Of a stretch of DNA of 64,000 bases, positions 1-64,000 are shown piece after piece. The stretch comes from Flavobacterium palustre (lineage in GTDB: Bacteria; Bacteroidota; Bacteroidia; Flavobacteriales; Flavobacteriaceae): the NCBI RefSeq assembly GCF_014639535.1, contig NZ_BMGA01000007.1:124510-188509 (forward strand), written 5' to 3'. The stretch's first letter is position 1. Each line of letters starts with the position of its first letter. The notes under the pieces are model-generated. The model worked only from the letters and a program-made list of their open reading frames with translations. It was not told the DNA's origin and ran no database searches. The translations under genes and the position numbers were made by a program.

Positions 1-401
1 TGCCTTTAAATGTTATTCAAATCACACAAATCAACCAAGTGCCTTTTGTTATTTCAAATTCAAACGAAGCCAATTACCCTTTATCTCCATTGGTTTCTAC
101 AACTTTATTCACTCCCGCTAACGGAAAAGACATTTTAAAAATCAGAGTCACACTTTATATTGATTCGGCCGACAAGGAATTACCCTGGGTAGAACCAAAT
201 CCTGAAGTAATTGAAAATTCTTTGCAATTGTATTTTGATTATAATTATCAAGAAGAAAAACCAGTAAGTTTAAACGTTTGGTATATGGAGTTAGATTATA
301 CTTCTGATACACTAACAGAGATCACAAGTATTACTTCTTTCTTAAAAGATATTGATCCTGAAGTTTCAAAAGGAACCAGAACTCAAATTCAAAACAACTA
401 A
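1..401 (+). CDS. Hypothetical protein, 5'-truncated by the window edge
   Basis: The reading frame is open from the first complete codon at base 3 to a TAA at 399-401. The first in-frame start-like codon is a GTG at 39, but in-frame codons continue upstream to the window edge, so the true start is probably outside. The visible part is about 132 residues, acidic and rich in Ser, Thr and Asn, with no signal peptide, membrane segment or motif that I recognise. A stretch around DYNYQEEKPVSLNVWYMELDY looks beta-rich. It could be the C-terminal half of a larger soluble protein. It is followed by a perfect 15-bp hairpin and then the histidine kinase gene on the same strand. No function can be given. 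Confidence 0.6.
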   Translation, partial: PLNVIQITQINQVPFVISNSNEANYPLSPLVSTTLFTPANGKDILKIRVTLYIDSADKELPWVEPNPEVIENSLQLYFDYNYQEEKPVSLNVWYMELDYTSDTLTEITSITSFLKDIDPEVSKGTRTQIQNN

Positions 402-413
402 AAAACTCATTTT

Positions 414-452
414 TAACTTACCTCTTTTGAAGCAATTAAAAGAGGTAAGTTA
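414..452 (+). terminator. 15-bp perfect hairpin after the first gene
   Basis: The arms at 414-428 and 438-452 are perfectly complementary over 15 bp with a 9-nt loop. It sits 12 nt after the stop of the upstream gene. There is no clear T-run on either strand after the stem, so it may be a weak terminator, an mRNA 3'-end stabiliser or a processing site. Confidence 0.5.
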
Positions 453-486
453 GTATATTAGTTAGGTTAAACAAACTCAACTGAAA

Positions 487-2220
487 ATGACAAAAACTAA
501 ACTATTTTTAATTGTATTATATTTAGTTTTCTCTACAAACACCTATTCGCAATATTCAGGAATAAAAGGCATTATAGTCAATTCATTTCAGAAAAAAACA
601 ACTCAATTTAAAGATGAAATTAATTTCTCTAAAATGACTTCTTTTTTTGAAGAAGACAAATGGGACTCTACACTCGTATACAGTACAAAACAACTAGCAA
701 ATAAAAAACCTGAACTAAATAATTATTGCCATTATATTAGAGGAATCATTTTTTTCAACAAAAAGTTATACAGGAAATCAAAATCAGAATTACTCTTGAT
801 TAATGAAAATTTCGACTTGAAACCAATGAAAAATTTGGCATTAGGTAATGCGTCATTAGAATTATTAGAATTTAAAAATGCACTTCATTATTATAAAGAA
901 GTTGAAAAACTACCGGACAATATCAAAAAACCTATTTTGAAAAACGTAAATAATGGCATTGGAACCACATTTATTTTTTTAAAAGAATTTGACAATGCTG
1001 AAAAATATTTTCTGAAAAACATAGCTGTTGACGAAGCTGAAAAAAATTATATTTCCTTAAATATTAGCTATACAAATTTAGCCAATTGCTATTACGAAGA
1101 AGATAAAAATGATCTCGCTTTTAAATATTTTGAAAAAACTTATTATTTATCTCAAAAAATCAATGATTATAACGCAAAACAACTTGCCAGCTTCAACATG
1201 GCTGTTATTGAAGAAGACAGAGGAAACCTCAAAAAAGCTTTAGCCTTTAGAAAAGAAGCAGAAAAATGGAATGATTCTCTAAATGACCAAAATAAAGTAT
1301 GGGCCGTAGCTGACTTTGAGAAAAAGTTTGCCGTATCACAAAAACAAAAGCAAATTAAAGTATTGGAAATAGAAAATGAACTTAAAAACAATCAAAGAAA
1401 TTGGTTGTTTTTCTCGGCAATGAGTTTATTGGCACTATTAACCGCAGGTATTTATTTGTATGCCCAAAAAGTAAAAAATGCTAAAATAATTTTACTTCAA
1501 AAAAACAAACTCGACGAACTCAACACCACAAAAGACCAACTTTTCTCCATTGTAAGCCATGATTTACGGTCTTCAGTAAATGCTTTGAAAAATAGTAATG
1601 CAAAATTAACAGCTACATTAGAATCAAAAAATTACGAGGAACTAAACCAACTCATTATTCAAAACAGCGGAATTGCTAATGGCACTTACAGCCTTTTAGA
1701 CAATTTATTACACTGGGCGATGCTGCAAACCAAACAATTGTATTTCAACAAAGAATCGGTGCATTTATACTCTATCGTACAACAAATTGAATACAATTAC
1801 AAACCCTTGCTACTCGAAAAAAGCATTGATTTTGAAAATCTTGTTTCCAAAAGCAGTTTTATATTTGTAGATCTTGATTCGCTTAAAATTATACTTCGCA
1901 ATTTATTGGATAATGCCATCAAATTTTCGAATGAAAAGGGTAAAATAAGCTTTGCCACAGCAGATACCCAAAACGGTTTTTGGCAATTGATTATCAAAGA
2001 CAACGGTATCGGAATGACCCAAAATACCCTAAACGAATTACTAAATGACAGCGAATTATTGTCTAAAAAAAACAATTCAGAAATTATCGGGACTGGCTTA
2101 GGTTTCCAGTTATGCAAACAAATGATTAAAAAAAATAGCGGTATCTTAGCCATCGAAAGCGAAATCAACAAAGGAACTACCATAACACTTTCGTTTCCCA
2201 AAACAGCACAAAATGGATAA
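487..2220 (+). CDS. TPR-containing sensor histidine kinase
   Basis: A 577-residue membrane histidine kinase. A signal peptide (residues 1-21, ending TYSQ) exports the N-terminal half. Residues about 55-275 are helical TPR-like repeats. One membrane helix follows at about 305-327 (WLFFSAMSLLALLTAGIYLY). The cytoplasmic part carries an H-box (FSIVSHDLRSS, phosphoacceptor His358), an N-box (NLLDNAIKFS) and ATP-binding loops DNGIGM and GTGLGF. TPR-type kinases of this layout are common in Bacteroidota, but the signal they sense is generally unknown. The stop overlaps the start of the response regulator gene by 8 nt, so the two are translationally coupled and almost certainly partners. The output would be phosphorylation of that regulator. 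The kinase call is firm; the ligand is not visible. Confidence 0.93.
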   Translation: MTKTKLFLIVLYLVFSTNTYSQYSGIKGIIVNSFQKKTTQFKDEINFSKMTSFFEEDKWDSTLVYSTKQLANKKPELNNYCHYIRGIIFFNKKLYRKSKSELLLINENFDLKPMKNLALGNASLELLEFKNALHYYKEVEKLPDNIKKPILKNVNNGIGTTFIFLKEFDNAEKYFLKNIAVDEAEKNYISLNISYTNLANCYYEEDKNDLAFKYFEKTYYLSQKINDYNAKQLASFNMAVIEEDRGNLKKALAFRKEAEKWNDSLNDQNKVWAVADFEKKFAVSQKQKQIKVLEIENELKNNQRNWLFFSAMSLLALLTAGIYLYAQKVKNAKIILLQKNKLDELNTTKDQLFSIVSHDLRSSVNALKNSNAKLTATLESKNYEELNQLIIQNSGIANGTYSLLDNLLHWAMLQTKQLYFNKESVHLYSIVQQIEYNYKPLLLEKSIDFENLVSKSSFIFVDLDSLKIILRNLLDNAIKFSNEKGKISFATADTQNGFWQLIIKDNGIGMTQNTLNELLNDSELLSKKNNSEIIGTGLGFQLCKQMIKKNSGILAIESEINKGTTITLSFPKTAQNG

Positions 2221-2959
2221 CATTAACGTCCTTATTATTGAAGATACTCCCGAACAAAGCGAAGCATTGAACAAAGTACTGCTTGCCAACCATTATAACG
2301 TAGTAGGTATCGCCACAAATTACACCGATGCGCTATCGCTTTTTTACCAAAAAACGGTCGATGTGATTATAATTGATGTTTTCCTTAATGGCAATCCTGA
2401 CGGAATTACCTTTGCAGAAACCATCAACATTGTGCCTAATGCTTCAAAACCTTTTGTGTTCCTGACCAGTTCTCAGGATCGTAAAATTTTTGAAAGAGCG
2501 AAACTCACCAAACCTTTTAGTTTTTTGATGAAACCCTTCAATGAATTAGAAATTTTATACGCCTTGGAGATGGCTGTAGAAAAATTCTACGAACAAACCA
2601 ATGTTTTCTTAAGCGAAGATCAAAACACCGTTGTAAGCAACGATTCTCTTTTTATCAAAAAGAAAAATGCACTGAAAAAAGTAGCTTTAAACGACATTCT
2701 TTACATTGAAGTAGAAGAACGTTATTGCAACATTATTACCGAAAAAGAAAAGTTTGTCATTCTCATTTCACTAACTAAAATAAGTACCTTACTTGACGCT
2801 AATCAATTCATCCGAACGCATCGTAATACCATTGTAAACAGCAATAAAATTGAAGAAATAATTCTGGCTGACAATCTTATCATTCTAAAAGGCAATCATA
2901 AAATAAAACTCAGCGACACTTATAAAGATTTTATAAAAAAAATGAATATCCTTTCTTAA
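2213..2959 (+). CDS. LytR/AlgR-family response regulator (REC + LytTR)
   Basis: A 248-residue response regulator. The receiver domain (about 1-125) has the acidic pair at residues 10-11, the phosphoacceptor Asp55 in DVIIIDVFLNG, and the conserved Thr/Ser and Lys positions (FLTSS, LMKPF). After a linker, residues about 140-245 form a LytTR DNA-binding domain, recognisable from LYIEVEERYCNIIT and FIRTHRNTIVNSNKIEEI. The gene starts inside the end of the kinase gene and is followed by an intrinsic terminator, so the pair forms a two-gene operon. It should be a DNA-binding transcription factor acting as a dimer. Its targets cannot be read from the sequence, and no LytTR direct repeats were found nearby. 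Confidence 0.93.
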   Translation: MDNINVLIIEDTPEQSEALNKVLLANHYNVVGIATNYTDALSLFYQKTVDVIIIDVFLNGNPDGITFAETINIVPNASKPFVFLTSSQDRKIFERAKLTKPFSFLMKPFNELEILYALEMAVEKFYEQTNVFLSEDQNTVVSNDSLFIKKKNALKKVALNDILYIEVEERYCNIITEKEKFVILISLTKISTLLDANQFIRTHRNTIVNSNKIEEIILADNLIILKGNHKIKLSDTYKDFIKKMNILS

Positions 2960-2982
2960 AAATACAATTTGTATTCCATCCT

Positions 2983-3007
2983 AAATCCTCTCCATTCGAG
3001 AGGATTT
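2983..3007 (+). terminator. Intrinsic terminator of the kinase/regulator operon
   Basis: The 10-bp stem AAATCCTCTC / GAGAGGATTT has a 5-nt loop and runs straight into a T-run, 24 nt after the regulator stop codon. Confidence 0.85.
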
Positions 3008-3121
3008 TTTCATTTACAAAAAAACAAACTTCATGACACAAAAAACGGTCTTCATGACATTTTAAAACACCAAAAACGACTAACAAATTACTTTTGAAAC
3101 AACAATTAACAACTCATTTTT

Positions 3122-3370
3122 ATGGTGTCTAATAATCCCCTAGTTATGCCAAGATCATTCTCCTTTATTCGAAAAATAATCCTAAATCCATACATTGGAA
3201 TTGCCGTTTCATTAGTTTTTATCATTCCAAACTTATACATCATTTTAGAAGACGTAACAGTGTTAAGAAAAGAATATTTTTTTCTGGCTATAGGAGTTAT
3301 TTTATACATAAAATCACTTAGCAAAATATTTGACAATATTCTTGAACTGAATAAAAAGCTCTTCAAATAA
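3122..3370 (+). CDS. Small two-helix membrane protein, hypothetical
   Basis: An 82-residue protein with two hydrophobic segments, at about 22-42 (ILNPYIGIAVSLVFIIPNLY) and about 50-68 (EYFFLAIGVILYIKSLSKI), joined by a short charged loop. The N- and C-termini are basic. This fits a small inner-membrane protein of unknown function. An overlapping minus-strand frame exists at 3106-3366, but the plus-strand protein has the coherent hydrophobic pattern of a membrane protein and lies between two terminators. I do not recognise a family. It might be a fragment of a larger DUF family, but nothing around it suggests truncation. Confidence 0.6.
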   Translation: MVSNNPLVMPRSFSFIRKIILNPYIGIAVSLVFIIPNLYIILEDVTVLRKEYFFLAIGVILYIKSLSKIFDNILELNKKLFK

Positions 3371-3379
3371 CTACAAAAA

Positions 3380-3425
3380 AAATCCCGCCTTGTTCTAAAC
3401 TTGTTCTAAAAACGAGACAGGATTT
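3380..3425 (-). terminator. Bidirectional-type terminator between convergent genes
   Basis: The imperfect 15-bp stem has arms at 3380-3394 and 3411-3425 and encloses a 16-nt loop. An A-run on the plus strand gives the U-tract for the minus-strand gene at 3445-3942. It may also serve the plus-strand gene ending at 3370. Confidence 0.6.
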
Positions 3426-3444
3426 ATGCTACAAAAAAACAAGA

Positions 3445-3942
3445 CTATTCTTTGTCTATATACGTTTTATTACCGTTTTTATTGATATAATATTTACCTC
3501 CTTTTGGACCGGTATATACTTTATGCCCGTTATAAGTACCTGTAACTTTATCCTTTGTTGCTGCCGCTTTTGTTTTTGCTGTTGTGGCTTTCTCTTTCAT
3601 TCGGGCTTCTCTTTCAGCAGCATTATCCTTAGCTACCTGAGCTTTATTAGCCGACATATTCGTTCCTGCCTCTTTCTTAGCTTTTACTTCTTTTTTGGCT
3701 TTAGTAGCCAATTCCTCTTTTTTCTTTTCAGCCGCTTCTTTTTGGATTTTGGCTTCTTCTGTCAATTTCTTTTTCTTATCCACAGCGTTGGTCTCTTTTT
3801 CCTTAGCCGCCTGATCCGCTTTTTTCTTATCAGCTGCCAGTTTTTCCTTTTTCTCTTTCAAAACAGAGCTTCCAACAGCATCCTGTGCATAAAATTGACT
3901 TGAAAAAGCCACAAGTAAACAAAATAAAATCAGTTTTTTCAT
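3445..3942 (-). CDS. Secreted Lys/Ala/Glu-rich protein with PBCV basic-adaptor-like C-terminus
   Basis: A 165-residue protein. The signal peptide is MKKLILFCLLVAFSSQFYAQ. Residues about 25-130 are low-complexity, dominated by Lys, Ala and Glu (EKKEKLAADKKKADQAAK), and would form a long charged helix or coiled coil. The C-terminal 30 residues (YNGHKVYTGPKGGKYYINKN) resemble the short PBCV-specific basic adaptor domain, first named in chlorella viruses and also found at the end of small secreted bacterial proteins. Function is unknown, and a periplasmic or surface role is inferred from the signal peptide alone. It is a monocistronic unit, convergent with the small membrane protein and divergent from rpoD. 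Confidence 0.75.
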   Translation of the reverse strand: MKKLILFCLLVAFSSQFYAQDAVGSSVLKEKKEKLAADKKKADQAAKEKETNAVDKKKKLTEEAKIQKEAAEKKKEELATKAKKEVKAKKEAGTNMSANKAQVAKDNAAEREARMKEKATTAKTKAAATKDKVTGTYNGHKVYTGPKGGKYYINKNGNKTYIDKE

Positions 3943-4176
3943 GATATGATACTTTTAAGATTAAGTACTAAATTTACTCAACTTTAAGATACAAAACACC
4001 GTTTTTACAAAAAAACACACTAAAAAGACAACTACAAACCATTAATTATCAATAACAAATCCGGTTTTTAGCTGTTGTTATTAAAATTATATAATTTTTT
4101 TACAAATTCTTGTAACTTTTCTACAACTCCTAACGTATAACAACTTGTACACTATAAAAATTAGGACAACAAAATC

Positions 4177-5040
4177 ATGAGACAACTTAAAATTACCAAG
4201 CAGGTTACCAATCGTGAAACTGCTTCATTAGACAAATATCTACAAGAAATTGGAAAAGTTGACCTTATCACTGCTGACGAAGAAGTAGAATTAGCACAAC
4301 GCATCAAAGCCGGAGATCAAAGAGCACTTGAAAAATTAACAAAAGCCAATTTGCGTTTCGTTGTTTCGGTAGCTAAACAATACCAAAATCAGGGATTAAC
4401 ATTACCTGATTTAATTAACGAAGGAAACTTGGGTTTGATTAAAGCAGCACAACGTTTTGATGAAACTCGTGGTTTCAAATTCATTTCGTATGCGGTATGG
4501 TGGATTCGTCAGTCTATTTTACAAGCTTTAGCTGAACAATCTCGTATTGTACGTTTGCCTTTAAATAAAATTGGTTCTATCAATAAAATCAACAAGATGT
4601 ATGCTTTATTAGAGCAATCTAATGAGCGTCCGCCTTCTGCTGAAGAAATTGCGAAAGAACTGGACATGACTGTAAATGACGTAAAAGAGTCTATGAAAAA
4701 CTCCGGTCGTCACTTATCTATGGATGCGCCTCTTGTTGAAGGTGAAGATTCTAACCTTTATGACGTATTGCGTTCTGGTGAATCTCCAAACCCGGACAGA
4801 GAATTAATACACGAATCATTGCGTACTGAAATCGAGCGTTCTTTAGAAACATTGACTCCAAGAGAAGCAGATGTGGTTCGTTTGTATTTTGGTCTTGGTG
4901 ACCAACACCCAATGACTTTAGAAGAAATCGGAGAAACTTTCGACTTAACCCGTGAGCGTGTACGTCAGATTAAAGAGAAAGCAATCCGTAGATTGAAACA
5001 TACTTCAAGAAGTAAAATCTTAAAAACTTATTTAGGTTAA
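4177..5040 (+). CDS. rpoD: Primary (group 1) RNA polymerase sigma factor RpoD
   Basis: A 287-residue sigma-70 protein without region 1.1, the usual length for the Bacteroidota housekeeping sigma factor. Region 1.2 begins at about residue 17 ([12 protein letters not shown]). Region 2 contains [17 protein letters not shown] and [17 protein letters not shown], which bind the -7 element and melt DNA. Region 3 is at about 145-200. Region 4 contains [18 protein letters not shown], the helix-turn-helix for the -33 element. This protein should recognise the TTTG / TAnnTTTG promoters pointed out in other entries. The gene stands alone, ends in a strong terminator, and is followed by rpe with its own promoter. 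Confidence 0.97.
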
Positions 5041-5060
5041 TCTTCTCATTAATCACCTTA

Positions 5061-5087
5061 AAAACTCCGGCTCAACACCGGAGTTTT
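5061..5087 (+). terminator. Intrinsic terminator of rpoD
   Basis: The perfect 10-bp stem AAAACTCCGG / CCGGAGTTTT has a 7-nt loop and is followed by a T-run, 20 nt after the rpoD stop. Confidence 0.9.
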
Positions 5088-5126
5088 TTATTACCCAATC
5101 TACTCAAAAACAAAGCATAAAGCGGC

Positions 5127-5158
5127 TTGCATAAAAGACATTTGATTTTGTACCTTTG
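5127..5158 (+). promoter_or_regulatory. Bacteroidota-type promoter for rpe
   Basis: The -7 element TACCTTTG at 5151-5158 matches TAnnTTTG. A TTG lies about 20 bp upstream at 5127-5129. Transcription would start near 5165, leaving a leader of about 25 nt before ATG 5190. A longer open frame that begins at TTG 5127 would overlap this promoter, which supports the downstream ATG as the real start. Confidence 0.7.
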
Positions 5159-5189
5159 CAAAAAAATTACAACACACAACACAACCAAA

Positions 5190-5852
5190 ATGAAAAACAC
5201 ACTTATTGCCCCATCAGTATTAGCTGCTGATTTTGCCAATCTACAACGCGATATCGAAATGATTAATGCTAGTGAGGCTGACTGGTTTCACATTGACATC
5301 ATGGACGGCGTTTTTGTTCCAAATATTTCTTTTGGAATGCCGGTTTTGGAAGCCATCAAAAGACATGCTACAAAAACGATCGACGTTCACCTGATGATTG
5401 TAGAACCGGACAAATACATCTCAACTTTTAAAAAACTGGGAGCTGATATCCTTACTGTTCACATTGAAGCCTGCCCTCATTTACACCGCACTATTCAGGC
5501 TATCAAAGCCGAAGGTATGAAAGCCGGAGTTTCATTAAATCCGCACACCAGCGTTGACTTACTGGAAGACGTGATTAACGATATCGATATGGTTTTAATT
5601 ATGAGTGTTAACCCTGGTTTTGGAGGACAATCATTTATTGAAAATACTTATGCAAAAGTTCAAAAACTAAAAGCGTTGATTGATAAAAAAGGAGCTTCCA
5701 CCATTATCGAAATTGACGGTGGGGTTACCAATAAAAATGCTGCAAAACTTGTAGAAGCCGGAGCTGATGTTCTGGTAGCCGGAAGTTATGTTTTTGGTGC
5801 TGCTGATCCAATTGCCACTGTAGCTGATTTAAAGAAAATCACTACTCTATAA
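5190..5852 (+). CDS. rpe: Ribulose-phosphate 3-epimerase
   Basis: A 220-residue TIM-barrel enzyme that interconverts D-ribulose 5-phosphate and D-xylulose 5-phosphate in the cytosolic pentose phosphate pathway. The family motifs are all present: SVLAADFANL at the N-terminus, the metal/catalytic HIDIMDGVFVPNISFG, VHLMI, MSVNPGFGGQSFI, and the phosphate-binding EIDGGV with AGSYVFG near the end. I chose ATG 5190 because the longer frame from TTG 5127 would place coding sequence across the promoter, and because the protein then begins MKNTLIAPSVL as in homologues. The gene is monocistronic between two terminators. Confidence 0.96.
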   Translation: MKNTLIAPSVLAADFANLQRDIEMINASEADWFHIDIMDGVFVPNISFGMPVLEAIKRHATKTIDVHLMIVEPDKYISTFKKLGADILTVHIEACPHLHRTIQAIKAEGMKAGVSLNPHTSVDLLEDVINDIDMVLIMSVNPGFGGQSFIENTYAKVQKLKALIDKKGASTIIEIDGGVTNKNAAKLVEAGADVLVAGSYVFGAADPIATVADLKKITTL

Positions 5853-5857
5853 AACAG

Positions 5858-5888
5858 AAATCCCAATCTTTAATAAAGATTGGGATTT
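5858..5888 (+). terminator. Intrinsic terminator of rpe
   Basis: The perfect 14-bp stem (5858-5871 with 5875-5888) has a 3-nt loop and a following T-run, immediately after the rpe stop. Confidence 0.92.
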
Positions 5889-6036
5889 TTTATAAAAACT
5901 GACTTTTTTACATCTGTAGGTTCTAATAACAGATGCGAATTGTTTAAAATGTATTTAAAAGCGGGATAATCAATATATCCTTAATTAAATAATTTCAGGC
6001 TACAGCAACTCCACAGTCTTAAATTCTCTCGCACAT

Positions 6037-7140
6037 TTAAATCAATTCTAAAACAGTTTCTTTAATTTTAATTTTTTCAGCAAGTTCTAAAATATCGCTA
6101 AGGACTCTTCTGGCCGTAACCTGCCTCCCGGCGCCAGCTCCCTGAATCACAATAGGCGTTATATTGTTTTTAGTATAAATTTCAACCAAATTATCGGCTC
6201 CTTTAAGTTGGCCAATAACTGAATCCCTGGATACCGAAACAGGTTTTACTTCCAATTTCTTTTTGGTAATATCCAATTCGGCCACATAACGCAGCACATT
6301 ATTTTCGGCCTGCGCCAATTTAGCTAATCTAAAAGGTTTGTCTAATAAGGACTTATTTCGGGCATAATCTGCTTTTGAGCTATTTTCATTCAGATTGGGA
6401 AGCAATAATGAAACGATTTTTACATCCGAAAAATCAAATTCGTTTTCGATTTCACGGGCTAAAATCAATAATTTTCGTGCTACATCATTTCCTGCTAAAT
6501 CTTCACGGGAATCGGGTTCGGTCAAACCTAACTTTTCAGCATCTTTTAATATCGCCGAAAAATATTCTTCTTCATTCGAAAAACGATTGAAAATATAACT
6601 CAACGAACCAGAGAAAACACCCCTGATTTTAGTGATTTTTTCACCCGAAAAATGCAAATCACGGATGGTTTTTATCACAGGTAACCCCGCTCCTACCGTG
6701 GCTTCATACAAAAATTCTTTGTCGTGTTTTTTTAAAACCCTGCGCAGTTCTTTATAAAAATCAATATGCAGCGTATTAGCCTTTTTATTGGCAGCGACAA
6801 TATTAAACCCGTTTTGGATCAACGGAATATAATTTTTAATAATCTCCGAACTCGCCGTAGCATCCACCGCAATTAAATTGTCTAATTTCTTTTTCCTGAC
6901 ATAATCCAAAATGTCCTGAAACTGATACGGAACTGCCCATTTGGTAAAATCGGCTTCCCATTTATTCTTCATTCCTTCTTCTTCAAAAAAAGCGATTGTT
7001 GAATTGGTTATTATCGGAAAACGCAAATCGATATTTCTCTTCTCCAGAAAAAATCGCTGGCTCTCAATAACCTGACTTAACAATTCGCTACCTATATTTC
7101 CAACTCCAAAAAGGATTACATTTACTCTTGTTGCTGACAT
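6037..7140 (-). CDS. Homoserine dehydrogenase (NAD(P)-dependent)
   Basis: A 367-residue enzyme reducing aspartate 4-semialdehyde to homoserine, the branch-point precursor for methionine and threonine. The N-terminal Rossmann motif VILFGVGNIGSELL is followed by the catalytic domain, including VAANKKAN, the FSGSLSYIFN loop and LAGNDVARKLLILARE typical of the family. It resembles the dehydrogenase half of ThrA, without an aspartokinase or a C-terminal ACT domain. I chose ATG 7140 (MSATRVN) because an in-frame start 16 codons upstream adds a charged tail unlike the family. It lies 81 nt downstream of metY on the same strand, which suggests co-transcription for methionine synthesis. The acetylating enzyme MetX is not between them or elsewhere in the window. 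Confidence 0.9.
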   Translation of the reverse strand: MSATRVNVILFGVGNIGSELLSQVIESQRFFLEKRNIDLRFPIITNSTIAFFEEEGMKNKWEADFTKWAVPYQFQDILDYVRKKKLDNLIAVDATASSEIIKNYIPLIQNGFNIVAANKKANTLHIDFYKELRRVLKKHDKEFLYEATVGAGLPVIKTIRDLHFSGEKITKIRGVFSGSLSYIFNRFSNEEEYFSAILKDAEKLGLTEPDSREDLAGNDVARKLLILAREIENEFDFSDVKIVSLLLPNLNENSSKADYARNKSLLDKPFRLAKLAQAENNVLRYVAELDITKKKLEVKPVSVSRDSVIGQLKGADNLVEIYTKNNITPIVIQGAGAGRQVTARRVLSDILELAEKIKIKETVLELI

Positions 7141-7221
7141 GTTTTCTCTTTTATTGATTACTGTTTTTTTATAACTGCCCTCAACCAACCAATGAGGACA
7201 GTTAAATAAAAAACAACCTAA

Positions 7222-8514
7222 CTAAACTAACTTTTCAACCGGAAGCTGTGCAAAAACAGCCTCTAAATCGGCTTTTAAATCTTCTATATCTTCTAATCCT
7301 ACCGATAAACGGATTAAATCATTGGTAACTCCGGTAGCAATTTGTTCTTCATCTGACAATTGCTGATGTGTGGTGCTGGCAGGATGGATAATCAACGATT
7401 TGGTATCTCCAATATTTGCCAAAAGCGAAAATAATTTTACGCCATCAACCACTTTTTTAGCGGCTTCGAAACCTCCTTTAAGTCCAAAAGTTAAAACCCC
7501 GCTTTGTCCTTTTGGCAAATATTTCTGAGCCAGAATATATTGTCTGCTCACTTTCAACCCCGGATAATTTACCCATGCCACTTCTTTCTGCAATTCCAGC
7601 CATTGGGCTAATGCCAAAGCATTTTCACTATGTCTTTTAACACGAACAGCCAGTGTTTCTAATCCCTGAATAATCTGGAAAGCGTTAAACGGACTCAAAG
7701 CAGCACCATAATCGCGAAGCCCTTCAATACGTACTTTGGCAATGTAAGCGGCGTTACCCAAAACTTCGTGATAAACCAAACCGTGATAGCCCGGAGACGG
7801 CTCTGTAAATTCAGGGAATTTACCATTACTCCAGTCAAAATTTCCGGCATCGATAATAACACCGCCTAGTGAAGTTCCGTTACCCGAAATGTATTTGGTC
7901 AACGAATGAATCACAATATTGGCTCCGTACTCAATTGGGTTTAATAAATAAGGCGATGCCACGGTATTGTCAACAATAAAAGGCACTTTAAATTGTTGGG
8001 CTACCGCCGAAATTGCTTTTAAGTCTAAGACATCCAGTTTTGGGTTCCCTAAACTCTCTGCAAAAAACACCCTGGTATTTTCTTTGGCGGCATTAATAAA
8101 ATTAGACGGCTCGGAAGCATCTACAAAAGTGGTTGTAATACCTAATCTTGGCAGCGTTACTTTTAGCAAATTATAGGTTCCTCCGTACAAACTGTTAGAA
8201 GCCACAATATGGTCTCCCGCTTTAAGCAAAACCAGTAAAGCCGTTGCTATAGCTGATGTCCCTGAGGCAGTAACTACTGCACCAATACCTCCTTCGAGTT
8301 TTGCTAAGCGTTGTTCTAAAATATCATTTGTAGGGTTATTTAATCGCGTGTAAATAAATCCTGCTTCAGCCAGACTGAAAAGATTTGCAGCCTGATCTGA
8401 GTTATTGAATACGTAAGAACTGGTTTGGTAAATGGGTACAGCTCTTGTCCCTGCGTTTTTTGTTACGTCGTGTCCTGCGTGTAATGCGTTTGTTTCAAAT
8501 TTTTGAGTACTCAT
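7222..8514 (-). CDS. metY: O-acetylhomoserine sulfhydrylase (PLP-dependent)
   Basis: A 430-residue enzyme of the Cys/Met-metabolism PLP family. It condenses O-acetylhomoserine with sulfide (direct sulfhydrylation) to give homocysteine. Conserved parts are the N-terminal FETNALHAGHD, the YTRLNNPTND tetramer contact, SASGTSAI-like TASGTSAIATAL, and the PLP lysine in VIHSLTKYISGNG. The length matches MetY (about 430) rather than cystathionine gamma-synthase (about 380). The gene is preceded by a Met/Cys-rich leader peptide and an intrinsic terminator (separate entries), so attenuation by sulfur amino-acid supply is likely. It probably forms an operon with the downstream homoserine dehydrogenase. 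Confidence 0.94.
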   Translation of the reverse strand: MSTQKFETNALHAGHDVTKNAGTRAVPIYQTSSYVFNNSDQAANLFSLAEAGFIYTRLNNPTNDILEQRLAKLEGGIGAVVTASGTSAIATALLVLLKAGDHIVASNSLYGGTYNLLKVTLPRLGITTTFVDASEPSNFINAAKENTRVFFAESLGNPKLDVLDLKAISAVAQQFKVPFIVDNTVASPYLLNPIEYGANIVIHSLTKYISGNGTSLGGVIIDAGNFDWSNGKFPEFTEPSPGYHGLVYHEVLGNAAYIAKVRIEGLRDYGAALSPFNAFQIIQGLETLAVRVKRHSENALALAQWLELQKEVAWVNYPGLKVSRQYILAQKYLPKGQSGVLTFGLKGGFEAAKKVVDGVKLFSLLANIGDTKSLIIHPASTTHQQLSDEEQIATGVTNDLIRLSVGLEDIEDLKADLEAVFAQLPVEKLV

Positions 8515-8577
8515 GATAATATGTTTTAAAGTTTTTAAACTATTTATTTTATTCTTATTGAAATTGATTTATAAAAA

Positions 8578-8609
8578 AAGTCCTTTTGGAAAGCTTACCA
8601 AAAGGACTT
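8578..8609 (-). terminator. Attenuator terminator in the metY leader
   Basis: On the minus strand a perfect 12-bp stem (AAGTCCTTTTGG / CCAAAAGGACTT) with an 8-nt loop runs straight into a seven-T tract. It begins 22 nt after the leader-peptide stop codon and ends about 63 nt before the metY start. A terminator located before the gene, in the same direction, with a short peptide frame upstream, is the layout of a transcriptional attenuator. It could in principle only end transcription coming from the TauE gene, but then metY would need a promoter in the remaining 60 nt, and none is visible. Confidence 0.88.
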
Positions 8610-8615
8610 GAAATT

Positions 8616-8630
8616 CATAGTTGTACTATG
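8616..8630 (-). promoter_or_regulatory. Small hairpin just after the leader stop codon
   Basis: The 5-bp stem CATAG / CTATG with a 5-nt loop begins 1 nt after the leader TAA. A ribosome resting on the stop codon would cover it. It may be a pause or switch element, but I could not find a convincing antiterminator partner by eye. Confidence 0.4.
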
Positions 8631-8631
8631 A

Positions 8632-8718
8632 TTACTTCTTTCGCTTAAGGCAATAGCTGTGCGTGCTGCACATTGGCATCATACAACACATATTCATTTT
8701 TTTTGTTACTATTTTCAT
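8632..8718 (-). CDS. Met/Cys-rich leader peptide (28 aa) of metY
   Basis: A short frame too small for routine gene calling: ATG at 8716-8718, TAA at 8632-8634. The 28-residue product has six Met and four Cys, concentrated in MNMCCMMPMC (residues 8-17), with one more Cys at 23 and a basic tail LKRKK. Random frames of this length almost never carry ten sulfur residues. It lies directly upstream of an intrinsic terminator and metY. By analogy with amino-acid leader peptides, ribosome stalling at Met or Cys codons would alter folding of the terminator. A metal-binding (copper) peptide is the alternative reading of this composition, but the terminator and the sulfur-metabolism gene favour a leader. 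No strong Shine-Dalgarno is visible, which is normal in this phylum. Confidence 0.8.
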   Translation of the reverse strand: MKIVTKKMNMCCMMPMCSTHSYCLKRKK

Positions 8719-8816
8719 CTCTGTTCTATTTTAAATTTTTAAAAAATGCCTTTTCAAGCCAAACTACTTAATCTATAAAATTAGTCTCTACTTGTTACTA
8801 ATAAAATTGAAATCCA

Positions 8817-9677
8817 TTATAAAAGGACTTTTGAAAGTGTATAAAGTGAAGTTAATATAATTAAAACCCCAACAGTTATCATGAGTGTTTTTACAGGTAA
8901 TTTACTGGCGATGTAAGCTCCAACAGGCGCCGCTAATGTACCACCAACTATCAGTCCTAAAATAATTTGCCAACTTTGGATACCAGTAAAATAAATCAGA
9001 ATACCTGCACTAACATAGGTTATAAAAAATTCTGCGGTGTTTACTGTTCCTATTACTGTACTAGGTGTATGTCCTTCTTTTATTAAATTAGAAGTAACAA
9101 TAGGTCCCCAACCTCCGCCGCCAATAGCGTCCAAAAAACCTCCGAAAAGAGCATAAATAGGTGCTTTTTTCAAATCCGATTTTCCGGCAACTTTTTTCTT
9201 AAAAGCTTTAGAAATAATAATTGCACCCAAAACAAGTAAATAGAAACTAACAAACGGTTTTATAAATTCTCCATCAATAACTGAACCCAACAAATAGGAA
9301 CCAACGGAAGCACTCAAAACACCAGGGATTATTATCTTTAAAAATAATGCTTTGTTAAAATTACCAAACTTAATATGCGAAAGTCCGGATACTCCTGTAG
9401 TAAAAACTTCTGCCGTGTGAACTGCTGCTGAAGCTAATCTAGGAGAAAGCCCAAAACCTAGTAAAACAGAATTTGAAGTAACACCATAAGCCATTCCTAA
9501 AGCACCATCCACTATTTGAGCTAAAAATCCCGCTAGTAAAAACCAAAAAAAAGTTTGATTGAATGTTAAATCTTCTGCCGAAGCGTTGGGTAAATACTTG
9601 ATCAGTACAACTGAAATCAACAAAAGTTTTAATGTTACAATGACTACTGAAATATGTCTTAATTTAATTTTTTCCAT
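8817..9677 (-). CDS. TauE/SafE-family membrane transporter (sulfite/sulfonate-type)
   Basis: A 286-residue integral membrane protein with about eight hydrophobic segments. The two-repeat TauE/SafE pattern is visible: FWFLLAGFLAQIVDGALGMAYGVTSNSVLLGFG in the first half and the related YALFGGFLDAIGGGGWGPI in the second. The family is associated with export or uptake of sulfite, sulfonates, sulfoacetate and other small anions, but substrates are rarely proven. Its position directly upstream of the metY leader on the same strand suggests a sulfur-related role. About 98 nt separate its stop from the leader-peptide start, so read-through into the metY attenuator is possible. The N-terminal segment with LPNASAEDLTFN is an added loop of unknown role. 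Confidence 0.88.
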   Translation of the reverse strand: MEKIKLRHISVVIVTLKLLLISVVLIKYLPNASAEDLTFNQTFFWFLLAGFLAQIVDGALGMAYGVTSNSVLLGFGLSPRLASAAVHTAEVFTTGVSGLSHIKFGNFNKALFLKIIIPGVLSASVGSYLLGSVIDGEFIKPFVSFYLLVLGAIIISKAFKKKVAGKSDLKKAPIYALFGGFLDAIGGGGWGPIVTSNLIKEGHTPSTVIGTVNTAEFFITYVSAGILIYFTGIQSWQIILGLIVGGTLAAPVGAYIASKLPVKTLMITVGVLIILTSLYTLSKVLL

Positions 9678-9750
9678 TTTTAATCTGTTAGTTTTTTAAT
9701 TGAAAAGTTTCTAATCAGATTTACAGAACTGATTATTCCTAATTTTGATA

Positions 9751-9758
9751 CAAACGTA
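9751..9758 (-). promoter_or_regulatory. Possible -7 element for the TauE/SafE gene
   Basis: The minus strand reads TACGTTTG, a perfect TAnnTTTG match, about 74 nt upstream of the start codon. No clear TTTG is seen at the -33 spacing, so the call rests on one element. Confidence 0.4.
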
Positions 9759-9954
9759 CAAAAATGTTTTATAAATTCTATAGAAATAGTAGAATTATTT
9801 TTAATAAAAAGAATAAAGCCTTAAAAAACGATAGCTTAACAGCTATTTATCTTTTGCAAAAGAGACAAAAAACAGCAATTTATTTATCATAAATTCTATA
9901 TAAACTAAATGAACCGATTAGATTAAAGCAAAAACAAAATAGCTTACGATAAAA

Positions 9955-9982
9955 AAGCCCAAGAACTAATTTCCTTGGGCTT
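9955..9982 (-). terminator. Intrinsic terminator
   Basis: The perfect 9-bp stem AAGCCCAAG / CTTGGGCTT has a 10-nt loop and a six-T run on the minus strand. It lies about 110 nt after the end of the gene at 10096-10752 and 10 nt after the stop of the gene relic at 9992-10066, so it may originally have belonged to the lost gene. The rest of 9678-10095 holds nothing else that I can name. Confidence 0.8.
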
Positions 9983-9991
9983 CGTTACTTT

Positions 9992-10066
9992 TTATTTTTT
10001 TCCGGATTTTAATTTCCAGAGGGTTTCTATAAACGCATCCACATTCTGAGTAGTGTTGCAAAAGGT
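9992..10066 (-). pseudogene. Possible C-terminal relic of a lost gene
   Basis: On the minus strand a short open frame bounded by stops reads TFCNTTQNVDAFIETLWKLK followed by SGKK and TAA, immediately before the intrinsic terminator. It has no start codon. The amphipathic, basic ending looks like the true C-terminus of a protein, and the position just ahead of a terminator fits a gene whose 5' part was deleted. I do not recognise the parent protein. Chance is a real alternative for 24 codons. Confidence 0.3.
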
Positions 10067-10095
10067 TCAAAATTATTTCAGAAAATATATACCAC

Positions 10096-10752
10096 TCAAT
10101 TCTTAAATCGTATTATCTTCAAATTTGCAAATTTTCCACCTGAATTATCGCCTACAAAAAGACCTATTTTTCCATCCGAAAAAGCACTCAATCGTTTTAC
10201 ACGAAGTACCGGATTAAGATTTTTTTCAACAAAAACAGTTACTTCTGTAGCACTAATTTCGATTCGGGCATGAAACCATTCGTTAGGATTTGGAGCATTG
10301 GGAATCTTTTTTTCAAATTCGGCATTTCTTTCTTTTCTTAATTTTTCCCAAGTAAAATCAGCATGGGCAATATACTGTACCGCATGAATTCGCCGCACGG
10401 AATCTTGGGCATGAAAATTAAATGGTCTAAAATAAACCGCTTCATAAATAGAATCATTTTGACCGTGAAAAGCAATTCCAAGAAAACTTTTTTGAAAAAT
10501 ATCCTGTCCTTTCATATCAATTTCAATAATTCCATTTGAAAAATTTTGGTCTTGAAGCCAGACAATGCCTTCTCCACTTTTCTCATTGATTTCTAAACCT
10601 TTGTATTTTGTTTCAACAAAAGGATGAACTAACCGATTTAAAACGAAAAGCCTGTTCTTTCTAACTTCCATATTCAAATTTATTTTCTTAGTCTGAGCCA
10701 AACTAGCTTCAACAGAAAGCAAGACAACTAAGAATAACAGCTTTTTTTTCAT
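10096..10752 (-). CDS. Secreted concanavalin-like (DUF1080/LamG-type) protein
   Basis: A 218-residue exported protein with signal peptide MKKKLLFLVVLLSVEASLAQ. The body is beta-rich, with a pattern typical of single-domain jelly-roll (concanavalin A/laminin-G-like) proteins: FSNGIIEIDMKGQDIFQKSFLGIAFHGQ, then YFRPFNF, NEWFHARIEISATEVTVFVE, and GKIGLFVGDNSGGKFANLKI at the end. Such domains in Bacteroidota are often annotated as DUF1080 or as glycan-binding or hydrolase-like folds. No catalytic residues can be assigned with confidence. It is the last minus-strand gene after the sulfatase and FGE genes, but 269 nt including an interspersed repeat separate it from FGE, so operon membership is uncertain. 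Confidence 0.7.
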   Translation of the reverse strand: MKKKLLFLVVLLSVEASLAQTKKINLNMEVRKNRLFVLNRLVHPFVETKYKGLEINEKSGEGIVWLQDQNFSNGIIEIDMKGQDIFQKSFLGIAFHGQNDSIYEAVYFRPFNFHAQDSVRRIHAVQYIAHADFTWEKLRKERNAEFEKKIPNAPNPNEWFHARIEISATEVTVFVEKNLNPVLRVKRLSAFSDGKIGLFVGDNSGGKFANLKIIRFKN

Positions 10753-10821
10753 AGTTTAAAAAAAAAATCATTGTTGCACGATAAAAAACATAAATCAAAT
10801 TTGATCTTACTGTTAACAGCT

Positions 10822-10958
10822 CGCTCCTCTGGAGCTTGTTTTTGACGATTCTCTTTTTCTACAAACAGAACGTCCCGATGGGACTATAAACAGCTCCGTT
10901 AGGAGCGAAATGTTTGTAGAAAATGGTGTTTCTTTATAAACAAAGCTCCAGAGGAGCG
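10822..10958. repeat. Compound palindromic intergenic repeat (REP-like)
   Basis: The outer arms CGCTCCTCTGGAGC (10822-10835) and GCTCCAGAGGAGCG (10945-10958) are inverted copies, and each is also a small palindrome. Between them are GTCCCGATGGGAC, GCTCCGTTAGGAGC and an inverted pair TTCTACAAACA / TGTTTGTAGAA. The whole unit would fold into a multi-branched hairpin. It has the look of a dispersed, non-coding repeat family of Bacteroidota genomes. It lies between the FGE gene and the LamG-like gene. Confidence 0.7.
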
Positions 10959-11021
10959 ACCTAATTGATTATTCATCAAGTTTAATCAGACAACAATAAA
11001 AAAATTATACAATTAAAAATC

Positions 11022-12104
11022 TTATTCCACATCCTTAACACAACGAAACCCCAAGTGATTACAAGCACTAGTCGTTTCTCCTTTACCACGGCTTCCGGCA
11101 ACATAGCGGATACAATATTGGTCACTGCACAAATAAGAGCCGCCTCTTTGCACATGTTTTTCTACTCCGGGTTCTTCGGGATCATTACTTATTGAAGGTC
11201 CTTGAGGATTAGCATTAGTACTGTTTTTATAATAATCATCACTATATAAATCATTACACCATTCCCAGACATTTCCTTCCAAATCATAGATTCCATAAGG
11301 ATTTTTAGGAAAAGATTTTACCGGAGCTGCTGCTGCAAAACCGTCTTCGACTGTATTATTATTTGGAAAAGTTCCCTGAAAAATATTAGCCTGCCATTTT
11401 CCATCAGGTTTGAGTTCGCTTCCCCAATAATATTTGGTATGTGGTCTTCCGGCTCTGGCTGCAAACTCCCATTCGGCCTCTGTAGGCAATCGTTTTCCCG
11501 CCCATTCGGCATAGGCCTTGGCATCCAGATAACTCACTTGCACCACAGGATTATTTTCGAGTCCGATAATATTACTTTCCGGTCCACTGGGATGTTGCCA
11601 ACTCGCACCCGGAACATATTGCCACCATTGTTGAATATTTGCTAATGAAACTTTATCCGCAGGAGGAGAAAACACTGCCGAACCCGGTACTAAATTTTCA
11701 ACAGGAACCCCGGGATAATCCTTTGGATCCAATGGTCTTTCGGCTATGGTCACATAATTTGTAGCTTTCACAAAAGCGGCAAATTGAGCATTGGTTACCT
11801 CATGTTCATCAATCCAATAGCCTTTTACACTTACTTTATGAACGGGTTTTGCATCAGGATAATCTTCGGTTCCCATATTAAATTCTCCTCCTGAAACCCA
11901 AACCATTCCGTCGGTGGAAGTTGTTTTATTCTCTTTAACTTTTTTCGAAACAGATTGTAATAATAAGGATTTCTTAGAAGTATTGGCTTTGCACATTGCT
12001 TCGCAACTTGTAGCAGAAACTACAGCAACCGCCTTATTTTCCTGAGCAAAACCTGAGTACAAACCACTTAAAAGTACTCCTATTATTAAACTATGTATTT
12101 TCAT
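11022..12104 (-). CDS. Formylglycine-generating enzyme (sulfatase-maturing, SUMF1/FGE type)
   Basis: A 360-residue exported enzyme that oxidises the active-site Cys of sulfatases to formylglycine. The fold begins at GMVWVSGGEFNMGTEDYPDAKPVHKVSVKGYWIDEHEVTNAQFAAFV and continues through RLPTEAEWEFAARAG and YDLEGNVWEWCND, all hallmarks of the FGE-sulfatase family. Many relatives lack the catalytic cysteines, but here the pair SYLCSDQYC (Cys326 and Cys331 from this start) matches the copper-binding CxxxxC of true FGEs. I chose ATG 12104 because it gives a good signal peptide (MKIHSLIIGVLLSGLYSGFA); an upstream ATG adds 22 residues before it. It follows the sulfatase gene on the same strand by 171 nt, and that protein is its obvious client. 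Confidence 0.92.
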   Translation of the reverse strand: MKIHSLIIGVLLSGLYSGFAQENKAVAVVSATSCEAMCKANTSKKSLLLQSVSKKVKENKTTSTDGMVWVSGGEFNMGTEDYPDAKPVHKVSVKGYWIDEHEVTNAQFAAFVKATNYVTIAERPLDPKDYPGVPVENLVPGSAVFSPPADKVSLANIQQWWQYVPGASWQHPSGPESNIIGLENNPVVQVSYLDAKAYAEWAGKRLPTEAEWEFAARAGRPHTKYYWGSELKPDGKWQANIFQGTFPNNNTVEDGFAAAAPVKSFPKNPYGIYDLEGNVWEWCNDLYSDDYYKNSTNANPQGPSISNDPEEPGVEKHVQRGGSYLCSDQYCIRYVAGSRGKGETTSACNHLGFRCVKDVE

Positions 12105-12178
12105 ATCTACATCTTTTTGGTTGCCTGTTCGACTAACCATATTATTTTGAATATAACCCAAAATCAACAAAACACAGT

Positions 12179-12206
12179 AAAAGGGGCAACCGAAGCAGCC
12201 CCTTTT
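12179..12206 (-). terminator. Hairpin between sulfatase and FGE genes
   Basis: The perfect 9-bp stem AAAAGGGGC / GCCCCTTTT has a 10-nt loop, with the T-run forming part of the stem. It may partly terminate the sulfatase transcript and lower FGE expression. On the plus strand it would work equally well. Confidence 0.6.
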
Positions 12207-12275
12207 TACTAACTAAAACAAACCAAAACCAATATTAGTTCCAATCCAAAAAAGAATTCTTTTATTGAAATAATA

Positions 12276-13916
12276 TTATTTTTTTGCGGCTGCACCAGGA
12301 ATCAATTCATTCCCCGGTCTTATCTTGCTATATTCTACTACGCCTGTTTTATTAGCCCAATCAAAATATTTAGCAGAAAGATCATTGACAATCGCTTCAT
12401 TTTTTTGTGCCACATTCGTTGTTTCCCCTCTATCCGATTCCAAATCATACAATTCCCATTGATAAGACGGATAAATAGAAACCAACTTCCATTTGCCTTC
12501 TCTAACTGCTCTGTTTCCTGCTCTTTCCCAGAATATTGGCGCACCACGATTTACTTCGGAAGCACCATCTAATAAAACCGGTAACAAACTTTTTCCTGCT
12601 AACGGATTTGATTTTACGCCGTTCAATTCTTTTGGATATTGAATTCCTGCCAATTCGTAGAAAGTTGGTGCTAAATCAATCAAATGTCCAGTTCCTTTAT
12701 CAATTCGGCCTGCTTTAATTTTTGATGGATACCAGGCGATAAAAGGAGAACTGAAGCCGCCTTCATGCATGTTATTTTTATAATCCTGCAAAGGCGTATT
12801 AGACAAATAAGCCCAGTTTTGCTCTTGGTAATCAAAGGAACCTGAAGTTCCAACAGGTCCGCTGTTTTTCACCAAGCCTCTTCTTAAAGGATTGTAAGTA
12901 TTAAAACCACCTTGCGCACCATTATCAGATATAAAAACAATCAAAGTATTTTTGTCTTTCTTCAAAGCTTTTAATTTCTCCAATACTTTCCCCACGTTTT
13001 GATCCATATTATCCACCATGGCTGCATACACTTCCATTTTAGCTTTCCAAAATTGCTTTTCATCATAGGTCAACTTATTCCATTCCGGCACTTCAGGATC
13101 TCTTGGAGCGATGGTTTGGTTTTCCAATAAAATGCCGTTTTCTTTTAATTTCTGAATTCTTTTCTCTCTTAACACATCCCAGCCTTCATCAAATTTGCCT
13201 CTGTATTTAGCAATATCAACCGGTTTTGCCTGTAATGGCCAGTGAGGAGCAGTAAAAGCTAAATACAAAAAGAAAGGTTTATTTTCTTTGTTTTGTTCGT
13301 CCAAAAATTGCACCGCATTATTCCCAATTTCATCTGTAAAATAATAGGAATCGGCTTTTGGATGCAGTTCTTCATTATTTCGAATTAAAGCCACAGGATA
13401 AGGTGTTTTTCCAAAAGGTAATCCATCAGTATTAAAATAATTTGCCCCTCCTTTTAAAATTCCATAAAACTTATCAAACCCTCTTTGATTTGGCCATTGA
13501 GCTTTATCTTCGGAACCTACGTGCCATTTTCCTGACATTAAAGTGCTGTAACCTCCTGAACGGAAAACCTCTCCCAAGGTCAAAGATTCTTTGTTCAAAT
13601 AACCCTGATAAGCAGGTAATCCTAAATTCACATCAAAATAACCAACTCCCGCTTTGTGCTGATACTGCCCTGTTAAAAGCGAAGCTCTTGTAGGAGCGCA
13701 GATAGAATTATTGTAAAACTCGCGTAAACGTGTTCCTTCTTTGGCTAATTTATCCAAATTGGGAGTACTAATTTCTGAACCATAATTCCCTAAGTCAGAA
13801 TAGCCCATATCGTCCACCATAATCAAAACAATGTTTGGTTTTGAAGTTGCAGTTTGCGCCTGACTAAAAAAGCCAAAAGCGAATAAAAGTGGTATTGCAA
13901 TAATCGTTTTTTTCAT
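12276..13916 (-). CDS. Exported Cys-type sulfatase (S1 family)
   Basis: A 546-residue sulfatase with signal peptide MKKTIIAIPLLFAFGFFSQA. Metal ligands appear at once (KPNIVLIMVDDMGYSDLGNYG, Asp35-Asp36). The maturation motif is CAPTRASLLTG, with Cys73 as the residue to be converted to formylglycine. Further family parts are LMSGKWHVG and VFISDNGAQGG with the distal Asp-Asn metal ligands. The C-terminal subdomain includes VREGKWKLVSIYPSYQWELYDLESD. It hydrolyses sulfate esters in the periplasm or at the surface; the exact substrate (aryl or carbohydrate sulfate) is not decidable by eye. It is third in the susC-susD-sulfatase operon, 26 nt after susD, and the FGE gene follows. Desulfation here could feed sulfate to the cell as well as open up a glycan. 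Confidence 0.95.
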   Translation of the reverse strand: MKKTIIAIPLLFAFGFFSQAQTATSKPNIVLIMVDDMGYSDLGNYGSEISTPNLDKLAKEGTRLREFYNNSICAPTRASLLTGQYQHKAGVGYFDVNLGLPAYQGYLNKESLTLGEVFRSGGYSTLMSGKWHVGSEDKAQWPNQRGFDKFYGILKGGANYFNTDGLPFGKTPYPVALIRNNEELHPKADSYYFTDEIGNNAVQFLDEQNKENKPFFLYLAFTAPHWPLQAKPVDIAKYRGKFDEGWDVLREKRIQKLKENGILLENQTIAPRDPEVPEWNKLTYDEKQFWKAKMEVYAAMVDNMDQNVGKVLEKLKALKKDKNTLIVFISDNGAQGGFNTYNPLRRGLVKNSGPVGTSGSFDYQEQNWAYLSNTPLQDYKNNMHEGGFSSPFIAWYPSKIKAGRIDKGTGHLIDLAPTFYELAGIQYPKELNGVKSNPLAGKSLLPVLLDGASEVNRGAPIFWERAGNRAVREGKWKLVSIYPSYQWELYDLESDRGETTNVAQKNEAIVNDLSAKYFDWANKTGVVEYSKIRPGNELIPGAAAKK

Positions 13917-13942
13917 TTTATCTTAATTTAATAGTTATCTAA

Positions 13943-15394
13943 TTATAATTTCCAAGCTGGTATTTGATCCAAATTGGGGTTTAAATCCAATTCTCTTTGT
14001 GGTATTGGAAAATGAATGTGTTTAGGCTGTGCATTGGTTTTTCCCGCTGCTTTTAATTTGGCTACAAAATAATCAGAACCTCTTCTGGCTAAATCAAACC
14101 AACGCTGGTATTCAAATACCAATTCTTTTCTTCTTTCTTCAAAAACGGCCTCTCTAAAATCATCTTTCGATAATGTTGGTGAAATAACCGATAACAAAGG
14201 AATCCCCGCTCTTTCTCTCACACGGTCAATGGCTTCATAAGCTGCTGCGGTTGGTCCGTTTTGGTATTCATTTGCTGCTTCGGCATAGATTAACAATACT
14301 TCTGCAAATCGGATAATTGGTGTGTTTTTTGAAGACTGTCCCGGTGAAGCTGGTGTTGTTGGATCAAAATATTTATTAAAATGCGGAGTCGTTGTATAAG
14401 TTTGTCCATTGGTTGGACTTACATATTGAGTGGCAAAAGTGATATACTTTCGTTTGTCATTCTCTGCAAAAGATTCAAAAAGTCCTCCCGCCGTATGCAA
14501 AGCATCTGCCTGATCGCCAGCAATTCCCGGCACTGAAGTAGGAGCCGATGTAGAAGCCAACATATTTCCATTCCAGTTAGAAAGCCCTTTAAATTGTGCG
14601 GAATAAATATGTTCTTTACCATTTTTAGTAGCTACATTAAAAACATCAGCATAATTTTCGAATAAATCATAGACCTCACTATCAATCACTTCTTTACTTT
14701 TTTCTGCTGCCAGTTGCCACTTTTTTTGCGTCAAATAGACTTTAGACAAAATACTTTTGGCAGCACCAGATGTTGGTCTTCCGTTAATTTGCTGTACCAC
14801 AGGCAATGCTTCGGCATCCAATAAATCAGTTTCAATTTGGGCATAAACAGCCGCTTCCGGAGTATTGCTAACATTCAAAGCTTCGGCAGATAAAGTGGTC
14901 GTTTCATGTAAAACCAATGGTACATTTCCAAACCATCGCACAATATTGAAATACAATACGGCTCTTAAAAACTTCGCTTCGTTAACCAAATCCTGATCTT
15001 TTTGTGAATTCAAATTTGGATTTTTCGAAATGTTATCAATCGCAATATTCGCCCGGTTAATTCCGTCGTAACTTTGACGCCAAAGTTCCAGCATACGGTC
15101 ATTTGAGGCATCGTGCGTCAGATTAGACAACGCTCTAACATGCGCATTTCTGGCACGCGGTCCTGCTTCGTAATCATCCGTAGCCATTTCTGTCGAAATC
15201 TGAATTAAACGATTGTACAAAGTATGCGTACCACTGTTCATCGCGTTATGAATGGCAATTACCGCCGCTTCAGCATCTTCGGTTGTTTTATAAAAATTAT
15301 TTGCTGCAATAAATGCTTTTGGATCTTCGTCCAATGAATTACAAGCACTGATTGTAAAAAGAATCAGTAAACTTAATATGCTTATTTTTTTCAT
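13943..15394 (-). CDS. SusD/RagB-family surface glycan-binding lipoprotein (locus 1)
   Basis: A 483-residue lipoprotein. The lipobox ends the signal peptide MKKISILSLLILFTISAC (Cys18). The SusD fold has its TPR-rich N-terminal half (TTEDAEAAVIAIHNAMNSG; SYDGINRANIAIDNISKN; FLRAVLYFNIVRWFGNVPLVLHE) and the C-terminal signature RFAEVLLIYAEAANEYQNG with RERAGIP and ERRKELVFEYQRWFDLARRG. SusD proteins cap the SusC channel and bind the ligand. The gene starts 10 nt after susC ends. The acceptor substrate is unknown. The only enzyme co-transcribed is a sulfatase, so the ligand may be a sulfate-bearing molecule. Confidence 0.95.
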   Translation of the reverse strand: MKKISILSLLILFTISACNSLDEDPKAFIAANNFYKTTEDAEAAVIAIHNAMNSGTHTLYNRLIQISTEMATDDYEAGPRARNAHVRALSNLTHDASNDRMLELWRQSYDGINRANIAIDNISKNPNLNSQKDQDLVNEAKFLRAVLYFNIVRWFGNVPLVLHETTTLSAEALNVSNTPEAAVYAQIETDLLDAEALPVVQQINGRPTSGAAKSILSKVYLTQKKWQLAAEKSKEVIDSEVYDLFENYADVFNVATKNGKEHIYSAQFKGLSNWNGNMLASTSAPTSVPGIAGDQADALHTAGGLFESFAENDKRKYITFATQYVSPTNGQTYTTTPHFNKYFDPTTPASPGQSSKNTPIIRFAEVLLIYAEAANEYQNGPTAAAYEAIDRVRERAGIPLLSVISPTLSKDDFREAVFEERRKELVFEYQRWFDLARRGSDYFVAKLKAAGKTNAQPKHIHFPIPQRELDLNPNLDQIPAWKL

Positions 15395-15404
15395 GCTATT
15401 TCTT

Positions 15405-18400
15405 TTAGAATGTTACACTTAAACCAGCCGAAATACTTTTAGCTGTTGGATAAATTCCGGTATCTGTTCCCGGAGAAATTGAACTTCCGTTAGTTACTTC
15501 AGGGTCAAATCCACTGTAATTGGTAAATGTGATTAGATTTTCTCCTACCAGTCTCAATTTCACAGCAGCCAATTTGAATTTATCTATTAATGCTTTAGGG
15601 AAATTATAGCTCAGTGTGATGTTTTTAAATCGGACAAAAGAACCGTCTTCTACAAATCGATTTGAAAATACCGGTGCAGGATCTAATTTAGCACGAGGCG
15701 TAGTGGTACTTGGATTTGTTGGTGTCCAGGCATCTAAAGCCGAAGTGGAAGCATTTTGCTGTCCGTTGAATAATTCTAATGCCTGCGCATTTCCGTTTAG
15801 GATATCATTCCCTACAGAACCCTGAAGTATTATTCCTAATTCAAAATTTCTAAAGTTGAAATTATTCGTGAATCCAAAAGTAAAATCCGGCTGTGCATTA
15901 CCAATAGTTGTTCTGTCAGCAGCAGTTGTAAAAGCGCCGTCGCCATTGATGTCTTTATACAAACGGTCACCAGCTTTTGGAGTTGCATTTCCTGTAAAAA
16001 CGCCTTTGGTTGCTACATCAGCAGTTTGCAAAATTCCATCCGTTACTGCTCCATAAAATGAACCTAATGGATCACCTACTTTTAAAATGTAATTTCCAAA
16101 AGTGTAGAATTCAGCATCATTACCTAAAGCCAAAACTTTATTTTTGTTGAAGGCAATATTAAAATTAGAGGTCCATGCAAAATCGCCGTTGCTTAAAGAA
16201 GTATTAATTCCTAACTCGATTCCCTGATTTTGCACCGAACCAAAATTTTGCAAAGAAGAGGTAAACCCGCTGGTATATGGAATTTGAACGTCTAACAATA
16301 AATTCTTAGTCGTTTTGCGGTAAGCATCCAGCGTTAGAAACACTTTATTGTTGAAAATGCCTAAGTCAATTCCGGCATCAAACTGGTTTGTTAATTCCCA
16401 TCCTAAATCGTCATTTGCAATTCTTGTTGGCGTAAATCCGGTATAAATTTGGTCACCAAAAAGATACTTTACACTACTCAATGTTGACAACGATTGGTAT
16501 TCCCCAATTTCCTGATTTCCTGTTGAACCGTAGCTCGTCCTGAATTTCAAACTGTTAATTACATCAGACAACGGACTAAAAAAGTTTTCTCTGTCTATTT
16601 GCCAGGCCGCTGCCACAGAAGGAAAATAGCCCCATTTATTGTTTTTCCCAAATCGGGAAGAACCATCAGCTCTTATACTTGCTGTAAAATAATATTTGGA
16701 ATCATAGTTATAATTCAGCCTCGACAGGTACGAATTCAACGCCCATTTACTTTCACCCGAAGTAGGAATCAATGCCAAATTACCGCTTTGCAAACTATTA
16801 TTTGATGTCACATCATTCACAAATTGTTGCGAACCTGTAGTTACAAAATCTCTGGTAGAACTTTGCTGTGTATAACCTGCCAAAAGGTTAAAACTATGTA
16901 CATCTGAAAACACTTTAGTGTAGGTTAAGGTATTCTCGTTCAGCCATGTTTTGCTGTTACTGTTTCCTATTTTGGCTTCTCCATTAGTAATTAAACCTTC
17001 ATAAATTGTCGAAGGAATATAAGTACTCTCTTTGTTAGCCAGGAGATCAGCTCCAAAAGAAACTTTGAACACCAAATTTTCCAGAATATCATATTCGCCA
17101 AAAACGGTTCCTAAAATCCTTGTGTTTACTGCTTTATTTTTGCGTTCGTTTAGAGTAGCAATTGGGTTTGAGAATATATTTTCAAAAGGATTTCTCAAGG
17201 TATAACTACCATCAGCTTCATAAATGGTAGCAGTAGGAGGCATACTTAACAAAGCGGTAATTAATCCGGAAGGAGCAACTTTTGATGTAGTTTCAGCTAC
17301 AGATAGATTGACTCCGAATCTTGATTTATCACTTAGTTTTGAATTCAGATTAATTCGACCACTCAAGCGTTCAAAACCAGTATTTTTTATAATTCCTTCC
17401 TGATTGAAATAGTTTCCGGAAATAGCATATTTTGTTTGGTTATTTCCACCCGAAACACTCAATTGATGATTTTGGGTTTGCGCAGTTCTAAAAGCGGCAT
17501 CCTGCCAATCTACTCCTTTTCCTAATTGTGCAATTTGAGCATCCGACAGGTATTGATTCGTTCCTCCCGCCGGATTTGTATCGTATAAAGCGGCATTTCT
17601 AAGTCTTGAAAAACCTGCAGCATCTAATACGGATACTTTTTTACGAACTTCCTGTTGCCCTAAAGAGTAATCGTAGTTTACAGCCATAATATTCGATTTT
17701 CCTTTTTTAGTAGTGACAATCACTACGCCATTAGCTCCTCTGGAACCGTAAATAGCAGTTGATGAAGCATCTTTTAAAACCGTAATCGATTCAATATCTG
17801 CCGGATTGATGGCAGAAAGGGGATTTGTCGGACTACCGCTCAAAACTCCTGAAGTAACATCTGAATTGTAAATTGGAAAACCATCAATAACATAAAGCGG
17901 CTCGTTTCCTCCTTGTATAGAACTTCCTCCACGAACCCTAATACTCAATCCGGATCCCGGTTGTCCTGATGTTTGAGTCACATTGACACCAGCAACCGAT
18001 CCTTGAAGCGCACTCTCTAAACTGCGCTGAGTAGATTTTAAGGCTTGAGTAGAAACGGTTTCGGCTGCTCCGGTATAATCTTTTTTCGAAGTAGTTCCGT
18101 AACCTATAACTACTACTTCATTTAGTTCCTTTACATCTTCTTTTAGTACAATTTGTATGAACTTGTCATTTACAATTTGCTCTTTATTTATATAACCTAT
18201 AGAACTAACTACTAATATATAGGGGAAACTTTGGCCTGTTTGAAAACTAAATTTTCCGTCTAAATCAGTAATAACACTATGGGTAATTCCTTTAATTTGA
18301 ACAGTAACACCAGGAATGGGTTGTTTTGTAACTTGATCTATAACCACACCATCCAGGGTTGAATTTATTTTGGGTTTTGTGCTCTGTGCATTAATCCCTA

Positions 18401-18452
18401 TTGAGACTAGAAAAACTCCCAGCCATAAAAGTATATTTAATATTTTTTTCAT
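15405..18452 (-). CDS. SusC/RagA-family TonB-dependent transporter (locus 1)
   Basis: A 1015-residue outer-membrane transporter. The signal peptide ends near INAQ (residue 23). A carboxypeptidase-regulatory-like domain follows (about 32-115, [23 protein letters not shown]). The plug domain contains [35 protein letters not shown] and the SusC signature [27 protein letters not shown]. The rest is the 22-strand barrel ending in an aromatic C-terminus (SAGLSVTF). It imports a ligand bound by SusD using TonB energy. It heads an operon with susD and a sulfatase. A consensus promoter lies about 530 nt upstream, leaving a very long leader that contains a poly-Cys mini-ORF (separate entries). Confidence 0.96.
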   Translation of the reverse strand: [1015 protein letters not shown]

Positions 18453-18547
18453 TACTTTGTTTTAGTTTAAATAATAAGGAGCCTGAAGGCTGATTTTATC
18501 AACTTTCTTTTTTCCTTTTTTGAGATGAACATTTCTTTTTAAACTTC

Positions 18548-18573
18548 GCCATTTCTGTTGCCACAGAAATGGC
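18548..18573 (+). terminator. Plus-strand terminator-like hairpin in the susC leader
   Basis: The perfect 11-bp stem GCCATTTCTGT / ACAGAAATGGC has a 4-nt loop and runs into seven Ts on the plus strand only. No plus-strand gene lies upstream for more than 12 kb, so either an unannotated antisense RNA ends here, or the hairpin acts within the minus-strand leader and the T-run is coincidental. Confidence 0.5.
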
Positions 18574-18819
18574 TTTTTTTATTTACAACACATTAACTTC
18601 ATTTCTTTTATTTTTTGATTAGTACTATTTTGATATTTTTTAGATTCAAAAAGAATATAATTTTTCTATACCCTAAGAAACGATCTTTAGATCTTCAATA
18701 GCATTTCTTATATACTTTTACCACTAAATTTTTGTGTAATTCTTCTTTTAAAAATGGGTTGGTTTTGTTTAATAATTCCAAGTTCTTTTTAACCTTAAAT
18801 ATAACTTATACAAAACCCA

Positions 18820-18835
18820 ATAAGCCCAAGCTTAT
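18820..18835 (-). promoter_or_regulatory. Hairpin directly after the poly-Cys mini-ORF
   Basis: The 6-bp stem ATAAGC / GCTTAT has a 4-nt loop and starts 6 nt after the mini-ORF stop, followed by TGGGTTTTGT on the minus strand. It is too weak and too poor in U to be a standard terminator, but it sits where a terminating or stalled ribosome would change its folding. Confidence 0.4.
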
Positions 18836-18841
18836 AAAACG

Positions 18842-18895
18842 CTAACAGCAACAACACATTCGTCCAGGATTGACGAATACCGGTTTTAATTGCAT
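18842..18895 (-). CDS. Poly-cysteine leader peptide (17 aa) of the susCD-sulfatase operon
   Basis: A mini-ORF on the minus strand: ATG at 18893-18895, TAG at 18842-18844, product MQLKPVFVNPGRMCCCC. The last four sense codons are TGT TGT TGC TGT, all Cys, directly before the stop. It begins about 80 nt after the predicted transcription start of the susC operon. Poly-Cys mini-ORFs ending at the stop codon are known in mycobacteria as cysteine-responsive attenuators of sulfur genes, and this has the same design. Here the downstream operon encodes SusC, SusD, a sulfatase and FGE. I infer that ribosome progress over the Cys codons reports cysteine supply. Synonymous Cys codon use (TGT and TGC) argues against a simple nucleotide repeat. 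The downstream antiterminator or occlusion mechanism is not resolved. Confidence 0.75.
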   Translation of the reverse strand: MQLKPVFVNPGRMCCCC

Positions 18896-18982
18896 GATCA
18901 AAAAAGAGGTGTTTTTGATAGTTTTCAAAGCGTCTGTTTTTATTAATGATTATCGTTTTTTAAATTCTACTAATTCGATAGA

Positions 18983-19013
18983 CAAAGTTAAGTTAAAATT
19001 CAAACTGACCAAA
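18983..19013 (-). promoter_or_regulatory. Consensus promoter of the susCD-sulfatase operon
   Basis: On the minus strand TTTG (19010-19013) is followed after exactly 19 bp by TAACTTTG (18983-18990), a full match to the Bacteroidota TTTG-N19-TAnnTTTG promoter. It points at the poly-Cys mini-ORF and susC. No other full match is present between it and susC. Confidence 0.8.
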
Positions 19014-19226
19014 CGAAAACTTAATTTTTTTTTAAAACAAACTACTGACTGTCCTTACAGAGGGCACACTAACAAACAGCAAACAATTTAAAAAACAACA
19101 ACTTACACTTTGAAATATATTCAAAAAAAAGAATCTAATTGGCAAATTAAAACCAAAAAGCCAATTACAGAGAAGTAAAAAACCTATTCTTTATAGTATT
19201 TGTAAAAAAAATAGGAAATAAAAAAA

Positions 19227-19254
19227 GGGATAATCCCTCAAAAAAGATTATCCC
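19227..19254 (-). terminator. Intrinsic terminator of the raffinose-type operon
   Basis: The perfect 9-bp stem GGGATAATC / GATTATCCC has a 10-nt loop and a T-run on the minus strand, 42 nt after the fructokinase stop. Confidence 0.88.
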
Positions 19255-19295
19255 AACAATAACACACCTAGAATTTAAAAATTCTGGCGCTAATT

Positions 19296-20192
19296 TCAAA
19301 CCATCATAAACTTTTTGATTTCTTTATTCGAAATTTTAGGATTAGCTCCTTCATGCCCTGCAACTAAAGCTCCAATAGCACAGGCATAATTCAAAGATTT
19401 CTGCGGTGATTTTCCTTTCATTAATCTTAAAATCAGAGTCGCCAAAAAAGAATCTCCGGCTCCAACGGTATCCACCACTTTTATAAAATAACCGCTATTG
19501 TAATAAAACTTATCATTGTAATACAAAACAGCTCCAAAGGCTCCTTTGGTTACACAAATTTGTTTGGTATTGGTTCTTTCGGCAATGAATTTAATATTTT
19601 GCTCAAAAGAATTGTACGGAGATTCTAATTTCTGACTGATTTCATACAATTCTTCGTCATTAAGCTTGATAAAATCAGCCTTTGACATTAATTCGATAAG
19701 TACTTCTGTTGTGTAATAAGGAGCTCTCAAATTAGCGTCTAAAATTTTATATTTTGCCTTTTCCAAAAGACCGTATAATGTTGATCTGGAAACCTCATCA
19801 CGGCAAATCAAACTTCCAAAAACAAAGGCATCTGCTTCAGAAACTTTTTTATCCATTTCTTTTGTTGGTACAATTTTATCCCAGGAAGAAGGATAATGAA
19901 TATCATAAGAAGCATTTCCTTTATCATTAATCATAACATGAACTACTCCACTCATATAATCCGAATCCACTTGTATAGCATCGGAACTCATATTGTGGTC
20001 TTCGATGTATTTAACTATATCCTGGCCATTTTCATCATTACCAATTTTACTTATTATTGTTGAAGAAACTCCCAGAGAATTCATTCTCAATGCTACATTT
20101 AAAGGTGCTCCGCCAATTTTTTTATGCGTTGGAAAAACATCCCATAAAACTTCTCCAAAGCAAACCACATTCAATCCGTGTTTTTTATTCAT
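19296..20192 (-). CDS. PfkB-family carbohydrate kinase, probable fructokinase
   Basis: A 298-residue cytosolic ribokinase-family sugar kinase without signal peptide. The N-terminal part has the substrate-site glycines in KIGGAPLNVALRMNSLG. The C-terminal signature DTVGAGDSFLATLILRLM holds the anion hole and the catalytic Asp (GAGD). The start VVCFGEVLWDVFPT is close to bacterial fructokinases. Given its place as the last gene of an operon encoding a GH32 beta-fructosidase and a sugar porter, the natural substrate is fructose, giving fructose 6-phosphate (or 1-phosphate) for glycolysis. It starts 23 nt after the GH36 gene. Other PfkB substrates such as tagatose or ribose remain possible. Confidence 0.88.
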   Translation of the reverse strand: MNKKHGLNVVCFGEVLWDVFPTHKKIGGAPLNVALRMNSLGVSSTIISKIGNDENGQDIVKYIEDHNMSSDAIQVDSDYMSGVVHVMINDKGNASYDIHYPSSWDKIVPTKEMDKKVSEADAFVFGSLICRDEVSRSTLYGLLEKAKYKILDANLRAPYYTTEVLIELMSKADFIKLNDEELYEISQKLESPYNSFEQNIKFIAERTNTKQICVTKGAFGAVLYYNDKFYYNSGYFIKVVDTVGAGDSFLATLILRLMKGKSPQKSLNYACAIGALVAGHEGANPKISNKEIKKFMMV

Positions 20193-20215
20193 CTTTTAAA
20201 TCTTTAAATTCTAAA

Positions 20216-22435
20216 TTATTTTGCCTCCTCGATTTCTAACACCACACTTGTTCTTTTTAAAGTAACGTTTGGGTTAAAGCCTACTTTCATCAGATAATCT
20301 CCGGTAAAGTATTCCTCCCCTTTGATTGTTGAACTCGTTTCAGGATATAAATTAATCTCTTTGATTTTATATTTTTTCAAAGGATCTAAACCTTTCATAA
20401 TTACAGGTCGTTTAGTGGCAGTTATTGCATATCTGTTATTGATCAGGTAATTAAACATAATTGCCTTGCTTTTATTTTTATTTACATAGATCAATGCTGC
20501 TATATCATTTTCATGTGGATTAACCAATCGAAACATATCACCATGCCATACAATATCTTTGAATGAATTATAATTCTCTACGGCTTGTTTACAAAATACT
20601 TTATCATTAGCTTCTAATTCGCCGGCTACAATATCAAAACCTAACTTGCCCATACTGGCCACATCTACTCTGAATTTCAGAGGTTGTTTTCCCCAATCGG
20701 TAACGTGATTGCATGTTGCAATAGCAGGAAAAAAATAGGAGTAATCCCATTGTAGAAAAATGCGTTCTATAGGATCGGTATCATCACTTGGCCAGAATTC
20801 CGTAAAATATTTCAAAAACTCATAATCACCACGACCACCACCACCGGAACAAAGCATTATAGGAACTTTTGGATATTTAGCACGAATGCGTTGCAGCACT
20901 TTATACAATCCTTTTACATAATCAACATACAGATTGGATTGTGGAATTCCCTTTTTATGAAGATAAGCCGAATACGCATTATAAATAACGGCATTACAAT
21001 CCCATTTAATAAAAGCCAATTCCGGATTTTTCACGAATAAATCATCTACAATTCCATAAACAAAATCCTGAACTTGCGGATTTGACAAATCCAATACGAG
21101 TTGGTTTCTATAATAAATCTCAGGTCTTTCAGGTTGTCGTATTACCCAATCCTGATGTTTTTCGTATAACTCACTTCTGGGATTTACCATTTCAGGTTCA
21201 ATCCAGATACCAAATTTCACTCCTTCTTTTTTAGCTTCTTTAACCAAATAACCCAATCCACTTGGCAGTTTCTTTTTATTTTCCTGCCAGTCTCCTAATC
21301 CTGCATCGTCGTTATTTCGTGGGTATTTATTTCCAAACCAGCCATCGTCTAATAAAAACATATCAACCCCCAAATCTTTGGCGTCTTTAAACAAGGCTTT
21401 TATTTTATTTTCATCAAAATCAAAATAAGTGGCCTCCCAATTATTCAACAAAGTCAGACGCTCTCCTTCACCATCTAATATTCGGTATTTTCTTGCCCAA
21501 TCGTGTAAATTTCTACTTGCCTCTCCGGTACCGTTATTCGATAAAGCATAAATTAAGGAAGGTGTTTTAAAGGTTTCATTTGGAACCAATGAATATTCGG
21601 AAGCAAACGGGTTGATTCCTGCAATAAAACGAAGGTTTTTATGCGAATCAATCTCAAAATCCAATTTAAAATTACTGCTCCATGCTAATTGACCCAACAT
21701 AACTGTCCCTTCATTTTCGGAAGCCGGTTTCCCAAATGACACTATAAAATTAGGTGTTTGCAACAGCATTGCTCTGGTTCCCAGTTTAGAATCTATTGTT
21801 TTAATCCCTTGGGTCAACTTTGTTTCCTGAGGCTGCATTTCTTTTAGATATTCTCCCTGAAAACTCGTGAGATAGAAATCTTTATGGGCAAAATATAAAT
21901 TAGCCGAAGCGTATTTTTGTAATACAACCGGCTTTTTCTCCTTGTGTTTGATTTCTGTCCATTGTTCGATTACATTCTCTTTTTCCCAAACCTTATAAAA
22001 CAAAGTCACTTCAAAAGCATAAACAGGATCTTTAAGAAGAATACTGGTAACTGAAATATTGGCATCTAATTTTTCTTTTTTATGACTCACATATTTGAGT
22101 TCTAAAGAAGGATTTCCATCGGCATGTTTTACCTGAATGGCTGGTTCAGACAAATTCCAGGTTCCCGCAGGAGTATAAGCCGAATTATAAATTCCGGCAT
22201 TGGATTCATCATAATTATAGCTTGCAGCAACATTCCTGTACTCCACTTCATTTTGTAATGGCTTGCCAAAATAAACCATTCGCAATCTGTTATTGCTATC
22301 TGTTTGCATTAATAACACATTGTTTTCGGTAGCAATAGGAATGATTGTTTGTGCTGTTAAATTGCAGACACAAATAACCAAACTAAAAAGCAATCCTATT
22401 TGATTCCTTTTATATGTTTGTCGTTTCTCTCTCAT
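20216..22435 (-). CDS. GH36 alpha-galactosidase, exported
   Basis: A 739-residue enzyme with a signal peptide (hydrophobic core GLLFSLVICVCNLTA). It has the N-terminal beta-sandwich (to about residue 320), the TIM barrel from about 330 (MFLLDDGWFGNKYPRNNDDAGLGDWQENKKKLPSGL), and a C-terminal beta domain. The nucleophile lies in FIKWDCN (Asp479), and the acid/base in WPSDDTDPIERI. The AGLGDW and RNQLVLDLSNPQV segments are typical of GH36. It removes terminal alpha-1,6-galactose from raffinose, stachyose or melibiose in the periplasm. It lies between susD and the fructokinase gene. With the GH27 enzyme at the other end, the operon carries two unrelated alpha-galactosidases, perhaps for different chain lengths or cellular locations. 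Confidence 0.93.
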   Translation of the reverse strand: MREKRQTYKRNQIGLLFSLVICVCNLTAQTIIPIATENNVLLMQTDSNNRLRMVYFGKPLQNEVEYRNVAASYNYDESNAGIYNSAYTPAGTWNLSEPAIQVKHADGNPSLELKYVSHKKEKLDANISVTSILLKDPVYAFEVTLFYKVWEKENVIEQWTEIKHKEKKPVVLQKYASANLYFAHKDFYLTSFQGEYLKEMQPQETKLTQGIKTIDSKLGTRAMLLQTPNFIVSFGKPASENEGTVMLGQLAWSSNFKLDFEIDSHKNLRFIAGINPFASEYSLVPNETFKTPSLIYALSNNGTGEASRNLHDWARKYRILDGEGERLTLLNNWEATYFDFDENKIKALFKDAKDLGVDMFLLDDGWFGNKYPRNNDDAGLGDWQENKKKLPSGLGYLVKEAKKEGVKFGIWIEPEMVNPRSELYEKHQDWVIRQPERPEIYYRNQLVLDLSNPQVQDFVYGIVDDLFVKNPELAFIKWDCNAVIYNAYSAYLHKKGIPQSNLYVDYVKGLYKVLQRIRAKYPKVPIMLCSGGGGRGDYEFLKYFTEFWPSDDTDPIERIFLQWDYSYFFPAIATCNHVTDWGKQPLKFRVDVASMGKLGFDIVAGELEANDKVFCKQAVENYNSFKDIVWHGDMFRLVNPHENDIAALIYVNKNKSKAIMFNYLINNRYAITATKRPVIMKGLDPLKKYKIKEINLYPETSSTIKGEEYFTGDYLMKVGFNPNVTLKRTSVVLEIEEAK

Positions 22436-22547
22436 AATTCCGGTTTAAAATATTTTAAGACAATGTGAAAAAAGCTAAAGGCAAATAAACACCTGCCTTT
22501 AGCTAAATAAAAAAACACTAATTTAACAACAATTATTAACCTTATTT

Positions 22548-24293
22548 TTAATACCCGGGATTTTGCGTGTATAATCCTCCTGTAAAATCAATTTCTCTTT
22601 GAGGTATTGGATAATATTCATCTCTACCTGCTGTAAAATGAGCACTTGACAAGAAACCTTTTCTGTCCTCTTCAACATCAAGATAAGCATTTAACACCGG
22701 TTCTGCAATTCCCCATCGTACCAAATCAAAGAATCTTGGACCCTCCATACCAAATTCCAATCTTCTTTCAAACATCAATGCTTTCATAGCATATTCTTTT
22801 GAAGGGAAAGAAAGATAAGGTTCAACTTTATAAACATTTGAAGCTCCTGCGGCTAAAGTCATTGCTGTACTTGCAGCGGCTCTGGCTCTAATTTGATTAA
22901 TAATTGGTAAAGCTTCTGCATATCTGTTTAACTGTATTAAAGCTTCTGCTTTAAATAATAACACATCGGCATATCTAATAAAATCTACGTTTTTAGATGT
23001 TCCTACAAATGGTCCGTTTTTAACATAACAAGAACAATCTGGAGATTGTTGCTCTTTCATATTTCCAAAGTAGCCATAAACACCCGGATCACGAGCCCAA
23101 CTAGATTTGTAAACCATATCCCCTGCCGTTTTCAAGGTATTTTTGTATTTGAATGGTCTGCCTGGAATCCCTACTGTATGGTCAATTCTTGGATCCAGTG
23201 TTTTGCCGGCAGCAATTGGCGCACTTCCATCCACAACATTTACCGTGATAACATTAGAATCATTAAATGTATCCAACAATGGTAAACCGGTAACGGCATC
23301 TGTTTGAAACGCATTTACCATGTTCTGACTTGCCATGTGGAAACCACAACATCCGTAAAGCGGGTTACCATGAGGCGAATTCAATCCGGTTACAAAACTT
23401 ACTCTTCCAGTATTAGTCCCGTCATTAATAGAAAACTGAACTGCCCAGATAGATTCCGGACCATTATCACGACCGTCTAAGAAGTTATATCCAAAATCTG
23501 ATTCTAAAGCACCTGTTACCTGATCAGCATAATCAATCACTTCCTGTAATCTGGCTGCATTGATGTTTATTACCTGATGCTCATCATTCTGTTCATAAGC
23601 CTGATACAATCTTAATTTTGCCAAATAAGCCGATGCTGCATTTTTATCCGCTCTCCCCACCTGATCCTGTGAAGGAGGTAAATTTTCATGAGCAAAAATA
23701 AAATCATCAGCAATTTTATTCCACAAAGCATCCGAAGTTAAATCATTTGAAGTTTGTAAAATTTGCTCTTTAGTAAGTTCTTCTGTAATGAAGGGCACTT
23801 TATTAAACAACAACTTCAACATAAAGTAAGAATGCGCTCTTAAAAAACGTAATTCTGCCTGTCTGGTTTTCTTTAACGGATAATCTGTTTCTGAGAACGC
23901 ATTAATTACAGACAAAGCAAAGTTAGCTCTGGAAATTGCCTTATAGTGATTCGTCCAGGTTCTAGGCAACATCCAATCTCCATAATCCGGAATGGTTAAA
24001 TTATATTGCTCGTATCTGTCCACAACATCTACGTCGCCACGACCACCCCCGCCTTTATAAGCATCATCAGATCGCACACTACCGTAAACCCACTGACTGG
24101 TAATTGGCCCAATCATTTCGTCATTTCCAATTGCAGCATAAGCAGCATTAACAAGAGCATCAGCATTGGCTATAGTAGCAACCTGATCTGGCTTTAATGC
24201 TCCTTTAGGTTCATAATCTAAAAAATCTGAGCTACATGAAGCCAGCAATAAAGCTGACATGAAGCTAACAACTATTTTATTATATTTTTTCAT
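22548..24293 (-). CDS. SusD/RagB-family lipoprotein (raffinose-type locus)
   Basis: A 581-residue surface lipoprotein with lipobox MSALLLASC (Cys20 region). The SusD fold shows ANADALVNAAYAAIGNDEM, HYKAISRANFALSVIN and RFLRAHSYFMLKLLFNKVPFI in the N-terminal half, and the C-terminal RYADVLLFKAEALIQLNRYAEALPIINQIRARA plus MFERRLEFGMEGPRFFDLVRWG. It would bind the oligosaccharide over the SusC pore. It begins 9 nt after susC ends, so the two are co-translated. Compared with the locus-1 SusD it is about 100 residues longer, mostly in the middle loops that usually shape ligand specificity. Raffinose-family or related fructosides are the inferred ligands from the neighbouring enzymes. Confidence 0.95.
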   Translation of the reverse strand: MKKYNKIVVSFMSALLLASCSSDFLDYEPKGALKPDQVATIANADALVNAAYAAIGNDEMIGPITSQWVYGSVRSDDAYKGGGGRGDVDVVDRYEQYNLTIPDYGDWMLPRTWTNHYKAISRANFALSVINAFSETDYPLKKTRQAELRFLRAHSYFMLKLLFNKVPFITEELTKEQILQTSNDLTSDALWNKIADDFIFAHENLPPSQDQVGRADKNAASAYLAKLRLYQAYEQNDEHQVININAARLQEVIDYADQVTGALESDFGYNFLDGRDNGPESIWAVQFSINDGTNTGRVSFVTGLNSPHGNPLYGCCGFHMASQNMVNAFQTDAVTGLPLLDTFNDSNVITVNVVDGSAPIAAGKTLDPRIDHTVGIPGRPFKYKNTLKTAGDMVYKSSWARDPGVYGYFGNMKEQQSPDCSCYVKNGPFVGTSKNVDFIRYADVLLFKAEALIQLNRYAEALPIINQIRARAAASTAMTLAAGASNVYKVEPYLSFPSKEYAMKALMFERRLEFGMEGPRFFDLVRWGIAEPVLNAYLDVEEDRKGFLSSAHFTAGRDEYYPIPQREIDFTGGLYTQNPGY

Positions 24294-24302
24294 GAGAATT
24301 AA

Positions 24303-27300
24303 TTAAAAGTTTAAGTTAACACCTAATGAGAATGTTGTAGGTACTGGTATTGAGTTGATATTAGTACGTTCCGGATCAGAACCGATATATCCTTTTGGAG
24401 TAAACCAAAATAAGTTCTCTCCCTGAGCATATATTCTACAACGAGTAATAAAACCGGTTTTTTCAGTTATACTCTCCGGCAATGAATATCCAATTTGGAT
24501 GTTTCTAACTTTAAAATAAGAATTGTTTCTTAATAAATAATCGGACATATTAGCGTAATCCGTATTATTTGTTGTCAGCGAAGGTATGTTACTACTTGTA
24601 TTTGTTGGAGACCAGGCATTCAATGTTCCAGGCCCAGCATTTTCTCTTCCCTGAACAAAATTGTTCCAATAGATATAAGGATCAACTCCTTTTCTTCCTG
24701 TTACTCCTGAACCAAAGATGGACATATCAATATTTTTATAAGCCAAACTAATATTGATACCATATTCCAATTTAGGTTGTGTAGAACCAATAAACGTTCT
24801 GTCATCAGAATTGATTACCCCGTCATTATTAATATCAACAAATTTAATACCTCCTAATCTGGAAGCCACCTGGGTTGCATGTGAGTCAATATCCTCCTGT
24901 GACTGAAACAATCCGTCTGTCTTGAAACCAAAAATTTCAAACTGTGAATGACCAACAATTGAATTTGCTGCTGTACCCGGATATGCCGATCTTACTTCTT
25001 CAGGTAATTGAGTAATTTTATTTTTTGTCGCACCAAAATTGGTCGTCACATTAAAATTCAATCCGTTTTCTAAAGTATCTGAATATCCTAAAACCAATTC
25101 CCAACCTTTGTTAGAAGTAGAGGCTCCATTCACAAAACGCTGTTGTCCTTCTCCTAAAACCGAAGCAACTGGTGGTTTAATTAAAATTCCTTCTGTTTTT
25201 CTGGTAAAATAATCGAAGGAACCTGATAATTTGTTATCTAAAAAAGCAAAATCCAATCCCACGTTGACCTCTTTAGTAGATTCCCATTTCAACCCTGAAT
25301 TGGCAGCCTGGATAGAAACAAAACCAGATGGTAAATTTCCTGTATTAACGCCACCCAAATCATAGGCAGTACCCACATTATAATAAATATTGAAAAAATC
25401 AGGTATAAAAACATTTTGGTTCACTCCGTATCTGGCTTCAAACAAACCTAAACTGGCAAAATCTCCAATAGATTGATTTCCTACCTCACCATAACCGGCA
25501 CGAAGTTTTAATGACGAAAGCGCTTTAACATTTTTCATAAAATCTTCATTACTGATTTTCCAACCTACTGTAGCAGCCGGAAAAATACCGTATCTGTTGT
25601 CTTCTCCAAATCGGGAAGAACCATCACGTCTGATAGTAAAAGTTGCCAAATATTTATCCGAAAAGGCATAATTTACTTTTCCAAACTGAGAAAGCAATCG
25701 GCTTCCTGTTGTTAGTCCATTTGAGGTTCTGGATCCTGAAGCTGCCGATAATACAAAATAAGATTCTGATTCTACAGCAAAATTCTCTCCACGGGCCAGT
25801 AAACTATGAAAATCTGTTTTAACCGATTCCACACCCACCAGGACACCAATTTTATGATCGGAAAGCTTTACATTATAATTCAAAGTATTCGAAATGGTTA
25901 AACTTGAATATTTATTAGTATCATGAGTTAGGCTATTATTTGTTCTGTTAACAGATCCATTACTAACCATAGGTTCAATATCTTTTCTGCTGAAATCATT
26001 AAAATCCATACCAATACTATTTCTGTAAGTAAGATTTTTGATTAAATCAATTTCTGTAAAAACATTTCCATACAAGGAAATTCTTCTGGTATTATCCCAT
26101 CTGTTTAAATACTGCATCAACAAAGGGTTATTTCTATCAGAATATCCGGAACCTAATGGTCCACCGTATCCTCCGGAATTAGTATAAACCGGAATGGTTG
26201 GTGCCAATGAAATAGCCAAAGCCGGAACCGGAGAATTACCAACATCGTTAGCGGCTAATCTTTCATTCGATTGTGTAAACTGTGAATTAATACCAAATCG
26301 CACCTTGTCGTTAAACAACTTGAAGTTAGCATTCAATCTTGCAGTGTATCTTTCAAAATTGGTATATTTCAGCATTCCTGTATTATCCAGATAACCTAAA
26401 TTCAACATGGCATTGGATTTCTCTGTACCTCCTGAAACAGACAGGTCATTATTGATAACAAATCCTGTTTTATATACTGTTTCCTGCCAATCTGTATTTC
26501 CTGCCGGCATATTAGTATCTCCACCTACAAAAGGTTTAACTGACACACTATTTAATACCGGATTATTTAGGTCATTATTCCAGTCAAAATCATAGATTTC
26601 ACCATATCCATCCTCAGGAAGTGCTCCATCATTAACTGATGCCTGCCACAAAACCTTCCCTCTATCCAATGAATTCAGCATTCTATACCTTTGTTTTTTC
26701 TCTGACATAGCAGAAATGCTGGTACTGTAAGACACATTCATTCTTTCCCCTTTGAAAGCATTTTTGGTTGTTACCACAATAACACCATTGGCCGCTCTGG
26801 AACCATAAATAGAAGAAGCAGAAGCATCCTTTAATACCTGAACCGATTCTATGGCACTAGGATTTAAACTGGCAAAAACTTCAGGTCTTACCGTAGGAAC
26901 ACCGTCAATTACATACAATGGATCAGTATTTCCCAGGGTGCTTACCCCTCTAATTAAAATCTTGCTGCTGGTACCACTTGGATCTCCCGATTTTTCGATA
27001 GACAAACCGGCAACCCTACCCTGTAGTGCCTGCATGGCATTCCCCGAACTCATACTTTGTCCCTCAATAGGTTTCATCTCAACAACAACTACAGCTCCAG
27101 TTACATCGACTTTTCGTTCCTTAGAATATCCAGTTACCACAACCTCGGTTAATTGCTGTGATTCGGATTTTAAAATAATATTAATCGTTTCCTGACCATT
27201 TACTTGTACAGTTTGATTTGTAAAACCCACATAACTAAAAGTTAAAGTTGCTTTTGGATCTACATTTCTAAGTTCGTATTTCCCGTCTATATCAGTTATA

Positions 27301-27455
27301 GTCCCTTTATTAGACCCTGATACTAATACAGATACTCCGGGAAGTGACATGCCGTCTTCAGAAGAAGTTACGACTCCTTTTACTCCAATATTTTGGGCCG
27401 AAAGTGAAAAAAAGGACCCCATTAGAATTAAGTAAAGAATGATTTTTCGTTTCAT
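24303..27455 (-). CDS. SusC/RagA-family TonB-dependent transporter (raffinose-type locus)
   Basis: A 1050-residue outer-membrane transporter. The signal peptide ends SLSAQ (residue 20). The regulatory-like domain (about 25-100, VKGVVTSSEDGMSLPGVSVLVSG) is followed by the plug with GYSKERKVDVTGAV, IRGVSTLGNTDPLYVIDGVPT and the signature VLKDASASSIYGSRAANGVIVVTTK. The barrel ends FSLGVNLNF. It sits in the middle of the operon, 12 nt after the GH32 gene and 9 nt before susD. It should import the intact or partly trimmed oligosaccharide using TonB. The enzymes on both sides point to alpha-galactosyl-sucrose oligosaccharides, although a fructan could also use this transporter. Confidence 0.96.
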   Translation of the reverse strand: MKRKIILYLILMGSFFSLSAQNIGVKGVVTSSEDGMSLPGVSVLVSGSNKGTITDIDGKYELRNVDPKATLTFSYVGFTNQTVQVNGQETINIILKSESQQLTEVVVTGYSKERKVDVTGAVVVVEMKPIEGQSMSSGNAMQALQGRVAGLSIEKSGDPSGTSSKILIRGVSTLGNTDPLYVIDGVPTVRPEVFASLNPSAIESVQVLKDASASSIYGSRAANGVIVVTTKNAFKGERMNVSYSTSISAMSEKKQRYRMLNSLDRGKVLWQASVNDGALPEDGYGEIYDFDWNNDLNNPVLNSVSVKPFVGGDTNMPAGNTDWQETVYKTGFVINNDLSVSGGTEKSNAMLNLGYLDNTGMLKYTNFERYTARLNANFKLFNDKVRFGINSQFTQSNERLAANDVGNSPVPALAISLAPTIPVYTNSGGYGGPLGSGYSDRNNPLLMQYLNRWDNTRRISLYGNVFTEIDLIKNLTYRNSIGMDFNDFSRKDIEPMVSNGSVNRTNNSLTHDTNKYSSLTISNTLNYNVKLSDHKIGVLVGVESVKTDFHSLLARGENFAVESESYFVLSAASGSRTSNGLTTGSRLLSQFGKVNYAFSDKYLATFTIRRDGSSRFGEDNRYGIFPAATVGWKISNEDFMKNVKALSSLKLRAGYGEVGNQSIGDFASLGLFEARYGVNQNVFIPDFFNIYYNVGTAYDLGGVNTGNLPSGFVSIQAANSGLKWESTKEVNVGLDFAFLDNKLSGSFDYFTRKTEGILIKPPVASVLGEGQQRFVNGASTSNKGWELVLGYSDTLENGLNFNVTTNFGATKNKITQLPEEVRSAYPGTAANSIVGHSQFEIFGFKTDGLFQSQEDIDSHATQVASRLGGIKFVDINNDGVINSDDRTFIGSTQPKLEYGINISLAYKNIDMSIFGSGVTGRKGVDPYIYWNNFVQGRENAGPGTLNAWSPTNTSSNIPSLTTNNTDYANMSDYLLRNNSYFKVRNIQIGYSLPESITEKTGFITRCRIYAQGENLFWFTPKGYIGSDPERTNINSIPVPTTFSLGVNLNF

Positions 27456-27467
27456 AATTTAGATAGT

Positions 27468-29069
27468 TTAGTTAAAATTTAATTGGTTAATTGTCAAGTT
27501 TTCGATGGTGAAATCGAAATTATCTTTAGTCACAGAAAATGTCTCCATAGGTTTTTCAGGAAAAAATATTTCTGTCATTACGGTTTTGCCATTATCATAA
27601 AACACTTCAATTGAAGTTTTATCTACTATTACTCTAACATCTATTTTATCAAAATCTTCAGAGAAAGGGGCTTTCGAAATTTGTTTTGCAAACGCATCCG
27701 AAAAAGACAAATCCCCTGATTTTTTTCTGTCGATAAAAAAGTATTTGTCTTTTTTATTGATACCAAAACTGATGCTGTTATCCGCACTGTTGCATAATGA
27801 AAAAGTATAGATGTCTTTTTTAAGATTTTTCAAAGTAAACTGCATATCCACCTTTGCTAAATCCATCGATGATTTATCAATTAAAACTGTTTTTTTATCC
27901 TTAATTTTAAGTGCTTCTTTCTTGATGGTCTTGGCTACATAATTTTGTAACTCTCTTACCGGAACAGAAGAAATACGGTAATGATTATCCTCTTTTGTGA
28001 GTTTTAATTCTCTTGCAATAGTCATACTGCTTCTCCATTTCTCAGTTGGAACTTTTTGAGCATAATTCCAATTAGACATCCAACCCATAAAGAGCTTTCT
28101 GCCATCGGTCTCTGAAATATTAGACCAGGTAACTCCGGCATAATTGTCTCTTCCGTAATCAATCCATAGCCCTTTTTGCCCATTTATATCCTTAGAAAAA
28201 GATTCATCCAGTTTAAATGTCTTACCATCAAAATCGCCTACAAAATATTGAGTAGCTGAACCGCCGTTAGGACCTCCCGGATTGATACTCAGCAAAAGCA
28301 CCCATTTGTATTCATCAGAACCTTCTACAAATAGCGGGAAGAAGTCCGGGCATTCCCATACACCTCCGTGAGCTCCGATATTTTTTCCAAAATCAGAAAG
28401 TAATTCCCAATCTTTTAAGTTTTTAGAACTATAAAACATCGTTTTATCGCCAGCTGCTAAAACCATTAACCATTGCTTGTGAATATTATCCCAGGTCATC
28501 TTTGGATCTCTGAAATCTTTGATACTTGGAAATTCTATAACAGGGTTTTTTTCATATTTTTTCCAAGTCAATCCTTCATCAAGCGAATAAGCAATCCCTT
28601 GTGACTGAATACCCGGCTCCCCTGTTTTTTCTTTTTTGGGATCGTGATAAGTAAACATGGCTACGATAGGAGGATTTTTCAAACTTCCAAAACCGGAAGT
28701 ATTTTGCAAATCAACCACGGCACTTCCTGAAAATATATATCCTTTCTCATCCGGGTAAATAGCGATTGGTTTTTCAGTCCAGGTAACCATATCGGTACTT
28801 ATCGCATGTCCCCAGTGCATTGGTCCCCAAACATTTGAATCCGGATAATGTTGGAAAAATAAATGGTAGTATCCATTATAATAAAACATTCCGTTAGGAT
28901 CATTCATCCATGCTTTTTTAGGCGTGAAATGAAAATTAGGTCGGTATAATTCTTCTTCCGTATATGTTTTTTTATCCGTCATGGAAGACTCTTTACAATT
29001 AAACAGAGTCAGCATTCCAATGGCACACAACAATAATTTGGAGTATTTTTTAATAGCAATTTTAGTCAT
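27468..29069 (-). CDS. GH32 beta-fructosidase (invertase/levanase type) lipoprotein
   Basis: A 533-residue enzyme with lipobox TLFNC (Cys25). The five-bladed GH32 propeller starts at RPNFHFTPKKAWMNDPNGM, with Asp57 the nucleophile. The transition-state stabiliser is in KDFRDPKMTWD and the acid/base Glu in VWECPDFFPL. A C-terminal beta-sandwich from about residue 370 ends the protein. It cleaves beta-fructosyl bonds of sucrose, raffinose or fructans and releases fructose. It starts 3 nt after the sugar porter gene and ends 12 nt before susC. In the same operon, alpha-galactosidases and a fructokinase complete a pathway: raffinose to galactose, glucose and fructose. Exact preference (sucrose, inulin or levan) cannot be read by eye. 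Confidence 0.94.
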   Translation of the reverse strand: MTKIAIKKYSKLLLCAIGMLTLFNCKESSMTDKKTYTEEELYRPNFHFTPKKAWMNDPNGMFYYNGYYHLFFQHYPDSNVWGPMHWGHAISTDMVTWTEKPIAIYPDEKGYIFSGSAVVDLQNTSGFGSLKNPPIVAMFTYHDPKKEKTGEPGIQSQGIAYSLDEGLTWKKYEKNPVIEFPSIKDFRDPKMTWDNIHKQWLMVLAAGDKTMFYSSKNLKDWELLSDFGKNIGAHGGVWECPDFFPLFVEGSDEYKWVLLLSINPGGPNGGSATQYFVGDFDGKTFKLDESFSKDINGQKGLWIDYGRDNYAGVTWSNISETDGRKLFMGWMSNWNYAQKVPTEKWRSSMTIARELKLTKEDNHYRISSVPVRELQNYVAKTIKKEALKIKDKKTVLIDKSSMDLAKVDMQFTLKNLKKDIYTFSLCNSADNSISFGINKKDKYFFIDRKKSGDLSFSDAFAKQISKAPFSEDFDKIDVRVIVDKTSIEVFYDNGKTVMTEIFFPEKPMETFSVTKDNFDFTIENLTINQLNFN

Positions 29070-29072
29070 GAT

Positions 29073-30392
29073 TTATTCTTTTATTAATTTTTTACTTAAC
29101 TCTTCTAAAGAAATCCCTTTGGTTTCCGGCATTAAGAAAGCCACAAACAAAAGTTGAAAAACCATCATTACGGCAAAAAATAAGAACACCACAGCGGCTC
29201 CAACAGAAGAAAACAAAAATGGAATTAGTGATGGAATTATTGCTGCCAAAACCCAATGTGTAGTACTCCCAAAAGCCTGTCCTGAAGCTCTGAGATGATT
29301 TGGAAAAATTTCTGAAATAAATACCCAGATTACAGCACCCTGACCAATAGCATGAGCTGCAATAAACAAGAAAAGGAAAATCGGAACAGCCATTCCCTCC
29401 CATTCTAAAAAGAAAGCAAGAGCAACAAGGCTAAGCGAAACAATATAGCCTACTGAGCCAATATACATCAGCACTTTTCTTCCCAGCTTATCAATTAATG
29501 AAACTCCTAATAAGGTGAATACTAAATTGACAATACCAATACCAATACTGCTAAGCAATGCCGTACTTTCTCCCAAACCGGCTTCCTGAAAAATTCGGGG
29601 AGAATAATATAAAAAAGCATTAATTCCGGATAACTGATTAAATAAGGCAATTAAAAAAGCTAAGATTAATGGAGTGCGGTATTTTTTTAAAAAAATAGTG
29701 TCGTTTGAAAGAGCGGCATTACTATTATCCAGCTCAATTTCTTTTTTCATTTGTTCGTAATCAACTTCCTGCCCCATTAAAGCCAATATCTTTTTAGCTT
29801 CTTCATTTCTGGATTTAGACAACAACCATCTTGGACTCTTAGGAATACTAAAAACAAAAAGAGTATAAATAAAAGAAGGAAAAGCTTGTACGCCCATCAT
29901 CCATCGCCATGAATTTTCGCCTGTATTTCTGAGCAAATAGTTTGAAAGAAATGCCATCAAAATTCCCAAAACAATATTAAACTGATAAAAAGCAACTAAT
30001 TTTCCTCTGTCTTTTGCCGGTGCTATCTCAGAAATATAAGCCGGAGCTGCAATTGTAGATGCTCCTACACCTAAACCTCCAATAAATCTGAAAGCTGCAA
30101 AAACATAAGGATCATTAGCCAAAGCAGACCCTATTGCTGAAAAGAAAAACAAAATTCCTATCCATAATAAGGTGTTCTTTCTTCCTATTCTATTAGTAGG
30201 TATCCCTCCAAAAATGGCTCCGAAAACAGTACCCCATAAAGCCATTCCCATAACTACAGTTCCATGAAAAGCATCAGACGAATTCCAAAGCTCTTGCAAT
30301 TTTTTATCAGCTCCTGAAATGACCACTGTGTCAAAACCAAACAGAAATCCTGCTAGTGAAGCAATAACAGACCAAATGACTATTTTTTTCAT
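29073..30392 (-). CDS. MFS sugar porter (sugar:H+ symporter family)
   Basis: A 439-residue inner-membrane transporter with twelve hydrophobic segments. Sugar-porter signatures are present: NRIGRKNTLLWIG after helix 2, RFIGGLGVGASTIAAPAYISEIAP, PKSPRWLLSKSRNEEA in the long middle loop, DKLGRKVLMYIG, and MPETKGISLEELSKKL at the end. It should carry a monosaccharide or disaccharide such as fructose, glucose, galactose or sucrose to the cytosol, where the fructokinase acts. I start it at ATG 30392 (MKKIVIW); the frame also has a TTG two codons upstream. The first 36 codons and 25 nt of leader are duplicated exactly upstream of the GH27 gene (separate entries). It is 3 nt from GH32. Confidence 0.94.
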   Translation of the reverse strand: MKKIVIWSVIASLAGFLFGFDTVVISGADKKLQELWNSSDAFHGTVVMGMALWGTVFGAIFGGIPTNRIGRKNTLLWIGILFFFSAIGSALANDPYVFAAFRFIGGLGVGASTIAAPAYISEIAPAKDRGKLVAFYQFNIVLGILMAFLSNYLLRNTGENSWRWMMGVQAFPSFIYTLFVFSIPKSPRWLLSKSRNEEAKKILALMGQEVDYEQMKKEIELDNSNAALSNDTIFLKKYRTPLILAFLIALFNQLSGINAFLYYSPRIFQEAGLGESTALLSSIGIGIVNLVFTLLGVSLIDKLGRKVLMYIGSVGYIVSLSLVALAFFLEWEGMAVPIFLFLFIAAHAIGQGAVIWVFISEIFPNHLRASGQAFGSTTHWVLAAIIPSLIPFLFSSVGAAVVFLFFAVMMVFQLLFVAFLMPETKGISLEELSKKLIKE

Positions 30393-30416
30393 TATCAAAA
30401 ATTATTAAATTGAATT
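30284..30416. repeat. 133-bp direct repeat, copy A (5' end of the sugar porter gene)
   Basis: This stretch is identical, by direct comparison, to 31868-32000 over 133 bp, offset by 1584 bp. It covers codons 1-36 of the porter gene and its 25-nt leader. Identity ends abruptly at both sides. The GH27 gene lies between the copies. Confidence 0.95.
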
Positions 30417-30508
30417 AAAAACTATACTATACTCTCTATAAGGTATTTTTTTACAAAAAAATCGAACGAAAAAGAGATAAACTGAGAGATTTCTCTTTTA
30501 GCACTTGA

Positions 30509-31759
30509 TTATATTTTTTTCAATCGAAACAGCTTTGTTTCATGACGCTGTACCTTTCCATTCCATTTTTTACCTTTAGTAATTACTTTGTGTTCCCATA
30601 AATCTTTGATTTCGTAAGTTTCACTCAATCCTAATTCAGCAAAATTTATTTTTGCATTCTGGATAGATTCAGAACGATTTACAATTGCGATTGCAGCATC
30701 GCCATTTGCCAATGGTTTTACATATACATTCCAGGTATCATTCTTGATTTTACAAACTGCCTGTTTCCCTAAAACGTCCTGATTAATAGCAATTACCTCT
30801 TCATTTAATAAAATACGTTTGGTTTCTGCATCCATATTCCGAACATCATTAGATGCAGCCAATGGAGAATTCATAATACACCAAAGACTCATCTGGCTTT
30901 GGTATTCGGCAATGGTACAACCAACCCCACCAAAATCACCTGAAGGTCCTTTTTTACCATAAAGTCCAACCACAAGCATATCCATATCATTCCAACGTCC
31001 TGGACCTGCATAAGAAGCGTGATCCTGCGAAAAATCTACAATATCTAATATCCCTGCTCCTTCAGTATCTAAATCTTTAAGTGTTTTTACTGGTTTAAGA
31101 CTTCTCCATTTATCTCTAACATCTCCAGTGGTACGCCATAACTGACCACCAACTTGTCCTGCCCAGAGCCAAGGTTTACGACCACCCCATTCGCAAACAC
31201 CCAACACAATATCACGTCCGCTATTACGCAAAGCATCCGCCATTTTTTTGTAACGTGTTTTCGCAATTTCCACATCATCGGGAGCACCACAATAATCGTA
31301 TTTCAAATAATCAATCCCCCAAGACGCAAAAGTTTTAGCATCCTGTTCTTCAAAATTTAAACTGGCAGTATAGCCCCCACAGGTTAATGGTGCCGCGTCC
31401 GAATAGATTCCTAATTTTAATCCTTTGCTATGTACATAATCCGCAAGTGCTTTTATACCTGATGGAAATTTTTTAGAATCAGGAATAATGTTGTTTCTGT
31501 TATCTCTTCCGCCCTGCCATCCATCATCAATAAACAGATAATTATAACCCGCTTTCACCATACCACTACTTACCATGGCATCTGCCATTTCACGTATATC
31601 AGTTTCATTAAAATTATCAGCAAAGTAATTCCAAGTCATCCATCCCATGGGCGGAGTTGGTGCTAATAAAGAACCATCGGACGATTTAGTTTGTGCTTCT
31701 ACAATTCCATAACTCAAGCAGAATACAAATAGAATAAGACTGAATATTTGTTTTTTCAT
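30509..31759 (-). CDS. GH27 alpha-galactosidase, exported
   Basis: A 416-residue enzyme starting at MKKQIFSLILFVFCLSYGIV (signal peptide); an upstream in-frame ATG at 31777 adds six residues and is less likely. The GH27 barrel begins PTPPMGWMTWNYF. The motif LFIDDGWQGG follows, the nucleophile is in YLKYDYC (Asp155), and the acid/base in GRWNDMDML (Asp260). The C-terminal antiparallel beta domain starts near residue 320. It releases alpha-linked galactose from raffinose-type sugars or galactomannan. It is first in the operon but 116 nt from the porter gene, and is enclosed by a 133-bp direct repeat, which suggests it was added to, or duplicated into, this operon after the porter-GH32-susCD core existed. 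Confidence 0.94.
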   Translation of the reverse strand: MKKQIFSLILFVFCLSYGIVEAQTKSSDGSLLAPTPPMGWMTWNYFADNFNETDIREMADAMVSSGMVKAGYNYLFIDDGWQGGRDNRNNIIPDSKKFPSGIKALADYVHSKGLKLGIYSDAAPLTCGGYTASLNFEEQDAKTFASWGIDYLKYDYCGAPDDVEIAKTRYKKMADALRNSGRDIVLGVCEWGGRKPWLWAGQVGGQLWRTTGDVRDKWRSLKPVKTLKDLDTEGAGILDIVDFSQDHASYAGPGRWNDMDMLVVGLYGKKGPSGDFGGVGCTIAEYQSQMSLWCIMNSPLAASNDVRNMDAETKRILLNEEVIAINQDVLGKQAVCKIKNDTWNVYVKPLANGDAAIAIVNRSESIQNAKINFAELGLSETYEIKDLWEHKVITKGKKWNGKVQRHETKLFRLKKI

Positions 31760-31847
31760 TTTATATAAATTTGTCATGTTAATTTTTTATTGATATAAGT
31801 GACTCAGAGAACAGCATTTATAAAACCATCTTTATTAATGCACTTCC

Positions 31848-31976
31848 TTAGAAAACATAGGAGAAACTCCAAAGCTCTTGCAATTTTTTATCAGCTCCTG
31901 AAATGACCACTGTGTCAAAACCAAACAGAAATCCTGCTAGTGAAGCAATAACAGACCAAATGACTATTTTTTTCAT
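31848..31976 (-). pseudogene. Truncated duplicate of the sugar porter 5' end
   Basis: A 42-codon frame on the minus strand. Codons 1-36 are identical to the start of the sugar porter (MKKIVIWSVIASLAGFLFGF onward to LQELW). The frame then leaves the repeat and ends SFSYVF-stop. It keeps the porter's start codon and leader, so it may still be translated into a single-helix stub. It lies 89 nt upstream of the GH27 start on the same strand. Confidence 0.85.
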
Positions 31977-32000
31977 TATCAAAAATTATTAAATTGAATT
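31868..32000. repeat. 133-bp direct repeat, copy B (upstream of GH27)
   Basis: Identical copy of 30284-30416. The sequence to the right of this copy (from 32001) is probably the original operon promoter region, because copy A has the GH27 gene in that place instead. Confidence 0.95.
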
Positions 32001-32038
32001 GCTAAGATATATGCAAAAAAAAGCTTGATATTTTAAAC

Positions 32039-32180
32039 ATGTAACAATTACATACAATCCCATTCAAGAGTCACGACTAGCCCCTCAAAACACTTGATTT
32101 CAGTAGCTTAAAACAAAAAACAAACAGAAAACTATTTCGTTATAGCTACAATTATGTTACATCAATTACAATTATGTTAC
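32039..32180. promoter_or_regulatory. Candidate operator cluster of the raffinose-type operon
   Basis: The 14-mer TACAATTATGTTAC occurs twice, at 32147-32160 and 32167-32180, exactly 20 bp apart, so on the same face of the helix. Nearer the genes, 32039-32053 is an inverted repeat ATGTAA-N3-TTACAT that contains a reverse copy of the TGTTAC end. A regulator binding site is likely. No regulator gene for this operon lies in the window, and no consensus -7 element was found. The remainder of 31778-32575 has no gene. Confidence 0.5.
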
Positions 32181-32441
32181 TCTTGATTTTATAAAAATGA
32201 GAGCCCTCTTTGGCATTCCTCTACTTTATTAACAGCTTTTTATACTTTTTTAAAAGAATGACAGATTTATTTATGAAATTTTTAAGTGATTTTGATTCCC
32301 GAAATAGTTATCAAATGAATTGATTTAAAATCGAAAGAAAATTTTACATTCGTTTTTATAGCCAAATCAAGTTAGTAAGACCTTGTGACAATGAATCAAT
32401 TTGCAATCTTAGTAGTTGCCTTTTTCAGAACGAAACAAAAA

Positions 32442-32470
32442 AAGCCCATCAAAATAGTTTTGACAGGCTT
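32442..32470 (-). terminator. Intrinsic terminator of the pectinesterase gene
   Basis: A 13-bp stem with two mismatches (32442-32454 with 32458-32470) and a 3-nt loop, followed by a T-run on the minus strand, about 105 nt after the pectinesterase stop. Confidence 0.75.
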
Positions 32471-32575
32471 GATTATAATACAAAAAATAAGCACGTCTTT
32501 CTAAAACGTGATTGTAATCCCAACTCCAGCAAGGTCTCCGACTCTACGAAGTCAATATATAGCTTTTAATTCTAT

Positions 32576-33547
32576 CTATTTCCCACTAAGCGTTTTCCAA
32601 AAATCATCCTTAGGAAAAATATTTTTCAGGGTGTATTTAGCTGCTTCTTCTTTAGTTAATTGATGCGACCAAGCCACTCTTTTATTAGTTTTAGCTCCTT
32701 TTCCCTTATTGTTGTATTCGGCATAAAAAGCGGTTTTAGTTTTATCACCAAAACGTTCGTCCGGCCATGGATTCCAGCCTTCCGGCAAAATATGGCTTCC
32801 TAAATTACAGCCTATAAAAACCGTTTGGGCATAAGGTCGCCAAGGTCTACCGAGGAAAACCTTTGTTGCATTCGCATCGGCAATTAATTTACAATTCATA
32901 AAAACATATCCAAATTCCTGATTTTCGGGTGTTGAAGCCGCCGTTATATAAGAATCTTTTTTACTGTTAATAATGCAGTTTTGAAAAACAGCAACAGCGG
33001 GTCCAAAAATAAAATCCGTCGTTCCATCAATGTAGCAATTTTCATAGTATTGATAAGTTCCGTCTCCATCCGTCAATAAAGTATCCTGACAGCCTAAAAT
33101 TTTAGAATTTTTCATCATAAAACGATTTCCTTTGACACGCAAAGCTACAGCTTGTCCTTTGTCGCACCATGAATTTTGAATTGTAATATTTTCGATTCTG
33201 ACATCATCTGCATCAACCAAAAGCGTATAAGAATCGGAAGTTCCAAAATTTCGATTTGACTTAGGATTAGGCTTACCCGAATAATCATCATTGATTATAA
33301 TAGTATTTTCTTTGTCCTCCCCTATTAATATCATGTGCGGACTATAAATTTCTATTTTCTCTCTATAAATTCCTTTTTTAATATAAATCAAATTCCAATC
33401 GTGATCAACACAGGCGGTAGTAATAGCATCACTAATTGATGTTTCATCACCACTCCCATCTTGTGCAACAGTAATTTTACAATATGTTTGCGCATTACTA
33501 TTATTATTCAAAAGAATAAAAAACAAAAACAATAGAACTTTCTTCAT
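32576..33547 (-). CDS. CE8 pectin methylesterase, exported
   Basis: A 323-residue right-handed beta-helix esterase that removes methyl groups from homogalacturonan, releasing methanol. The signal peptide is MKKVLLFLFFILLNNNSNAQ. Family residues are in order: GQAVALRV (oxyanion Gln132), LGCQDTLL (acid Asp155), TTDFIFGPA (nucleophile Asp178) and LGRPWRPYAQTVF (Arg and Trp near 243-245). The length matches compact bacterial CE8 enzymes. It is monocistronic, divergent from GH115, and shares with it a 180-bp region holding the GTAATCGATTAC palindrome. It prepares pectin for the polygalacturonase and lyase encoded further on in the region. Confidence 0.95.
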   Translation of the reverse strand: MKKVLLFLFFILLNNNSNAQTYCKITVAQDGSGDETSISDAITTACVDHDWNLIYIKKGIYREKIEIYSPHMILIGEDKENTIIINDDYSGKPNPKSNRNFGTSDSYTLLVDADDVRIENITIQNSWCDKGQAVALRVKGNRFMMKNSKILGCQDTLLTDGDGTYQYYENCYIDGTTDFIFGPAVAVFQNCIINSKKDSYITAASTPENQEFGYVFMNCKLIADANATKVFLGRPWRPYAQTVFIGCNLGSHILPEGWNPWPDERFGDKTKTAFYAEYNNKGKGAKTNKRVAWSHQLTKEEAAKYTLKNIFPKDDFWKTLSGK

Positions 33548-33586
33548 TATGCTAATTTATTTGTTTTATAAAATTATATCGGACTT

Positions 33587-33594
33587 CAAAAATA
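33587..33594 (-). promoter_or_regulatory. -7 element of the pectinesterase promoter
   Basis: The minus strand reads TATTTTTG, a full TAnnTTTG match, 40 nt upstream of the start codon. The palindromic operator is 20 bp upstream, where the -33 element would be, so a bound regulator would block or replace that contact. Confidence 0.6.
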
Positions 33595-33614
33595 AGAAAA
33601 AAAGCCAGCTTTCA

Positions 33615-33626
33615 GTAATCGATTAC
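33615..33626. promoter_or_regulatory. Palindromic operator GTAATCGATTAC, site 1
   Basis: A perfect 12-bp palindrome between the divergent pectinesterase and GH115 genes. Identical sites lie at 42414-42425 and 49126-49137. The third is upstream of a GntR-family gene, which is the likely binder. Confidence 0.7.
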
Positions 33627-33726
33627 ATTTTGCAAAAAACACGAAATTACTTCTTATTTTGAGCTTATTATCTTATTTTAGACGGCTATTAAAAAACCAT
33701 CAAAACCTCTTCAAAATAATCATTTA

Positions 33727-36183
33727 ATGAAAAGTAAAATTCAAAATTCATTCTTATTAGTATTCGTATTTACAAGCCAACTTTTTTGGAGTCAAAACAA
33801 CAAAAGCAATTTTCTTATTGCCGACAAAAAGGAAGTGGCAACTATTTATATTGATCCAAAATCGGATCAACTGGTGATTTGGGCTGTAAATGAACTGGCA
33901 AACGACATTCAGGAAATTACAGGACAAAAACCTCAAATTATTTCAACGAATACAACTCAAAATACCAAAGGAATTTACATTGGTCAAATCAATGAAAGTC
34001 TTTTTAAAGACTATAAAAAATCGAACTTAAAAGGCGGATGGGAAAAATTTAGTATCAGCAATGATAAAAACAATTTATACATAGTAGGGAGCGATGTCCG
34101 TGGAACTGTTTTCGGCATCTTTGAAACCGCCGAAAGACTGGGCGTTTCCCCTTGGAAATGGTGGGCCGATGTCAATACTATTAAAAAAGAAAAACTGGTT
34201 TTGAACCTTCCTGTTAACGGAATTACCGAAAATCCTTCGGTGCAATTTCGTGGCATTTTCCTGAACGACGAAGACTGGGGTTTACAGCCCTGGGCAGCCA
34301 AAACATTCGAAAAAGAAACAGCCGACATTGGTCCTAAAACCTACGAAAAAATATTCCAATTGCTTTTACGTTTGAAAGCCAACACCATCTGGCCGGCAAT
34401 GCACGATTCTACAAAAGCTTTTTTCGGTATTAAAGGCAATAAAGAAATGGCGCAAAAATACCATATTCTGCTGGGAACTTCACATGCTGAACCGATGATG
34501 CGGAACAATGTGGATGAATGGAAAAAAGAGACCATGGGTGCTTTTAATTATTTTACGAATAGTGAAAAAATTAACAACTATTGGCAGGAACGTTTGAATG
34601 AAATTCGCGACAGCAAAGCCGAAGCTGTTTTTACCCTTGGAATGCGTGGCGCTCATGACAGCCAGATGGAAGGTGCAAAAAGTACTGAAGAAGCTAAGAA
34701 TATGGTTGAAAAAATCATTGTAACGCAACGTGAAATGCTTTCTTCTACATTTAAAAAACCAATTACTTCTATTCCACAAGTAATGATTCCGTATAAAGAA
34801 GTATTAGAACAATACAACAAAGGGATGAAAATCCCTGAAGATGTGATGTTAATGTGGACAGACGACAACTACGGTTATATCAGACACATCAGCAATGAAA
34901 CAGAGCAAAAAAGAGTTGGTGGCGGCGGTATTTACTATCATTTAAGTTATTGGGGACGTCCGCATGATTATTTATGGTTATCCAGCATGCAACCGGGATT
35001 AATTTGGGAAGAAATGTCTAAGGCTTACGCCAATGGAGACCAAAAAATGTGGATTGTAAATGTGGGCGATATCAAACCTGCCGAATACGATTTGGAATTT
35101 TTCATGGATTTGGCCTGGAATATCAATTCGATAAAACCCGATGGAATTCACCAACATCTGAAAGACTGGGCAGCCAGAGAATTTAACAAAACCATTTCCA
35201 ATGACATAAGTAACGTAATGAGCGAATATTACCGATTAGCTTCGTTGAGAAAACCGGAATTTATGGGCTGGAGCCAAACCGAGCCAACTACCCAAATAAA
35301 ACCTTCTGATTTTACCGCAACCGAAGCCAAACGCAGAATCCAGCTTTATGAGGAATTGGCAGCGAAAATAAATAATCTATCTGCTTCTATTCCTCAGGAA
35401 CGAAAAAATGCCTGGTTTCAATTGGTTGTTTATCCGGTAAAAAGTGCCGCTGCTATGAATCGTAAATTCTTGTACTGGCAACTGGCTTTAGAATCTAATG
35501 ACTTATCAGAAAAAGAAAAATACCAAAACTTATCCAAAGAGGCCTACCAGCAAATTGAAGAGCTGACTAAATATTACAACACCGAAATGAGTATCGGAAA
35601 ATGGAATAATATGATGAGTATGGCTCCAAGAAAATTACCGGTTTTTAGCCCAATTGACTATACTAATTTGCCTAAAACTGAAATAAAACCAGAAAGTCCG
35701 GAAGGAGAAGCAATTGCTATTCAGGCAAAAGATTTCGTTTCAAGTCAGGGTCCAAAAAACTACAACTGGAAAAGCATTGAAGGATTAGGATACAGCAATG
35801 CTGCAATTACTTTATTTCCTTTAAAAACGAGTTATTTTACAACTGAAAAACCATCAGTAAGCTATACTTTTGAAAGTTCAAAAACCGGAGAATACGAAAT
35901 CGAAGTGCGTTTTATGCCTACCCATTCCAACAATTCGGATCATCAGGCGACCATTACATTCGATTCAAATACCAGCAAAACCTTCAAGTTGAATTCTTAT
36001 GACAGGGATGCCAACTGGAAAGCCAATGTATTACGAAATGCAGCTATTTTCACATTGCCGGTAAACATCGAAAAGGCAGGAAAACACACTATTAAACTGG
36101 AAGTAAATCAAACCGGAATTGTAATTGACCAACTTGCAGTTTATCCAAAAGGGCAAAAAAAATACGAGATACCATTTGAATAA
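33727..36183 (+). CDS. GH115-family glycosidase, exported
   Basis: An 818-residue protein with signal peptide MKSKIQNSFLLVFVFTSQLFWSQ. The N-terminal alpha/beta domain (about 25-160) precedes the GH115 barrel, recognisable from QFRGIFLNDEDWGLQPWAAKTFE, LLLRLKANTIWPAMHD, LLGTSHAEPMMRNN, FTLGMRGAHDSQM and LMWTDDNYGYIRHIS. A C-terminal beta-sandwich from about 680 ends the protein, as in the two-domain family. Characterised GH115 members remove 4-O-methyl-glucuronic acid from xylan or from arabinogalactan. It is the sole GH115 gene here and divergent from CE8, in a region otherwise aimed at pectin, so side chains of rhamnogalacturonan or arabinogalactan are plausible targets. It is convergent with the following CE12 operon, only 41 nt away. 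Confidence 0.92.
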   Translation: MKSKIQNSFLLVFVFTSQLFWSQNNKSNFLIADKKEVATIYIDPKSDQLVIWAVNELANDIQEITGQKPQIISTNTTQNTKGIYIGQINESLFKDYKKSNLKGGWEKFSISNDKNNLYIVGSDVRGTVFGIFETAERLGVSPWKWWADVNTIKKEKLVLNLPVNGITENPSVQFRGIFLNDEDWGLQPWAAKTFEKETADIGPKTYEKIFQLLLRLKANTIWPAMHDSTKAFFGIKGNKEMAQKYHILLGTSHAEPMMRNNVDEWKKETMGAFNYFTNSEKINNYWQERLNEIRDSKAEAVFTLGMRGAHDSQMEGAKSTEEAKNMVEKIIVTQREMLSSTFKKPITSIPQVMIPYKEVLEQYNKGMKIPEDVMLMWTDDNYGYIRHISNETEQKRVGGGGIYYHLSYWGRPHDYLWLSSMQPGLIWEEMSKAYANGDQKMWIVNVGDIKPAEYDLEFFMDLAWNINSIKPDGIHQHLKDWAAREFNKTISNDISNVMSEYYRLASLRKPEFMGWSQTEPTTQIKPSDFTATEAKRRIQLYEELAAKINNLSASIPQERKNAWFQLVVYPVKSAAAMNRKFLYWQLALESNDLSEKEKYQNLSKEAYQQIEELTKYYNTEMSIGKWNNMMSMAPRKLPVFSPIDYTNLPKTEIKPESPEGEAIAIQAKDFVSSQGPKNYNWKSIEGLGYSNAAITLFPLKTSYFTTEKPSVSYTFESSKTGEYEIEVRFMPTHSNNSDHQATITFDSNTSKTFKLNSYDRDANWKANVLRNAAIFTLPVNIEKAGKHTIKLEVNQTGIVIDQLAVYPKGQKKYEIPFE

Positions 36184-36224
36184 GTATCTCATATTTCTAA
36201 TTAAATTAATTCCTAAAATATATC

Positions 36225-37763
36225 TTATTTTACTGAAACAGGAGGTAGATCATCTACCTCTTTTTTGGTTAAAACCAAATCTCTAATTTTACTACCTTTT
36301 AGATTTCTTAGTTCTTCAGCAGCGGTTTCGGCAACAATATTTGCTCCTGCTCTCCCCGTATGTGTGTGATCTTTTGGATAAAATTCTTTTACTTTTTCCT
36401 GACCTATAGCTTCAAATTTTTCAGCGACTTTTTTGCTCAAATTAATGTAATCTACTTTTTCAACCTCAGCAACCTGTTGAGACCATTTAATGTAAGTTTC
36501 ATCTCTTTGTTCTACTTTTCCATTTGGCCATTCGTTTCTTGGCGTTAAACTCATCACAATTGGAGTCGCCCCTTTTTCTCTGGTTTCACGAATGAATTTC
36601 TTCAAATACCAGCCATAAGTATGAACGGTTTCCGTCAAACTATCGGCACGATTTACTTGTTGCGTTTCGTCGCCAATTCCATTGATAGAACCTCTGAATT
36701 TTTCACTATCAATTTTACCGGCATCATTATGTCCGAATTGAAGAATAACGAAATCGTCCGGCTGAATTTCTTTTTTCACCTTATCCCAAAGTCCTTCAAA
36801 ATCAAAAGTACGTGAACTTCTTCCTCCTCTGGCTTTGTTCACGATATTGACTCTGGTAGTATCAAAATAACGAGGAACCATCACTCCCCAACCAACCGCA
36901 TTTTCATTTTTGTTATCAGCCATAGTTGAATCACCAACTAAGAAAACATTGATTTTTCGAGGCAATTTAATTACCGGATTTTCCAAAATATAATTTTTCA
37001 AAGGGCTTTTAGATGCTTTTAAACCTTCGATTATTGAAGTCGCAGCCATCACCGCTCCCTTAGCCGAAGGATGTGTATGATCTTTTTTATAGAAATAGGT
37101 TCCTGTAACTTTTGCTTCGCCAAAAGCTTCCAGTTTTTTCGCCATTCGGTCATTCAAATCAATGAAAGTAACCTGCTCCTGATCGGCAATTTGTTTTGCC
37201 CATAACCCGTAAGAAGTATTGTTTCTTGGCAGTTTCCCGTCTTTCCAGGTATTTCTTGGAATTGGCGACATCACAATAGGAATCGCTCCTTTTTCCTTAG
37301 CCTCTTTAACTACTTTTCGAATGTACCAACCGTAGCTATGCACGATTTCATGCTTTTTAGTAATCAAATTATCGATTTCTTCTGTCTTGTCAGAAATCCC
37401 TTTTATCGTCCCTCTGGCTCTGATAGTATCGTTCAATGGTCCATCATCATTATGTCCCCACTGAATTAGCACATAATCTCCTTTTTTCAGTTTTTTATAA
37501 ACGGCATCCCATAATCCTAAATTTTGATAGGATCTGGAACTTGTTCCTCCCAAAGCATGGTTTTCAACCGTTATTTTGCTGTCATCCAAAAACTGCCCAA
37601 TGTAATCGCCCCAGCCCCAAAGTCCGCCGGTTCCATCACCACGACCGTTTTTAACTGTAGAATCACCTACGGTATAAACTGTTATTTTTTCCTGTGCCTC
37701 TACACTAAATTGCACTAAAAAAAGAGCTGAAAAGGCAAAAAGCATTAATTTACTAATTCTCAT
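36225..37763 (-). CDS. Tandem CE12 (rhamnogalacturonan acetylesterase-like) double-domain protein
   Basis: A 512-residue exported protein made of two complete SGNH-hydrolase modules. After the signal peptide (ends VEAQ, residue 24), module 1 (about 27-250) has VYTVGDSTVKN (Ser35), LGGTSSRSY, QWGHNDDGP and KDHTHPSAKGA. Module 2 (about 271-500) has VFLVGDSTMAD (Ser279), ARGGRSSRTF, QFGHNDAGK and KDHTHTGRAGA. Both keep the full Ser/Asp/His set, so both should be active deacetylases on rhamnogalacturonan. The modules are clearly related but not recent copies. It is third in the CE12-GH2-CE12x2 minus-strand set, 221 nt after GH2 with an interspersed repeat between. Confidence 0.92.
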   Translation of the reverse strand: MRISKLMLFAFSALFLVQFSVEAQEKITVYTVGDSTVKNGRGDGTGGLWGWGDYIGQFLDDSKITVENHALGGTSSRSYQNLGLWDAVYKKLKKGDYVLIQWGHNDDGPLNDTIRARGTIKGISDKTEEIDNLITKKHEIVHSYGWYIRKVVKEAKEKGAIPIVMSPIPRNTWKDGKLPRNNTSYGLWAKQIADQEQVTFIDLNDRMAKKLEAFGEAKVTGTYFYKKDHTHPSAKGAVMAATSIIEGLKASKSPLKNYILENPVIKLPRKINVFLVGDSTMADNKNENAVGWGVMVPRYFDTTRVNIVNKARGGRSSRTFDFEGLWDKVKKEIQPDDFVILQFGHNDAGKIDSEKFRGSINGIGDETQQVNRADSLTETVHTYGWYLKKFIRETREKGATPIVMSLTPRNEWPNGKVEQRDETYIKWSQQVAEVEKVDYINLSKKVAEKFEAIGQEKVKEFYPKDHTHTGRAGANIVAETAAEELRNLKGSKIRDLVLTKKEVDDLPPVSVK

Positions 37764-37803
37764 TTTTCATTATTTGTTGTTATACTTCTTCTCTATTATT
37801 TTA

Positions 37804-37962
37804 GCCACGAATTACTTCGTCTATTCGCTATCGCTCGGGTCACTAATTTTTATTAATTAATTTTCTTCTCATATAATTATCACAAATACCATTCGACTTT
37901 GTCGAAATTGATCAGTGTTATCTGTCGATGATATTTAAAAAAATTATTCGAGCATTCGTGGC
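37804..37962. repeat. Intergenic element with GCCACGAAT / ATTCGTGGC ends
   Basis: A 9-bp inverted pair at 37804-37812 and 37954-37962 bounds an A/T-rich stretch containing AATTACTTCG and ATTCGACTTTGTCGAAATT segments. It looks like one of the dispersed non-coding elements of this phylum rather than a promoter. It fills almost all of the GH2-CE12x2 gap. Confidence 0.45.
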
Positions 37963-37984
37963 AAAATAAATTATTTATTTTATC

Positions 37985-40843
37985 TTATCTAAAATCAAAC
38001 CATAAATTCATCTGGATTCCTTCGTCGCCACTTTTGATTCGAATACTTGCAGCCTGACTGTGTGGTCCGTGGTGCTCAATAGGTTTAAAATCACGCATAG
38101 CGGGAATTTCATACATAAACGAAATATTTCCTTCCGGAAACGCCGGTTGCGGATACGTTCCTTCAAAACCATTTTTAGGTAAATCCGGTGTAAATAATCT
38201 TAAGAACACTTTTTCAGAAGCCGAAAACATTTTAAAACTATTATTGTTTTTTGCTTTTAAAGCTCCTGCGTAAAAATCAGCATGATAGCCTTTAAACTCT
38301 GGTAAAATCATATTTTCAAAACTCTCTCCCGGAATCGTCTGATTGTATTCTTTTTCCCAAATGCCATGAGTAGTTCCTTTGATTCGGTTTTTCCAAACGT
38401 GATAAGGGCCTTTTCCAAACCATTTCATGCTTTCTACTCCTTCTTCAGGAAAATCAAAAGTAATACCAAAAGCATCTACTTTATCCTGGAAAAAAGCGCC
38501 ATCAAAACCATTATTCGCTCCTGCATCTTTAAGCACCAACATTTCCATTTTCAATCTGCCATCGGCAGTCATTGTCCATTTAATTTTCTTGATTCCGCCT
38601 TTATAATTCACTGTCAGTACCGCCGAATTATTTTCTACAGCTGTTTCAACATTTTTCACTTCGGCAATCATCCCAATTGGTGTTGGTCCATTTGTCAAAG
38701 GAACAATTCCGTTTTTGTTTTTAACCGAAATTATTTTTCCTGTTTTCTTATCGAATGCTACTTGAACATCTTTGCTAATCAATGAAACAGAAGCTGCTTC
38801 GTCTTTGATACTTACTTTTGCTTTCGATTCTTTTTTCAACAAAAATTTCTCCGCAAAATAATCTCCTTTATGAATCGTCCAGGTCCAGGTATAAATCTCT
38901 CTTCCATGTTGGTCGCGAGCGGTAATTTCAACCCAGTCTCCTTCGAAAAAGTTCGCAGCAACAGGAATTTTTATCTTCGAAGTTTCTCCCGGATCAATAC
39001 TTGGAATTGTAATTTTTCCTTTATCTAAAATCGAATTACCATTGTTCGAATACAGAGCATCTTTATTCGCCTTAACAACTCTATATTCCATTGTACAAGT
39101 ATTCAAATTGCTAAAAATATAATCGTTGCTGATGAAAAATGTTCCGTCAAACTTAGCTGTAATACTCGCCGGAGCAAATTGAATTGGCGCCCAAATTTCT
39201 TTAATAGCATAAAAACTGCCTTCTTTTTCACGGTGTGGTCCCAAAATTCCATCGGCAGCCAAAGAACCCTTCGAATCAAATTGTTCTTTACCTGTCCAAT
39301 CTGATCTTTTCACTGCTTCGTCACAAAAAACCCAGATGAATCCACCAGCAAAAAGCGGACTTTCTTTAAAGTGATTCCAAAAATCTTCCAGTCCTGCTCC
39401 TCCTCCATTATCATAAGTTGCGTGCATGAATTCTGTTGGAAAGAAAACATTTTCACCATTTACAAATCGGTGAATTCCGGTTTGGTACGCAGGATAATGA
39501 TGCGCATCCCAACCATCAAAATCAGACCAAGGGTGAATTACAATACGTTTTTGAGGATCTAAATCTCTAAAAACCTGATCGACATTATAGTTCCATCCGC
39601 CTTCGTTTCCGTTATCCCAAATAATAACTGATGCATGATTGACATCGCGGGTTACCATTTCGGTTACTAATTTGGTTCCAGTTGCAGTATCATAGGAATT
39701 TTGCCAACCTGCTAATTCATCCAAAACAAAAATTCCCAACGAATCGCAAACCTGTAGAAAATGACTATCGGCAGGATAATGACCACGCACGGCATTCATA
39801 TTCATATCTTTTAACAAATTCACATCCATAATACTTAGACGTTTGCTGGTACTTCTACCCGATTCAGGCCAAATTTCATGTCGGTTTACGCCTTTCATGA
39901 TAATCTTTTTTCCGTTTACATAGATTCCGTCTTTTTTGATGAATTCTAATGTTCTGAAACCGATTCTTTCCGTTCTTTCATGAATGGTTTTTCCGTTTTG
40001 TTTCAATTCCAGTTTTAGATTGTACAAATTAGGCGTTTCCGGACTCCAAGGTTTAATATTTGGAAATTGCATGCTAATGACTTTTTTAGTCTCTTTAGCA
40101 TTCACATCGAAAGAATGTGAACCAATCACATTATTGTTTCCGTCTGCCGAAATTGAAGCAACAATTGTGCTTTTTTGAGAAAGATTTTGAAAATCGACAT
40201 GAGCGTTTAATGTTCCGTCCATTTTAGCATCAACAGCCACGTGAGCGATATTTTCATTTGCCATGATTTCTAACCAAACCGGACGATAGATTCCGCCAAA
40301 AAGCCACCAATCGGCTCTTCTTTCTGCAGCATTTACCGAATTATTAGCCGAATGTTTGGAAACATGCGCTTCCAAGACATTAGTCCCTCCATAATTCAAT
40401 AAAGATGAAATATCATATTTGAATTCGTAAAAACCACCCTGATGAATTGGCCCAGCCAATTTCCCGTTGATTTTCACTTCGGTATCTGTCATCGCGGCGC
40501 CAAAAACAATATAAATCGTTTTGCCTTTATCGGAAGCTGTAATCTGAAATTCGTGTTTATAGAAACCTTCTTCTTTACTTGGTTCTTTTTGATTTAATTC
40601 TTTGTACCAACGACCATAAGTATATTCGCCAAAACCTTCTAATTCCCAGTTAGACGGCACATTAATTTTAGACCATTGTTTACTGTTGTTTCCTCCAGTA
40701 ACCATAAAATCCCATTTTACGGGATGTTCAAAATCTGTCCCGGAAAGGAACACTTTTTTAGTTTGCTGTGCATTTGCACTTAATCCGCATACGCATGAAA
40801 GAAATAAAGCAGCAACAGCTTGTAATGATTTTTTAAAAAACAT
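37985..40843 (-). CDS. GH2 beta-galactosidase, exported
   Basis: A 952-residue LacZ-type enzyme. The signal peptide ends LSANAQ (residue 25). Sugar-binding and immunoglobulin-like domains (about 45-285) precede the barrel. The acid/base is in IIWDNGNEGGW (Glu414) and the nucleophile in FFPTEFMHATYDN (Glu471). The C-terminal part (about 670-950) is a small-chain beta-sandwich, as in full-length beta-galactosidases, with MKWFGKGPYHVWKNR and AASIRIKS. It would remove beta-galactose from galactan or arabinogalactan side chains of rhamnogalacturonan-I. It begins 17 nt after the CE12 gene, so they are co-transcribed. Beta-glucuronidase or another GH2 activity is possible, but the small-chain domain favours galactosidase. 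Confidence 0.88.
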   Translation of the reverse strand: MFFKKSLQAVAALFLSCVCGLSANAQQTKKVFLSGTDFEHPVKWDFMVTGGNNSKQWSKINVPSNWELEGFGEYTYGRWYKELNQKEPSKEEGFYKHEFQITASDKGKTIYIVFGAAMTDTEVKINGKLAGPIHQGGFYEFKYDISSLLNYGGTNVLEAHVSKHSANNSVNAAERRADWWLFGGIYRPVWLEIMANENIAHVAVDAKMDGTLNAHVDFQNLSQKSTIVASISADGNNNVIGSHSFDVNAKETKKVISMQFPNIKPWSPETPNLYNLKLELKQNGKTIHERTERIGFRTLEFIKKDGIYVNGKKIIMKGVNRHEIWPESGRSTSKRLSIMDVNLLKDMNMNAVRGHYPADSHFLQVCDSLGIFVLDELAGWQNSYDTATGTKLVTEMVTRDVNHASVIIWDNGNEGGWNYNVDQVFRDLDPQKRIVIHPWSDFDGWDAHHYPAYQTGIHRFVNGENVFFPTEFMHATYDNGGGAGLEDFWNHFKESPLFAGGFIWVFCDEAVKRSDWTGKEQFDSKGSLAADGILGPHREKEGSFYAIKEIWAPIQFAPASITAKFDGTFFISNDYIFSNLNTCTMEYRVVKANKDALYSNNGNSILDKGKITIPSIDPGETSKIKIPVAANFFEGDWVEITARDQHGREIYTWTWTIHKGDYFAEKFLLKKESKAKVSIKDEAASVSLISKDVQVAFDKKTGKIISVKNKNGIVPLTNGPTPIGMIAEVKNVETAVENNSAVLTVNYKGGIKKIKWTMTADGRLKMEMLVLKDAGANNGFDGAFFQDKVDAFGITFDFPEEGVESMKWFGKGPYHVWKNRIKGTTHGIWEKEYNQTIPGESFENMILPEFKGYHADFYAGALKAKNNNSFKMFSASEKVFLRLFTPDLPKNGFEGTYPQPAFPEGNISFMYEIPAMRDFKPIEHHGPHSQAASIRIKSGDEGIQMNLWFDFR

Positions 40844-40860
40844 AAAATTTGATTAAAGAA

Positions 40861-42219
40861 TTAATTTCCGTCTGGTTTTACAATTTCAAAACGCTGACTC
40901 ATTGGTAAAGTCCATTTTGCAAAAGCATTCGGTTGGTTTGGATTATATTGTGGTACTTCTTTTTTGAAAAAATTAGCCAAAGGATTGTTCAAATCACGAA
41001 GTCCTTTAATTACGCAAAGCGCAATTTCATTGGCTCCAAAAGAATTAAAATGGGTATTATCTTCTAATTTTTCTTTTTGTCCCGGAAAAGTATTCGCCGG
41101 ATATTGAACAAAAGCTTTTCGAGATGGTTCATCACCCCAGCTTTCGTATAAAGTAGTTGTCAATTTTGTAATATCAACCAAAGGAACATTCATTTCCTGA
41201 GCTACTTTTCGCATCGCATCAGGATAATCGCCGTGAGTAGGTTTTAAAGTTCCATCAGGATTAAAAGCGCGACGCTGAACCGGCGTAATTAAAATAGGAA
41301 TCGCTCCTTTATCTCTGGCAGCCTGAACATATTCGCGAAGAGAAGCCGAATAAGACTCCCAGGGTCCAATTCCCTCGCCTTTTTCTTTCTCATCATTATG
41401 AGCGAATTCTACAATTAAATAATCTCCGGGTTTTATAAGTGACAAGATTTTTTTTAAACGCAAACTCGATTTAAAAGAACGCAATGCTGATCCTGAAACT
41501 GCATAATTTGCTACTACAACATTTTCGTCAAAATAATTAGTGATAAATTGTCCCCAGGATGCCCAAGGTTCCAAATCCTGATCAGTAACCGTAGAATCTC
41601 CCGCTAAATAGACCGTTGTAACATTCGAAATTGGAATAATACTAATACTTTTTATTTCTACTGTTCCAAGAAACTCCAATGTTAGTTTTTCATCCCAATT
41701 TAATTGACCAAAATCTCTGTCTTTCAACTGGATTTGTGTGTTCTCATCTATTTTAGGAAATCGAACATTTACATTAAAGGTCTTGGTAACAATTTGTCCT
41801 TTTCTCAACTGAAGCTGATCTACAAATAATCTTCTTGATTCCGCTTTAATAGTAGTATTGGTATTTTTGATTTTACTGCCAAAAGTTACCGAAACCTGAT
41901 AATTCCCTTCAGGAAGTTTCACCGAAAAATAGGTTGGCACGGTTGCACTAAAAGAATCTGAATTTAATTTCACATTCGTTGCTGTATTATAATCGAATCC
42001 ATATCCCAAAGCAGTATTATAAGTCAAAACATTATCAAGTGCTATAATTTTTTTGGATTTTTTTATTTTTCCACCAAAGTAAAAAACCTGCTTTCCTATT
42101 GTCTTTGAAGTTGTTATAGTAGTTTCCGACAATCTCTTTTCAGAAGCTACAGCATCAACTGAAAAATTGAAACTACACCATAAAAACATTAAAAAAATCA
42201 TCTTGTTTTTTTGAATCAT
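40861..42219 (-). CDS. CE12 rhamnogalacturonan acetylesterase with N-terminal beta-sandwich
   Basis: A 452-residue exported esterase. A signal peptide (to about residue 25) leads into a galactose-binding-like beta-sandwich (about 43-198), followed by the SGNH module: TTVYLAGDSTVTDQ (Ser209), VSGSALRSFKS, IVEFAHNDEKEKGEG and DNTHFNSFGANEIA with the catalytic Asp and His. The C-terminal tail LPMSQRFEIVKPDGN is like other Bacteroidota CE12 proteins. It removes acetyl groups from galacturonate in rhamnogalacturonan. It is first in a minus-strand operon with GH2, and divergent from susC across a 566-bp region with the GTAATCGATTAC operator. Confidence 0.92.
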   Translation of the reverse strand: MIQKNKMIFLMFLWCSFNFSVDAVASEKRLSETTITTSKTIGKQVFYFGGKIKKSKKIIALDNVLTYNTALGYGFDYNTATNVKLNSDSFSATVPTYFSVKLPEGNYQVSVTFGSKIKNTNTTIKAESRRLFVDQLQLRKGQIVTKTFNVNVRFPKIDENTQIQLKDRDFGQLNWDEKLTLEFLGTVEIKSISIIPISNVTTVYLAGDSTVTDQDLEPWASWGQFITNYFDENVVVANYAVSGSALRSFKSSLRLKKILSLIKPGDYLIVEFAHNDEKEKGEGIGPWESYSASLREYVQAARDKGAIPILITPVQRRAFNPDGTLKPTHGDYPDAMRKVAQEMNVPLVDITKLTTTLYESWGDEPSRKAFVQYPANTFPGQKEKLEDNTHFNSFGANEIALCVIKGLRDLNNPLANFFKKEVPQYNPNQPNAFAKWTLPMSQRFEIVKPDGN

Positions 42220-42413
42220 AAAATATCTGATTTACTTTTTAAATAATGGACTAAAGTACCCATTTCAGGACAAAGCAGTATCCTGCACTGTTAGGCAGAA
42301 ACCCCAGAAATCCGACATTTCACAAAAAAGGGCTAAAAAAGAGTTTTTCCCTACCAAAAAAACATTCTGAAATTTTAAAATTGTTCAAAAAAAAATTTAA
42401 CAAAACAGCTTTT

Positions 42414-42425
42414 GTAATCGATTAC
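42414..42425. promoter_or_regulatory. Palindromic operator GTAATCGATTAC, site 2
   Basis: A perfect 12-bp palindrome in the shared CE12/susC control region, 195 nt from the CE12 start and about 360 nt from the susC start. The rest of 42220-42785 is A/T-rich non-coding sequence. It also contains an inverted pair GGATACG (42628-42634) / CGTATCC (42659-42665), and TAGTTTTA near 42690 as a weak -7 candidate for susC. Confidence 0.7.
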
Positions 42426-42785
42426 TTAGGAGGTTTTTATCAAATTAAAAACAAAAAACAACAAAAACAAGCTAACAGTTTTTTCTTTCAAAAAATCCAT
42501 CACTGAACTATTCACAAACCCCAAAAAAACACATTTAACTGATAAACAACAACTTAATCCTTAAGTGTCAAAAAAACATTTAAAAAACACAAAAAAAATA
42601 ATTTAACACAATTAACAGCAGAATACAGGATACGTTAATAATAAGTTAATTTTATTTTCGTATCCGTAATTATTTTAACTATTTTTTTTGTAGTTTTAAA
42701 TTATAATCACATTTTTTTAACACATTATCATTTCACAACAAACCAAACCTAATTAATTAATTAATTAACAAAAACCATTTTTTTT

Positions 42786-45700
42786 ATGAAACATTCATTC
42801 GTAAAGTATTTGGTGTTCTTTAGCATCATGCTGACCAACATGATTGCTTTAGCACAAACCAATACCATCACAGGAACTGTCAAAGACAATGCAGGCATGC
42901 CAATACCCGGCGCCAATGTATTAATCAAAAACACCAGCAGCGGTGTCCAAACGGATTTTGACGGAAAATTTGCCATCAAGGCAAAACCGGAAGACATCCT
43001 CGTTGCCTCATTTATTGGAATGAAAACAACTGAAATAAAAGTAGGCAATCAAACAAACATTAACTTTAAACTAGAAGACGAAGGAGCTAAACTGGAGGAA
43101 GTAGTTGTAGTAGGATACGGTACAAGAAAGAAAAAAGACCTAACTGGTTCGATTGTTAGTGTAGGAGCAAAAGAAATCGAATCACGACCGGTACAAAACG
43201 CTGTTCAGGCTATGCAAGGAAAAGCAGCCGGGGTTGATATTGGATCTAACGAACGTCCGGGAACCGTTGGAAGCATTAACATTCGTGGATCCCGTTCCAT
43301 TACAGCATCAAATTCTCCTTTATATGTAGTAGATGGAATTCCTTTAAACTCAGGCGGTATCGATTTTATCAACCCAACTGATATTGAATCCATAGACGTC
43401 CTTAAAGATGCCTCTGCAACTGCAATCTACGGATCTCGTGGAGCCAATGGTGTAATCATTGTTTCCACCAAAAAAGGAAAAAACGGAAGATTCACTATTA
43501 ATTATGATTCTGCAGTTAGCACTGAAAAAATCAATGAAAGAGCACCATTAATGAATGCCGGAGAATACATTGAATTACGCCGTTGGGCAAGATATTATTC
43601 AAATCCAACTGCATTTGCACCGGGAAATGCACCAACTATCGCTAATGACAAAGACATCTTTTTAGCTACTGCCGACCCTGCTGCCTGGGCTAATATAGAA
43701 AAAGGATGGGCAGGAGGAACTTGGGACGGTTCAAAAGTAAGCACCACCGACTGGACTAAATATGTTACTCAAACAGGAGTAACCCAACAACATACTTTAA
43801 GTGTGAGTGGTGGGACAGAAAAAATGAAAGCCTATGGTTCTTTTGGATTCCTTGACAACACAGGTACTTTAAAAGGACAAAGCTACCGACGTTACAATGG
43901 TATCGCTAATGTTGATATTACCCCAACCGAATGGTTTTCTATGGGAGTTAGCCTTAACACCAGTTATGGTTTAAACGAATATGGTTTATCTAACGTAGGT
44001 CGTTCAGCAGTAGCCTCATCTGATGGCATTTACCTTACTGCCAGACAAAACTTACCTTACGCAGTACCTCTTGACGCAGATGGAAACAGAATTCAAAATC
44101 CCGGAGGAGATTCTACTATTAGAAACGTTTACGAAGAATACAAATACTCACAAGACCAGCGTTTGACCTTACGTTTTTTTGGTAGCCTTAATGCTCAATT
44201 AGATTTTGGCGGATTCTCTAAAACTTTAGAAGGTTTAAAATATCGCATCAATTTCGGTCCGGATATCACCTCATATCGCAATGGAGTATTCCTGGACGGA
44301 AAATCTTCAGCCCGTTCCGGAACTAGTTTTGCTTCATTAGCGAAAAATCAAACCATATCTTACACTCTGGACAATTTGATTTTGTACAACAAGACCTTTG
44401 GAAAACATGATCTCGGTGTAACTTTACTACAAAGCCAGACACAATATTTTAATGAAGAAAGTGCGATGTCGGCACAAAACATTAAAAACCCAAATAATAA
44501 ATGGAATGCTTTAACTACTGCAAATGTAACTTTAGCTGGATATTCATCCAATATTACTGAAAGCGGATTATACTCTTATATGGGAAGATTAACCTATGGT
44601 TTTGACGACAAATATCTAGTAACCGCTTCAGGTCGTTATGATGGAGCATCTCAATTAGCGCCTGGTTACAAATGGTCTTTTTTCCCAAGTGCCTCTTTAG
44701 CATGGCGTATAGACAAAGAAGACTTTTTACAAAATATTTCATGGCTTAGCGCGCTAAAATTAAGAGCCGGTTATGGAGTAACTGCAAATGCTTCTGTAGA
44801 TCCATACCAAACCCAACCACCATTGTCTCAAATTTTATATTCAACATCATCAGGAGTAATAAACAATAATCAATTAGGAAACGTTGAATTAGGCTGGGAG
44901 AGAACTGCGCAATACAACTATGGTATCGATTTTGGCTTGTTCAACAACAGAATTTCAGGAAGTTTAGAATACTACACTTCTAAAACAGATGATTTATTAT
45001 TCAATAGAAACATCCCATCAGTTACAGGTTACGGTACAACATTACAAAACATTGGAAAAACAAAAGGGAACGGTGTGGAACTTACTTTAAATACCGTAAA
45101 CGTTAAAACCGCTGATTTTGAATGGAGCTCTAACTTAAGTGCTTCTTATCAAAAAAGCACAATTGTAGAATTACAAAATGGTAAATTTGACGACATTAAC
45201 AACAACTTATTCATTGGACAAACCCGAGGTGTTATATACGGTTTTGAAAATAATGGCGTATGGAAACCGGAAGATGCAGTTGAAATGAATAAATTTAATG
45301 CCGCCGCAGGAAGCACAGTTTTCACATTTGGTAATGCCAGACCGGTAGATCAAAACGGAGACTATAAAATTGACGCCAACAATGATCGTGTCATTTTAGG
45401 AAGTACCGAACCAAAATACATCGCCGGTTTAACCAACACTTTCAATTACAAAAACATCGAATTATCCATTTTCGTTATTGGACGTTTTGGATATTTATAC
45501 GATGCGGGAGGAGAAAACTTAAGTGGAAAAACAAGCCAAAGAAAATTAGATTACTATACTGATGACAATACGGATGCAGAATACCAAAAACCTATTTTTT
45601 CAGCAGGTACCGGTGATTTATATAATTCTATTTTTGGATACAAAAATGGATCTTTCTTAAAAATAAGAAACATATCTTTAGGTTACAATTTTGAAGAAGA

Positions 45701-45854
45701 TTTGGTACAAAAATTAGGATTATCAAGACTAAGAGTTTATGTGCAGGCAGCTAATCCGGGTATGATTTTCTCAAAAGTGAAATGGGTTGATTTAGATACC
45801 AGAACTACTTATTCCAATAGAGGAATGACATTAGGGTTAAATGTTCAATTCTAA
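42786..45854 (+). CDS. SusC/RagA-family TonB-dependent transporter (pectin locus)
   Basis: A 1022-residue outer-membrane transporter. The signal peptide ends ALAQ (residue 23). The regulatory-like domain (about 25-100) begins NTITGTVKDNAGMPIPGANVLIK. The plug has GYGTRKKKDLTGS, NIRGSRSITASNSPLYVVDGIPL and the signature VLKDASATAIYGSRGANGVIIVSTKKG. The barrel ends GMTLGLNVQF. It should import oligosaccharides of rhamnogalacturonan or homogalacturonan released at the surface. It is followed 21 nt later by its susD partner and a terminator, so this is a clean two-gene unit. Its long upstream region shares the operator with the CE12 operon. Confidence 0.96.
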   Translation: MKHSFVKYLVFFSIMLTNMIALAQTNTITGTVKDNAGMPIPGANVLIKNTSSGVQTDFDGKFAIKAKPEDILVASFIGMKTTEIKVGNQTNINFKLEDEGAKLEEVVVVGYGTRKKKDLTGSIVSVGAKEIESRPVQNAVQAMQGKAAGVDIGSNERPGTVGSINIRGSRSITASNSPLYVVDGIPLNSGGIDFINPTDIESIDVLKDASATAIYGSRGANGVIIVSTKKGKNGRFTINYDSAVSTEKINERAPLMNAGEYIELRRWARYYSNPTAFAPGNAPTIANDKDIFLATADPAAWANIEKGWAGGTWDGSKVSTTDWTKYVTQTGVTQQHTLSVSGGTEKMKAYGSFGFLDNTGTLKGQSYRRYNGIANVDITPTEWFSMGVSLNTSYGLNEYGLSNVGRSAVASSDGIYLTARQNLPYAVPLDADGNRIQNPGGDSTIRNVYEEYKYSQDQRLTLRFFGSLNAQLDFGGFSKTLEGLKYRINFGPDITSYRNGVFLDGKSSARSGTSFASLAKNQTISYTLDNLILYNKTFGKHDLGVTLLQSQTQYFNEESAMSAQNIKNPNNKWNALTTANVTLAGYSSNITESGLYSYMGRLTYGFDDKYLVTASGRYDGASQLAPGYKWSFFPSASLAWRIDKEDFLQNISWLSALKLRAGYGVTANASVDPYQTQPPLSQILYSTSSGVINNNQLGNVELGWERTAQYNYGIDFGLFNNRISGSLEYYTSKTDDLLFNRNIPSVTGYGTTLQNIGKTKGNGVELTLNTVNVKTADFEWSSNLSASYQKSTIVELQNGKFDDINNNLFIGQTRGVIYGFENNGVWKPEDAVEMNKFNAAAGSTVFTFGNARPVDQNGDYKIDANNDRVILGSTEPKYIAGLTNTFNYKNIELSIFVIGRFGYLYDAGGENLSGKTSQRKLDYYTDDNTDAEYQKPIFSAGTGDLYNSIFGYKNGSFLKIRNISLGYNFEEDLVQKLGLSRLRVYVQAANPGMIFSKVKWVDLDTRTTYSNRGMTLGLNVQF

Positions 45855-45875
45855 GAAAATTAAAACAAATAAATT

Positions 45876-47822
45876 ATGAAAAATTATAAAAAATTATATA
45901 TCAACATAATGCTGGTAGCTACATTAGGTCTTAGCACTTCTTGTAGTCAGGATTTCTTAAATGAAGAATTAACCACAGCATACAGTAAAGACTATTTAAA
46001 AACAGAAGAAGGAATTCAGGCATTATCTATCGGAACTTACTATCAGGTTTTTGCCTTAGACATGAATCGAGAAGTACCGCTCACAGCAAATCAATCAGGA
46101 ACAGACGAATTTCACGTTGGAGGTGACCCATCTAACGGACTATGGAATTCTTATGCTTCAGGATTTGGATCATTTGTTACTGTATCGAATTCGAATACCG
46201 TAGCAGCTAATACCAATTGGGACAACTTATACATTGGAATAGGTAATGCTAATCAATTAATCGAATCGGCTACTGCAATTGCTTCTACCAATGATGCCAT
46301 CAAAAAAACAGCACTTGGAGAAGGTTACTTTATGAGAGCTTACAATTATTTAAAATTAGTAAGGCAATATGGTGGTGTCCCTTTAAAACTTAATGTAAGT
46401 ACTACTGTACAATTAGAATTCACAAGAGCCTCTTCTGAAGAAGTATTAAATCAGGTCATTGCTGACTTTACCCAAGCTTATAACTTATTGAGTAATACCG
46501 GAAGTCCAAATAAGATTACTAAAGATGCAGCTGCCCATTATTTAGCGAAAGCTTATTTAACTCGTGCCAGCGAGATTAATGACGCCTGGAATTCATCTAC
46601 AAAATCAGCAGACTTACAACAGGTTGTTACTTTATCAGATGAAGTAATTTCCCGCCATCCTTTAGCACCTAACTACGTCAACTTATGGGATTTTAAAGCT
46701 GCTGATGGAGCCAATGAAAAATTATCTGAATTAATTTTATCAGCTGACTTTAACTCTAACCAATTAACAACCGGAGGAAACCAACAACATCTGTACTTCC
46801 TTTCTACTTATGACCAATTACCACAAATGATTCGTAATACAGCAGGAGGAAGACCATTTAGCCGTTTAGCACCAACTTACTTTACTTATGACATATTTGA
46901 CAAAGTAAACGATTCCCGTTTTTGGAAAAGTTTCCAAACAAAAAGCATTGTCAATAATGCAGCGGCAGGAAGCGGATATGTTAATGGTGACTTAGGTATT
47001 ATGTACATCATGAACAGCCCCACAGACAATCGATTTGCCTTAACCAGAAACAACGGAACAATAATCTATTCTAAAACCGGAAAAACGATTCCTAGTGTAT
47101 TTGTAGCTTATGCTGCTGATAATTTTGGTTTGATGAAAGATGTACGATTCCCTTCATTAAGCAAATACATGGATGGATCAAGACTCGACTTTAACGCCAC
47201 AAAAGGAAGCAGAGACATCATATTAGCGCGTTCAGCAGAAACTTATTTAATGGCTGCAGAAGCCAAAATTCGTTTAGCTAAATTAGGAACCGGCTCTTAT
47301 AGCGATGCACTAAGTTACATCAACACCGTTCGTAACCGTGCTACTTATAAATCAGGCGAAAACAGAGCAGCTTATACTGACGGATCTGCCGCATGGACTA
47401 CAGCTGTACAAGGAGGTAGAGCTAGCTCATTTATTGCCGAGAATTCCTATTACGAATCTAACAACATAGCTACTACAACAGCAGCTACCGATTTAACTAT
47501 TGCCGGAATTAACGCACTTCCGGCTGCAGATCAGGCAGTAATCACAAAATTAGGTTATACAACTGACTATGACCGTATGCTTTGTTTAGTTTTAAACGAA
47601 CGTACCCGAGAACTTTGCGGTGAATTCCACCGTTGGGAAGACTTAAGCAGAACTAAAACTTTAGTAGCTAGAGCCAGAGAGTACAACCCGGAAGCCAAAC
47701 CAAACATCCAAGACTACCATACACTGCGTCCAATACCGCAAACATTCTTAGATGGAATTTTCACAAATGGAAGGCCACTAACTGCTGCTGAAAAACAAGC
47801 TATGCAAAACACTGGTTATTAA
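45876..47822 (+). CDS. SusD/RagB-family lipoprotein (pectin locus)
   Basis: A 648-residue surface lipoprotein with lipobox LGLSTSC (Cys23). The fold starts SQDFLNEELTTAYSKDYLKTEEG, has NLYIGIGNANQLIES and EGYFMRAYNYLKLVRQYGGVPL in the TPR-like half, and ends with SAETYLMAAEAKIRLAKLG, YINTVRNRATY, LVLNERTRELCGEFHRWEDLSRTK and LRPIPQTFLDGI. It is the longest of the three SusD proteins here, with large insertions between 230 and 420 and around 500-540. It should present pectic oligosaccharides to the adjacent SusC. It is paired with susC and closed by a strong terminator. Confidence 0.95.
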   Translation: MKNYKKLYINIMLVATLGLSTSCSQDFLNEELTTAYSKDYLKTEEGIQALSIGTYYQVFALDMNREVPLTANQSGTDEFHVGGDPSNGLWNSYASGFGSFVTVSNSNTVAANTNWDNLYIGIGNANQLIESATAIASTNDAIKKTALGEGYFMRAYNYLKLVRQYGGVPLKLNVSTTVQLEFTRASSEEVLNQVIADFTQAYNLLSNTGSPNKITKDAAAHYLAKAYLTRASEINDAWNSSTKSADLQQVVTLSDEVISRHPLAPNYVNLWDFKAADGANEKLSELILSADFNSNQLTTGGNQQHLYFLSTYDQLPQMIRNTAGGRPFSRLAPTYFTYDIFDKVNDSRFWKSFQTKSIVNNAAAGSGYVNGDLGIMYIMNSPTDNRFALTRNNGTIIYSKTGKTIPSVFVAYAADNFGLMKDVRFPSLSKYMDGSRLDFNATKGSRDIILARSAETYLMAAEAKIRLAKLGTGSYSDALSYINTVRNRATYKSGENRAAYTDGSAAWTTAVQGGRASSFIAENSYYESNNIATTTAATDLTIAGINALPAADQAVITKLGYTTDYDRMLCLVLNERTRELCGEFHRWEDLSRTKTLVARAREYNPEAKPNIQDYHTLRPIPQTFLDGIFTNGRPLTAAEKQAMQNTGY

Positions 47823-47847
47823 TTATTAAAATTAATTGTTTGTTATT

Positions 47848-47873
47848 AAAATGGAGGCTAAGTCCTCCATTTT
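47848..47873 (+). terminator. Intrinsic terminator of the pectin susCD unit
   Basis: The perfect 10-bp stem AAAATGGAGG / CCTCCATTTT has a 6-nt loop and a T-run on the plus strand, 25 nt after the susD stop. Confidence 0.92.
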
Positions 47874-47901
47874 TTTTATAGGGTAATATGTTTTAAAAAA
47901 A

Positions 47902-47931
47902 AGCCTTGTAAATCACTGGACTTACAAGGCT
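47902..47931 (-). terminator. Intrinsic terminator of the GntR gene
   Basis: The perfect 10-bp stem AGCCTTGTAA / TTACAAGGCT has a 10-nt loop, with A-rich sequence to its left giving the U-tract on the minus strand. It faces the susD terminator. Confidence 0.85.
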
Positions 47932-47952
47932 CTATATTTTTTTTAAAAAAAA

Positions 47953-49029
47953 CTAAATCGAATTCCTGTCAATAAAATTAAATGGGTTTTTAATTTTTCC
48001 GGATTCTTTATTTAAAATCATACTGGCAGCTGTAGCTCCCATCATTTTGAAATCAGTTGAAATTACTGTGATTCCAAGCAATTCCTTCAACGGAGTATCA
48101 TTGTATGAAATCACTCCTATTTCCCTTCCCAATTCAAAATCCTTATCCCTGATTTGTTTGACAAGACTCACCAAATCGGATTCTTCTATGGTAATAAACA
48201 AATCGCCTTTTTTCAAGACTATATCATCATAAACCTCACGCAGTACCTCATACTCCAGTCCTGAATCGACACAAAATCGTTTAAATCCATTTAAAATTCT
48301 TCTTGGATAAGGATAAACAGAACTTTCCGGATAAATTAGAATCAGTTTATTGTATCTTGAAATTTTTTCCAGCCCCTGTTTCAATGCACCGTAAATATCA
48401 TTTTCATAGTCCTGACAAACTTCAATTACTGAATCTTCAATTCCTTTGTTATTATCTAAAATAACTAATTTCTCTTTTGGAATCTTATTAATTGCCTGTA
48501 AAACACTTTCTCCTGAACTAAAATGAGTCAAATCATCTGATTTAAAGTGAGGCATAATCACATAATAATCATAAGCTCCGAGGTATTTATCAATAAGATT
48601 CAGGAACAAAGTTTGATCGCAATGATAGATATGCAAATCGGTTTGAGAGTTCCCGCCAATGCTATTAATAAAAGAGTTATAAATTCTCATCTTATAAGAA
48701 CTCAACTTATTAATCAGGAAAAGGACATTGACTTTGGCAATTAATTTAGTACGGGTAACATAATAGCCTTTTCCTCTGATAGGAGTAATAATCTTTCTTC
48801 TTTTTAAAATATTATAGGCTTTTTCTACAGTATCTCTTGAAAGATAGAACTCTTCACTGAGCATATTGATAGAAGGCAACTTCTGATCCATCTGCAATTT
48901 GCCTGTAGAAATATTATTAATTATCGAATCTACAATTTGTTTGTATTTTGGGATTCTCGAATTTTCACTCAAACTTATTGTAAAGGAAACTCCTTCATCA
49001 ACCATTTCTTTTGTCAAAAACTTTTCCAT
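47953..49029 (-). CDS. GntR-family transcriptional regulator with LacI-type sensor domain
   Basis: A 358-residue DNA-binding protein. Residues about 25-95 are a GntR winged helix (IPKYKQIVDSIINNISTGKL, LPSINMLSEEFYLSRDTVEKAYNILKRRKIITPIRGKGYYV). Residues about 105-355 resemble the periplasmic-binding-protein fold used by LacI-type regulators, with VLFLINKLSSYKMRIYNSFINSI and the ending IGVISYNDTPLKELLGITVISTDFKMMGATAASMIL. This combination usually senses a sugar. It lies between the pectin susCD unit and the lyase/esterase genes, and the palindrome GTAATCGATTAC occurs 97 nt upstream of its start. I infer that it controls itself and the two divergent regions carrying the same site. It could be a repressor or an activator. 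Confidence 0.92.
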   Translation of the reverse strand: MEKFLTKEMVDEGVSFTISLSENSRIPKYKQIVDSIINNISTGKLQMDQKLPSINMLSEEFYLSRDTVEKAYNILKRRKIITPIRGKGYYVTRTKLIAKVNVLFLINKLSSYKMRIYNSFINSIGGNSQTDLHIYHCDQTLFLNLIDKYLGAYDYYVIMPHFKSDDLTHFSSGESVLQAINKIPKEKLVILDNNKGIEDSVIEVCQDYENDIYGALKQGLEKISRYNKLILIYPESSVYPYPRRILNGFKRFCVDSGLEYEVLREVYDDIVLKKGDLFITIEESDLVSLVKQIRDKDFELGREIGVISYNDTPLKELLGITVISTDFKMMGATAASMILNKESGKIKNPFNFIDRNSI

Positions 49030-49125
49030 TTTACTTCTAAATTATATTTGTATTTCTTTACAACACATAAAAATCCTTTGCATTATTCTTTGCTAAAAGA
49101 AAGCAATAATCCCAAATAAAAACTT

Positions 49126-49137
49126 GTAATCGATTAC
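49126..49137. promoter_or_regulatory. Palindromic operator GTAATCGATTAC, site 3
   Basis: A perfect 12-bp palindrome 97 nt upstream of the GntR gene start, matching the sites at 33615 and 42414. The position suggests autoregulation. Confidence 0.7.
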
Positions 49138-49290
49138 CAAATATAAAAAATATTTCACTATAAAAATAAAAAGAACCGAAATAAAACAAAAAACACTAAA
49201 TTTTGAAAGAAAACATATTATATACGCAAAAACCCAATTAATTTAATGCAAACTACCCAATATAATTTTCCTCAGTACATTAAAACAAAA

Positions 49291-49322
49291 AACCCATTAA
49301 AACCGACAGATTTTAATGGGTT
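49291..49322 (-). terminator. Intrinsic terminator after the esterase-GH43 gene
   Basis: The perfect 12-bp stem AACCCATTAAAA / TTTTAATGGGTT has an 8-nt loop and a six-T run on the minus strand. It is 165 nt after the stop, beyond an interspersed repeat. Confidence 0.85.
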
Positions 49323-49331
49323 GGATTTAGT

Positions 49332-49473
49332 AAGAACCTATTTAAATTTGCTCCAAAAAAAAGAAATTTTCTTTTTCCCCGTCCCTAAAGGGTGGAAAAT
49401 TTCTTGAAAATTTATCAAAATAACACCCTTTAGGGGCGGGGAAATAGATTTTGATGAATTTTAAACAGGCTCT
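49332..49473. repeat. Palindromic intergenic repeat, CCCTAAAGGG type
   Basis: The inner arms at about 49375-49395 and 49423-49444 (TTTCCCCGTCCCTAAAGGGTG and its inverse) differ at one base. The outer arms AGAACCTATTTAAA and TTTAAACAGGCTCT match at 12 of 14. The whole would fold into one long hairpin. It is non-coding and probably a member of a dispersed family. Confidence 0.7.
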
Positions 49474-49486
49474 AAAAAAGATTTTT

Positions 49487-51289
49487 TTATTCTTTCATCA
49501 ACTGTAAAAGTATTGATTTTGGCACTTCTAATACCGTTCCATGACGAGTTCCTGAAGGAAAACTAATTTTATCCGAAACATCTTCCCAGCCTTTATCAGT
49601 TTGTTTTATAGCGCCGTATTTATGGTCTCTGTATTTATCAAAATACACCAGCCATTTCCCATCAATCTTAATGGCTGTTGGTCCTTCAGCCCAGTAGTTT
49701 CCTGTAATCGGAGTACTGGCTTTTGAATATGGACCGGTCAATTTATCACTATAAGCTACTTTAATATTTTTTTGCACAGGAACTTTGGTTTCGTCTTTCA
49801 AAAACATAATATAACCTTTTCCATCTTTTAAAATAGAAGAATCAATCACATTAAAGCCAGGTTCATACAGTAATTTTGTTGGTGAGTAGGTTTTAAAATC
49901 TTTAGTAATGGTATAATAAATCCTGTGATTGTAACCGCTGTCTTCCGTAGATTGGGTTTCAGGAAATTTCCCCGGAATGGTACTTGCCCAATAAATCATG
50001 TATTCTTTATTCAACTCATCGTAAGTGATTTCTGGAGCCCAGGTATTGCGTGTTCCACTTTCATGCTCCATAACAGGCAAAAATTCCTGTTTTGACCAAT
50101 GAATCAAATCTTTAGAAGAGGCATAACCTATTCCTTTATCGGTCCAACTCACCGTCCAAACCATGTGATACAATCCATCGCCTCCTTTAATGATACAAGG
50201 ATCACGCATCAGTTTGTCTTTTCCAACTTCAGGAGTTAAAAAAGAAGCATCTCTTTTTAATGATTGCCATTTATAGCCGTCTTCACTATACGTTAAATGC
50301 AGTCCATCTTCACCATTTCCTTTAAAATAAGAGAAAAGATAAACTGATTTTTCTGCAATTATTTTATTGGCTACCAACCAATGTTCTAAAGAAGCAGACC
50401 AATCGGTATTGGTTCCTTTTGTCCCCAATCCAAAACCATGACCTCCATTTTCATATACATGCATTTCGGCAGCAACTTTATTCTTTTTCAAAGCCAAATA
50501 ATAATTGATACTATTCTCAACCGGAACGGCGTGATCGTCGGTGGAATGAACTAAGAATGTTGGCGGCGTTTTTTCATCAACTAATTTTTCATTCGAATAT
50601 TTAGCAATCAAATCAGCAGAAGCCGTTTTTCCTAAAAGACTTTCTTTTGAACCATTATGGGTAATTCCATTTTCCATCGAAATCACCGGATAAATCAGCA
50701 TCGAAAAGTCAGGACGCGCACTCACTCCATCTTTCACTTCATAAACTGCATCTGAATAATGAGTAGAAGCTGTTGCCGCCAAATGACCTCCTGCCGAAAA
50801 GCCCATAATTCCGATTTTGTTAGTATCTAAATTCCATTTTTCGGCATTTCTGCGCAAAACACGAATGGCTTCCTGCGCATCCTGCAATGGACCAACCGTT
50901 TTGTCTGCCATAATAAGATCTGATGGCAAACGGTATTTCAACACAAAAGCCGAAATTCCAATGGAATTAAACCATTTTGCCACATTGATTCCTTCTTTAT
51001 CAATAGACAAAACCGAATATCCTCCGCCGGGACAAATAATAACAGCAGCATTCTTAGCTGATTTGTTTTCGACCAAAAAAGGCATTAAAGTTGGTTCAGT
51101 AACTTTTCTAATTCCTGTACGATTGCCTTGAGCATCTAATCGGGGTTCTTCTTTGTAAGTGTCATTTTTAACAGCTCCGGGAACCTTACTCCACAAAGCA
51201 AAAGCTGCACTTTCCTGAGAAAAACCATTTACGGATACTCCTAAAAAAAGCGCTAATCCAAGCAGTGTTTTATTCATTTTATTCGTCAT
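49487..51289 (-). CDS. Fusion of alpha/beta-hydrolase esterase and GH43-like glycosidase
   Basis: A 600-residue exported two-domain enzyme. An alternative ATG four codons downstream gives a tidier signal peptide (MNKTLLGLALFLGVSVNGFS). Domain 1 (about 30-310) is an alpha/beta-hydrolase of the acetyl-xylan-esterase-like kind: AAVIICPGGGY (oxyanion), IMGFSAGGHL (Ser165), HSTDDHAVP (Asp251/252) and NGGHGFG (His284). Domain 2 (about 316-600) is a five-bladed propeller like GH43: LMRDPCIIKGGDGLYHMVW, NTWAPEITYD, NVIDSSILKDGKGYIMF and YWAEGPTAIK carry the acidic residues expected. It probably removes acyl groups and arabinose (or a similar sugar) from the same side chain. It is last of GH105-PL9-esterase/GH43, 51 nt after PL9. 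Confidence 0.9.
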   Translation of the reverse strand: MTNKMNKTLLGLALFLGVSVNGFSQESAAFALWSKVPGAVKNDTYKEEPRLDAQGNRTGIRKVTEPTLMPFLVENKSAKNAAVIICPGGGYSVLSIDKEGINVAKWFNSIGISAFVLKYRLPSDLIMADKTVGPLQDAQEAIRVLRRNAEKWNLDTNKIGIMGFSAGGHLAATASTHYSDAVYEVKDGVSARPDFSMLIYPVISMENGITHNGSKESLLGKTASADLIAKYSNEKLVDEKTPPTFLVHSTDDHAVPVENSINYYLALKKNKVAAEMHVYENGGHGFGLGTKGTNTDWSASLEHWLVANKIIAEKSVYLFSYFKGNGEDGLHLTYSEDGYKWQSLKRDASFLTPEVGKDKLMRDPCIIKGGDGLYHMVWTVSWTDKGIGYASSKDLIHWSKQEFLPVMEHESGTRNTWAPEITYDELNKEYMIYWASTIPGKFPETQSTEDSGYNHRIYYTITKDFKTYSPTKLLYEPGFNVIDSSILKDGKGYIMFLKDETKVPVQKNIKVAYSDKLTGPYSKASTPITGNYWAEGPTAIKIDGKWLVYFDKYRDHKYGAIKQTDKGWEDVSDKISFPSGTRHGTVLEVPKSILLQLMKE

Positions 51290-51340
51290 TTTTTTTTAAA
51301 TTATATTTCTACAATAAGCAATATCAATTTTGCTACACTT

Positions 51341-52675
51341 TTATTTTTGTTCAAAACAACCTAAATCAGGAGCTTTCCCTTTAAAAGGAAAACCAATAGT
51401 AACTCCGGCATCAATTAAATCACTCGAAGGAGCTAATTTTAAAAAATCCGTATTAGGCAAACTTCCATCAGCCTCTCTTGGAGCCATTAATAATTTTTCA
51501 TCCAAACTTAAAAAATCATTTTCAGAAATTGAAATGGCATTCAAATCAAAAGAATTATTTTTTAAAACACAACGTGATTTATCAATATTAGCTAATTCTC
51601 TTACTTTAGCAGCAAATCCTAAATTGTTCACTAACTCATGATTCCAGCCGGGTCCGTCAGTTCCAAAATCAGTTGGATTTAATGCCACGCAATTCAGCAT
51701 ATCATAATTCACTCTGTTTTTATAGGCCGTATTATTGTGCCAATAATTCCCTTCCAAATGATGATTAGCATAAAAACCCCCTTGTTTATTTCCAACTGCT
51801 AAACAAAAACGAACGGTATTTTTAGGTATTGGTGTGTAATTGGCAATAATATTATCATAAGGATTTCGGCCTTTGGCATAGCCGCCAACTTTAAATCCGT
51901 TTCCGTCAGCACGACTTACAAAACCGGAAGAATAGCCGTTGTAAAAAGCCCAGCAATTTTCAATTATTACTGGCTCGGCATTATTAATTAAATCAAAACC
52001 ATCGTCGCTATTAAACCAGGCACGACAACCTCTGAAAATAGTATTGACACTTCCTTTTTCAAGATGAACTCCAAAACCATCGGTGTTTCCTCCTTTTCCA
52101 CCTTCAGAAACCGAATCCCAATTATTATAAGCATCACAATTTAAGATCAAATTATTGGAACCACTCAAAACATAAACACCAATTGCCATTCCGTCGTGCA
52201 TTTTTATTTGTTCCAATGTATTATTGCTTCCGCGAACTTCAAAACATTCGGATTGTGTATGCGTTTTTATCGTAACCTGAACTCCTACCACTTCAATTCC
52301 TTTTAGGTGAATATTATTTCCACTCACTAAAAAAGCTACAACTCTTTTACCAACAGGCTTAATATCTTTATAATCAAAAACTGGTTTTTCATTTTGATAA
52401 GCCAAATACGAAATTCCGTTTTTATCTAATTTAGTAACGTAAGCCCAAATGCCCCTTAGCTGAGCGATTTGTTCTTCGCGCATAGTATAAAGACCACCTC
52501 TTATGTAAACCACATCACCTGAACTAGCTAATTCCTGCGCTTTTTTTATGGTTTCAAGCGGTTTTGTCAGCGTTCCATCATTCGCATCATTCCCAGAAGG
52601 AGCAATATAGAATTCCTTTCCAAAAGAAAAAAAACTGTTTAAACAAAGTAAGACAACTAAGATTTTAAATTTCAT
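51341..52675 (-). CDS. PL9-family polysaccharide lyase, exported
   Basis: A 444-residue right-handed parallel beta-helix lyase. I start it at ATG 52675 (MKFKILVVLLCLNSFFSFG), which gives a clean signal peptide; an ATG seven codons upstream is also open. The PL9 core shows the repeated helix coils (FEVRGSNNTLEQIKMHDGMA; VYVLSGSNNLILNCDAYNN) and the calcium-site region GGNTDGFGVHLEKG with NSDDGFDL. The catalytic Lys is in ADGNGFKVGG (Lys262). PL9 enzymes cleave galacturonan or rhamnogalacturonan by beta-elimination, giving unsaturated ends for the GH105 enzyme encoded just upstream. A mapped substrate cannot be given from sequence alone. Confidence 0.9.
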   Translation of the reverse strand: MKFKILVVLLCLNSFFSFGKEFYIAPSGNDANDGTLTKPLETIKKAQELASSGDVVYIRGGLYTMREEQIAQLRGIWAYVTKLDKNGISYLAYQNEKPVFDYKDIKPVGKRVVAFLVSGNNIHLKGIEVVGVQVTIKTHTQSECFEVRGSNNTLEQIKMHDGMAIGVYVLSGSNNLILNCDAYNNWDSVSEGGKGGNTDGFGVHLEKGSVNTIFRGCRAWFNSDDGFDLINNAEPVIIENCWAFYNGYSSGFVSRADGNGFKVGGYAKGRNPYDNIIANYTPIPKNTVRFCLAVGNKQGGFYANHHLEGNYWHNNTAYKNRVNYDMLNCVALNPTDFGTDGPGWNHELVNNLGFAAKVRELANIDKSRCVLKNNSFDLNAISISENDFLSLDEKLLMAPREADGSLPNTDFLKLAPSSDLIDAGVTIGFPFKGKAPDLGCFEQK

Positions 52676-52698
52676 CTGACAACAATTAATATTCATTA

Positions 52699-52726
52699 AA
52701 AAAGGAAGCTGTTACACTTCCTTTTT
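52699..52726 (-). terminator. Intrinsic terminator between GH105 and PL9
   Basis: The perfect 10-bp stem AAAAAGGAAG / CTTCCTTTTT has an 8-nt loop, with A/T runs on both sides, so it can work on both strands. It may separate GH105 from the PL9-esterase pair or tune their ratio. Confidence 0.75.
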
Positions 52727-52776
52727 ATTTTTTAGAACCTATTTTGAATTTGCATTAAAGTCAAAACAGTATTCAA

Positions 52777-53898
52777 TTATTTCATCTTATAAATTTCAGA
52801 TCCTGCTAATAAAAAGCATCCCAAACCATAATCTTCAAAATCAGGAATTTTATCAACCGTAAGCGGTTGACCGTCTTTTGGTTCTTTCCCTGTAGATTGC
52901 AAATAACCTAAGAATCCGTTTTTTTGCAAACTTTCAGTGGTTAATGCTTTCCATGCTTTTTCAATAACCGGTAAGTAGGTCTTTTTATCTAAAATTCCGT
53001 TATTGATTCCGTAAGCCATACCATATACAAACAAAGCAGTTCCTGAAGCTTCTTTTTCTCCAAAATTAGTTGGATCATGCAAACTCACATTCCAGAATCC
53101 GTCAGCTCTTTGAATTGGAACCAAAGCTTTAGCCATTGCTTTTAAATCGTTTACATATTGTTCTCTGTGTGGTGCGTTTTCAGGAATAATGGTCAAGACT
53201 TTTGCCAATGCGCCAATTACCCATCCATTTCCACGGCTCCAGTAACAATCTTCTCCATTTGGTTCTTTGTATGGCGGATCAAAATCGGCATCACGCCACC
53301 ACAATCCGTCTTTTGGATTGTATAATCCGTTATCACCGTGTTTATTTCTTGAATACATGTACATTTCATACATTTTCTCAAAATAACGATTGTCTTTTTC
53401 TAAAACACCTAATTTGGCAAAAACCGGCATTCCCATTTGGATAGCATCAATCCAGGACCAATCATCATTTTGCGGTGTATTCAAAAGCATATTGATATTT
53501 GCCTTTGTATTTTTAAGCTTTTTAGCATCCGGTTCTAAATTATACAAATCAATATACGTTTGAGCGGCGCAATAATTATCGGCATTACGAGTGATATTTC
53601 CTCCATTAAATCCCCATTTATGAAATTCTGCCCAATCATAAGCGTATTTGTAATAGACATCTTTAGGATAGATTTCATGCAAAGCCATTAATCCTTCATA
53701 ATAAACACCACGAGTCCAGATATTACTTGGACGCTCTTTGTTAGTGATGATTGTTTTGCCCGTATCAGGCCATTTGTCCATAAAATATTTATTAGCCAAT
53801 TCCATTTGAGACAATACCAGCTTTCTGTCAAAAGACTGTGCTTTCAAAGCTGAATTGTACAATAAAATAGACGTAAAGATTAGAACCAGTTTCTTCAT
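52777..53898 (-). CDS. GH105 unsaturated rhamnogalacturonyl hydrolase, exported
   Basis: A 373-residue (alpha/alpha)6-barrel enzyme with signal peptide MKKLVLIFTSILLYNSALKAQ. Family features are SNIWTRGVYYEGLMALHEI, DDWSWIDAIQMGMPVFAKLG (catalytic Asp151), the WWRDADFDPPYKEPNGEDCYWSRGNGWVIGAL loop and GTALFVYGMAYGINNG. GH105 enzymes hydrate and cut the unsaturated galacturonyl residue left at chain ends by PL lyases. The size is typical (about 360). It is divergent from the GH28 gene across a 193-bp region that contains the TCCTG-N5-TCCTG motif, and upstream of PL9, whose product it consumes. Confidence 0.95.
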   Translation of the reverse strand: MKKLVLIFTSILLYNSALKAQSFDRKLVLSQMELANKYFMDKWPDTGKTIITNKERPSNIWTRGVYYEGLMALHEIYPKDVYYKYAYDWAEFHKWGFNGGNITRNADNYCAAQTYIDLYNLEPDAKKLKNTKANINMLLNTPQNDDWSWIDAIQMGMPVFAKLGVLEKDNRYFEKMYEMYMYSRNKHGDNGLYNPKDGLWWRDADFDPPYKEPNGEDCYWSRGNGWVIGALAKVLTIIPENAPHREQYVNDLKAMAKALVPIQRADGFWNVSLHDPTNFGEKEASGTALFVYGMAYGINNGILDKKTYLPVIEKAWKALTTESLQKNGFLGYLQSTGKEPKDGQPLTVDKIPDFEDYGLGCFLLAGSEIYKMK

Positions 53899-53964
53899 TA
53901 GTTTACTTTTTTGAATTAATAATAAATTTAACGTTTTTATTTTCGATGAAAATAAATAATTAGG

Positions 53965-54036
53965 TAAAAATAGCGTTGAAATCCCTATTCCCTGTCCTGT
54001 TGCATCCTGCTAAATTAAAATTAATAATTAGTTTTG
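53965..54036. promoter_or_regulatory. Divergent GH105/GH28 promoter region with TCCTG-N5-TCCTG repeat
   Basis: TCCTG occurs at 53995-53999 and 54005-54009, a direct repeat with 10-bp spacing. For GH28 the -7 element TAGTTTTG is at 54029-54036, 19 bp away. For GH105 the minus strand reads TATTTTTA at 53965-53972, 22 bp away. No -33 TTTG is visible for either, so an activator bound to the repeat may replace it. The same repeat occurs upstream of GH106. Confidence 0.6.
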
Positions 54037-54091
54037 CAGTAAATATTCTTTTTTAAACAAGAATTATAAATAATTTTAAGAAAATCAACTG

Positions 54092-55675
54092 ATGAAATTA
54101 AAAAAAACAGCATTTCTATCCCTAATAATTACAGTATTGATTTCCTGCAATTCGAAGAAAAATCTAAATAATCCAACTTCAGCAACAAAAATTCCAACAC
54201 AGAACGAAGTAGGTGTTAAAATGTTGACGCCCGAAATTGAGCATGTAAAAGCTCCTTTTGCAACTATAAAATTTGAAAAACCCACTTTCCCAGCTGAAAA
54301 AGTGATTTTAAAATTATCTCCAACTGAATTAAATACTGAGACAATTCAAAAAGCCATTGATAATTTAAGTGCAAAAGGTGGCGGAACTATTGCAGTTCCT
54401 AACGGAAGATGGATGACAGGGAGAATCCAGCTGAAAGACAACATCAATTTTCACTTGGAAAACGAAGCGCAATTAGTTTTTAGCGGTGAAATAAAAGATT
54501 TTCTGCCTGTAGTTTTCACCCGTATCGAAGGAATCGAAGTCATGTCTCTTGGAGCTTGTATTTATGCAAATGGCGCTACCAATATTGCCATAACCGGAAA
54601 CGGAAAATTAGTTGGTCCACAAGAGGGCTCCATCCGTGATAATATTTTAACCAAAGATGTTATTGATAATGTTATTGATCCAAAAACTCCCGTTGCCGAA
54701 AGAATTGTCGATGGAAAGAAACAAAACTGGATTTTTCCTCCAATGTTTATTTCGCCAATTAATTGCAAAAAAGTCTATATCGAAGGTGTTTCGTTATCCA
54801 ACACTGCTTTTTGGAATATTGTTCCTATATATTGCGACAATGTAATTATTCGTGGAGTTACAGTAAATTCTGTCGGAACAGCTCGTGGCGACGGAATTGA
54901 TATTGAATCCAGCAAAAATGTATTAATCGAATATTGTAACTTAAGTGCCGGTGACGATTGTTTCACCATGAAAGCCGGTCGCGGAGAAGATGGAATCAGA
55001 GTTAATAAAGCTACCGAAAATATCGTCGTGCGTTATTGTCTTGCTCTAAAAGGTCATGGCGGAATTACCTGCGGAAGTGAAACTGCGGGAATGATTCGCA
55101 ATCTGTATGTTCACGACTGTGTTTTTATCGATGCCGGTGTTGGTATCCGATTCAAAACCCGAAGATCTCGTGGCGGTGGCGGAGAAAACCTTATTTACGA
55201 ACGCATTCGAATGAATTTAGATCAAACTGCTATTAAATGGGATATGTTAGGTTCATCAGGAAGTGTGGGCGACCTTGCCGATCGTTTACCAGCCAGAGCA
55301 ATCAATAAACTAACACCTAATTTTAGAAATATCACTATTAAAGATATTATCATCGAAAATTCCAGCACCTTTATAAAAGTTTTTGGGATTCCGGAATCTC
55401 CGGTAACGAATTTAACAATTGAAAACGCAACAGTAAATTGCAACGAATTATTTAATGCTCACGATCTTCAAAATGCTTTGTTTAAAAACATTTCAATTAC
55501 AGCAAAAGATTCCACATTGTTTTTATTAGATTCTAAAAACATTATTTTTGATCGAATAAATTTCAAAACACCAAACGCTCCAAAATTGGACGTAAAAGGA
55601 ACGACATCTGATTCTATTATTGTTCGTTCAAGCAAAAACATGAAAGATATCAAATGGTTTTCGAATAAACAATAA
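54092..55675 (+). CDS. GH28 polygalacturonase-family lipoprotein
   Basis: A 527-residue beta-helix hydrolase with a lipoprotein signal (LIITVLISC, Cys18). After a linker of about 70 residues the helix starts at NTETIQKAIDNLSAKGGGTIAVPNG. GH28 catalytic elements are in order: ARGDGIDIES (Asp267), SAGDDCFTMKAG (Asp288, Asp289), LKGHGGITCGSETAG (His in GHG) and GIRFKTRRSRGG (the RIK-like site). It hydrolyses alpha-galacturonic bonds of homogalacturonan or rhamnogalacturonan; exo action on short oligomers is common in Bacteroidota GH28. It is monocistronic on the plus strand, divergent from GH105, with a good -7 element. Confidence 0.95.
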   Translation: MKLKKTAFLSLIITVLISCNSKKNLNNPTSATKIPTQNEVGVKMLTPEIEHVKAPFATIKFEKPTFPAEKVILKLSPTELNTETIQKAIDNLSAKGGGTIAVPNGRWMTGRIQLKDNINFHLENEAQLVFSGEIKDFLPVVFTRIEGIEVMSLGACIYANGATNIAITGNGKLVGPQEGSIRDNILTKDVIDNVIDPKTPVAERIVDGKKQNWIFPPMFISPINCKKVYIEGVSLSNTAFWNIVPIYCDNVIIRGVTVNSVGTARGDGIDIESSKNVLIEYCNLSAGDDCFTMKAGRGEDGIRVNKATENIVVRYCLALKGHGGITCGSETAGMIRNLYVHDCVFIDAGVGIRFKTRRSRGGGGENLIYERIRMNLDQTAIKWDMLGSSGSVGDLADRLPARAINKLTPNFRNITIKDIIIENSSTFIKVFGIPESPVTNLTIENATVNCNELFNAHDLQNALFKNISITAKDSTLFLLDSKNIIFDRINFKTPNAPKLDVKGTTSDSIIVRSSKNMKDIKWFSNKQ

Positions 55676-55978
55676 ATATAAATTATTGAATTACATCAGG
55701 CTTTAGCCAAAATTTCATTAAGTCAAGAACCAATCCTCTTAAAAAGAGCAACTTCCTGAATACAGAAAAGACCACCCCGCCCGTTGGGCACCCCTCCAAA
55801 GGAGGGGAAGTCGCGAAATTTCCCCTCCTCTGGAGGGGTGCCTGAAAGGCGGGGTGGTTTATTTACCTATTCCTTAACTTGACAAGATCGGGTTAAAACC
55901 CGATTCTAATCAAACAAAAAACTTCCCAAAGCATCGAATCCTTGGGAAGTTTTTAGTTTTATAAAGAATTAAACCATC
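55676..55978. repeat. Repeat-rich intergenic region between GH28 and GH106
   Basis: The core is a strong compound inverted repeat at 55771-55858. Outer arms ACCACCCCGCC / GGCGGGGTGGT enclose CACCCCTCC-AAA-GGAGGGG and its inverse CCCCTCC-TCT-GGAGGGGTG. To its right ATCGGGTT / AACCCGAT (55887-55904) forms a second palindrome. The G+C content is far above the surroundings. It contains no frame of note. This resembles the dispersed palindromic repeats in other gaps of the window. Confidence 0.75.
55918..55953 (-). terminator. Intrinsic terminator of the GH106 gene
   Basis: The perfect 12-bp stem AAAACTTCCCAA / TTGGGAAGTTTT has a 12-nt loop, with A-rich sequence giving a U-tract on the minus strand, 26 nt after the GH106 stop. 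Confidence 0.85.
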
Positions 55979-58705
55979 TTAATTCACATCATTTTTTAAA
56001 GGTGTAATCGTAACAGGGCCTAATAATCCTGATGGCATTGGAGACCATTTGGTAGCATCAAATTTATTATAATCCTTATCTACCATATTAATTTCGTAGA
56101 AAATTTTCCATTCCTTGCCTTTCTTCTCCATATCGATTACTCTATTTGCAGAAAGATTGGTCACCTGAACTTTCAATTCATTTTTACCTTTCTTCAATTT
56201 CCCTAAATTGATTGTAAATGGCACCGACCACGCATCACCAATATATTCTCCGTTCAACCAAATTTTAGCACTTTCTCTCACATCGCCCAAATTTAATTGC
56301 CAGTTATCTGCAGCTACTTTTGGCGCATCAAATTGCAAAGTGTATAATGCTGTTCCTGAGAAAGCTTCGGTTTCAGGACTAATTTTTGTCCAGGATTCCA
56401 AAGTACTTACTTTTACCGGAGCGGGTAAAGTTGGACCTCCTTTTTCAAAAGTTAATTTCCAATCTCCTTTTAAAGCAATCGGTTCTGCTGTTGCATCATA
56501 ATACTTCCAAGGTTTTTCAGAAGCTGTATTTTCTGTTTTAAGAATATATGATTTTCCGGATTCAATGCGAAGTTTTACCAAAGTAGTTTGTCCTTCTTTC
56601 TTAACAACTGCATTTCCAACATTTCTATTCAACGGATCTAAAATCAATACTTCTTTATTGGCAACAGCCAAAGGAATAAATCCTTCAATTGTTTTTGCCG
56701 TGTGATTCACTAAATAATAAATTTTCTCTCCATTCAAATCTCTTCTAATGAATTTTAAACCAGTTTTCACTAATGTTTCCGGTTGTTCATTGGCTTGAGC
56801 TAAAGCTTTAAACAAATCAGTAACCGGATTTACGATTGTATTGTTAGACGAAATCAAAGTAGCTAATTTTACATTTTGAACTTCATAATCTTTAAATCCC
56901 GGAACTGATTTTGGCAATCCTTCGAAAATAATAGCAGCACCTGCTTTCTTTAATTCGATTAATTTCTCTAAAGTTGTCAAAGGCATTTTATCGCAATTTG
57001 GCACCACCAATGATTTATAAGTATTTCCAGGTAAAACAATTTTCCCGTTCTCCACTTTTGCCTGAGCTATAAAACTATCCGAAATAAAATCAACACTATA
57101 ACCGTTATTCATTAACTTTTTAGTTGTATCATAAAATGGTGTTCCGTGCAACCATTCTTTCAAAGAATGAATCTTGAATTGGAAAAATAAATTCCCTTCT
57201 AAGCTTTTTCCCCAGGTATCATAAATAGGATAATACAATAAAGTTTCGTTATCCGATTTTCCGGCCTGCAATAGCGACTGACAATTAGCAATATAATTGA
57301 ACAATCCCGGAGCATCTTCCCAAATAGAATTTGTAGCATTAAAATTTACCGAAGCATAAAATTTCCATCCCGGCCATTGTGCTTCTTTAGGCGAATAAGT
57401 TGAACCATGAAGAAATATATGATTGATTCCGTTCAACATCAAATCCTCTGCTTCCGGTTTGCATTGCGATAAGGCAGTTTTAAAATGATCTCTCAGCCAG
57501 GTAAAAGTCTCTGAAGAAGTCAAAGGTTTTCCGGCGATATGTGCCGCGGAAGAAGAAAACTTCAACATCACCGGATCAGCATCACCTTCTCTGACGTCTT
57601 CTTTTTCTCTTCTAAAACCCGGAATATCATAAGGCATCGAACCAAAAGTTTCACATTCGGGAATATCTGCCGAAGCATACAAATCGATTAAATTTCCCGG
57701 TGAACCGTGAGCTTGTAATTTCGTTTTATAATTTTTAGCATTCGCCCATTTGGTCCATGGCAAATCAAATTTATGCAATAATAAATCTGAAATGGTTTCA
57801 CGATAATCACTTTTGATTCTGTTTCCAATTTCAGAATCCTCTTTACTCAATAACTGTGGAAGGTATTTTTTCAAATCATATCCACGAAGTTTTTCAAATT
57901 CTTCTAAGAATTTTGGAGTAAAGTCTGTTCCGTAAACTTCGTAACTATCATTAAAAATAGCTCTCAGTTTTCCTTCAAATCCCACTAATGCTTTATCAAA
58001 AGGAACGACATAAGCATTAAGTGCTTCTTCCGAATAATGATCTAAAGTATATCCTTTTCCTCCCGGAGCGGCACGTTTTACCTGCTGACCCGTTTTACCT
58101 GCAAAAACAGCGTAAAGTGTATAATCGGTTTTTTTAGCTTTCCAATTCAGTGTATTTCCTTTTAACAAAGAGGTTAAATCCGTATAAGAACCATCGGCAC
58201 CGTAAGCGGCAACAGCTAACAACTGAGCAGGAACTTTTTCCTTAGCCGGATCTACTTTTATTTCCTTATTGAATTGTTCGTTTTTCTTAACTTCATATTT
58301 TTCAACTACTAATTTTGTTGCAGCATGAGGCAAAGTAACCTGAGAACCTCCATAAGGCCAGCCTGTTCCTAAAACCATATCGACCTGAAGGCCTAAACTA
58401 TCGGCTATTTTTACCGTATAGCCCAGCATTTCCATATATTTTGGCGACAAATAATCAATAAAATTATTCTCTGCGCCCTTAACACCATAAATAGGTGTAA
58501 TTTCAACTCCGCCAATTCCCACTTTTTGAAAATCAATCAAACTGGACTTCAAATTGGGTTTATCTACAGCACTTCCCATCCACCACCAACGAGCCCATGG
58601 TTTATTGACATTTTTAGTTTCAGGCCAGGCATTGGTTTGAGCCACCCCATTTAAAGAAAATAGAATCCCGACAAAAAACGGAATATAATTGAGTTTCTTT
58701 TTCAT
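55979..58705 (-). CDS. GH106-like alpha-L-rhamnosidase, exported
   Basis: A 908-residue protein with signal peptide MKKKLNYIPFFVGILFSLNGVAQ. The barrel begins with the GH106-type pattern WARWWWMGSAVDKPNLKSSLIDFQKVGIGGVEITPIYG and VDMVLGTGWPYGGSQV. The central part includes FNDSYEVYGTDFTPKFLEEFEKLRGYD and AHIAGKPLTSSETFTWLRDH, consistent with the catalytic glutamates of this family. The C-terminal part (about 740-905) has a GH2-type sugar-binding beta-sandwich (NWQLNLGDVRESAKIWLNGEYIGDAWSVPF). It should remove L-rhamnose from rhamnogalacturonan oligosaccharides. It is a single-gene unit, with the TCCTG-N5-TCCTG motif about 106 nt upstream of its start. Confidence 0.88.
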   Translation of the reverse strand: MKKKLNYIPFFVGILFSLNGVAQTNAWPETKNVNKPWARWWWMGSAVDKPNLKSSLIDFQKVGIGGVEITPIYGVKGAENNFIDYLSPKYMEMLGYTVKIADSLGLQVDMVLGTGWPYGGSQVTLPHAATKLVVEKYEVKKNEQFNKEIKVDPAKEKVPAQLLAVAAYGADGSYTDLTSLLKGNTLNWKAKKTDYTLYAVFAGKTGQQVKRAAPGGKGYTLDHYSEEALNAYVVPFDKALVGFEGKLRAIFNDSYEVYGTDFTPKFLEEFEKLRGYDLKKYLPQLLSKEDSEIGNRIKSDYRETISDLLLHKFDLPWTKWANAKNYKTKLQAHGSPGNLIDLYASADIPECETFGSMPYDIPGFRREKEDVREGDADPVMLKFSSSAAHIAGKPLTSSETFTWLRDHFKTALSQCKPEAEDLMLNGINHIFLHGSTYSPKEAQWPGWKFYASVNFNATNSIWEDAPGLFNYIANCQSLLQAGKSDNETLLYYPIYDTWGKSLEGNLFFQFKIHSLKEWLHGTPFYDTTKKLMNNGYSVDFISDSFIAQAKVENGKIVLPGNTYKSLVVPNCDKMPLTTLEKLIELKKAGAAIIFEGLPKSVPGFKDYEVQNVKLATLISSNNTIVNPVTDLFKALAQANEQPETLVKTGLKFIRRDLNGEKIYYLVNHTAKTIEGFIPLAVANKEVLILDPLNRNVGNAVVKKEGQTTLVKLRIESGKSYILKTENTASEKPWKYYDATAEPIALKGDWKLTFEKGGPTLPAPVKVSTLESWTKISPETEAFSGTALYTLQFDAPKVAADNWQLNLGDVRESAKIWLNGEYIGDAWSVPFTINLGKLKKGKNELKVQVTNLSANRVIDMEKKGKEWKIFYEINMVDKDYNKFDATKWSPMPSGLLGPVTITPLKNDVN

Positions 58706-58780
58706 TTAATTTATATTAATACATTGAATTTATTTATTGCTAAATCATTAAAAGAGTTAAATCCTTCTAATTCTATTTGG

Positions 58781-58825
58781 GAAAATTATAAAACATCGGC
58801 TTCTAAAGCATCCTGTCCCATCCTG
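58781..58825 (-). promoter_or_regulatory. GH106 promoter region with TCCTG-N5-TCCTG repeat
   Basis: The direct repeat lies at 58811-58815 and 58821-58825 (plus-strand reading TCCTG TCCCA TCCTG). On the minus strand TAATTTTC (58781-58788) is a near match to TAnnTTTG, 22 bp downstream, the same spacing as for GH105. The rest of 58706-58964 has only the dnaE terminator. Confidence 0.55.
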
Positions 58826-58914
58826 TTAATACTTGAACGGGAAAACTTTTTTTTGAAAATATCTTCGCAATTCCGCAACAATAATGCCGTTCAAACAAAA
58901 TAAAACTTACAAAA

Positions 58915-58945
58915 AACCCGTCTTATTTCTACAACAAGACGGGTT
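58915..58945 (-). terminator. Intrinsic terminator of dnaE
   Basis: The perfect 10-bp stem AACCCGTCTT / AAGACGGGTT has an 11-nt loop and a six-T run on the minus strand, 20 nt after the dnaE stop. Confidence 0.9.
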
Positions 58946-58964
58946 CTATGACAATCTTAAAGGA

Positions 58965-61900
58965 TTAATTCAATTTAAAATTCACCTGCATTTTCTCTAA
59001 TTCCTGCAATAATTCAGTCGAAATTTTAATTTTCAACTTTCTGCTTGCCATACTCAGCTTAGTTACCACCTTGACTTCTTCGACTTCGGTAACTTGCACC
59101 GCCTTGTTTTCCGGAATATCCGAAGTCTCAATATCCTCATTTTCATCCTCAAAAACCACCTCTTCGTTTTCCTCCATAACAGGAACAGTTTCAACCAGTT
59201 TTTTAATTTTTTCTATCTCCATCACTTCAAAAGTCACCTGATTATCTCCCTTATTTTCATTAAAAAGACGATTTAGTCTATGGATAAATTCCGGATGCAA
59301 ATCCTTTATATTCAACAATACAATCAGTCTTTTAGCAAAAGCTTCCAGAATATCCTGTAATTGTTTTATTTCAACAAACTGTAATCTTGGTTCTCCCTTT
59401 TTGCCTGTTTCCTGATTCATCCAACCTTCTTTTATGGTTACTTTCATAAAAGTAAAATTGTTCTGTATCAGGAAATGGCGAAACTTCAGGTATTCTTCAC
59501 CAAAAATTCGAAATTCATAACTTTCATCATAACCTTCTAATGCAAATGAAGCCCATCCCTTACCGTTCTTAGCCACACGATGTTGCACATTATTAATAAT
59601 TCCGCCAAAAGTTAAAGTCTTACCCACATAGGCTTCCATATTTTTAAGTGCTTCCAGCTTAGCATTACAGAAATATTTCATTTCAAATCTAAAATCATCC
59701 AACGGATGTCCTGAAATATAAATCCCAACAACTTCTTTCTCCTTCGCCAATTTTTCCATCGTGCTCCAATCTTCACAAGGAGGCACCACAGGCTCGGCAA
59801 TTTGCACCTCACTGGCTTCACCAAACAAGCTTACCTGGGACGAATTTTCATTTTCCTGAAATTTCGAACCATAACGCATGGCTTTTTCATAAAAGGTAAT
59901 TCCGTCACCCTCATCATGAAAATATTGTGCTCTGTGCGTGTCTGCAAAACAGTCAAATCCTCCAGCCAAAGCTAAATTTTCAAAAGCTTTTTTATTGGCG
60001 GCACGCAAATCAATTCTTTTAGCCAAATCAAAAATCGATTTGTACAACCCGTTTTTTCTGTTTTCTACAATCGTTTCCACCGCTCCGGCTCCCACACCTT
60101 TAATTGCTCCCATCCCAAAACGAACCGCATAATTATCGTTTACAGTAAATTTATAATAGGATTCATTTACAGAAGGCCCTAAAACCTGCAAGCCCATTCG
60201 CTTACATTCTTCCATAAAAAAGGAAACCTGTTTAATATCATTCATATTATTCGAAAGTACCGCAGCCATGTATTCAGCAGGATAATGCGCTTTCAAATAA
60301 GCCGTTTGATAGGCTACCCAGGCATAACAAGTAGAGTGCGATTTATTAAATGCATAACTCGCAAAAGCTTCCCAGTCCGTCCAAATTTTATCTAGTTTCT
60401 TTTCATCATGACCTTTAGCAACCGCCTGATCGATGAACTTTCCTTTCATTTTATCCAGTACATCCTTCTGCTTTTTACCCATCGCTTTACGAAGTACGTC
60501 GGCATCACCTTTAGAAAACCCGGCTAACTTTTGCGACAAAAGCATTACCTGCTCCTGATAAACTGTAATTCCATAAGTTTCTCCCAAATATTCTTCACAG
60601 GCATCTAAGTCATAGGTAATCTCTTCTTCCCCGTTTTTTCGACGAACGAAAGAAGGAATATACTCCAAAGGTCCCGGACGATACAAGGCATTCATCGCAA
60701 TCAAATCGGCAAAAACCGTTGGCTTCAAATCCTTCATGTATTTTTGCATTCCGGGTGACTCGTATTGGAAAACCCCTACTGTTTCACCTCTTTGGAATAA
60801 CTCATAGGTTTTGACATCATCAATTGGAAAATTATCCGGATTGAGTTCAATTCCGGTTCGGTATTTCACCAATTTCACCGTATCCTTAATCAAAGTCAGG
60901 GTCTTCAGCCCCAAGAAGTCCATTTTCAATAATCCGGCACTCTCAGCTACCGAGTTATCAAACTGAGTCACATATAAATCAGAATCTTTGGCGGTAGTAA
61001 CAGGAACGAAATTCGTAATATCATCAGGGGTAATAATCACCCCGCAGGCGTGAATACCCGTATTACGCATCGAACCTTCTAATATTTTAGCCTGCTGAAT
61101 AGTTTCTCCTGCCAAATCATCTTCCCGAGCAATCGCTATTAATTCTTTAACACGATCAAATTCTTCCGAAGATTTTAATGCTTTTTTGACATCATCTTCA
61201 CTTTCGGAAATAAAACGGGCCAAATTCCATTTACCGGGCATCATCGCCGGAATCAATTTTGCAATTCTATCGGCTTCAAACAATGGCAAATCCAGCACAC
61301 GTGCTGTATCACGAATGGCTGATTTGGTTGCCATTTTACCATAAGTAATAATTTGTGCTACCTGATTGGCTCCGTATTTATTAATTACATAATCCATTAC
61401 ACGACCACGACCTTCATCATCAAAGTCAATATCAATATCGGGCATGGACACACGATCCGGATTCAGGAAACGCTCAAAAAGCAAATCGTACTTAATCGGG
61501 TCAATATTGGTAATTCCTAAACAATAAGCCACCGCTGAACCCGCCGCCGATCCACGTCCCGGCCCAACGGAAACATCCATTTTTCGGGCTTCGGCAATGA
61601 AATCCTGAACAATCAAAAAGTAACCCGGATAACCGGAATTCGAAATCGTCAATAACTCAAAATCCAATCGTTCCTGAATATCGGGCGTAATTTCCTCATA
61701 GCGTCTTTTAGCACCTTCCATAGTAAGGTGACGTAAATAAGCATTTTCCCCTCGAACCCCATTGTCTTTTTCATCTTCGGGATCAACAAACTCCTGAGGA
61801 ATATCATACTTTGGAAGCAATACATCACGATACAGCGAGTAAATTTCGACCTTATCAACTATTTCCTGAATATTGATTATGGCTTCAGGCAAATCAGCAA

Positions 61901-63503
61901 AGAGCTTTTTCATTTCCTCTCCCGACTTATAATAATATTCCTGATTAGGCAATCCGTAGCGATAACCACGACCACGACCTATAGGTGTGGCCTGCTTTTC
62001 ACCATCTTTCACACACAATAAAATATCGTGCGCATTGGCATCCTCCTTGTTTACATAATAGGTATTGTTAGTCGCAATTAACTTGACATTATGTTTCTTA
62101 GAAAACTCAATCAGGGTTTTATTAACCCTGTTTTCATCTTCCTGATTGTGACGCATTACTTCAAGATAAAAATCATCTCCAAATTGCTCTTTCCACCAAA
62201 GCAAAGCTTCCTCTGCCTGGTTTTCACCAATATTTAAAATTTTGCTCGGAATTTCTCCATATAAATTCCCGGACAAAACCATGATATCTTCCTTGTATTT
62301 TTCTACAATGGTTCTGTCAATTCTCGGCACATAATAAAAACCATCTACATAGGCAATCGAAGCCATTTTGGCCAGATTATGATAACCGTTTTTATTTTTT
62401 GCCAATAAAACCACCTGATAACCATTGTCTTTTTTGGACTTATCCTTATGGTTTTCGCAAATATTAAACTCACAACCTACAATCGGTTTGATTTCAGTTT
62501 CTGTTGGTTCCTCGCCAGCCTCTACTAAAGCTTTATTTTTAGCCGAAGCCCCTTTGTTGTGATTCATTATCGCACTCACAAAATGGAAAGCTCCCATCAT
62601 GTTTCCGGTATCCGTCATCGCAACGGCCGGAAAACCATTTTTAGCCGTAACCGAAACTAATGGTCCAATCCCAATAGTCGATTGCAATACCGAAAATTGT
62701 GTATGATTGTGCAAATGTGCAAACTTTGCTGCTGCAAAACCTTCTTTATCTGCTTCCGAAATAGTGGTTTGCGAAGTAGATTGAGCTGATTTTTGGAGCT
62801 GCTTTCTAATTTCGTCAGAAGCCGCTTTTAAATTAATATGTTTTAATCCAATGAGCTGAATTTCCTGCGGATTTTTTGCCTGGAAATCCTGAAAATAAGA
62901 AGCCGGAACATCCAGTTCTTCCTTTGTAAAAACTTCTCTTTTAATTAATTCAAGAAAACAACGGGTAGTTGCCTCCACATCGGCAGTAGCGTTGTGGGCT
63001 TCAGCAAAAGGAACAGCGAATAAATATTCGTGTAACTCGGTTAAGGTTGGTAATTTAAACTTACCTCCACGACCCCCGGGCAATTTCAATAAGGAAGCAG
63101 TTACTTCGGTACAGGTATCCAAAACCGGCATGGAAGCCATAGGCGAATCAACCCCCATTCGATGAAACTCACAGCCCATAATATTGATATCAAAACCTAA
63201 ATTCTGGCCGACAATAAATTTGGCTTTGCCTAAAGCAATATTGAATTTCTCCAAAACTTCCGCCAGAGAAATCCCTTCGGCATCTGCTAATTCTGTTGAA
63301 ATACCGTGAATTCTTTCGGCATCATAGGGGATATTAAAACCTTCCGGTTTTACCAAATAATCCTGATGCTCGATGAGCTGTCCCATATCATCATGCAACT
63401 GCCAGGCAATTTGGATACATCTTGGCCAGTTGGCCGTATCGGTTATAGGCGCATCCCAACGCTTAGGCAATCCGGTGGTTTCGGTATCGAATATTAAATA
63501 CAT
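58965..63503 (-). CDS. dnaE: DNA polymerase III alpha subunit with fused N-terminal 3'-5' exonuclease
   Basis: A 1512-residue replicative polymerase. Residues 1-190 form a DEDDh proofreading exonuclease (MYLIFDTETTGLP, GFDINIMG-like QNLGFDINIMG, HNATADVEATTRCFLEL). A linker leads to the PHP domain (about 262-, FAHLHNHTQFSVLQ). The catalytic palm has VGPGRGSAAGSAVAYCLGI and PDIDIDFDDEGRGRVMDYV with the metal-binding aspartates. The fingers include YNKSHSTCYAWVAY. An OB-fold lies at about 1300-1390 (KTLTFGGIINNVQHR), with an acidic tail. Gram-negative model organisms keep proofreading on a separate DnaQ; the fused form is the usual length for flavobacterial DnaE as far as I know. It is a single gene with its own terminator. 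Confidence 0.96.
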   Translation of the reverse strand: MYLIFDTETTGLPKRWDAPITDTANWPRCIQIAWQLHDDMGQLIEHQDYLVKPEGFNIPYDAERIHGISTELADAEGISLAEVLEKFNIALGKAKFIVGQNLGFDINIMGCEFHRMGVDSPMASMPVLDTCTEVTASLLKLPGGRGGKFKLPTLTELHEYLFAVPFAEAHNATADVEATTRCFLELIKREVFTKEELDVPASYFQDFQAKNPQEIQLIGLKHINLKAASDEIRKQLQKSAQSTSQTTISEADKEGFAAAKFAHLHNHTQFSVLQSTIGIGPLVSVTAKNGFPAVAMTDTGNMMGAFHFVSAIMNHNKGASAKNKALVEAGEEPTETEIKPIVGCEFNICENHKDKSKKDNGYQVVLLAKNKNGYHNLAKMASIAYVDGFYYVPRIDRTIVEKYKEDIMVLSGNLYGEIPSKILNIGENQAEEALLWWKEQFGDDFYLEVMRHNQEDENRVNKTLIEFSKKHNVKLIATNNTYYVNKEDANAHDILLCVKDGEKQATPIGRGRGYRYGLPNQEYYYKSGEEMKKLFADLPEAIINIQEIVDKVEIYSLYRDVLLPKYDIPQEFVDPEDEKDNGVRGENAYLRHLTMEGAKRRYEEITPDIQERLDFELLTISNSGYPGYFLIVQDFIAEARKMDVSVGPGRGSAAGSAVAYCLGITNIDPIKYDLLFERFLNPDRVSMPDIDIDFDDEGRGRVMDYVINKYGANQVAQIITYGKMATKSAIRDTARVLDLPLFEADRIAKLIPAMMPGKWNLARFISESEDDVKKALKSSEEFDRVKELIAIAREDDLAGETIQQAKILEGSMRNTGIHACGVIITPDDITNFVPVTTAKDSDLYVTQFDNSVAESAGLLKMDFLGLKTLTLIKDTVKLVKYRTGIELNPDNFPIDDVKTYELFQRGETVGVFQYESPGMQKYMKDLKPTVFADLIAMNALYRPGPLEYIPSFVRRKNGEEEITYDLDACEEYLGETYGITVYQEQVMLLSQKLAGFSKGDADVLRKAMGKKQKDVLDKMKGKFIDQAVAKGHDEKKLDKIWTDWEAFASYAFNKSHSTCYAWVAYQTAYLKAHYPAEYMAAVLSNNMNDIKQVSFFMEECKRMGLQVLGPSVNESYYKFTVNDNYAVRFGMGAIKGVGAGAVETIVENRKNGLYKSIFDLAKRIDLRAANKKAFENLALAGGFDCFADTHRAQYFHDEGDGITFYEKAMRYGSKFQENENSSQVSLFGEASEVQIAEPVVPPCEDWSTMEKLAKEKEVVGIYISGHPLDDFRFEMKYFCNAKLEALKNMEAYVGKTLTFGGIINNVQHRVAKNGKGWASFALEGYDESYEFRIFGEEYLKFRHFLIQNNFTFMKVTIKEGWMNQETGKKGEPRLQFVEIKQLQDILEAFAKRLIVLLNIKDLHPEFIHRLNRLFNENKGDNQVTFEVMEIEKIKKLVETVPVMEENEEVVFEDENEDIETSDIPENKAVQVTEVEEVKVVTKLSMASRKLKIKISTELLQELEKMQVNFKLN

Positions 63504-63552
63504 AACTGTTTTTGAAGTGTTTGCAATTTATAAAAATCACAAAAATTGAATT

Positions 63553-63560
63553 TCAAATTT
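63553..63560 (-). promoter_or_regulatory. Possible -7 element for dnaE
   Basis: The minus strand reads TAAATTTG, a full TAnnTTTG match, 50 nt upstream of the dnaE start. A TTG lies 25 bp further up, a longer spacer than usual. Confidence 0.45.
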
Positions 63561-63780
63561 AGTTTTTTTTGAAGAAAGAAATAGCTCAAGTTATCAACAA
63601 AAAAAGCTCCTCTTTTTGTTTCTACTAATACGTAATAAATCAATTACAAATAATATGCACCTAGATAAACAAGCAAGACAACACATATAATAATCATATT
63701 ATTAATAGTTTGACATTCTTTTTTTATCTAAATTTATTCACCCCAAGTTGTTCATTTTGTTTCACTTAAAAATCAAACCA

Positions 63781-64000
63781 ATGAAAAACTTTACTTTACT
63801 AACTCACCTATCTTTAGTGCTTAGTCTCGGCTCTTTATTTTTAATCACAGGTTGCCAAAACAATGATTTAATTCAAGTACAAGAACCAAGTGCTCTAACA
63901 AACTTTAGTACTGAACCTATAAAAGGACAGTATGTAATAGTCTTAACAGAAAACATGTCCGGAAAATATGCTACACAAAAATACAGCGAAAGGATTGTAT
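63781..64000 (+). CDS. Lipoprotein, possibly an S8-type peptidase precursor, 3'-truncated
   Basis: An open frame from ATG 63781 to the window end, 73 codons seen. It begins MKNFTLLTHLSLVLSLGSLF and has a lipobox LITGC (Cys25). After a short linker the sequence GQYVIVLTENMSGKYATQKY resembles the start of an inhibitor-I9-like propeptide, found before subtilisin-type proteases. The protease domain itself would be outside the window, so this is only a suggestion. It is divergent from dnaE, separated by 277 bp of A/T-rich sequence with no other feature seen. Confidence 0.7.
   Translation, partial: MKNFTLLTHLSLVLSLGSLFLITGCQNNDLIQVQEPSALTNFSTEPIKGQYVIVLTENMSGKYATQKYSERIV

Follow-up and report, generated by a model that had tools for sequence, protein, structure and literature searches.

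Attenuators of the trp/his type carry control codons in a leader peptide and use an intrinsic terminator, and SusCD systems are usually viewed as carbon-uptake machines that are switched by glycans. In mycobacteria, polycysteine-encoding leaderless short ORFs are reported to act as cysteine-responsive attenuators (Canestrari et al. 2020), and candidate Cys leader peptides have been predicted for cys operons of Mycobacterium and Propionibacterium and for cbs of Bifidobacterium, with runs of Cys codons near the stop and without a terminator hairpin, for which Rho-dependent termination was suggested as for tna (PMC1262725). For Flavobacterium psychrophilum, leader-peptide attenuation has been proposed for amino-acid biosynthesis operons (PMC9723704). 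Among the matches listed in a search of the open-licence PubMed Central literature there was no description of Cys leaders in Bacteroidota.

We analysed a stretch of 64,000 nucleotides from Flavobacterium palustre (the window), in which a short frame ending in Cys codons stands upstream of a susC gene (Table 1), and consider it likely that this leader is a cysteine-sensing attenuator. Cysteine sensing is well supported by comparison with relatives, which draws on the promoter motif, the first leader ORF (ORF1) with its frame, the Cys codons, a stem, a second ORF (ORF2), a hairpin and the sulfur-related targets; translation of ORF1, ribosome stalling, the direction of the response and the type of termination are what we infer. 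In line with the original prediction of a susCD-sulfatase-FGE operon, the downstream genes matched the respective families, the susD-like gene staying below the SusD cut-off and being placed by its position. No Rfam family reached its gathering score in the 64-kb window, and comparison with the plasmid collection returned no match. Elsewhere in the window, the translations at 19296-31777 read as sugar-kinase-like, alpha-galactosidase-like and GH32-like genes, a sugar transporter and a second susCD pair, which together look like a sucrose/raffinose-type locus. On the minus strand at 8573-8718, the leader of metY (O-acetylhomoserine sulfhydrylase) holds a Met/Cys-rich ORF (MKIVTKKMNMCCMMPMCSTHSYCLKRKK, then stop) followed by a strong intrinsic terminator, making it a candidate classical Met/Cys attenuator for a neighbouring pathway; by eye, similar leaders with terminators stand upstream of metY at four other loci (L212, L213, L214 and L216).

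Table 1. Coordinates of the leader elements, the downstream genes and related features (window positions unless a locus is named).
Feature	Position	Strand	Evidence or remark
Putative promoter motif TTTG-N19-TAACTTTG, Bacteroidota-type	18983..19013	-	sequence motif
Conserved box TTTGTCTATCGAATTAGTAGA	18966..18986	-	seen in loci chosen by the Cys pattern
Leader ORF1, TTG start, 28 codons, ends MCCCC-stop	18842..18928	-	44/44 Flavobacterium cassettes
Stem-loop within ORF1, 3' arm abuts the Cys codons	18858..18878	-	covariation, 44 rows
Cys codon run and stop, ATG TGT TGT TGC TGT TAG	18842..18859	-	
ORF2, second Cys mini-ORF, MKLMCCK-stop	18579..18602	-	ORF at that place before 39/40 hairpins
Hairpin GCCATTTCTGTGGCAACAGAAATGGC	18548..18573	-	stretch 18530-18600, z -5.47
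susC	15405..18452	-	NCBIfam TIGR04056, 907.7 bits
susD-like gene	13943..15394	-	NanU 97 bits, SusD 61 bits, both below cut-offs; position after susC
Sulfatase	12276..13916	-	Pfam PF00884, 213.7 bits
FGE-like sulfatase-modifying factor	11022..12170	-	Pfam PF03781, 254.7 bits
Protein with weak 3-keto-disaccharide hydrolase match	10096..10752	-	Pfam PF06439, 23.7 bits, cut-off 26.8; possibly part of the operon
Box-core match upstream of TauE-type sulfite exporter gene	9778-9792		opposite orientation
SAM-I and Cys-run ORF, Chitinophaga (L053)	8582-8804		75.3 bits
SAM-I and Cys-run ORF, Cyclobacteriaceae (L058)	9524-9737		61.9 bits

The mini-ORF was originally read as a frame of 17 codons running from an ATG at 18895 to the TAG at 18842 on the minus strand. 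This frame is real and ends MCCCC, but the conserved frame is longer: it begins at the TTG at 18928, spans 28 codons and translates as LKTIKNTSFLIMQLKPVFVNPGRMCCCC up to the stop. A relative (L002) has ACG in place of the internal ATG and an intact TTG frame, and a conserved block upstream of the shorter frame, TTGAAAAC, contains the TTG start. We selected 45 cassettes by a relaxed promoter-box pattern together with a Cys-tailed ATG ORF; one, from Cnuella (L054), has no in-frame TTG/GTG start, and the remaining 44, all from Flavobacterium, carry a TTG (38) or GTG (6) in frame with the Cys tail and without an intervening stop, even though such a start had been no criterion in their selection. 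Four further ORFs, found by the start itself, brought the collection to 48 Flavobacterium ORFs (47 distinct), and the distinct ones are 28 (42 ORFs), 29 (3) or 27 (2) residues long and begin with TTG (42) or GTG (5). In the 28-codon class (42 distinct ORFs), codon 25 specifies Cys in 41 (21 TGT, 20 TGC), codon 27 in all 42 (25 TGT, 17 TGC) and codon 28 in 40 (30 TGT, 10 TGC). Exchange between TGT and TGC is common at these terminal positions and a change of residue is rare; since at least two Cys among the last five residues were demanded of every ORF1 row, the presence of Cys is partly due to selection, which leaves the synonymous exchange unaffected. Differences between the ORF1 rows number 5896, 6584 and 8987 at the three codon positions.

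Downstream of ORF1, the original prediction had placed a long untranslated leader, and this description is contradicted by ORF2 (18602-18579) and the hairpin, which lies 5 bases beyond the end of ORF2: with a second Cys mini-ORF predicted within it, the leader is not simply untranslated. Of 40 distinct hairpin contexts, 39 have an ORF that stops no more than 20 bases before the hairpin; its last five residues include Cys in 36 of the 40, and it has at least two Cys in 21 of the 40. In Larkinella the arms of the hairpin are changed and the pairing is retained. An ORF beginning inside the hairpin (MARLKEHL...) was rejected because, by eye, its frame is broken in some relatives, and we therefore treated this stretch as RNA. 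No U-run follows the hairpin on the sense strand and one is found on the plus strand, so that an antisense terminator is possible; read on the plus strand, window positions 18548-18573 resemble an intrinsic terminator, and an antisense RNA covering the start of susC may terminate there.

The RNA around the Cys codons offers several pairings. The stem within ORF1 comprises 5 consensus pairs, with 98.2% of cells paired in 44 rows and changes on both sides in 5/5 pairs; its covariation is 0.492 versus 0.231 in shuffled alignments, none of 500 shuffles reaches 0.492, and many of the changes are differences between the group of our genome and the remaining rows. The codons used in ORF1 favour base-pairing between its first codons and the Cys-codon segment (mean z -1.90 against synonymous recoding, 70/72 below zero), and by the same measure the mean z of the Cys codons with the hairpin is -0.88 (41/58 below zero), values that overstate independence, as do the other z-scores and fractions given here, since the rows are related and the genome sets overlap. 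When the whole leader is searched for the stretch that pairs best with the Cys codons, the 3' arm of the hairpin comes first in 46 of 61 leaders, and the mean z of the Cys codons against the leader is -1.17 with a hairpin and +0.31 in the 14 leaders without one. In our own leader these alternative pairings are no better than chance (z -0.32 for the ORF1 start, -0.15 for the leader and +0.69 for the hairpin), and in the MCMCC group the Cys codons pair poorly with the hairpin. The pairings of the Cys codons suggest a resemblance to the competing pairings of an attenuator in most Flavobacterium relatives, our own genome excepted, and the choice of codons in ORF1, besides that of residues, appears to be under constraint. 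On a list that was drawn up loosely and takes in other kinds of leader, the CTGTT pentamer with which ORF1 closes occurs in 60/61 leaders with a hairpin and in 17/22 without; its conservation is suggestive of pairing and also fits a C-ending codon 26 in the hairpin-less leaders.

These data bear on the possibility that ORF1 encodes a nascent-chain arrest peptide, whose own sequence would stall the ribosome on a small molecule (cysteine, sulfide or metal) rather than for lack of charged tRNA. Such a peptide might be expected from the conservation of ORF1 beyond its Cys residues in most Flavobacterium rows (for example MKTTESISYYILPKKYTYNTFCYMCFCC), yet in the group of our genome and in other genera the Cys tail is retained with different residues ahead of it, and the apparent constraint on codon choice likewise argues against this explanation, which we regard as unlikely compared with a sensor of Cys-tRNA charging.

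Turning to the start of the transcript, the consensus promoter that had been noted upstream of the mini-ORF is present as described, with TTTG at 19013-19010 and TAACTTTG at 18990-18983 of the minus strand, 19 bases apart; TTTGTC follows the TA in all five loci that had been found via the Cys pattern, without selection for a promoter. The conserved box at this promoter is probably the operator of a sulfur regulon, as we infer from its neighbours in the genome, although in the 44-row alignment its conservation is partly a matter of selection because the rows were picked with a relaxed box pattern, and a putative operator at this place makes the leader unlikely as the sole control. The core of the box has six exact matches in our genome, three of which lie at this susC, at the TauE gene of the window and in a region with cysH and a second TauE gene near an Rrf2-family gene, and three of which have no adjoining sulfur gene. 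With at most one mismatch the core is found 63+52 times in the same genome versus 53+66 times for the reversed control, by which we rejected the box as a frequent operator there and take the sulfur-regulon operator as a lead only. In the cysH region (L176, 6034-8353), cysH and a divergent TauE gene have box copies between them and the Rrf2-family gene adjoins; its product is a candidate regulator of sulfur genes, scoring below the CymR cut-off (82.6 versus 195).

A search with the promoter box alone, which ignores the Cys codons, matched 22 places in 14 of 395 Bacteroidota genomes, 13 of them Flavobacterium, a set in which some genomes are probably of the same species as those of the SusC search described below. 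At all 21 Flavobacterium places (13 genomes) a Cys-tailed ATG frame follows 90-111 bases past the box, and at the single match outside Flavobacterium among the 395 genomes no Cys ORF was found; with 13 of the 14 matching genomes belonging to one genus, the box was rejected as a phylum-wide element. A transcription factor acting at the box, for which the Rrf2 protein encoded near cysH comes to mind, could by itself control the operon, the leader ORFs only tuning translation or mRNA stability. The conservation of the box and the exact core matches near sulfur genes speak for such control, but the equal number of exact matches without a sulfur gene, the lack of any excess of the core over its reversed control at up to one mismatch and the low CymR score of the Rrf2 protein weaken it, and it leaves unexplained the conserved Cys codons, the presence of two Cys ORFs and the Cys ORFs of other orders; we judge it quite improbable as an alternative to attenuation.

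The original prediction had proposed a search upstream of susC genes for short frames ending in Cys codons. Named genomes were searched for SusC and yielded 80 loci, of which 76 were examined (3 had too little upstream DNA and 1 was partial), and a Cys-tailed ORF was defined as one of 5-44 amino acids with at least 3 Cys in its last 5 residues, at most 1300 bases upstream, the expected counts coming from 40 shuffles each. Such an ORF precedes susC in 19 of 21 loci whose SusC is at least 58% identical (0.1 expected), in 6 of 14 at 42-57% identity (0.1 expected) and in none of 41 below 42% (0.4 expected). The matches come from Flavobacterium, Chitinophaga, Cnuella, Pontibacter, a Cyclobacteriaceae genome, Mucilaginibacter, Larkinella and a Chitinophagaceae genome. 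The Cys run and its frame are kept in Flavobacterium and Cys-tailed ORFs recur in other orders; the absence of conservation that would have refuted the original prediction is not what we observe, and its interpretation is supported. The cassette sequence itself was seen in Flavobacterium only, and the other genera share the Cys tail alone. One locus (L071), whose ORF1 ends MCNCF, is counted among the 19 through its second ORF; a Chitinophaga locus (L053) has a further gene separating susC from its Cys ORF, and two Pedobacter leaders end CCCCSMQ, just short of the definition. In the top class such an ORF is lacking from L040, which has two Cys only, and from L038, the closest relative (SusC 94% identical), in which ORF1 has been lost before this susC and ORF2 and the hairpin are kept. 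In L038, a second susC of the same locus retains ORF1, and the site of the loss lies upstream of 9950.

A sequence model of the cassette matched 65 places in 34 of 150 Flavobacterium genomes, with one match in our own genome; several of the matched genomes had supplied rows to the model and one of the 34 is likely a chance match. Of the 65 matches, 30 came as loci; 20 further stretches were read, and the genes behind these 20 are susC (8), metY (5), cysE (3), sulfatase (2) and encapsulin (1), the last match (L211) being likely due to chance. Two of the 8 susC genes are of the present type and 6 belong to a paralogue (27-29% identical), for which a Cys-tailed ORF1 was found in 2/6 leaders and not in 4/6; among the metY matches, one (L222) has this kind of ORF1 and 4/5 have a different, Met/Cys-rich leader. 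A cysE product (L045) passed the EpsC cut-off (154.5, cut-off 150) and stayed below that of TIGR01172 (175.8 versus 210.65). The encapsulin match (L223) leads to a family 2A encapsulin (NF041162, 528.5 bits) and then to its cysteine desulfurase cargo (NF041166, 887.4 bits). Family 2A encapsulin genes stand downstream of a Cys leader at L223 (1040-3878) and at L145, the latter by a match of its N-terminus only. A new encapsulin family has been linked to sulfur metabolism (PMC8049743). With a Cys leader before family 2A encapsulin, this nanocompartment would be linked to the supply of cysteine in Flavobacterium. A scan of 12 related loci found a SAM-I riboswitch 9-10 bases upstream of the Cys ORF in two, L053 and L058, and these leaders are possibly two-input sensors of SAM and cysteine. 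Judged by their family matches, the target genes of the cassette fit a role in the supply of sulfur and cysteine.

Their Cys-rich tails could also make the mini-peptides small proteins that bind a metal or thiol, an idea to which we assign very little probability, as the Cys residues occupy a constant position in the leader, immediately ahead of the stop, and the downstream genes that were read are sulfur genes. That the TGT/TGC run arose by chance is refuted by its conservation (the Cys ORFs at 21/21 Flavobacterium box matches, the ORF1 rows and the susC classes), even though ATGTGYTGYTGYTGYTRR, which occurs once in the 3.97 Mb of our genome (reversed-pattern control 0), was found in 7 of 150 genomes of the genus (reversed control 1) with 5 of the 7 exact MCCCC matches, ours included, before a SusC-like start in alike surroundings and 2 (L003 and L006) within unrelated frames, where they look like chance and were set aside.

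We propose that ORF1, a leader peptide of 28 codons, would be translated from a sulfur-regulated promoter, and that a ribosome would stall on the Cys codons directly before the stop when charged Cys-tRNA is scarce. The stalled ribosome would bar the Cys-codon segment from pairing with the ORF1 start or with the 3' arm of the susC-side hairpin, the leader would be kept open and RNA polymerase could read into susC, susD, the sulfatase and FGE genes. With ample cysteine the ribosome would depart and the Cys-codon segment re-pair, and the transcript would most likely end early without an intrinsic terminator, probably via Rho; ORF2 may serve as a second check close to the gene. In a perfect-stem scan of 48 leaders, ORF1 was followed by a sense-strand intrinsic terminator in one, which was not ours, so that a terminator of this kind was rejected and the switch does not appear trp-like. 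In the 70 bases after ORF1, C minus G is 0.102 (positive in 67/72), compared with 0.025 before the gene (48/72 positive) and 0.043 upstream of the promoter (54/70), a bias of the kind expected for a C-rich, G-poor site of Rho loading, but the 80 bases after the stop of our own leader are G-rich (C6, G15), which counts against a Rho site there.

More broadly, tandem Cys-run leader ORFs with competing Cys-codon pairings might couple Cys-tRNA charging to SusCD-sulfatase uptake, cysE, metY and an encapsulated cysteine desulfurase in several Bacteroidota orders, and be joined in some genera to SAM-I as a two-input cysteine/SAM sensor, a generalization for and against which we see about equal weight. 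The comparison points to a class of SusCD systems whose expression would follow the supply of sulfur, sensed by a ribosome reading Cys codons; if so, some sulfatase loci would serve sulfur rather than carbon nutrition, the Cys-run leader peptides would extend from Actinobacteria to another phylum, and such leaders could act as a simple sequence mark for locating sulfur-scavenging loci.

Like attenuators of the trp/his type, the present leader has control codons in a leader peptide, and competing pairings are suggested in most of its relatives though not in our genome; it differs in that its control codons lie at the very end of the ORF and its own leader has no intrinsic terminator. The leader-peptide attenuation proposed for the same genus differs from it, as no Cys runs or SusCD are described in the sections of that source on which we draw (PMC9723704). 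With the actinobacterial leaders there is more in common. Like the reported mycobacterial poly-Cys leaders (Canestrari et al. 2020), it has a short ORF with Cys codons upstream of an operon, and of the features of actinobacterial poly-Cys attenuators we found a Cys run near the stop, targets for sulfur acquisition (by family matches) and no intrinsic terminator. Unlike the leaderless mycobacterial ORFs, the TTG/GTG start lies at least 40 bases past the -7 element (55 bases from 18983 to 18928 in the window; 48-64 from the first base in relatives), so that, judged from the promoter motif, the start is not leaderless; here there are also a second Cys ORF, the hairpin and the SusCD-sulfatase, encapsulin, cysE and metY targets, and the phylum is another one. 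Cys codons near the stop and no intrinsic terminator (47/48 here) are likewise common to the candidate leaders of cys operons and cbs, which, as described there (PMC1262725), belong to Actinobacteria and to assimilation operons rather than SusCD outer-membrane uptake, with no second ORF described. What is known, then, are the Cys-run leaders of Actinobacteria, and what is new here is their Bacteroidota form.
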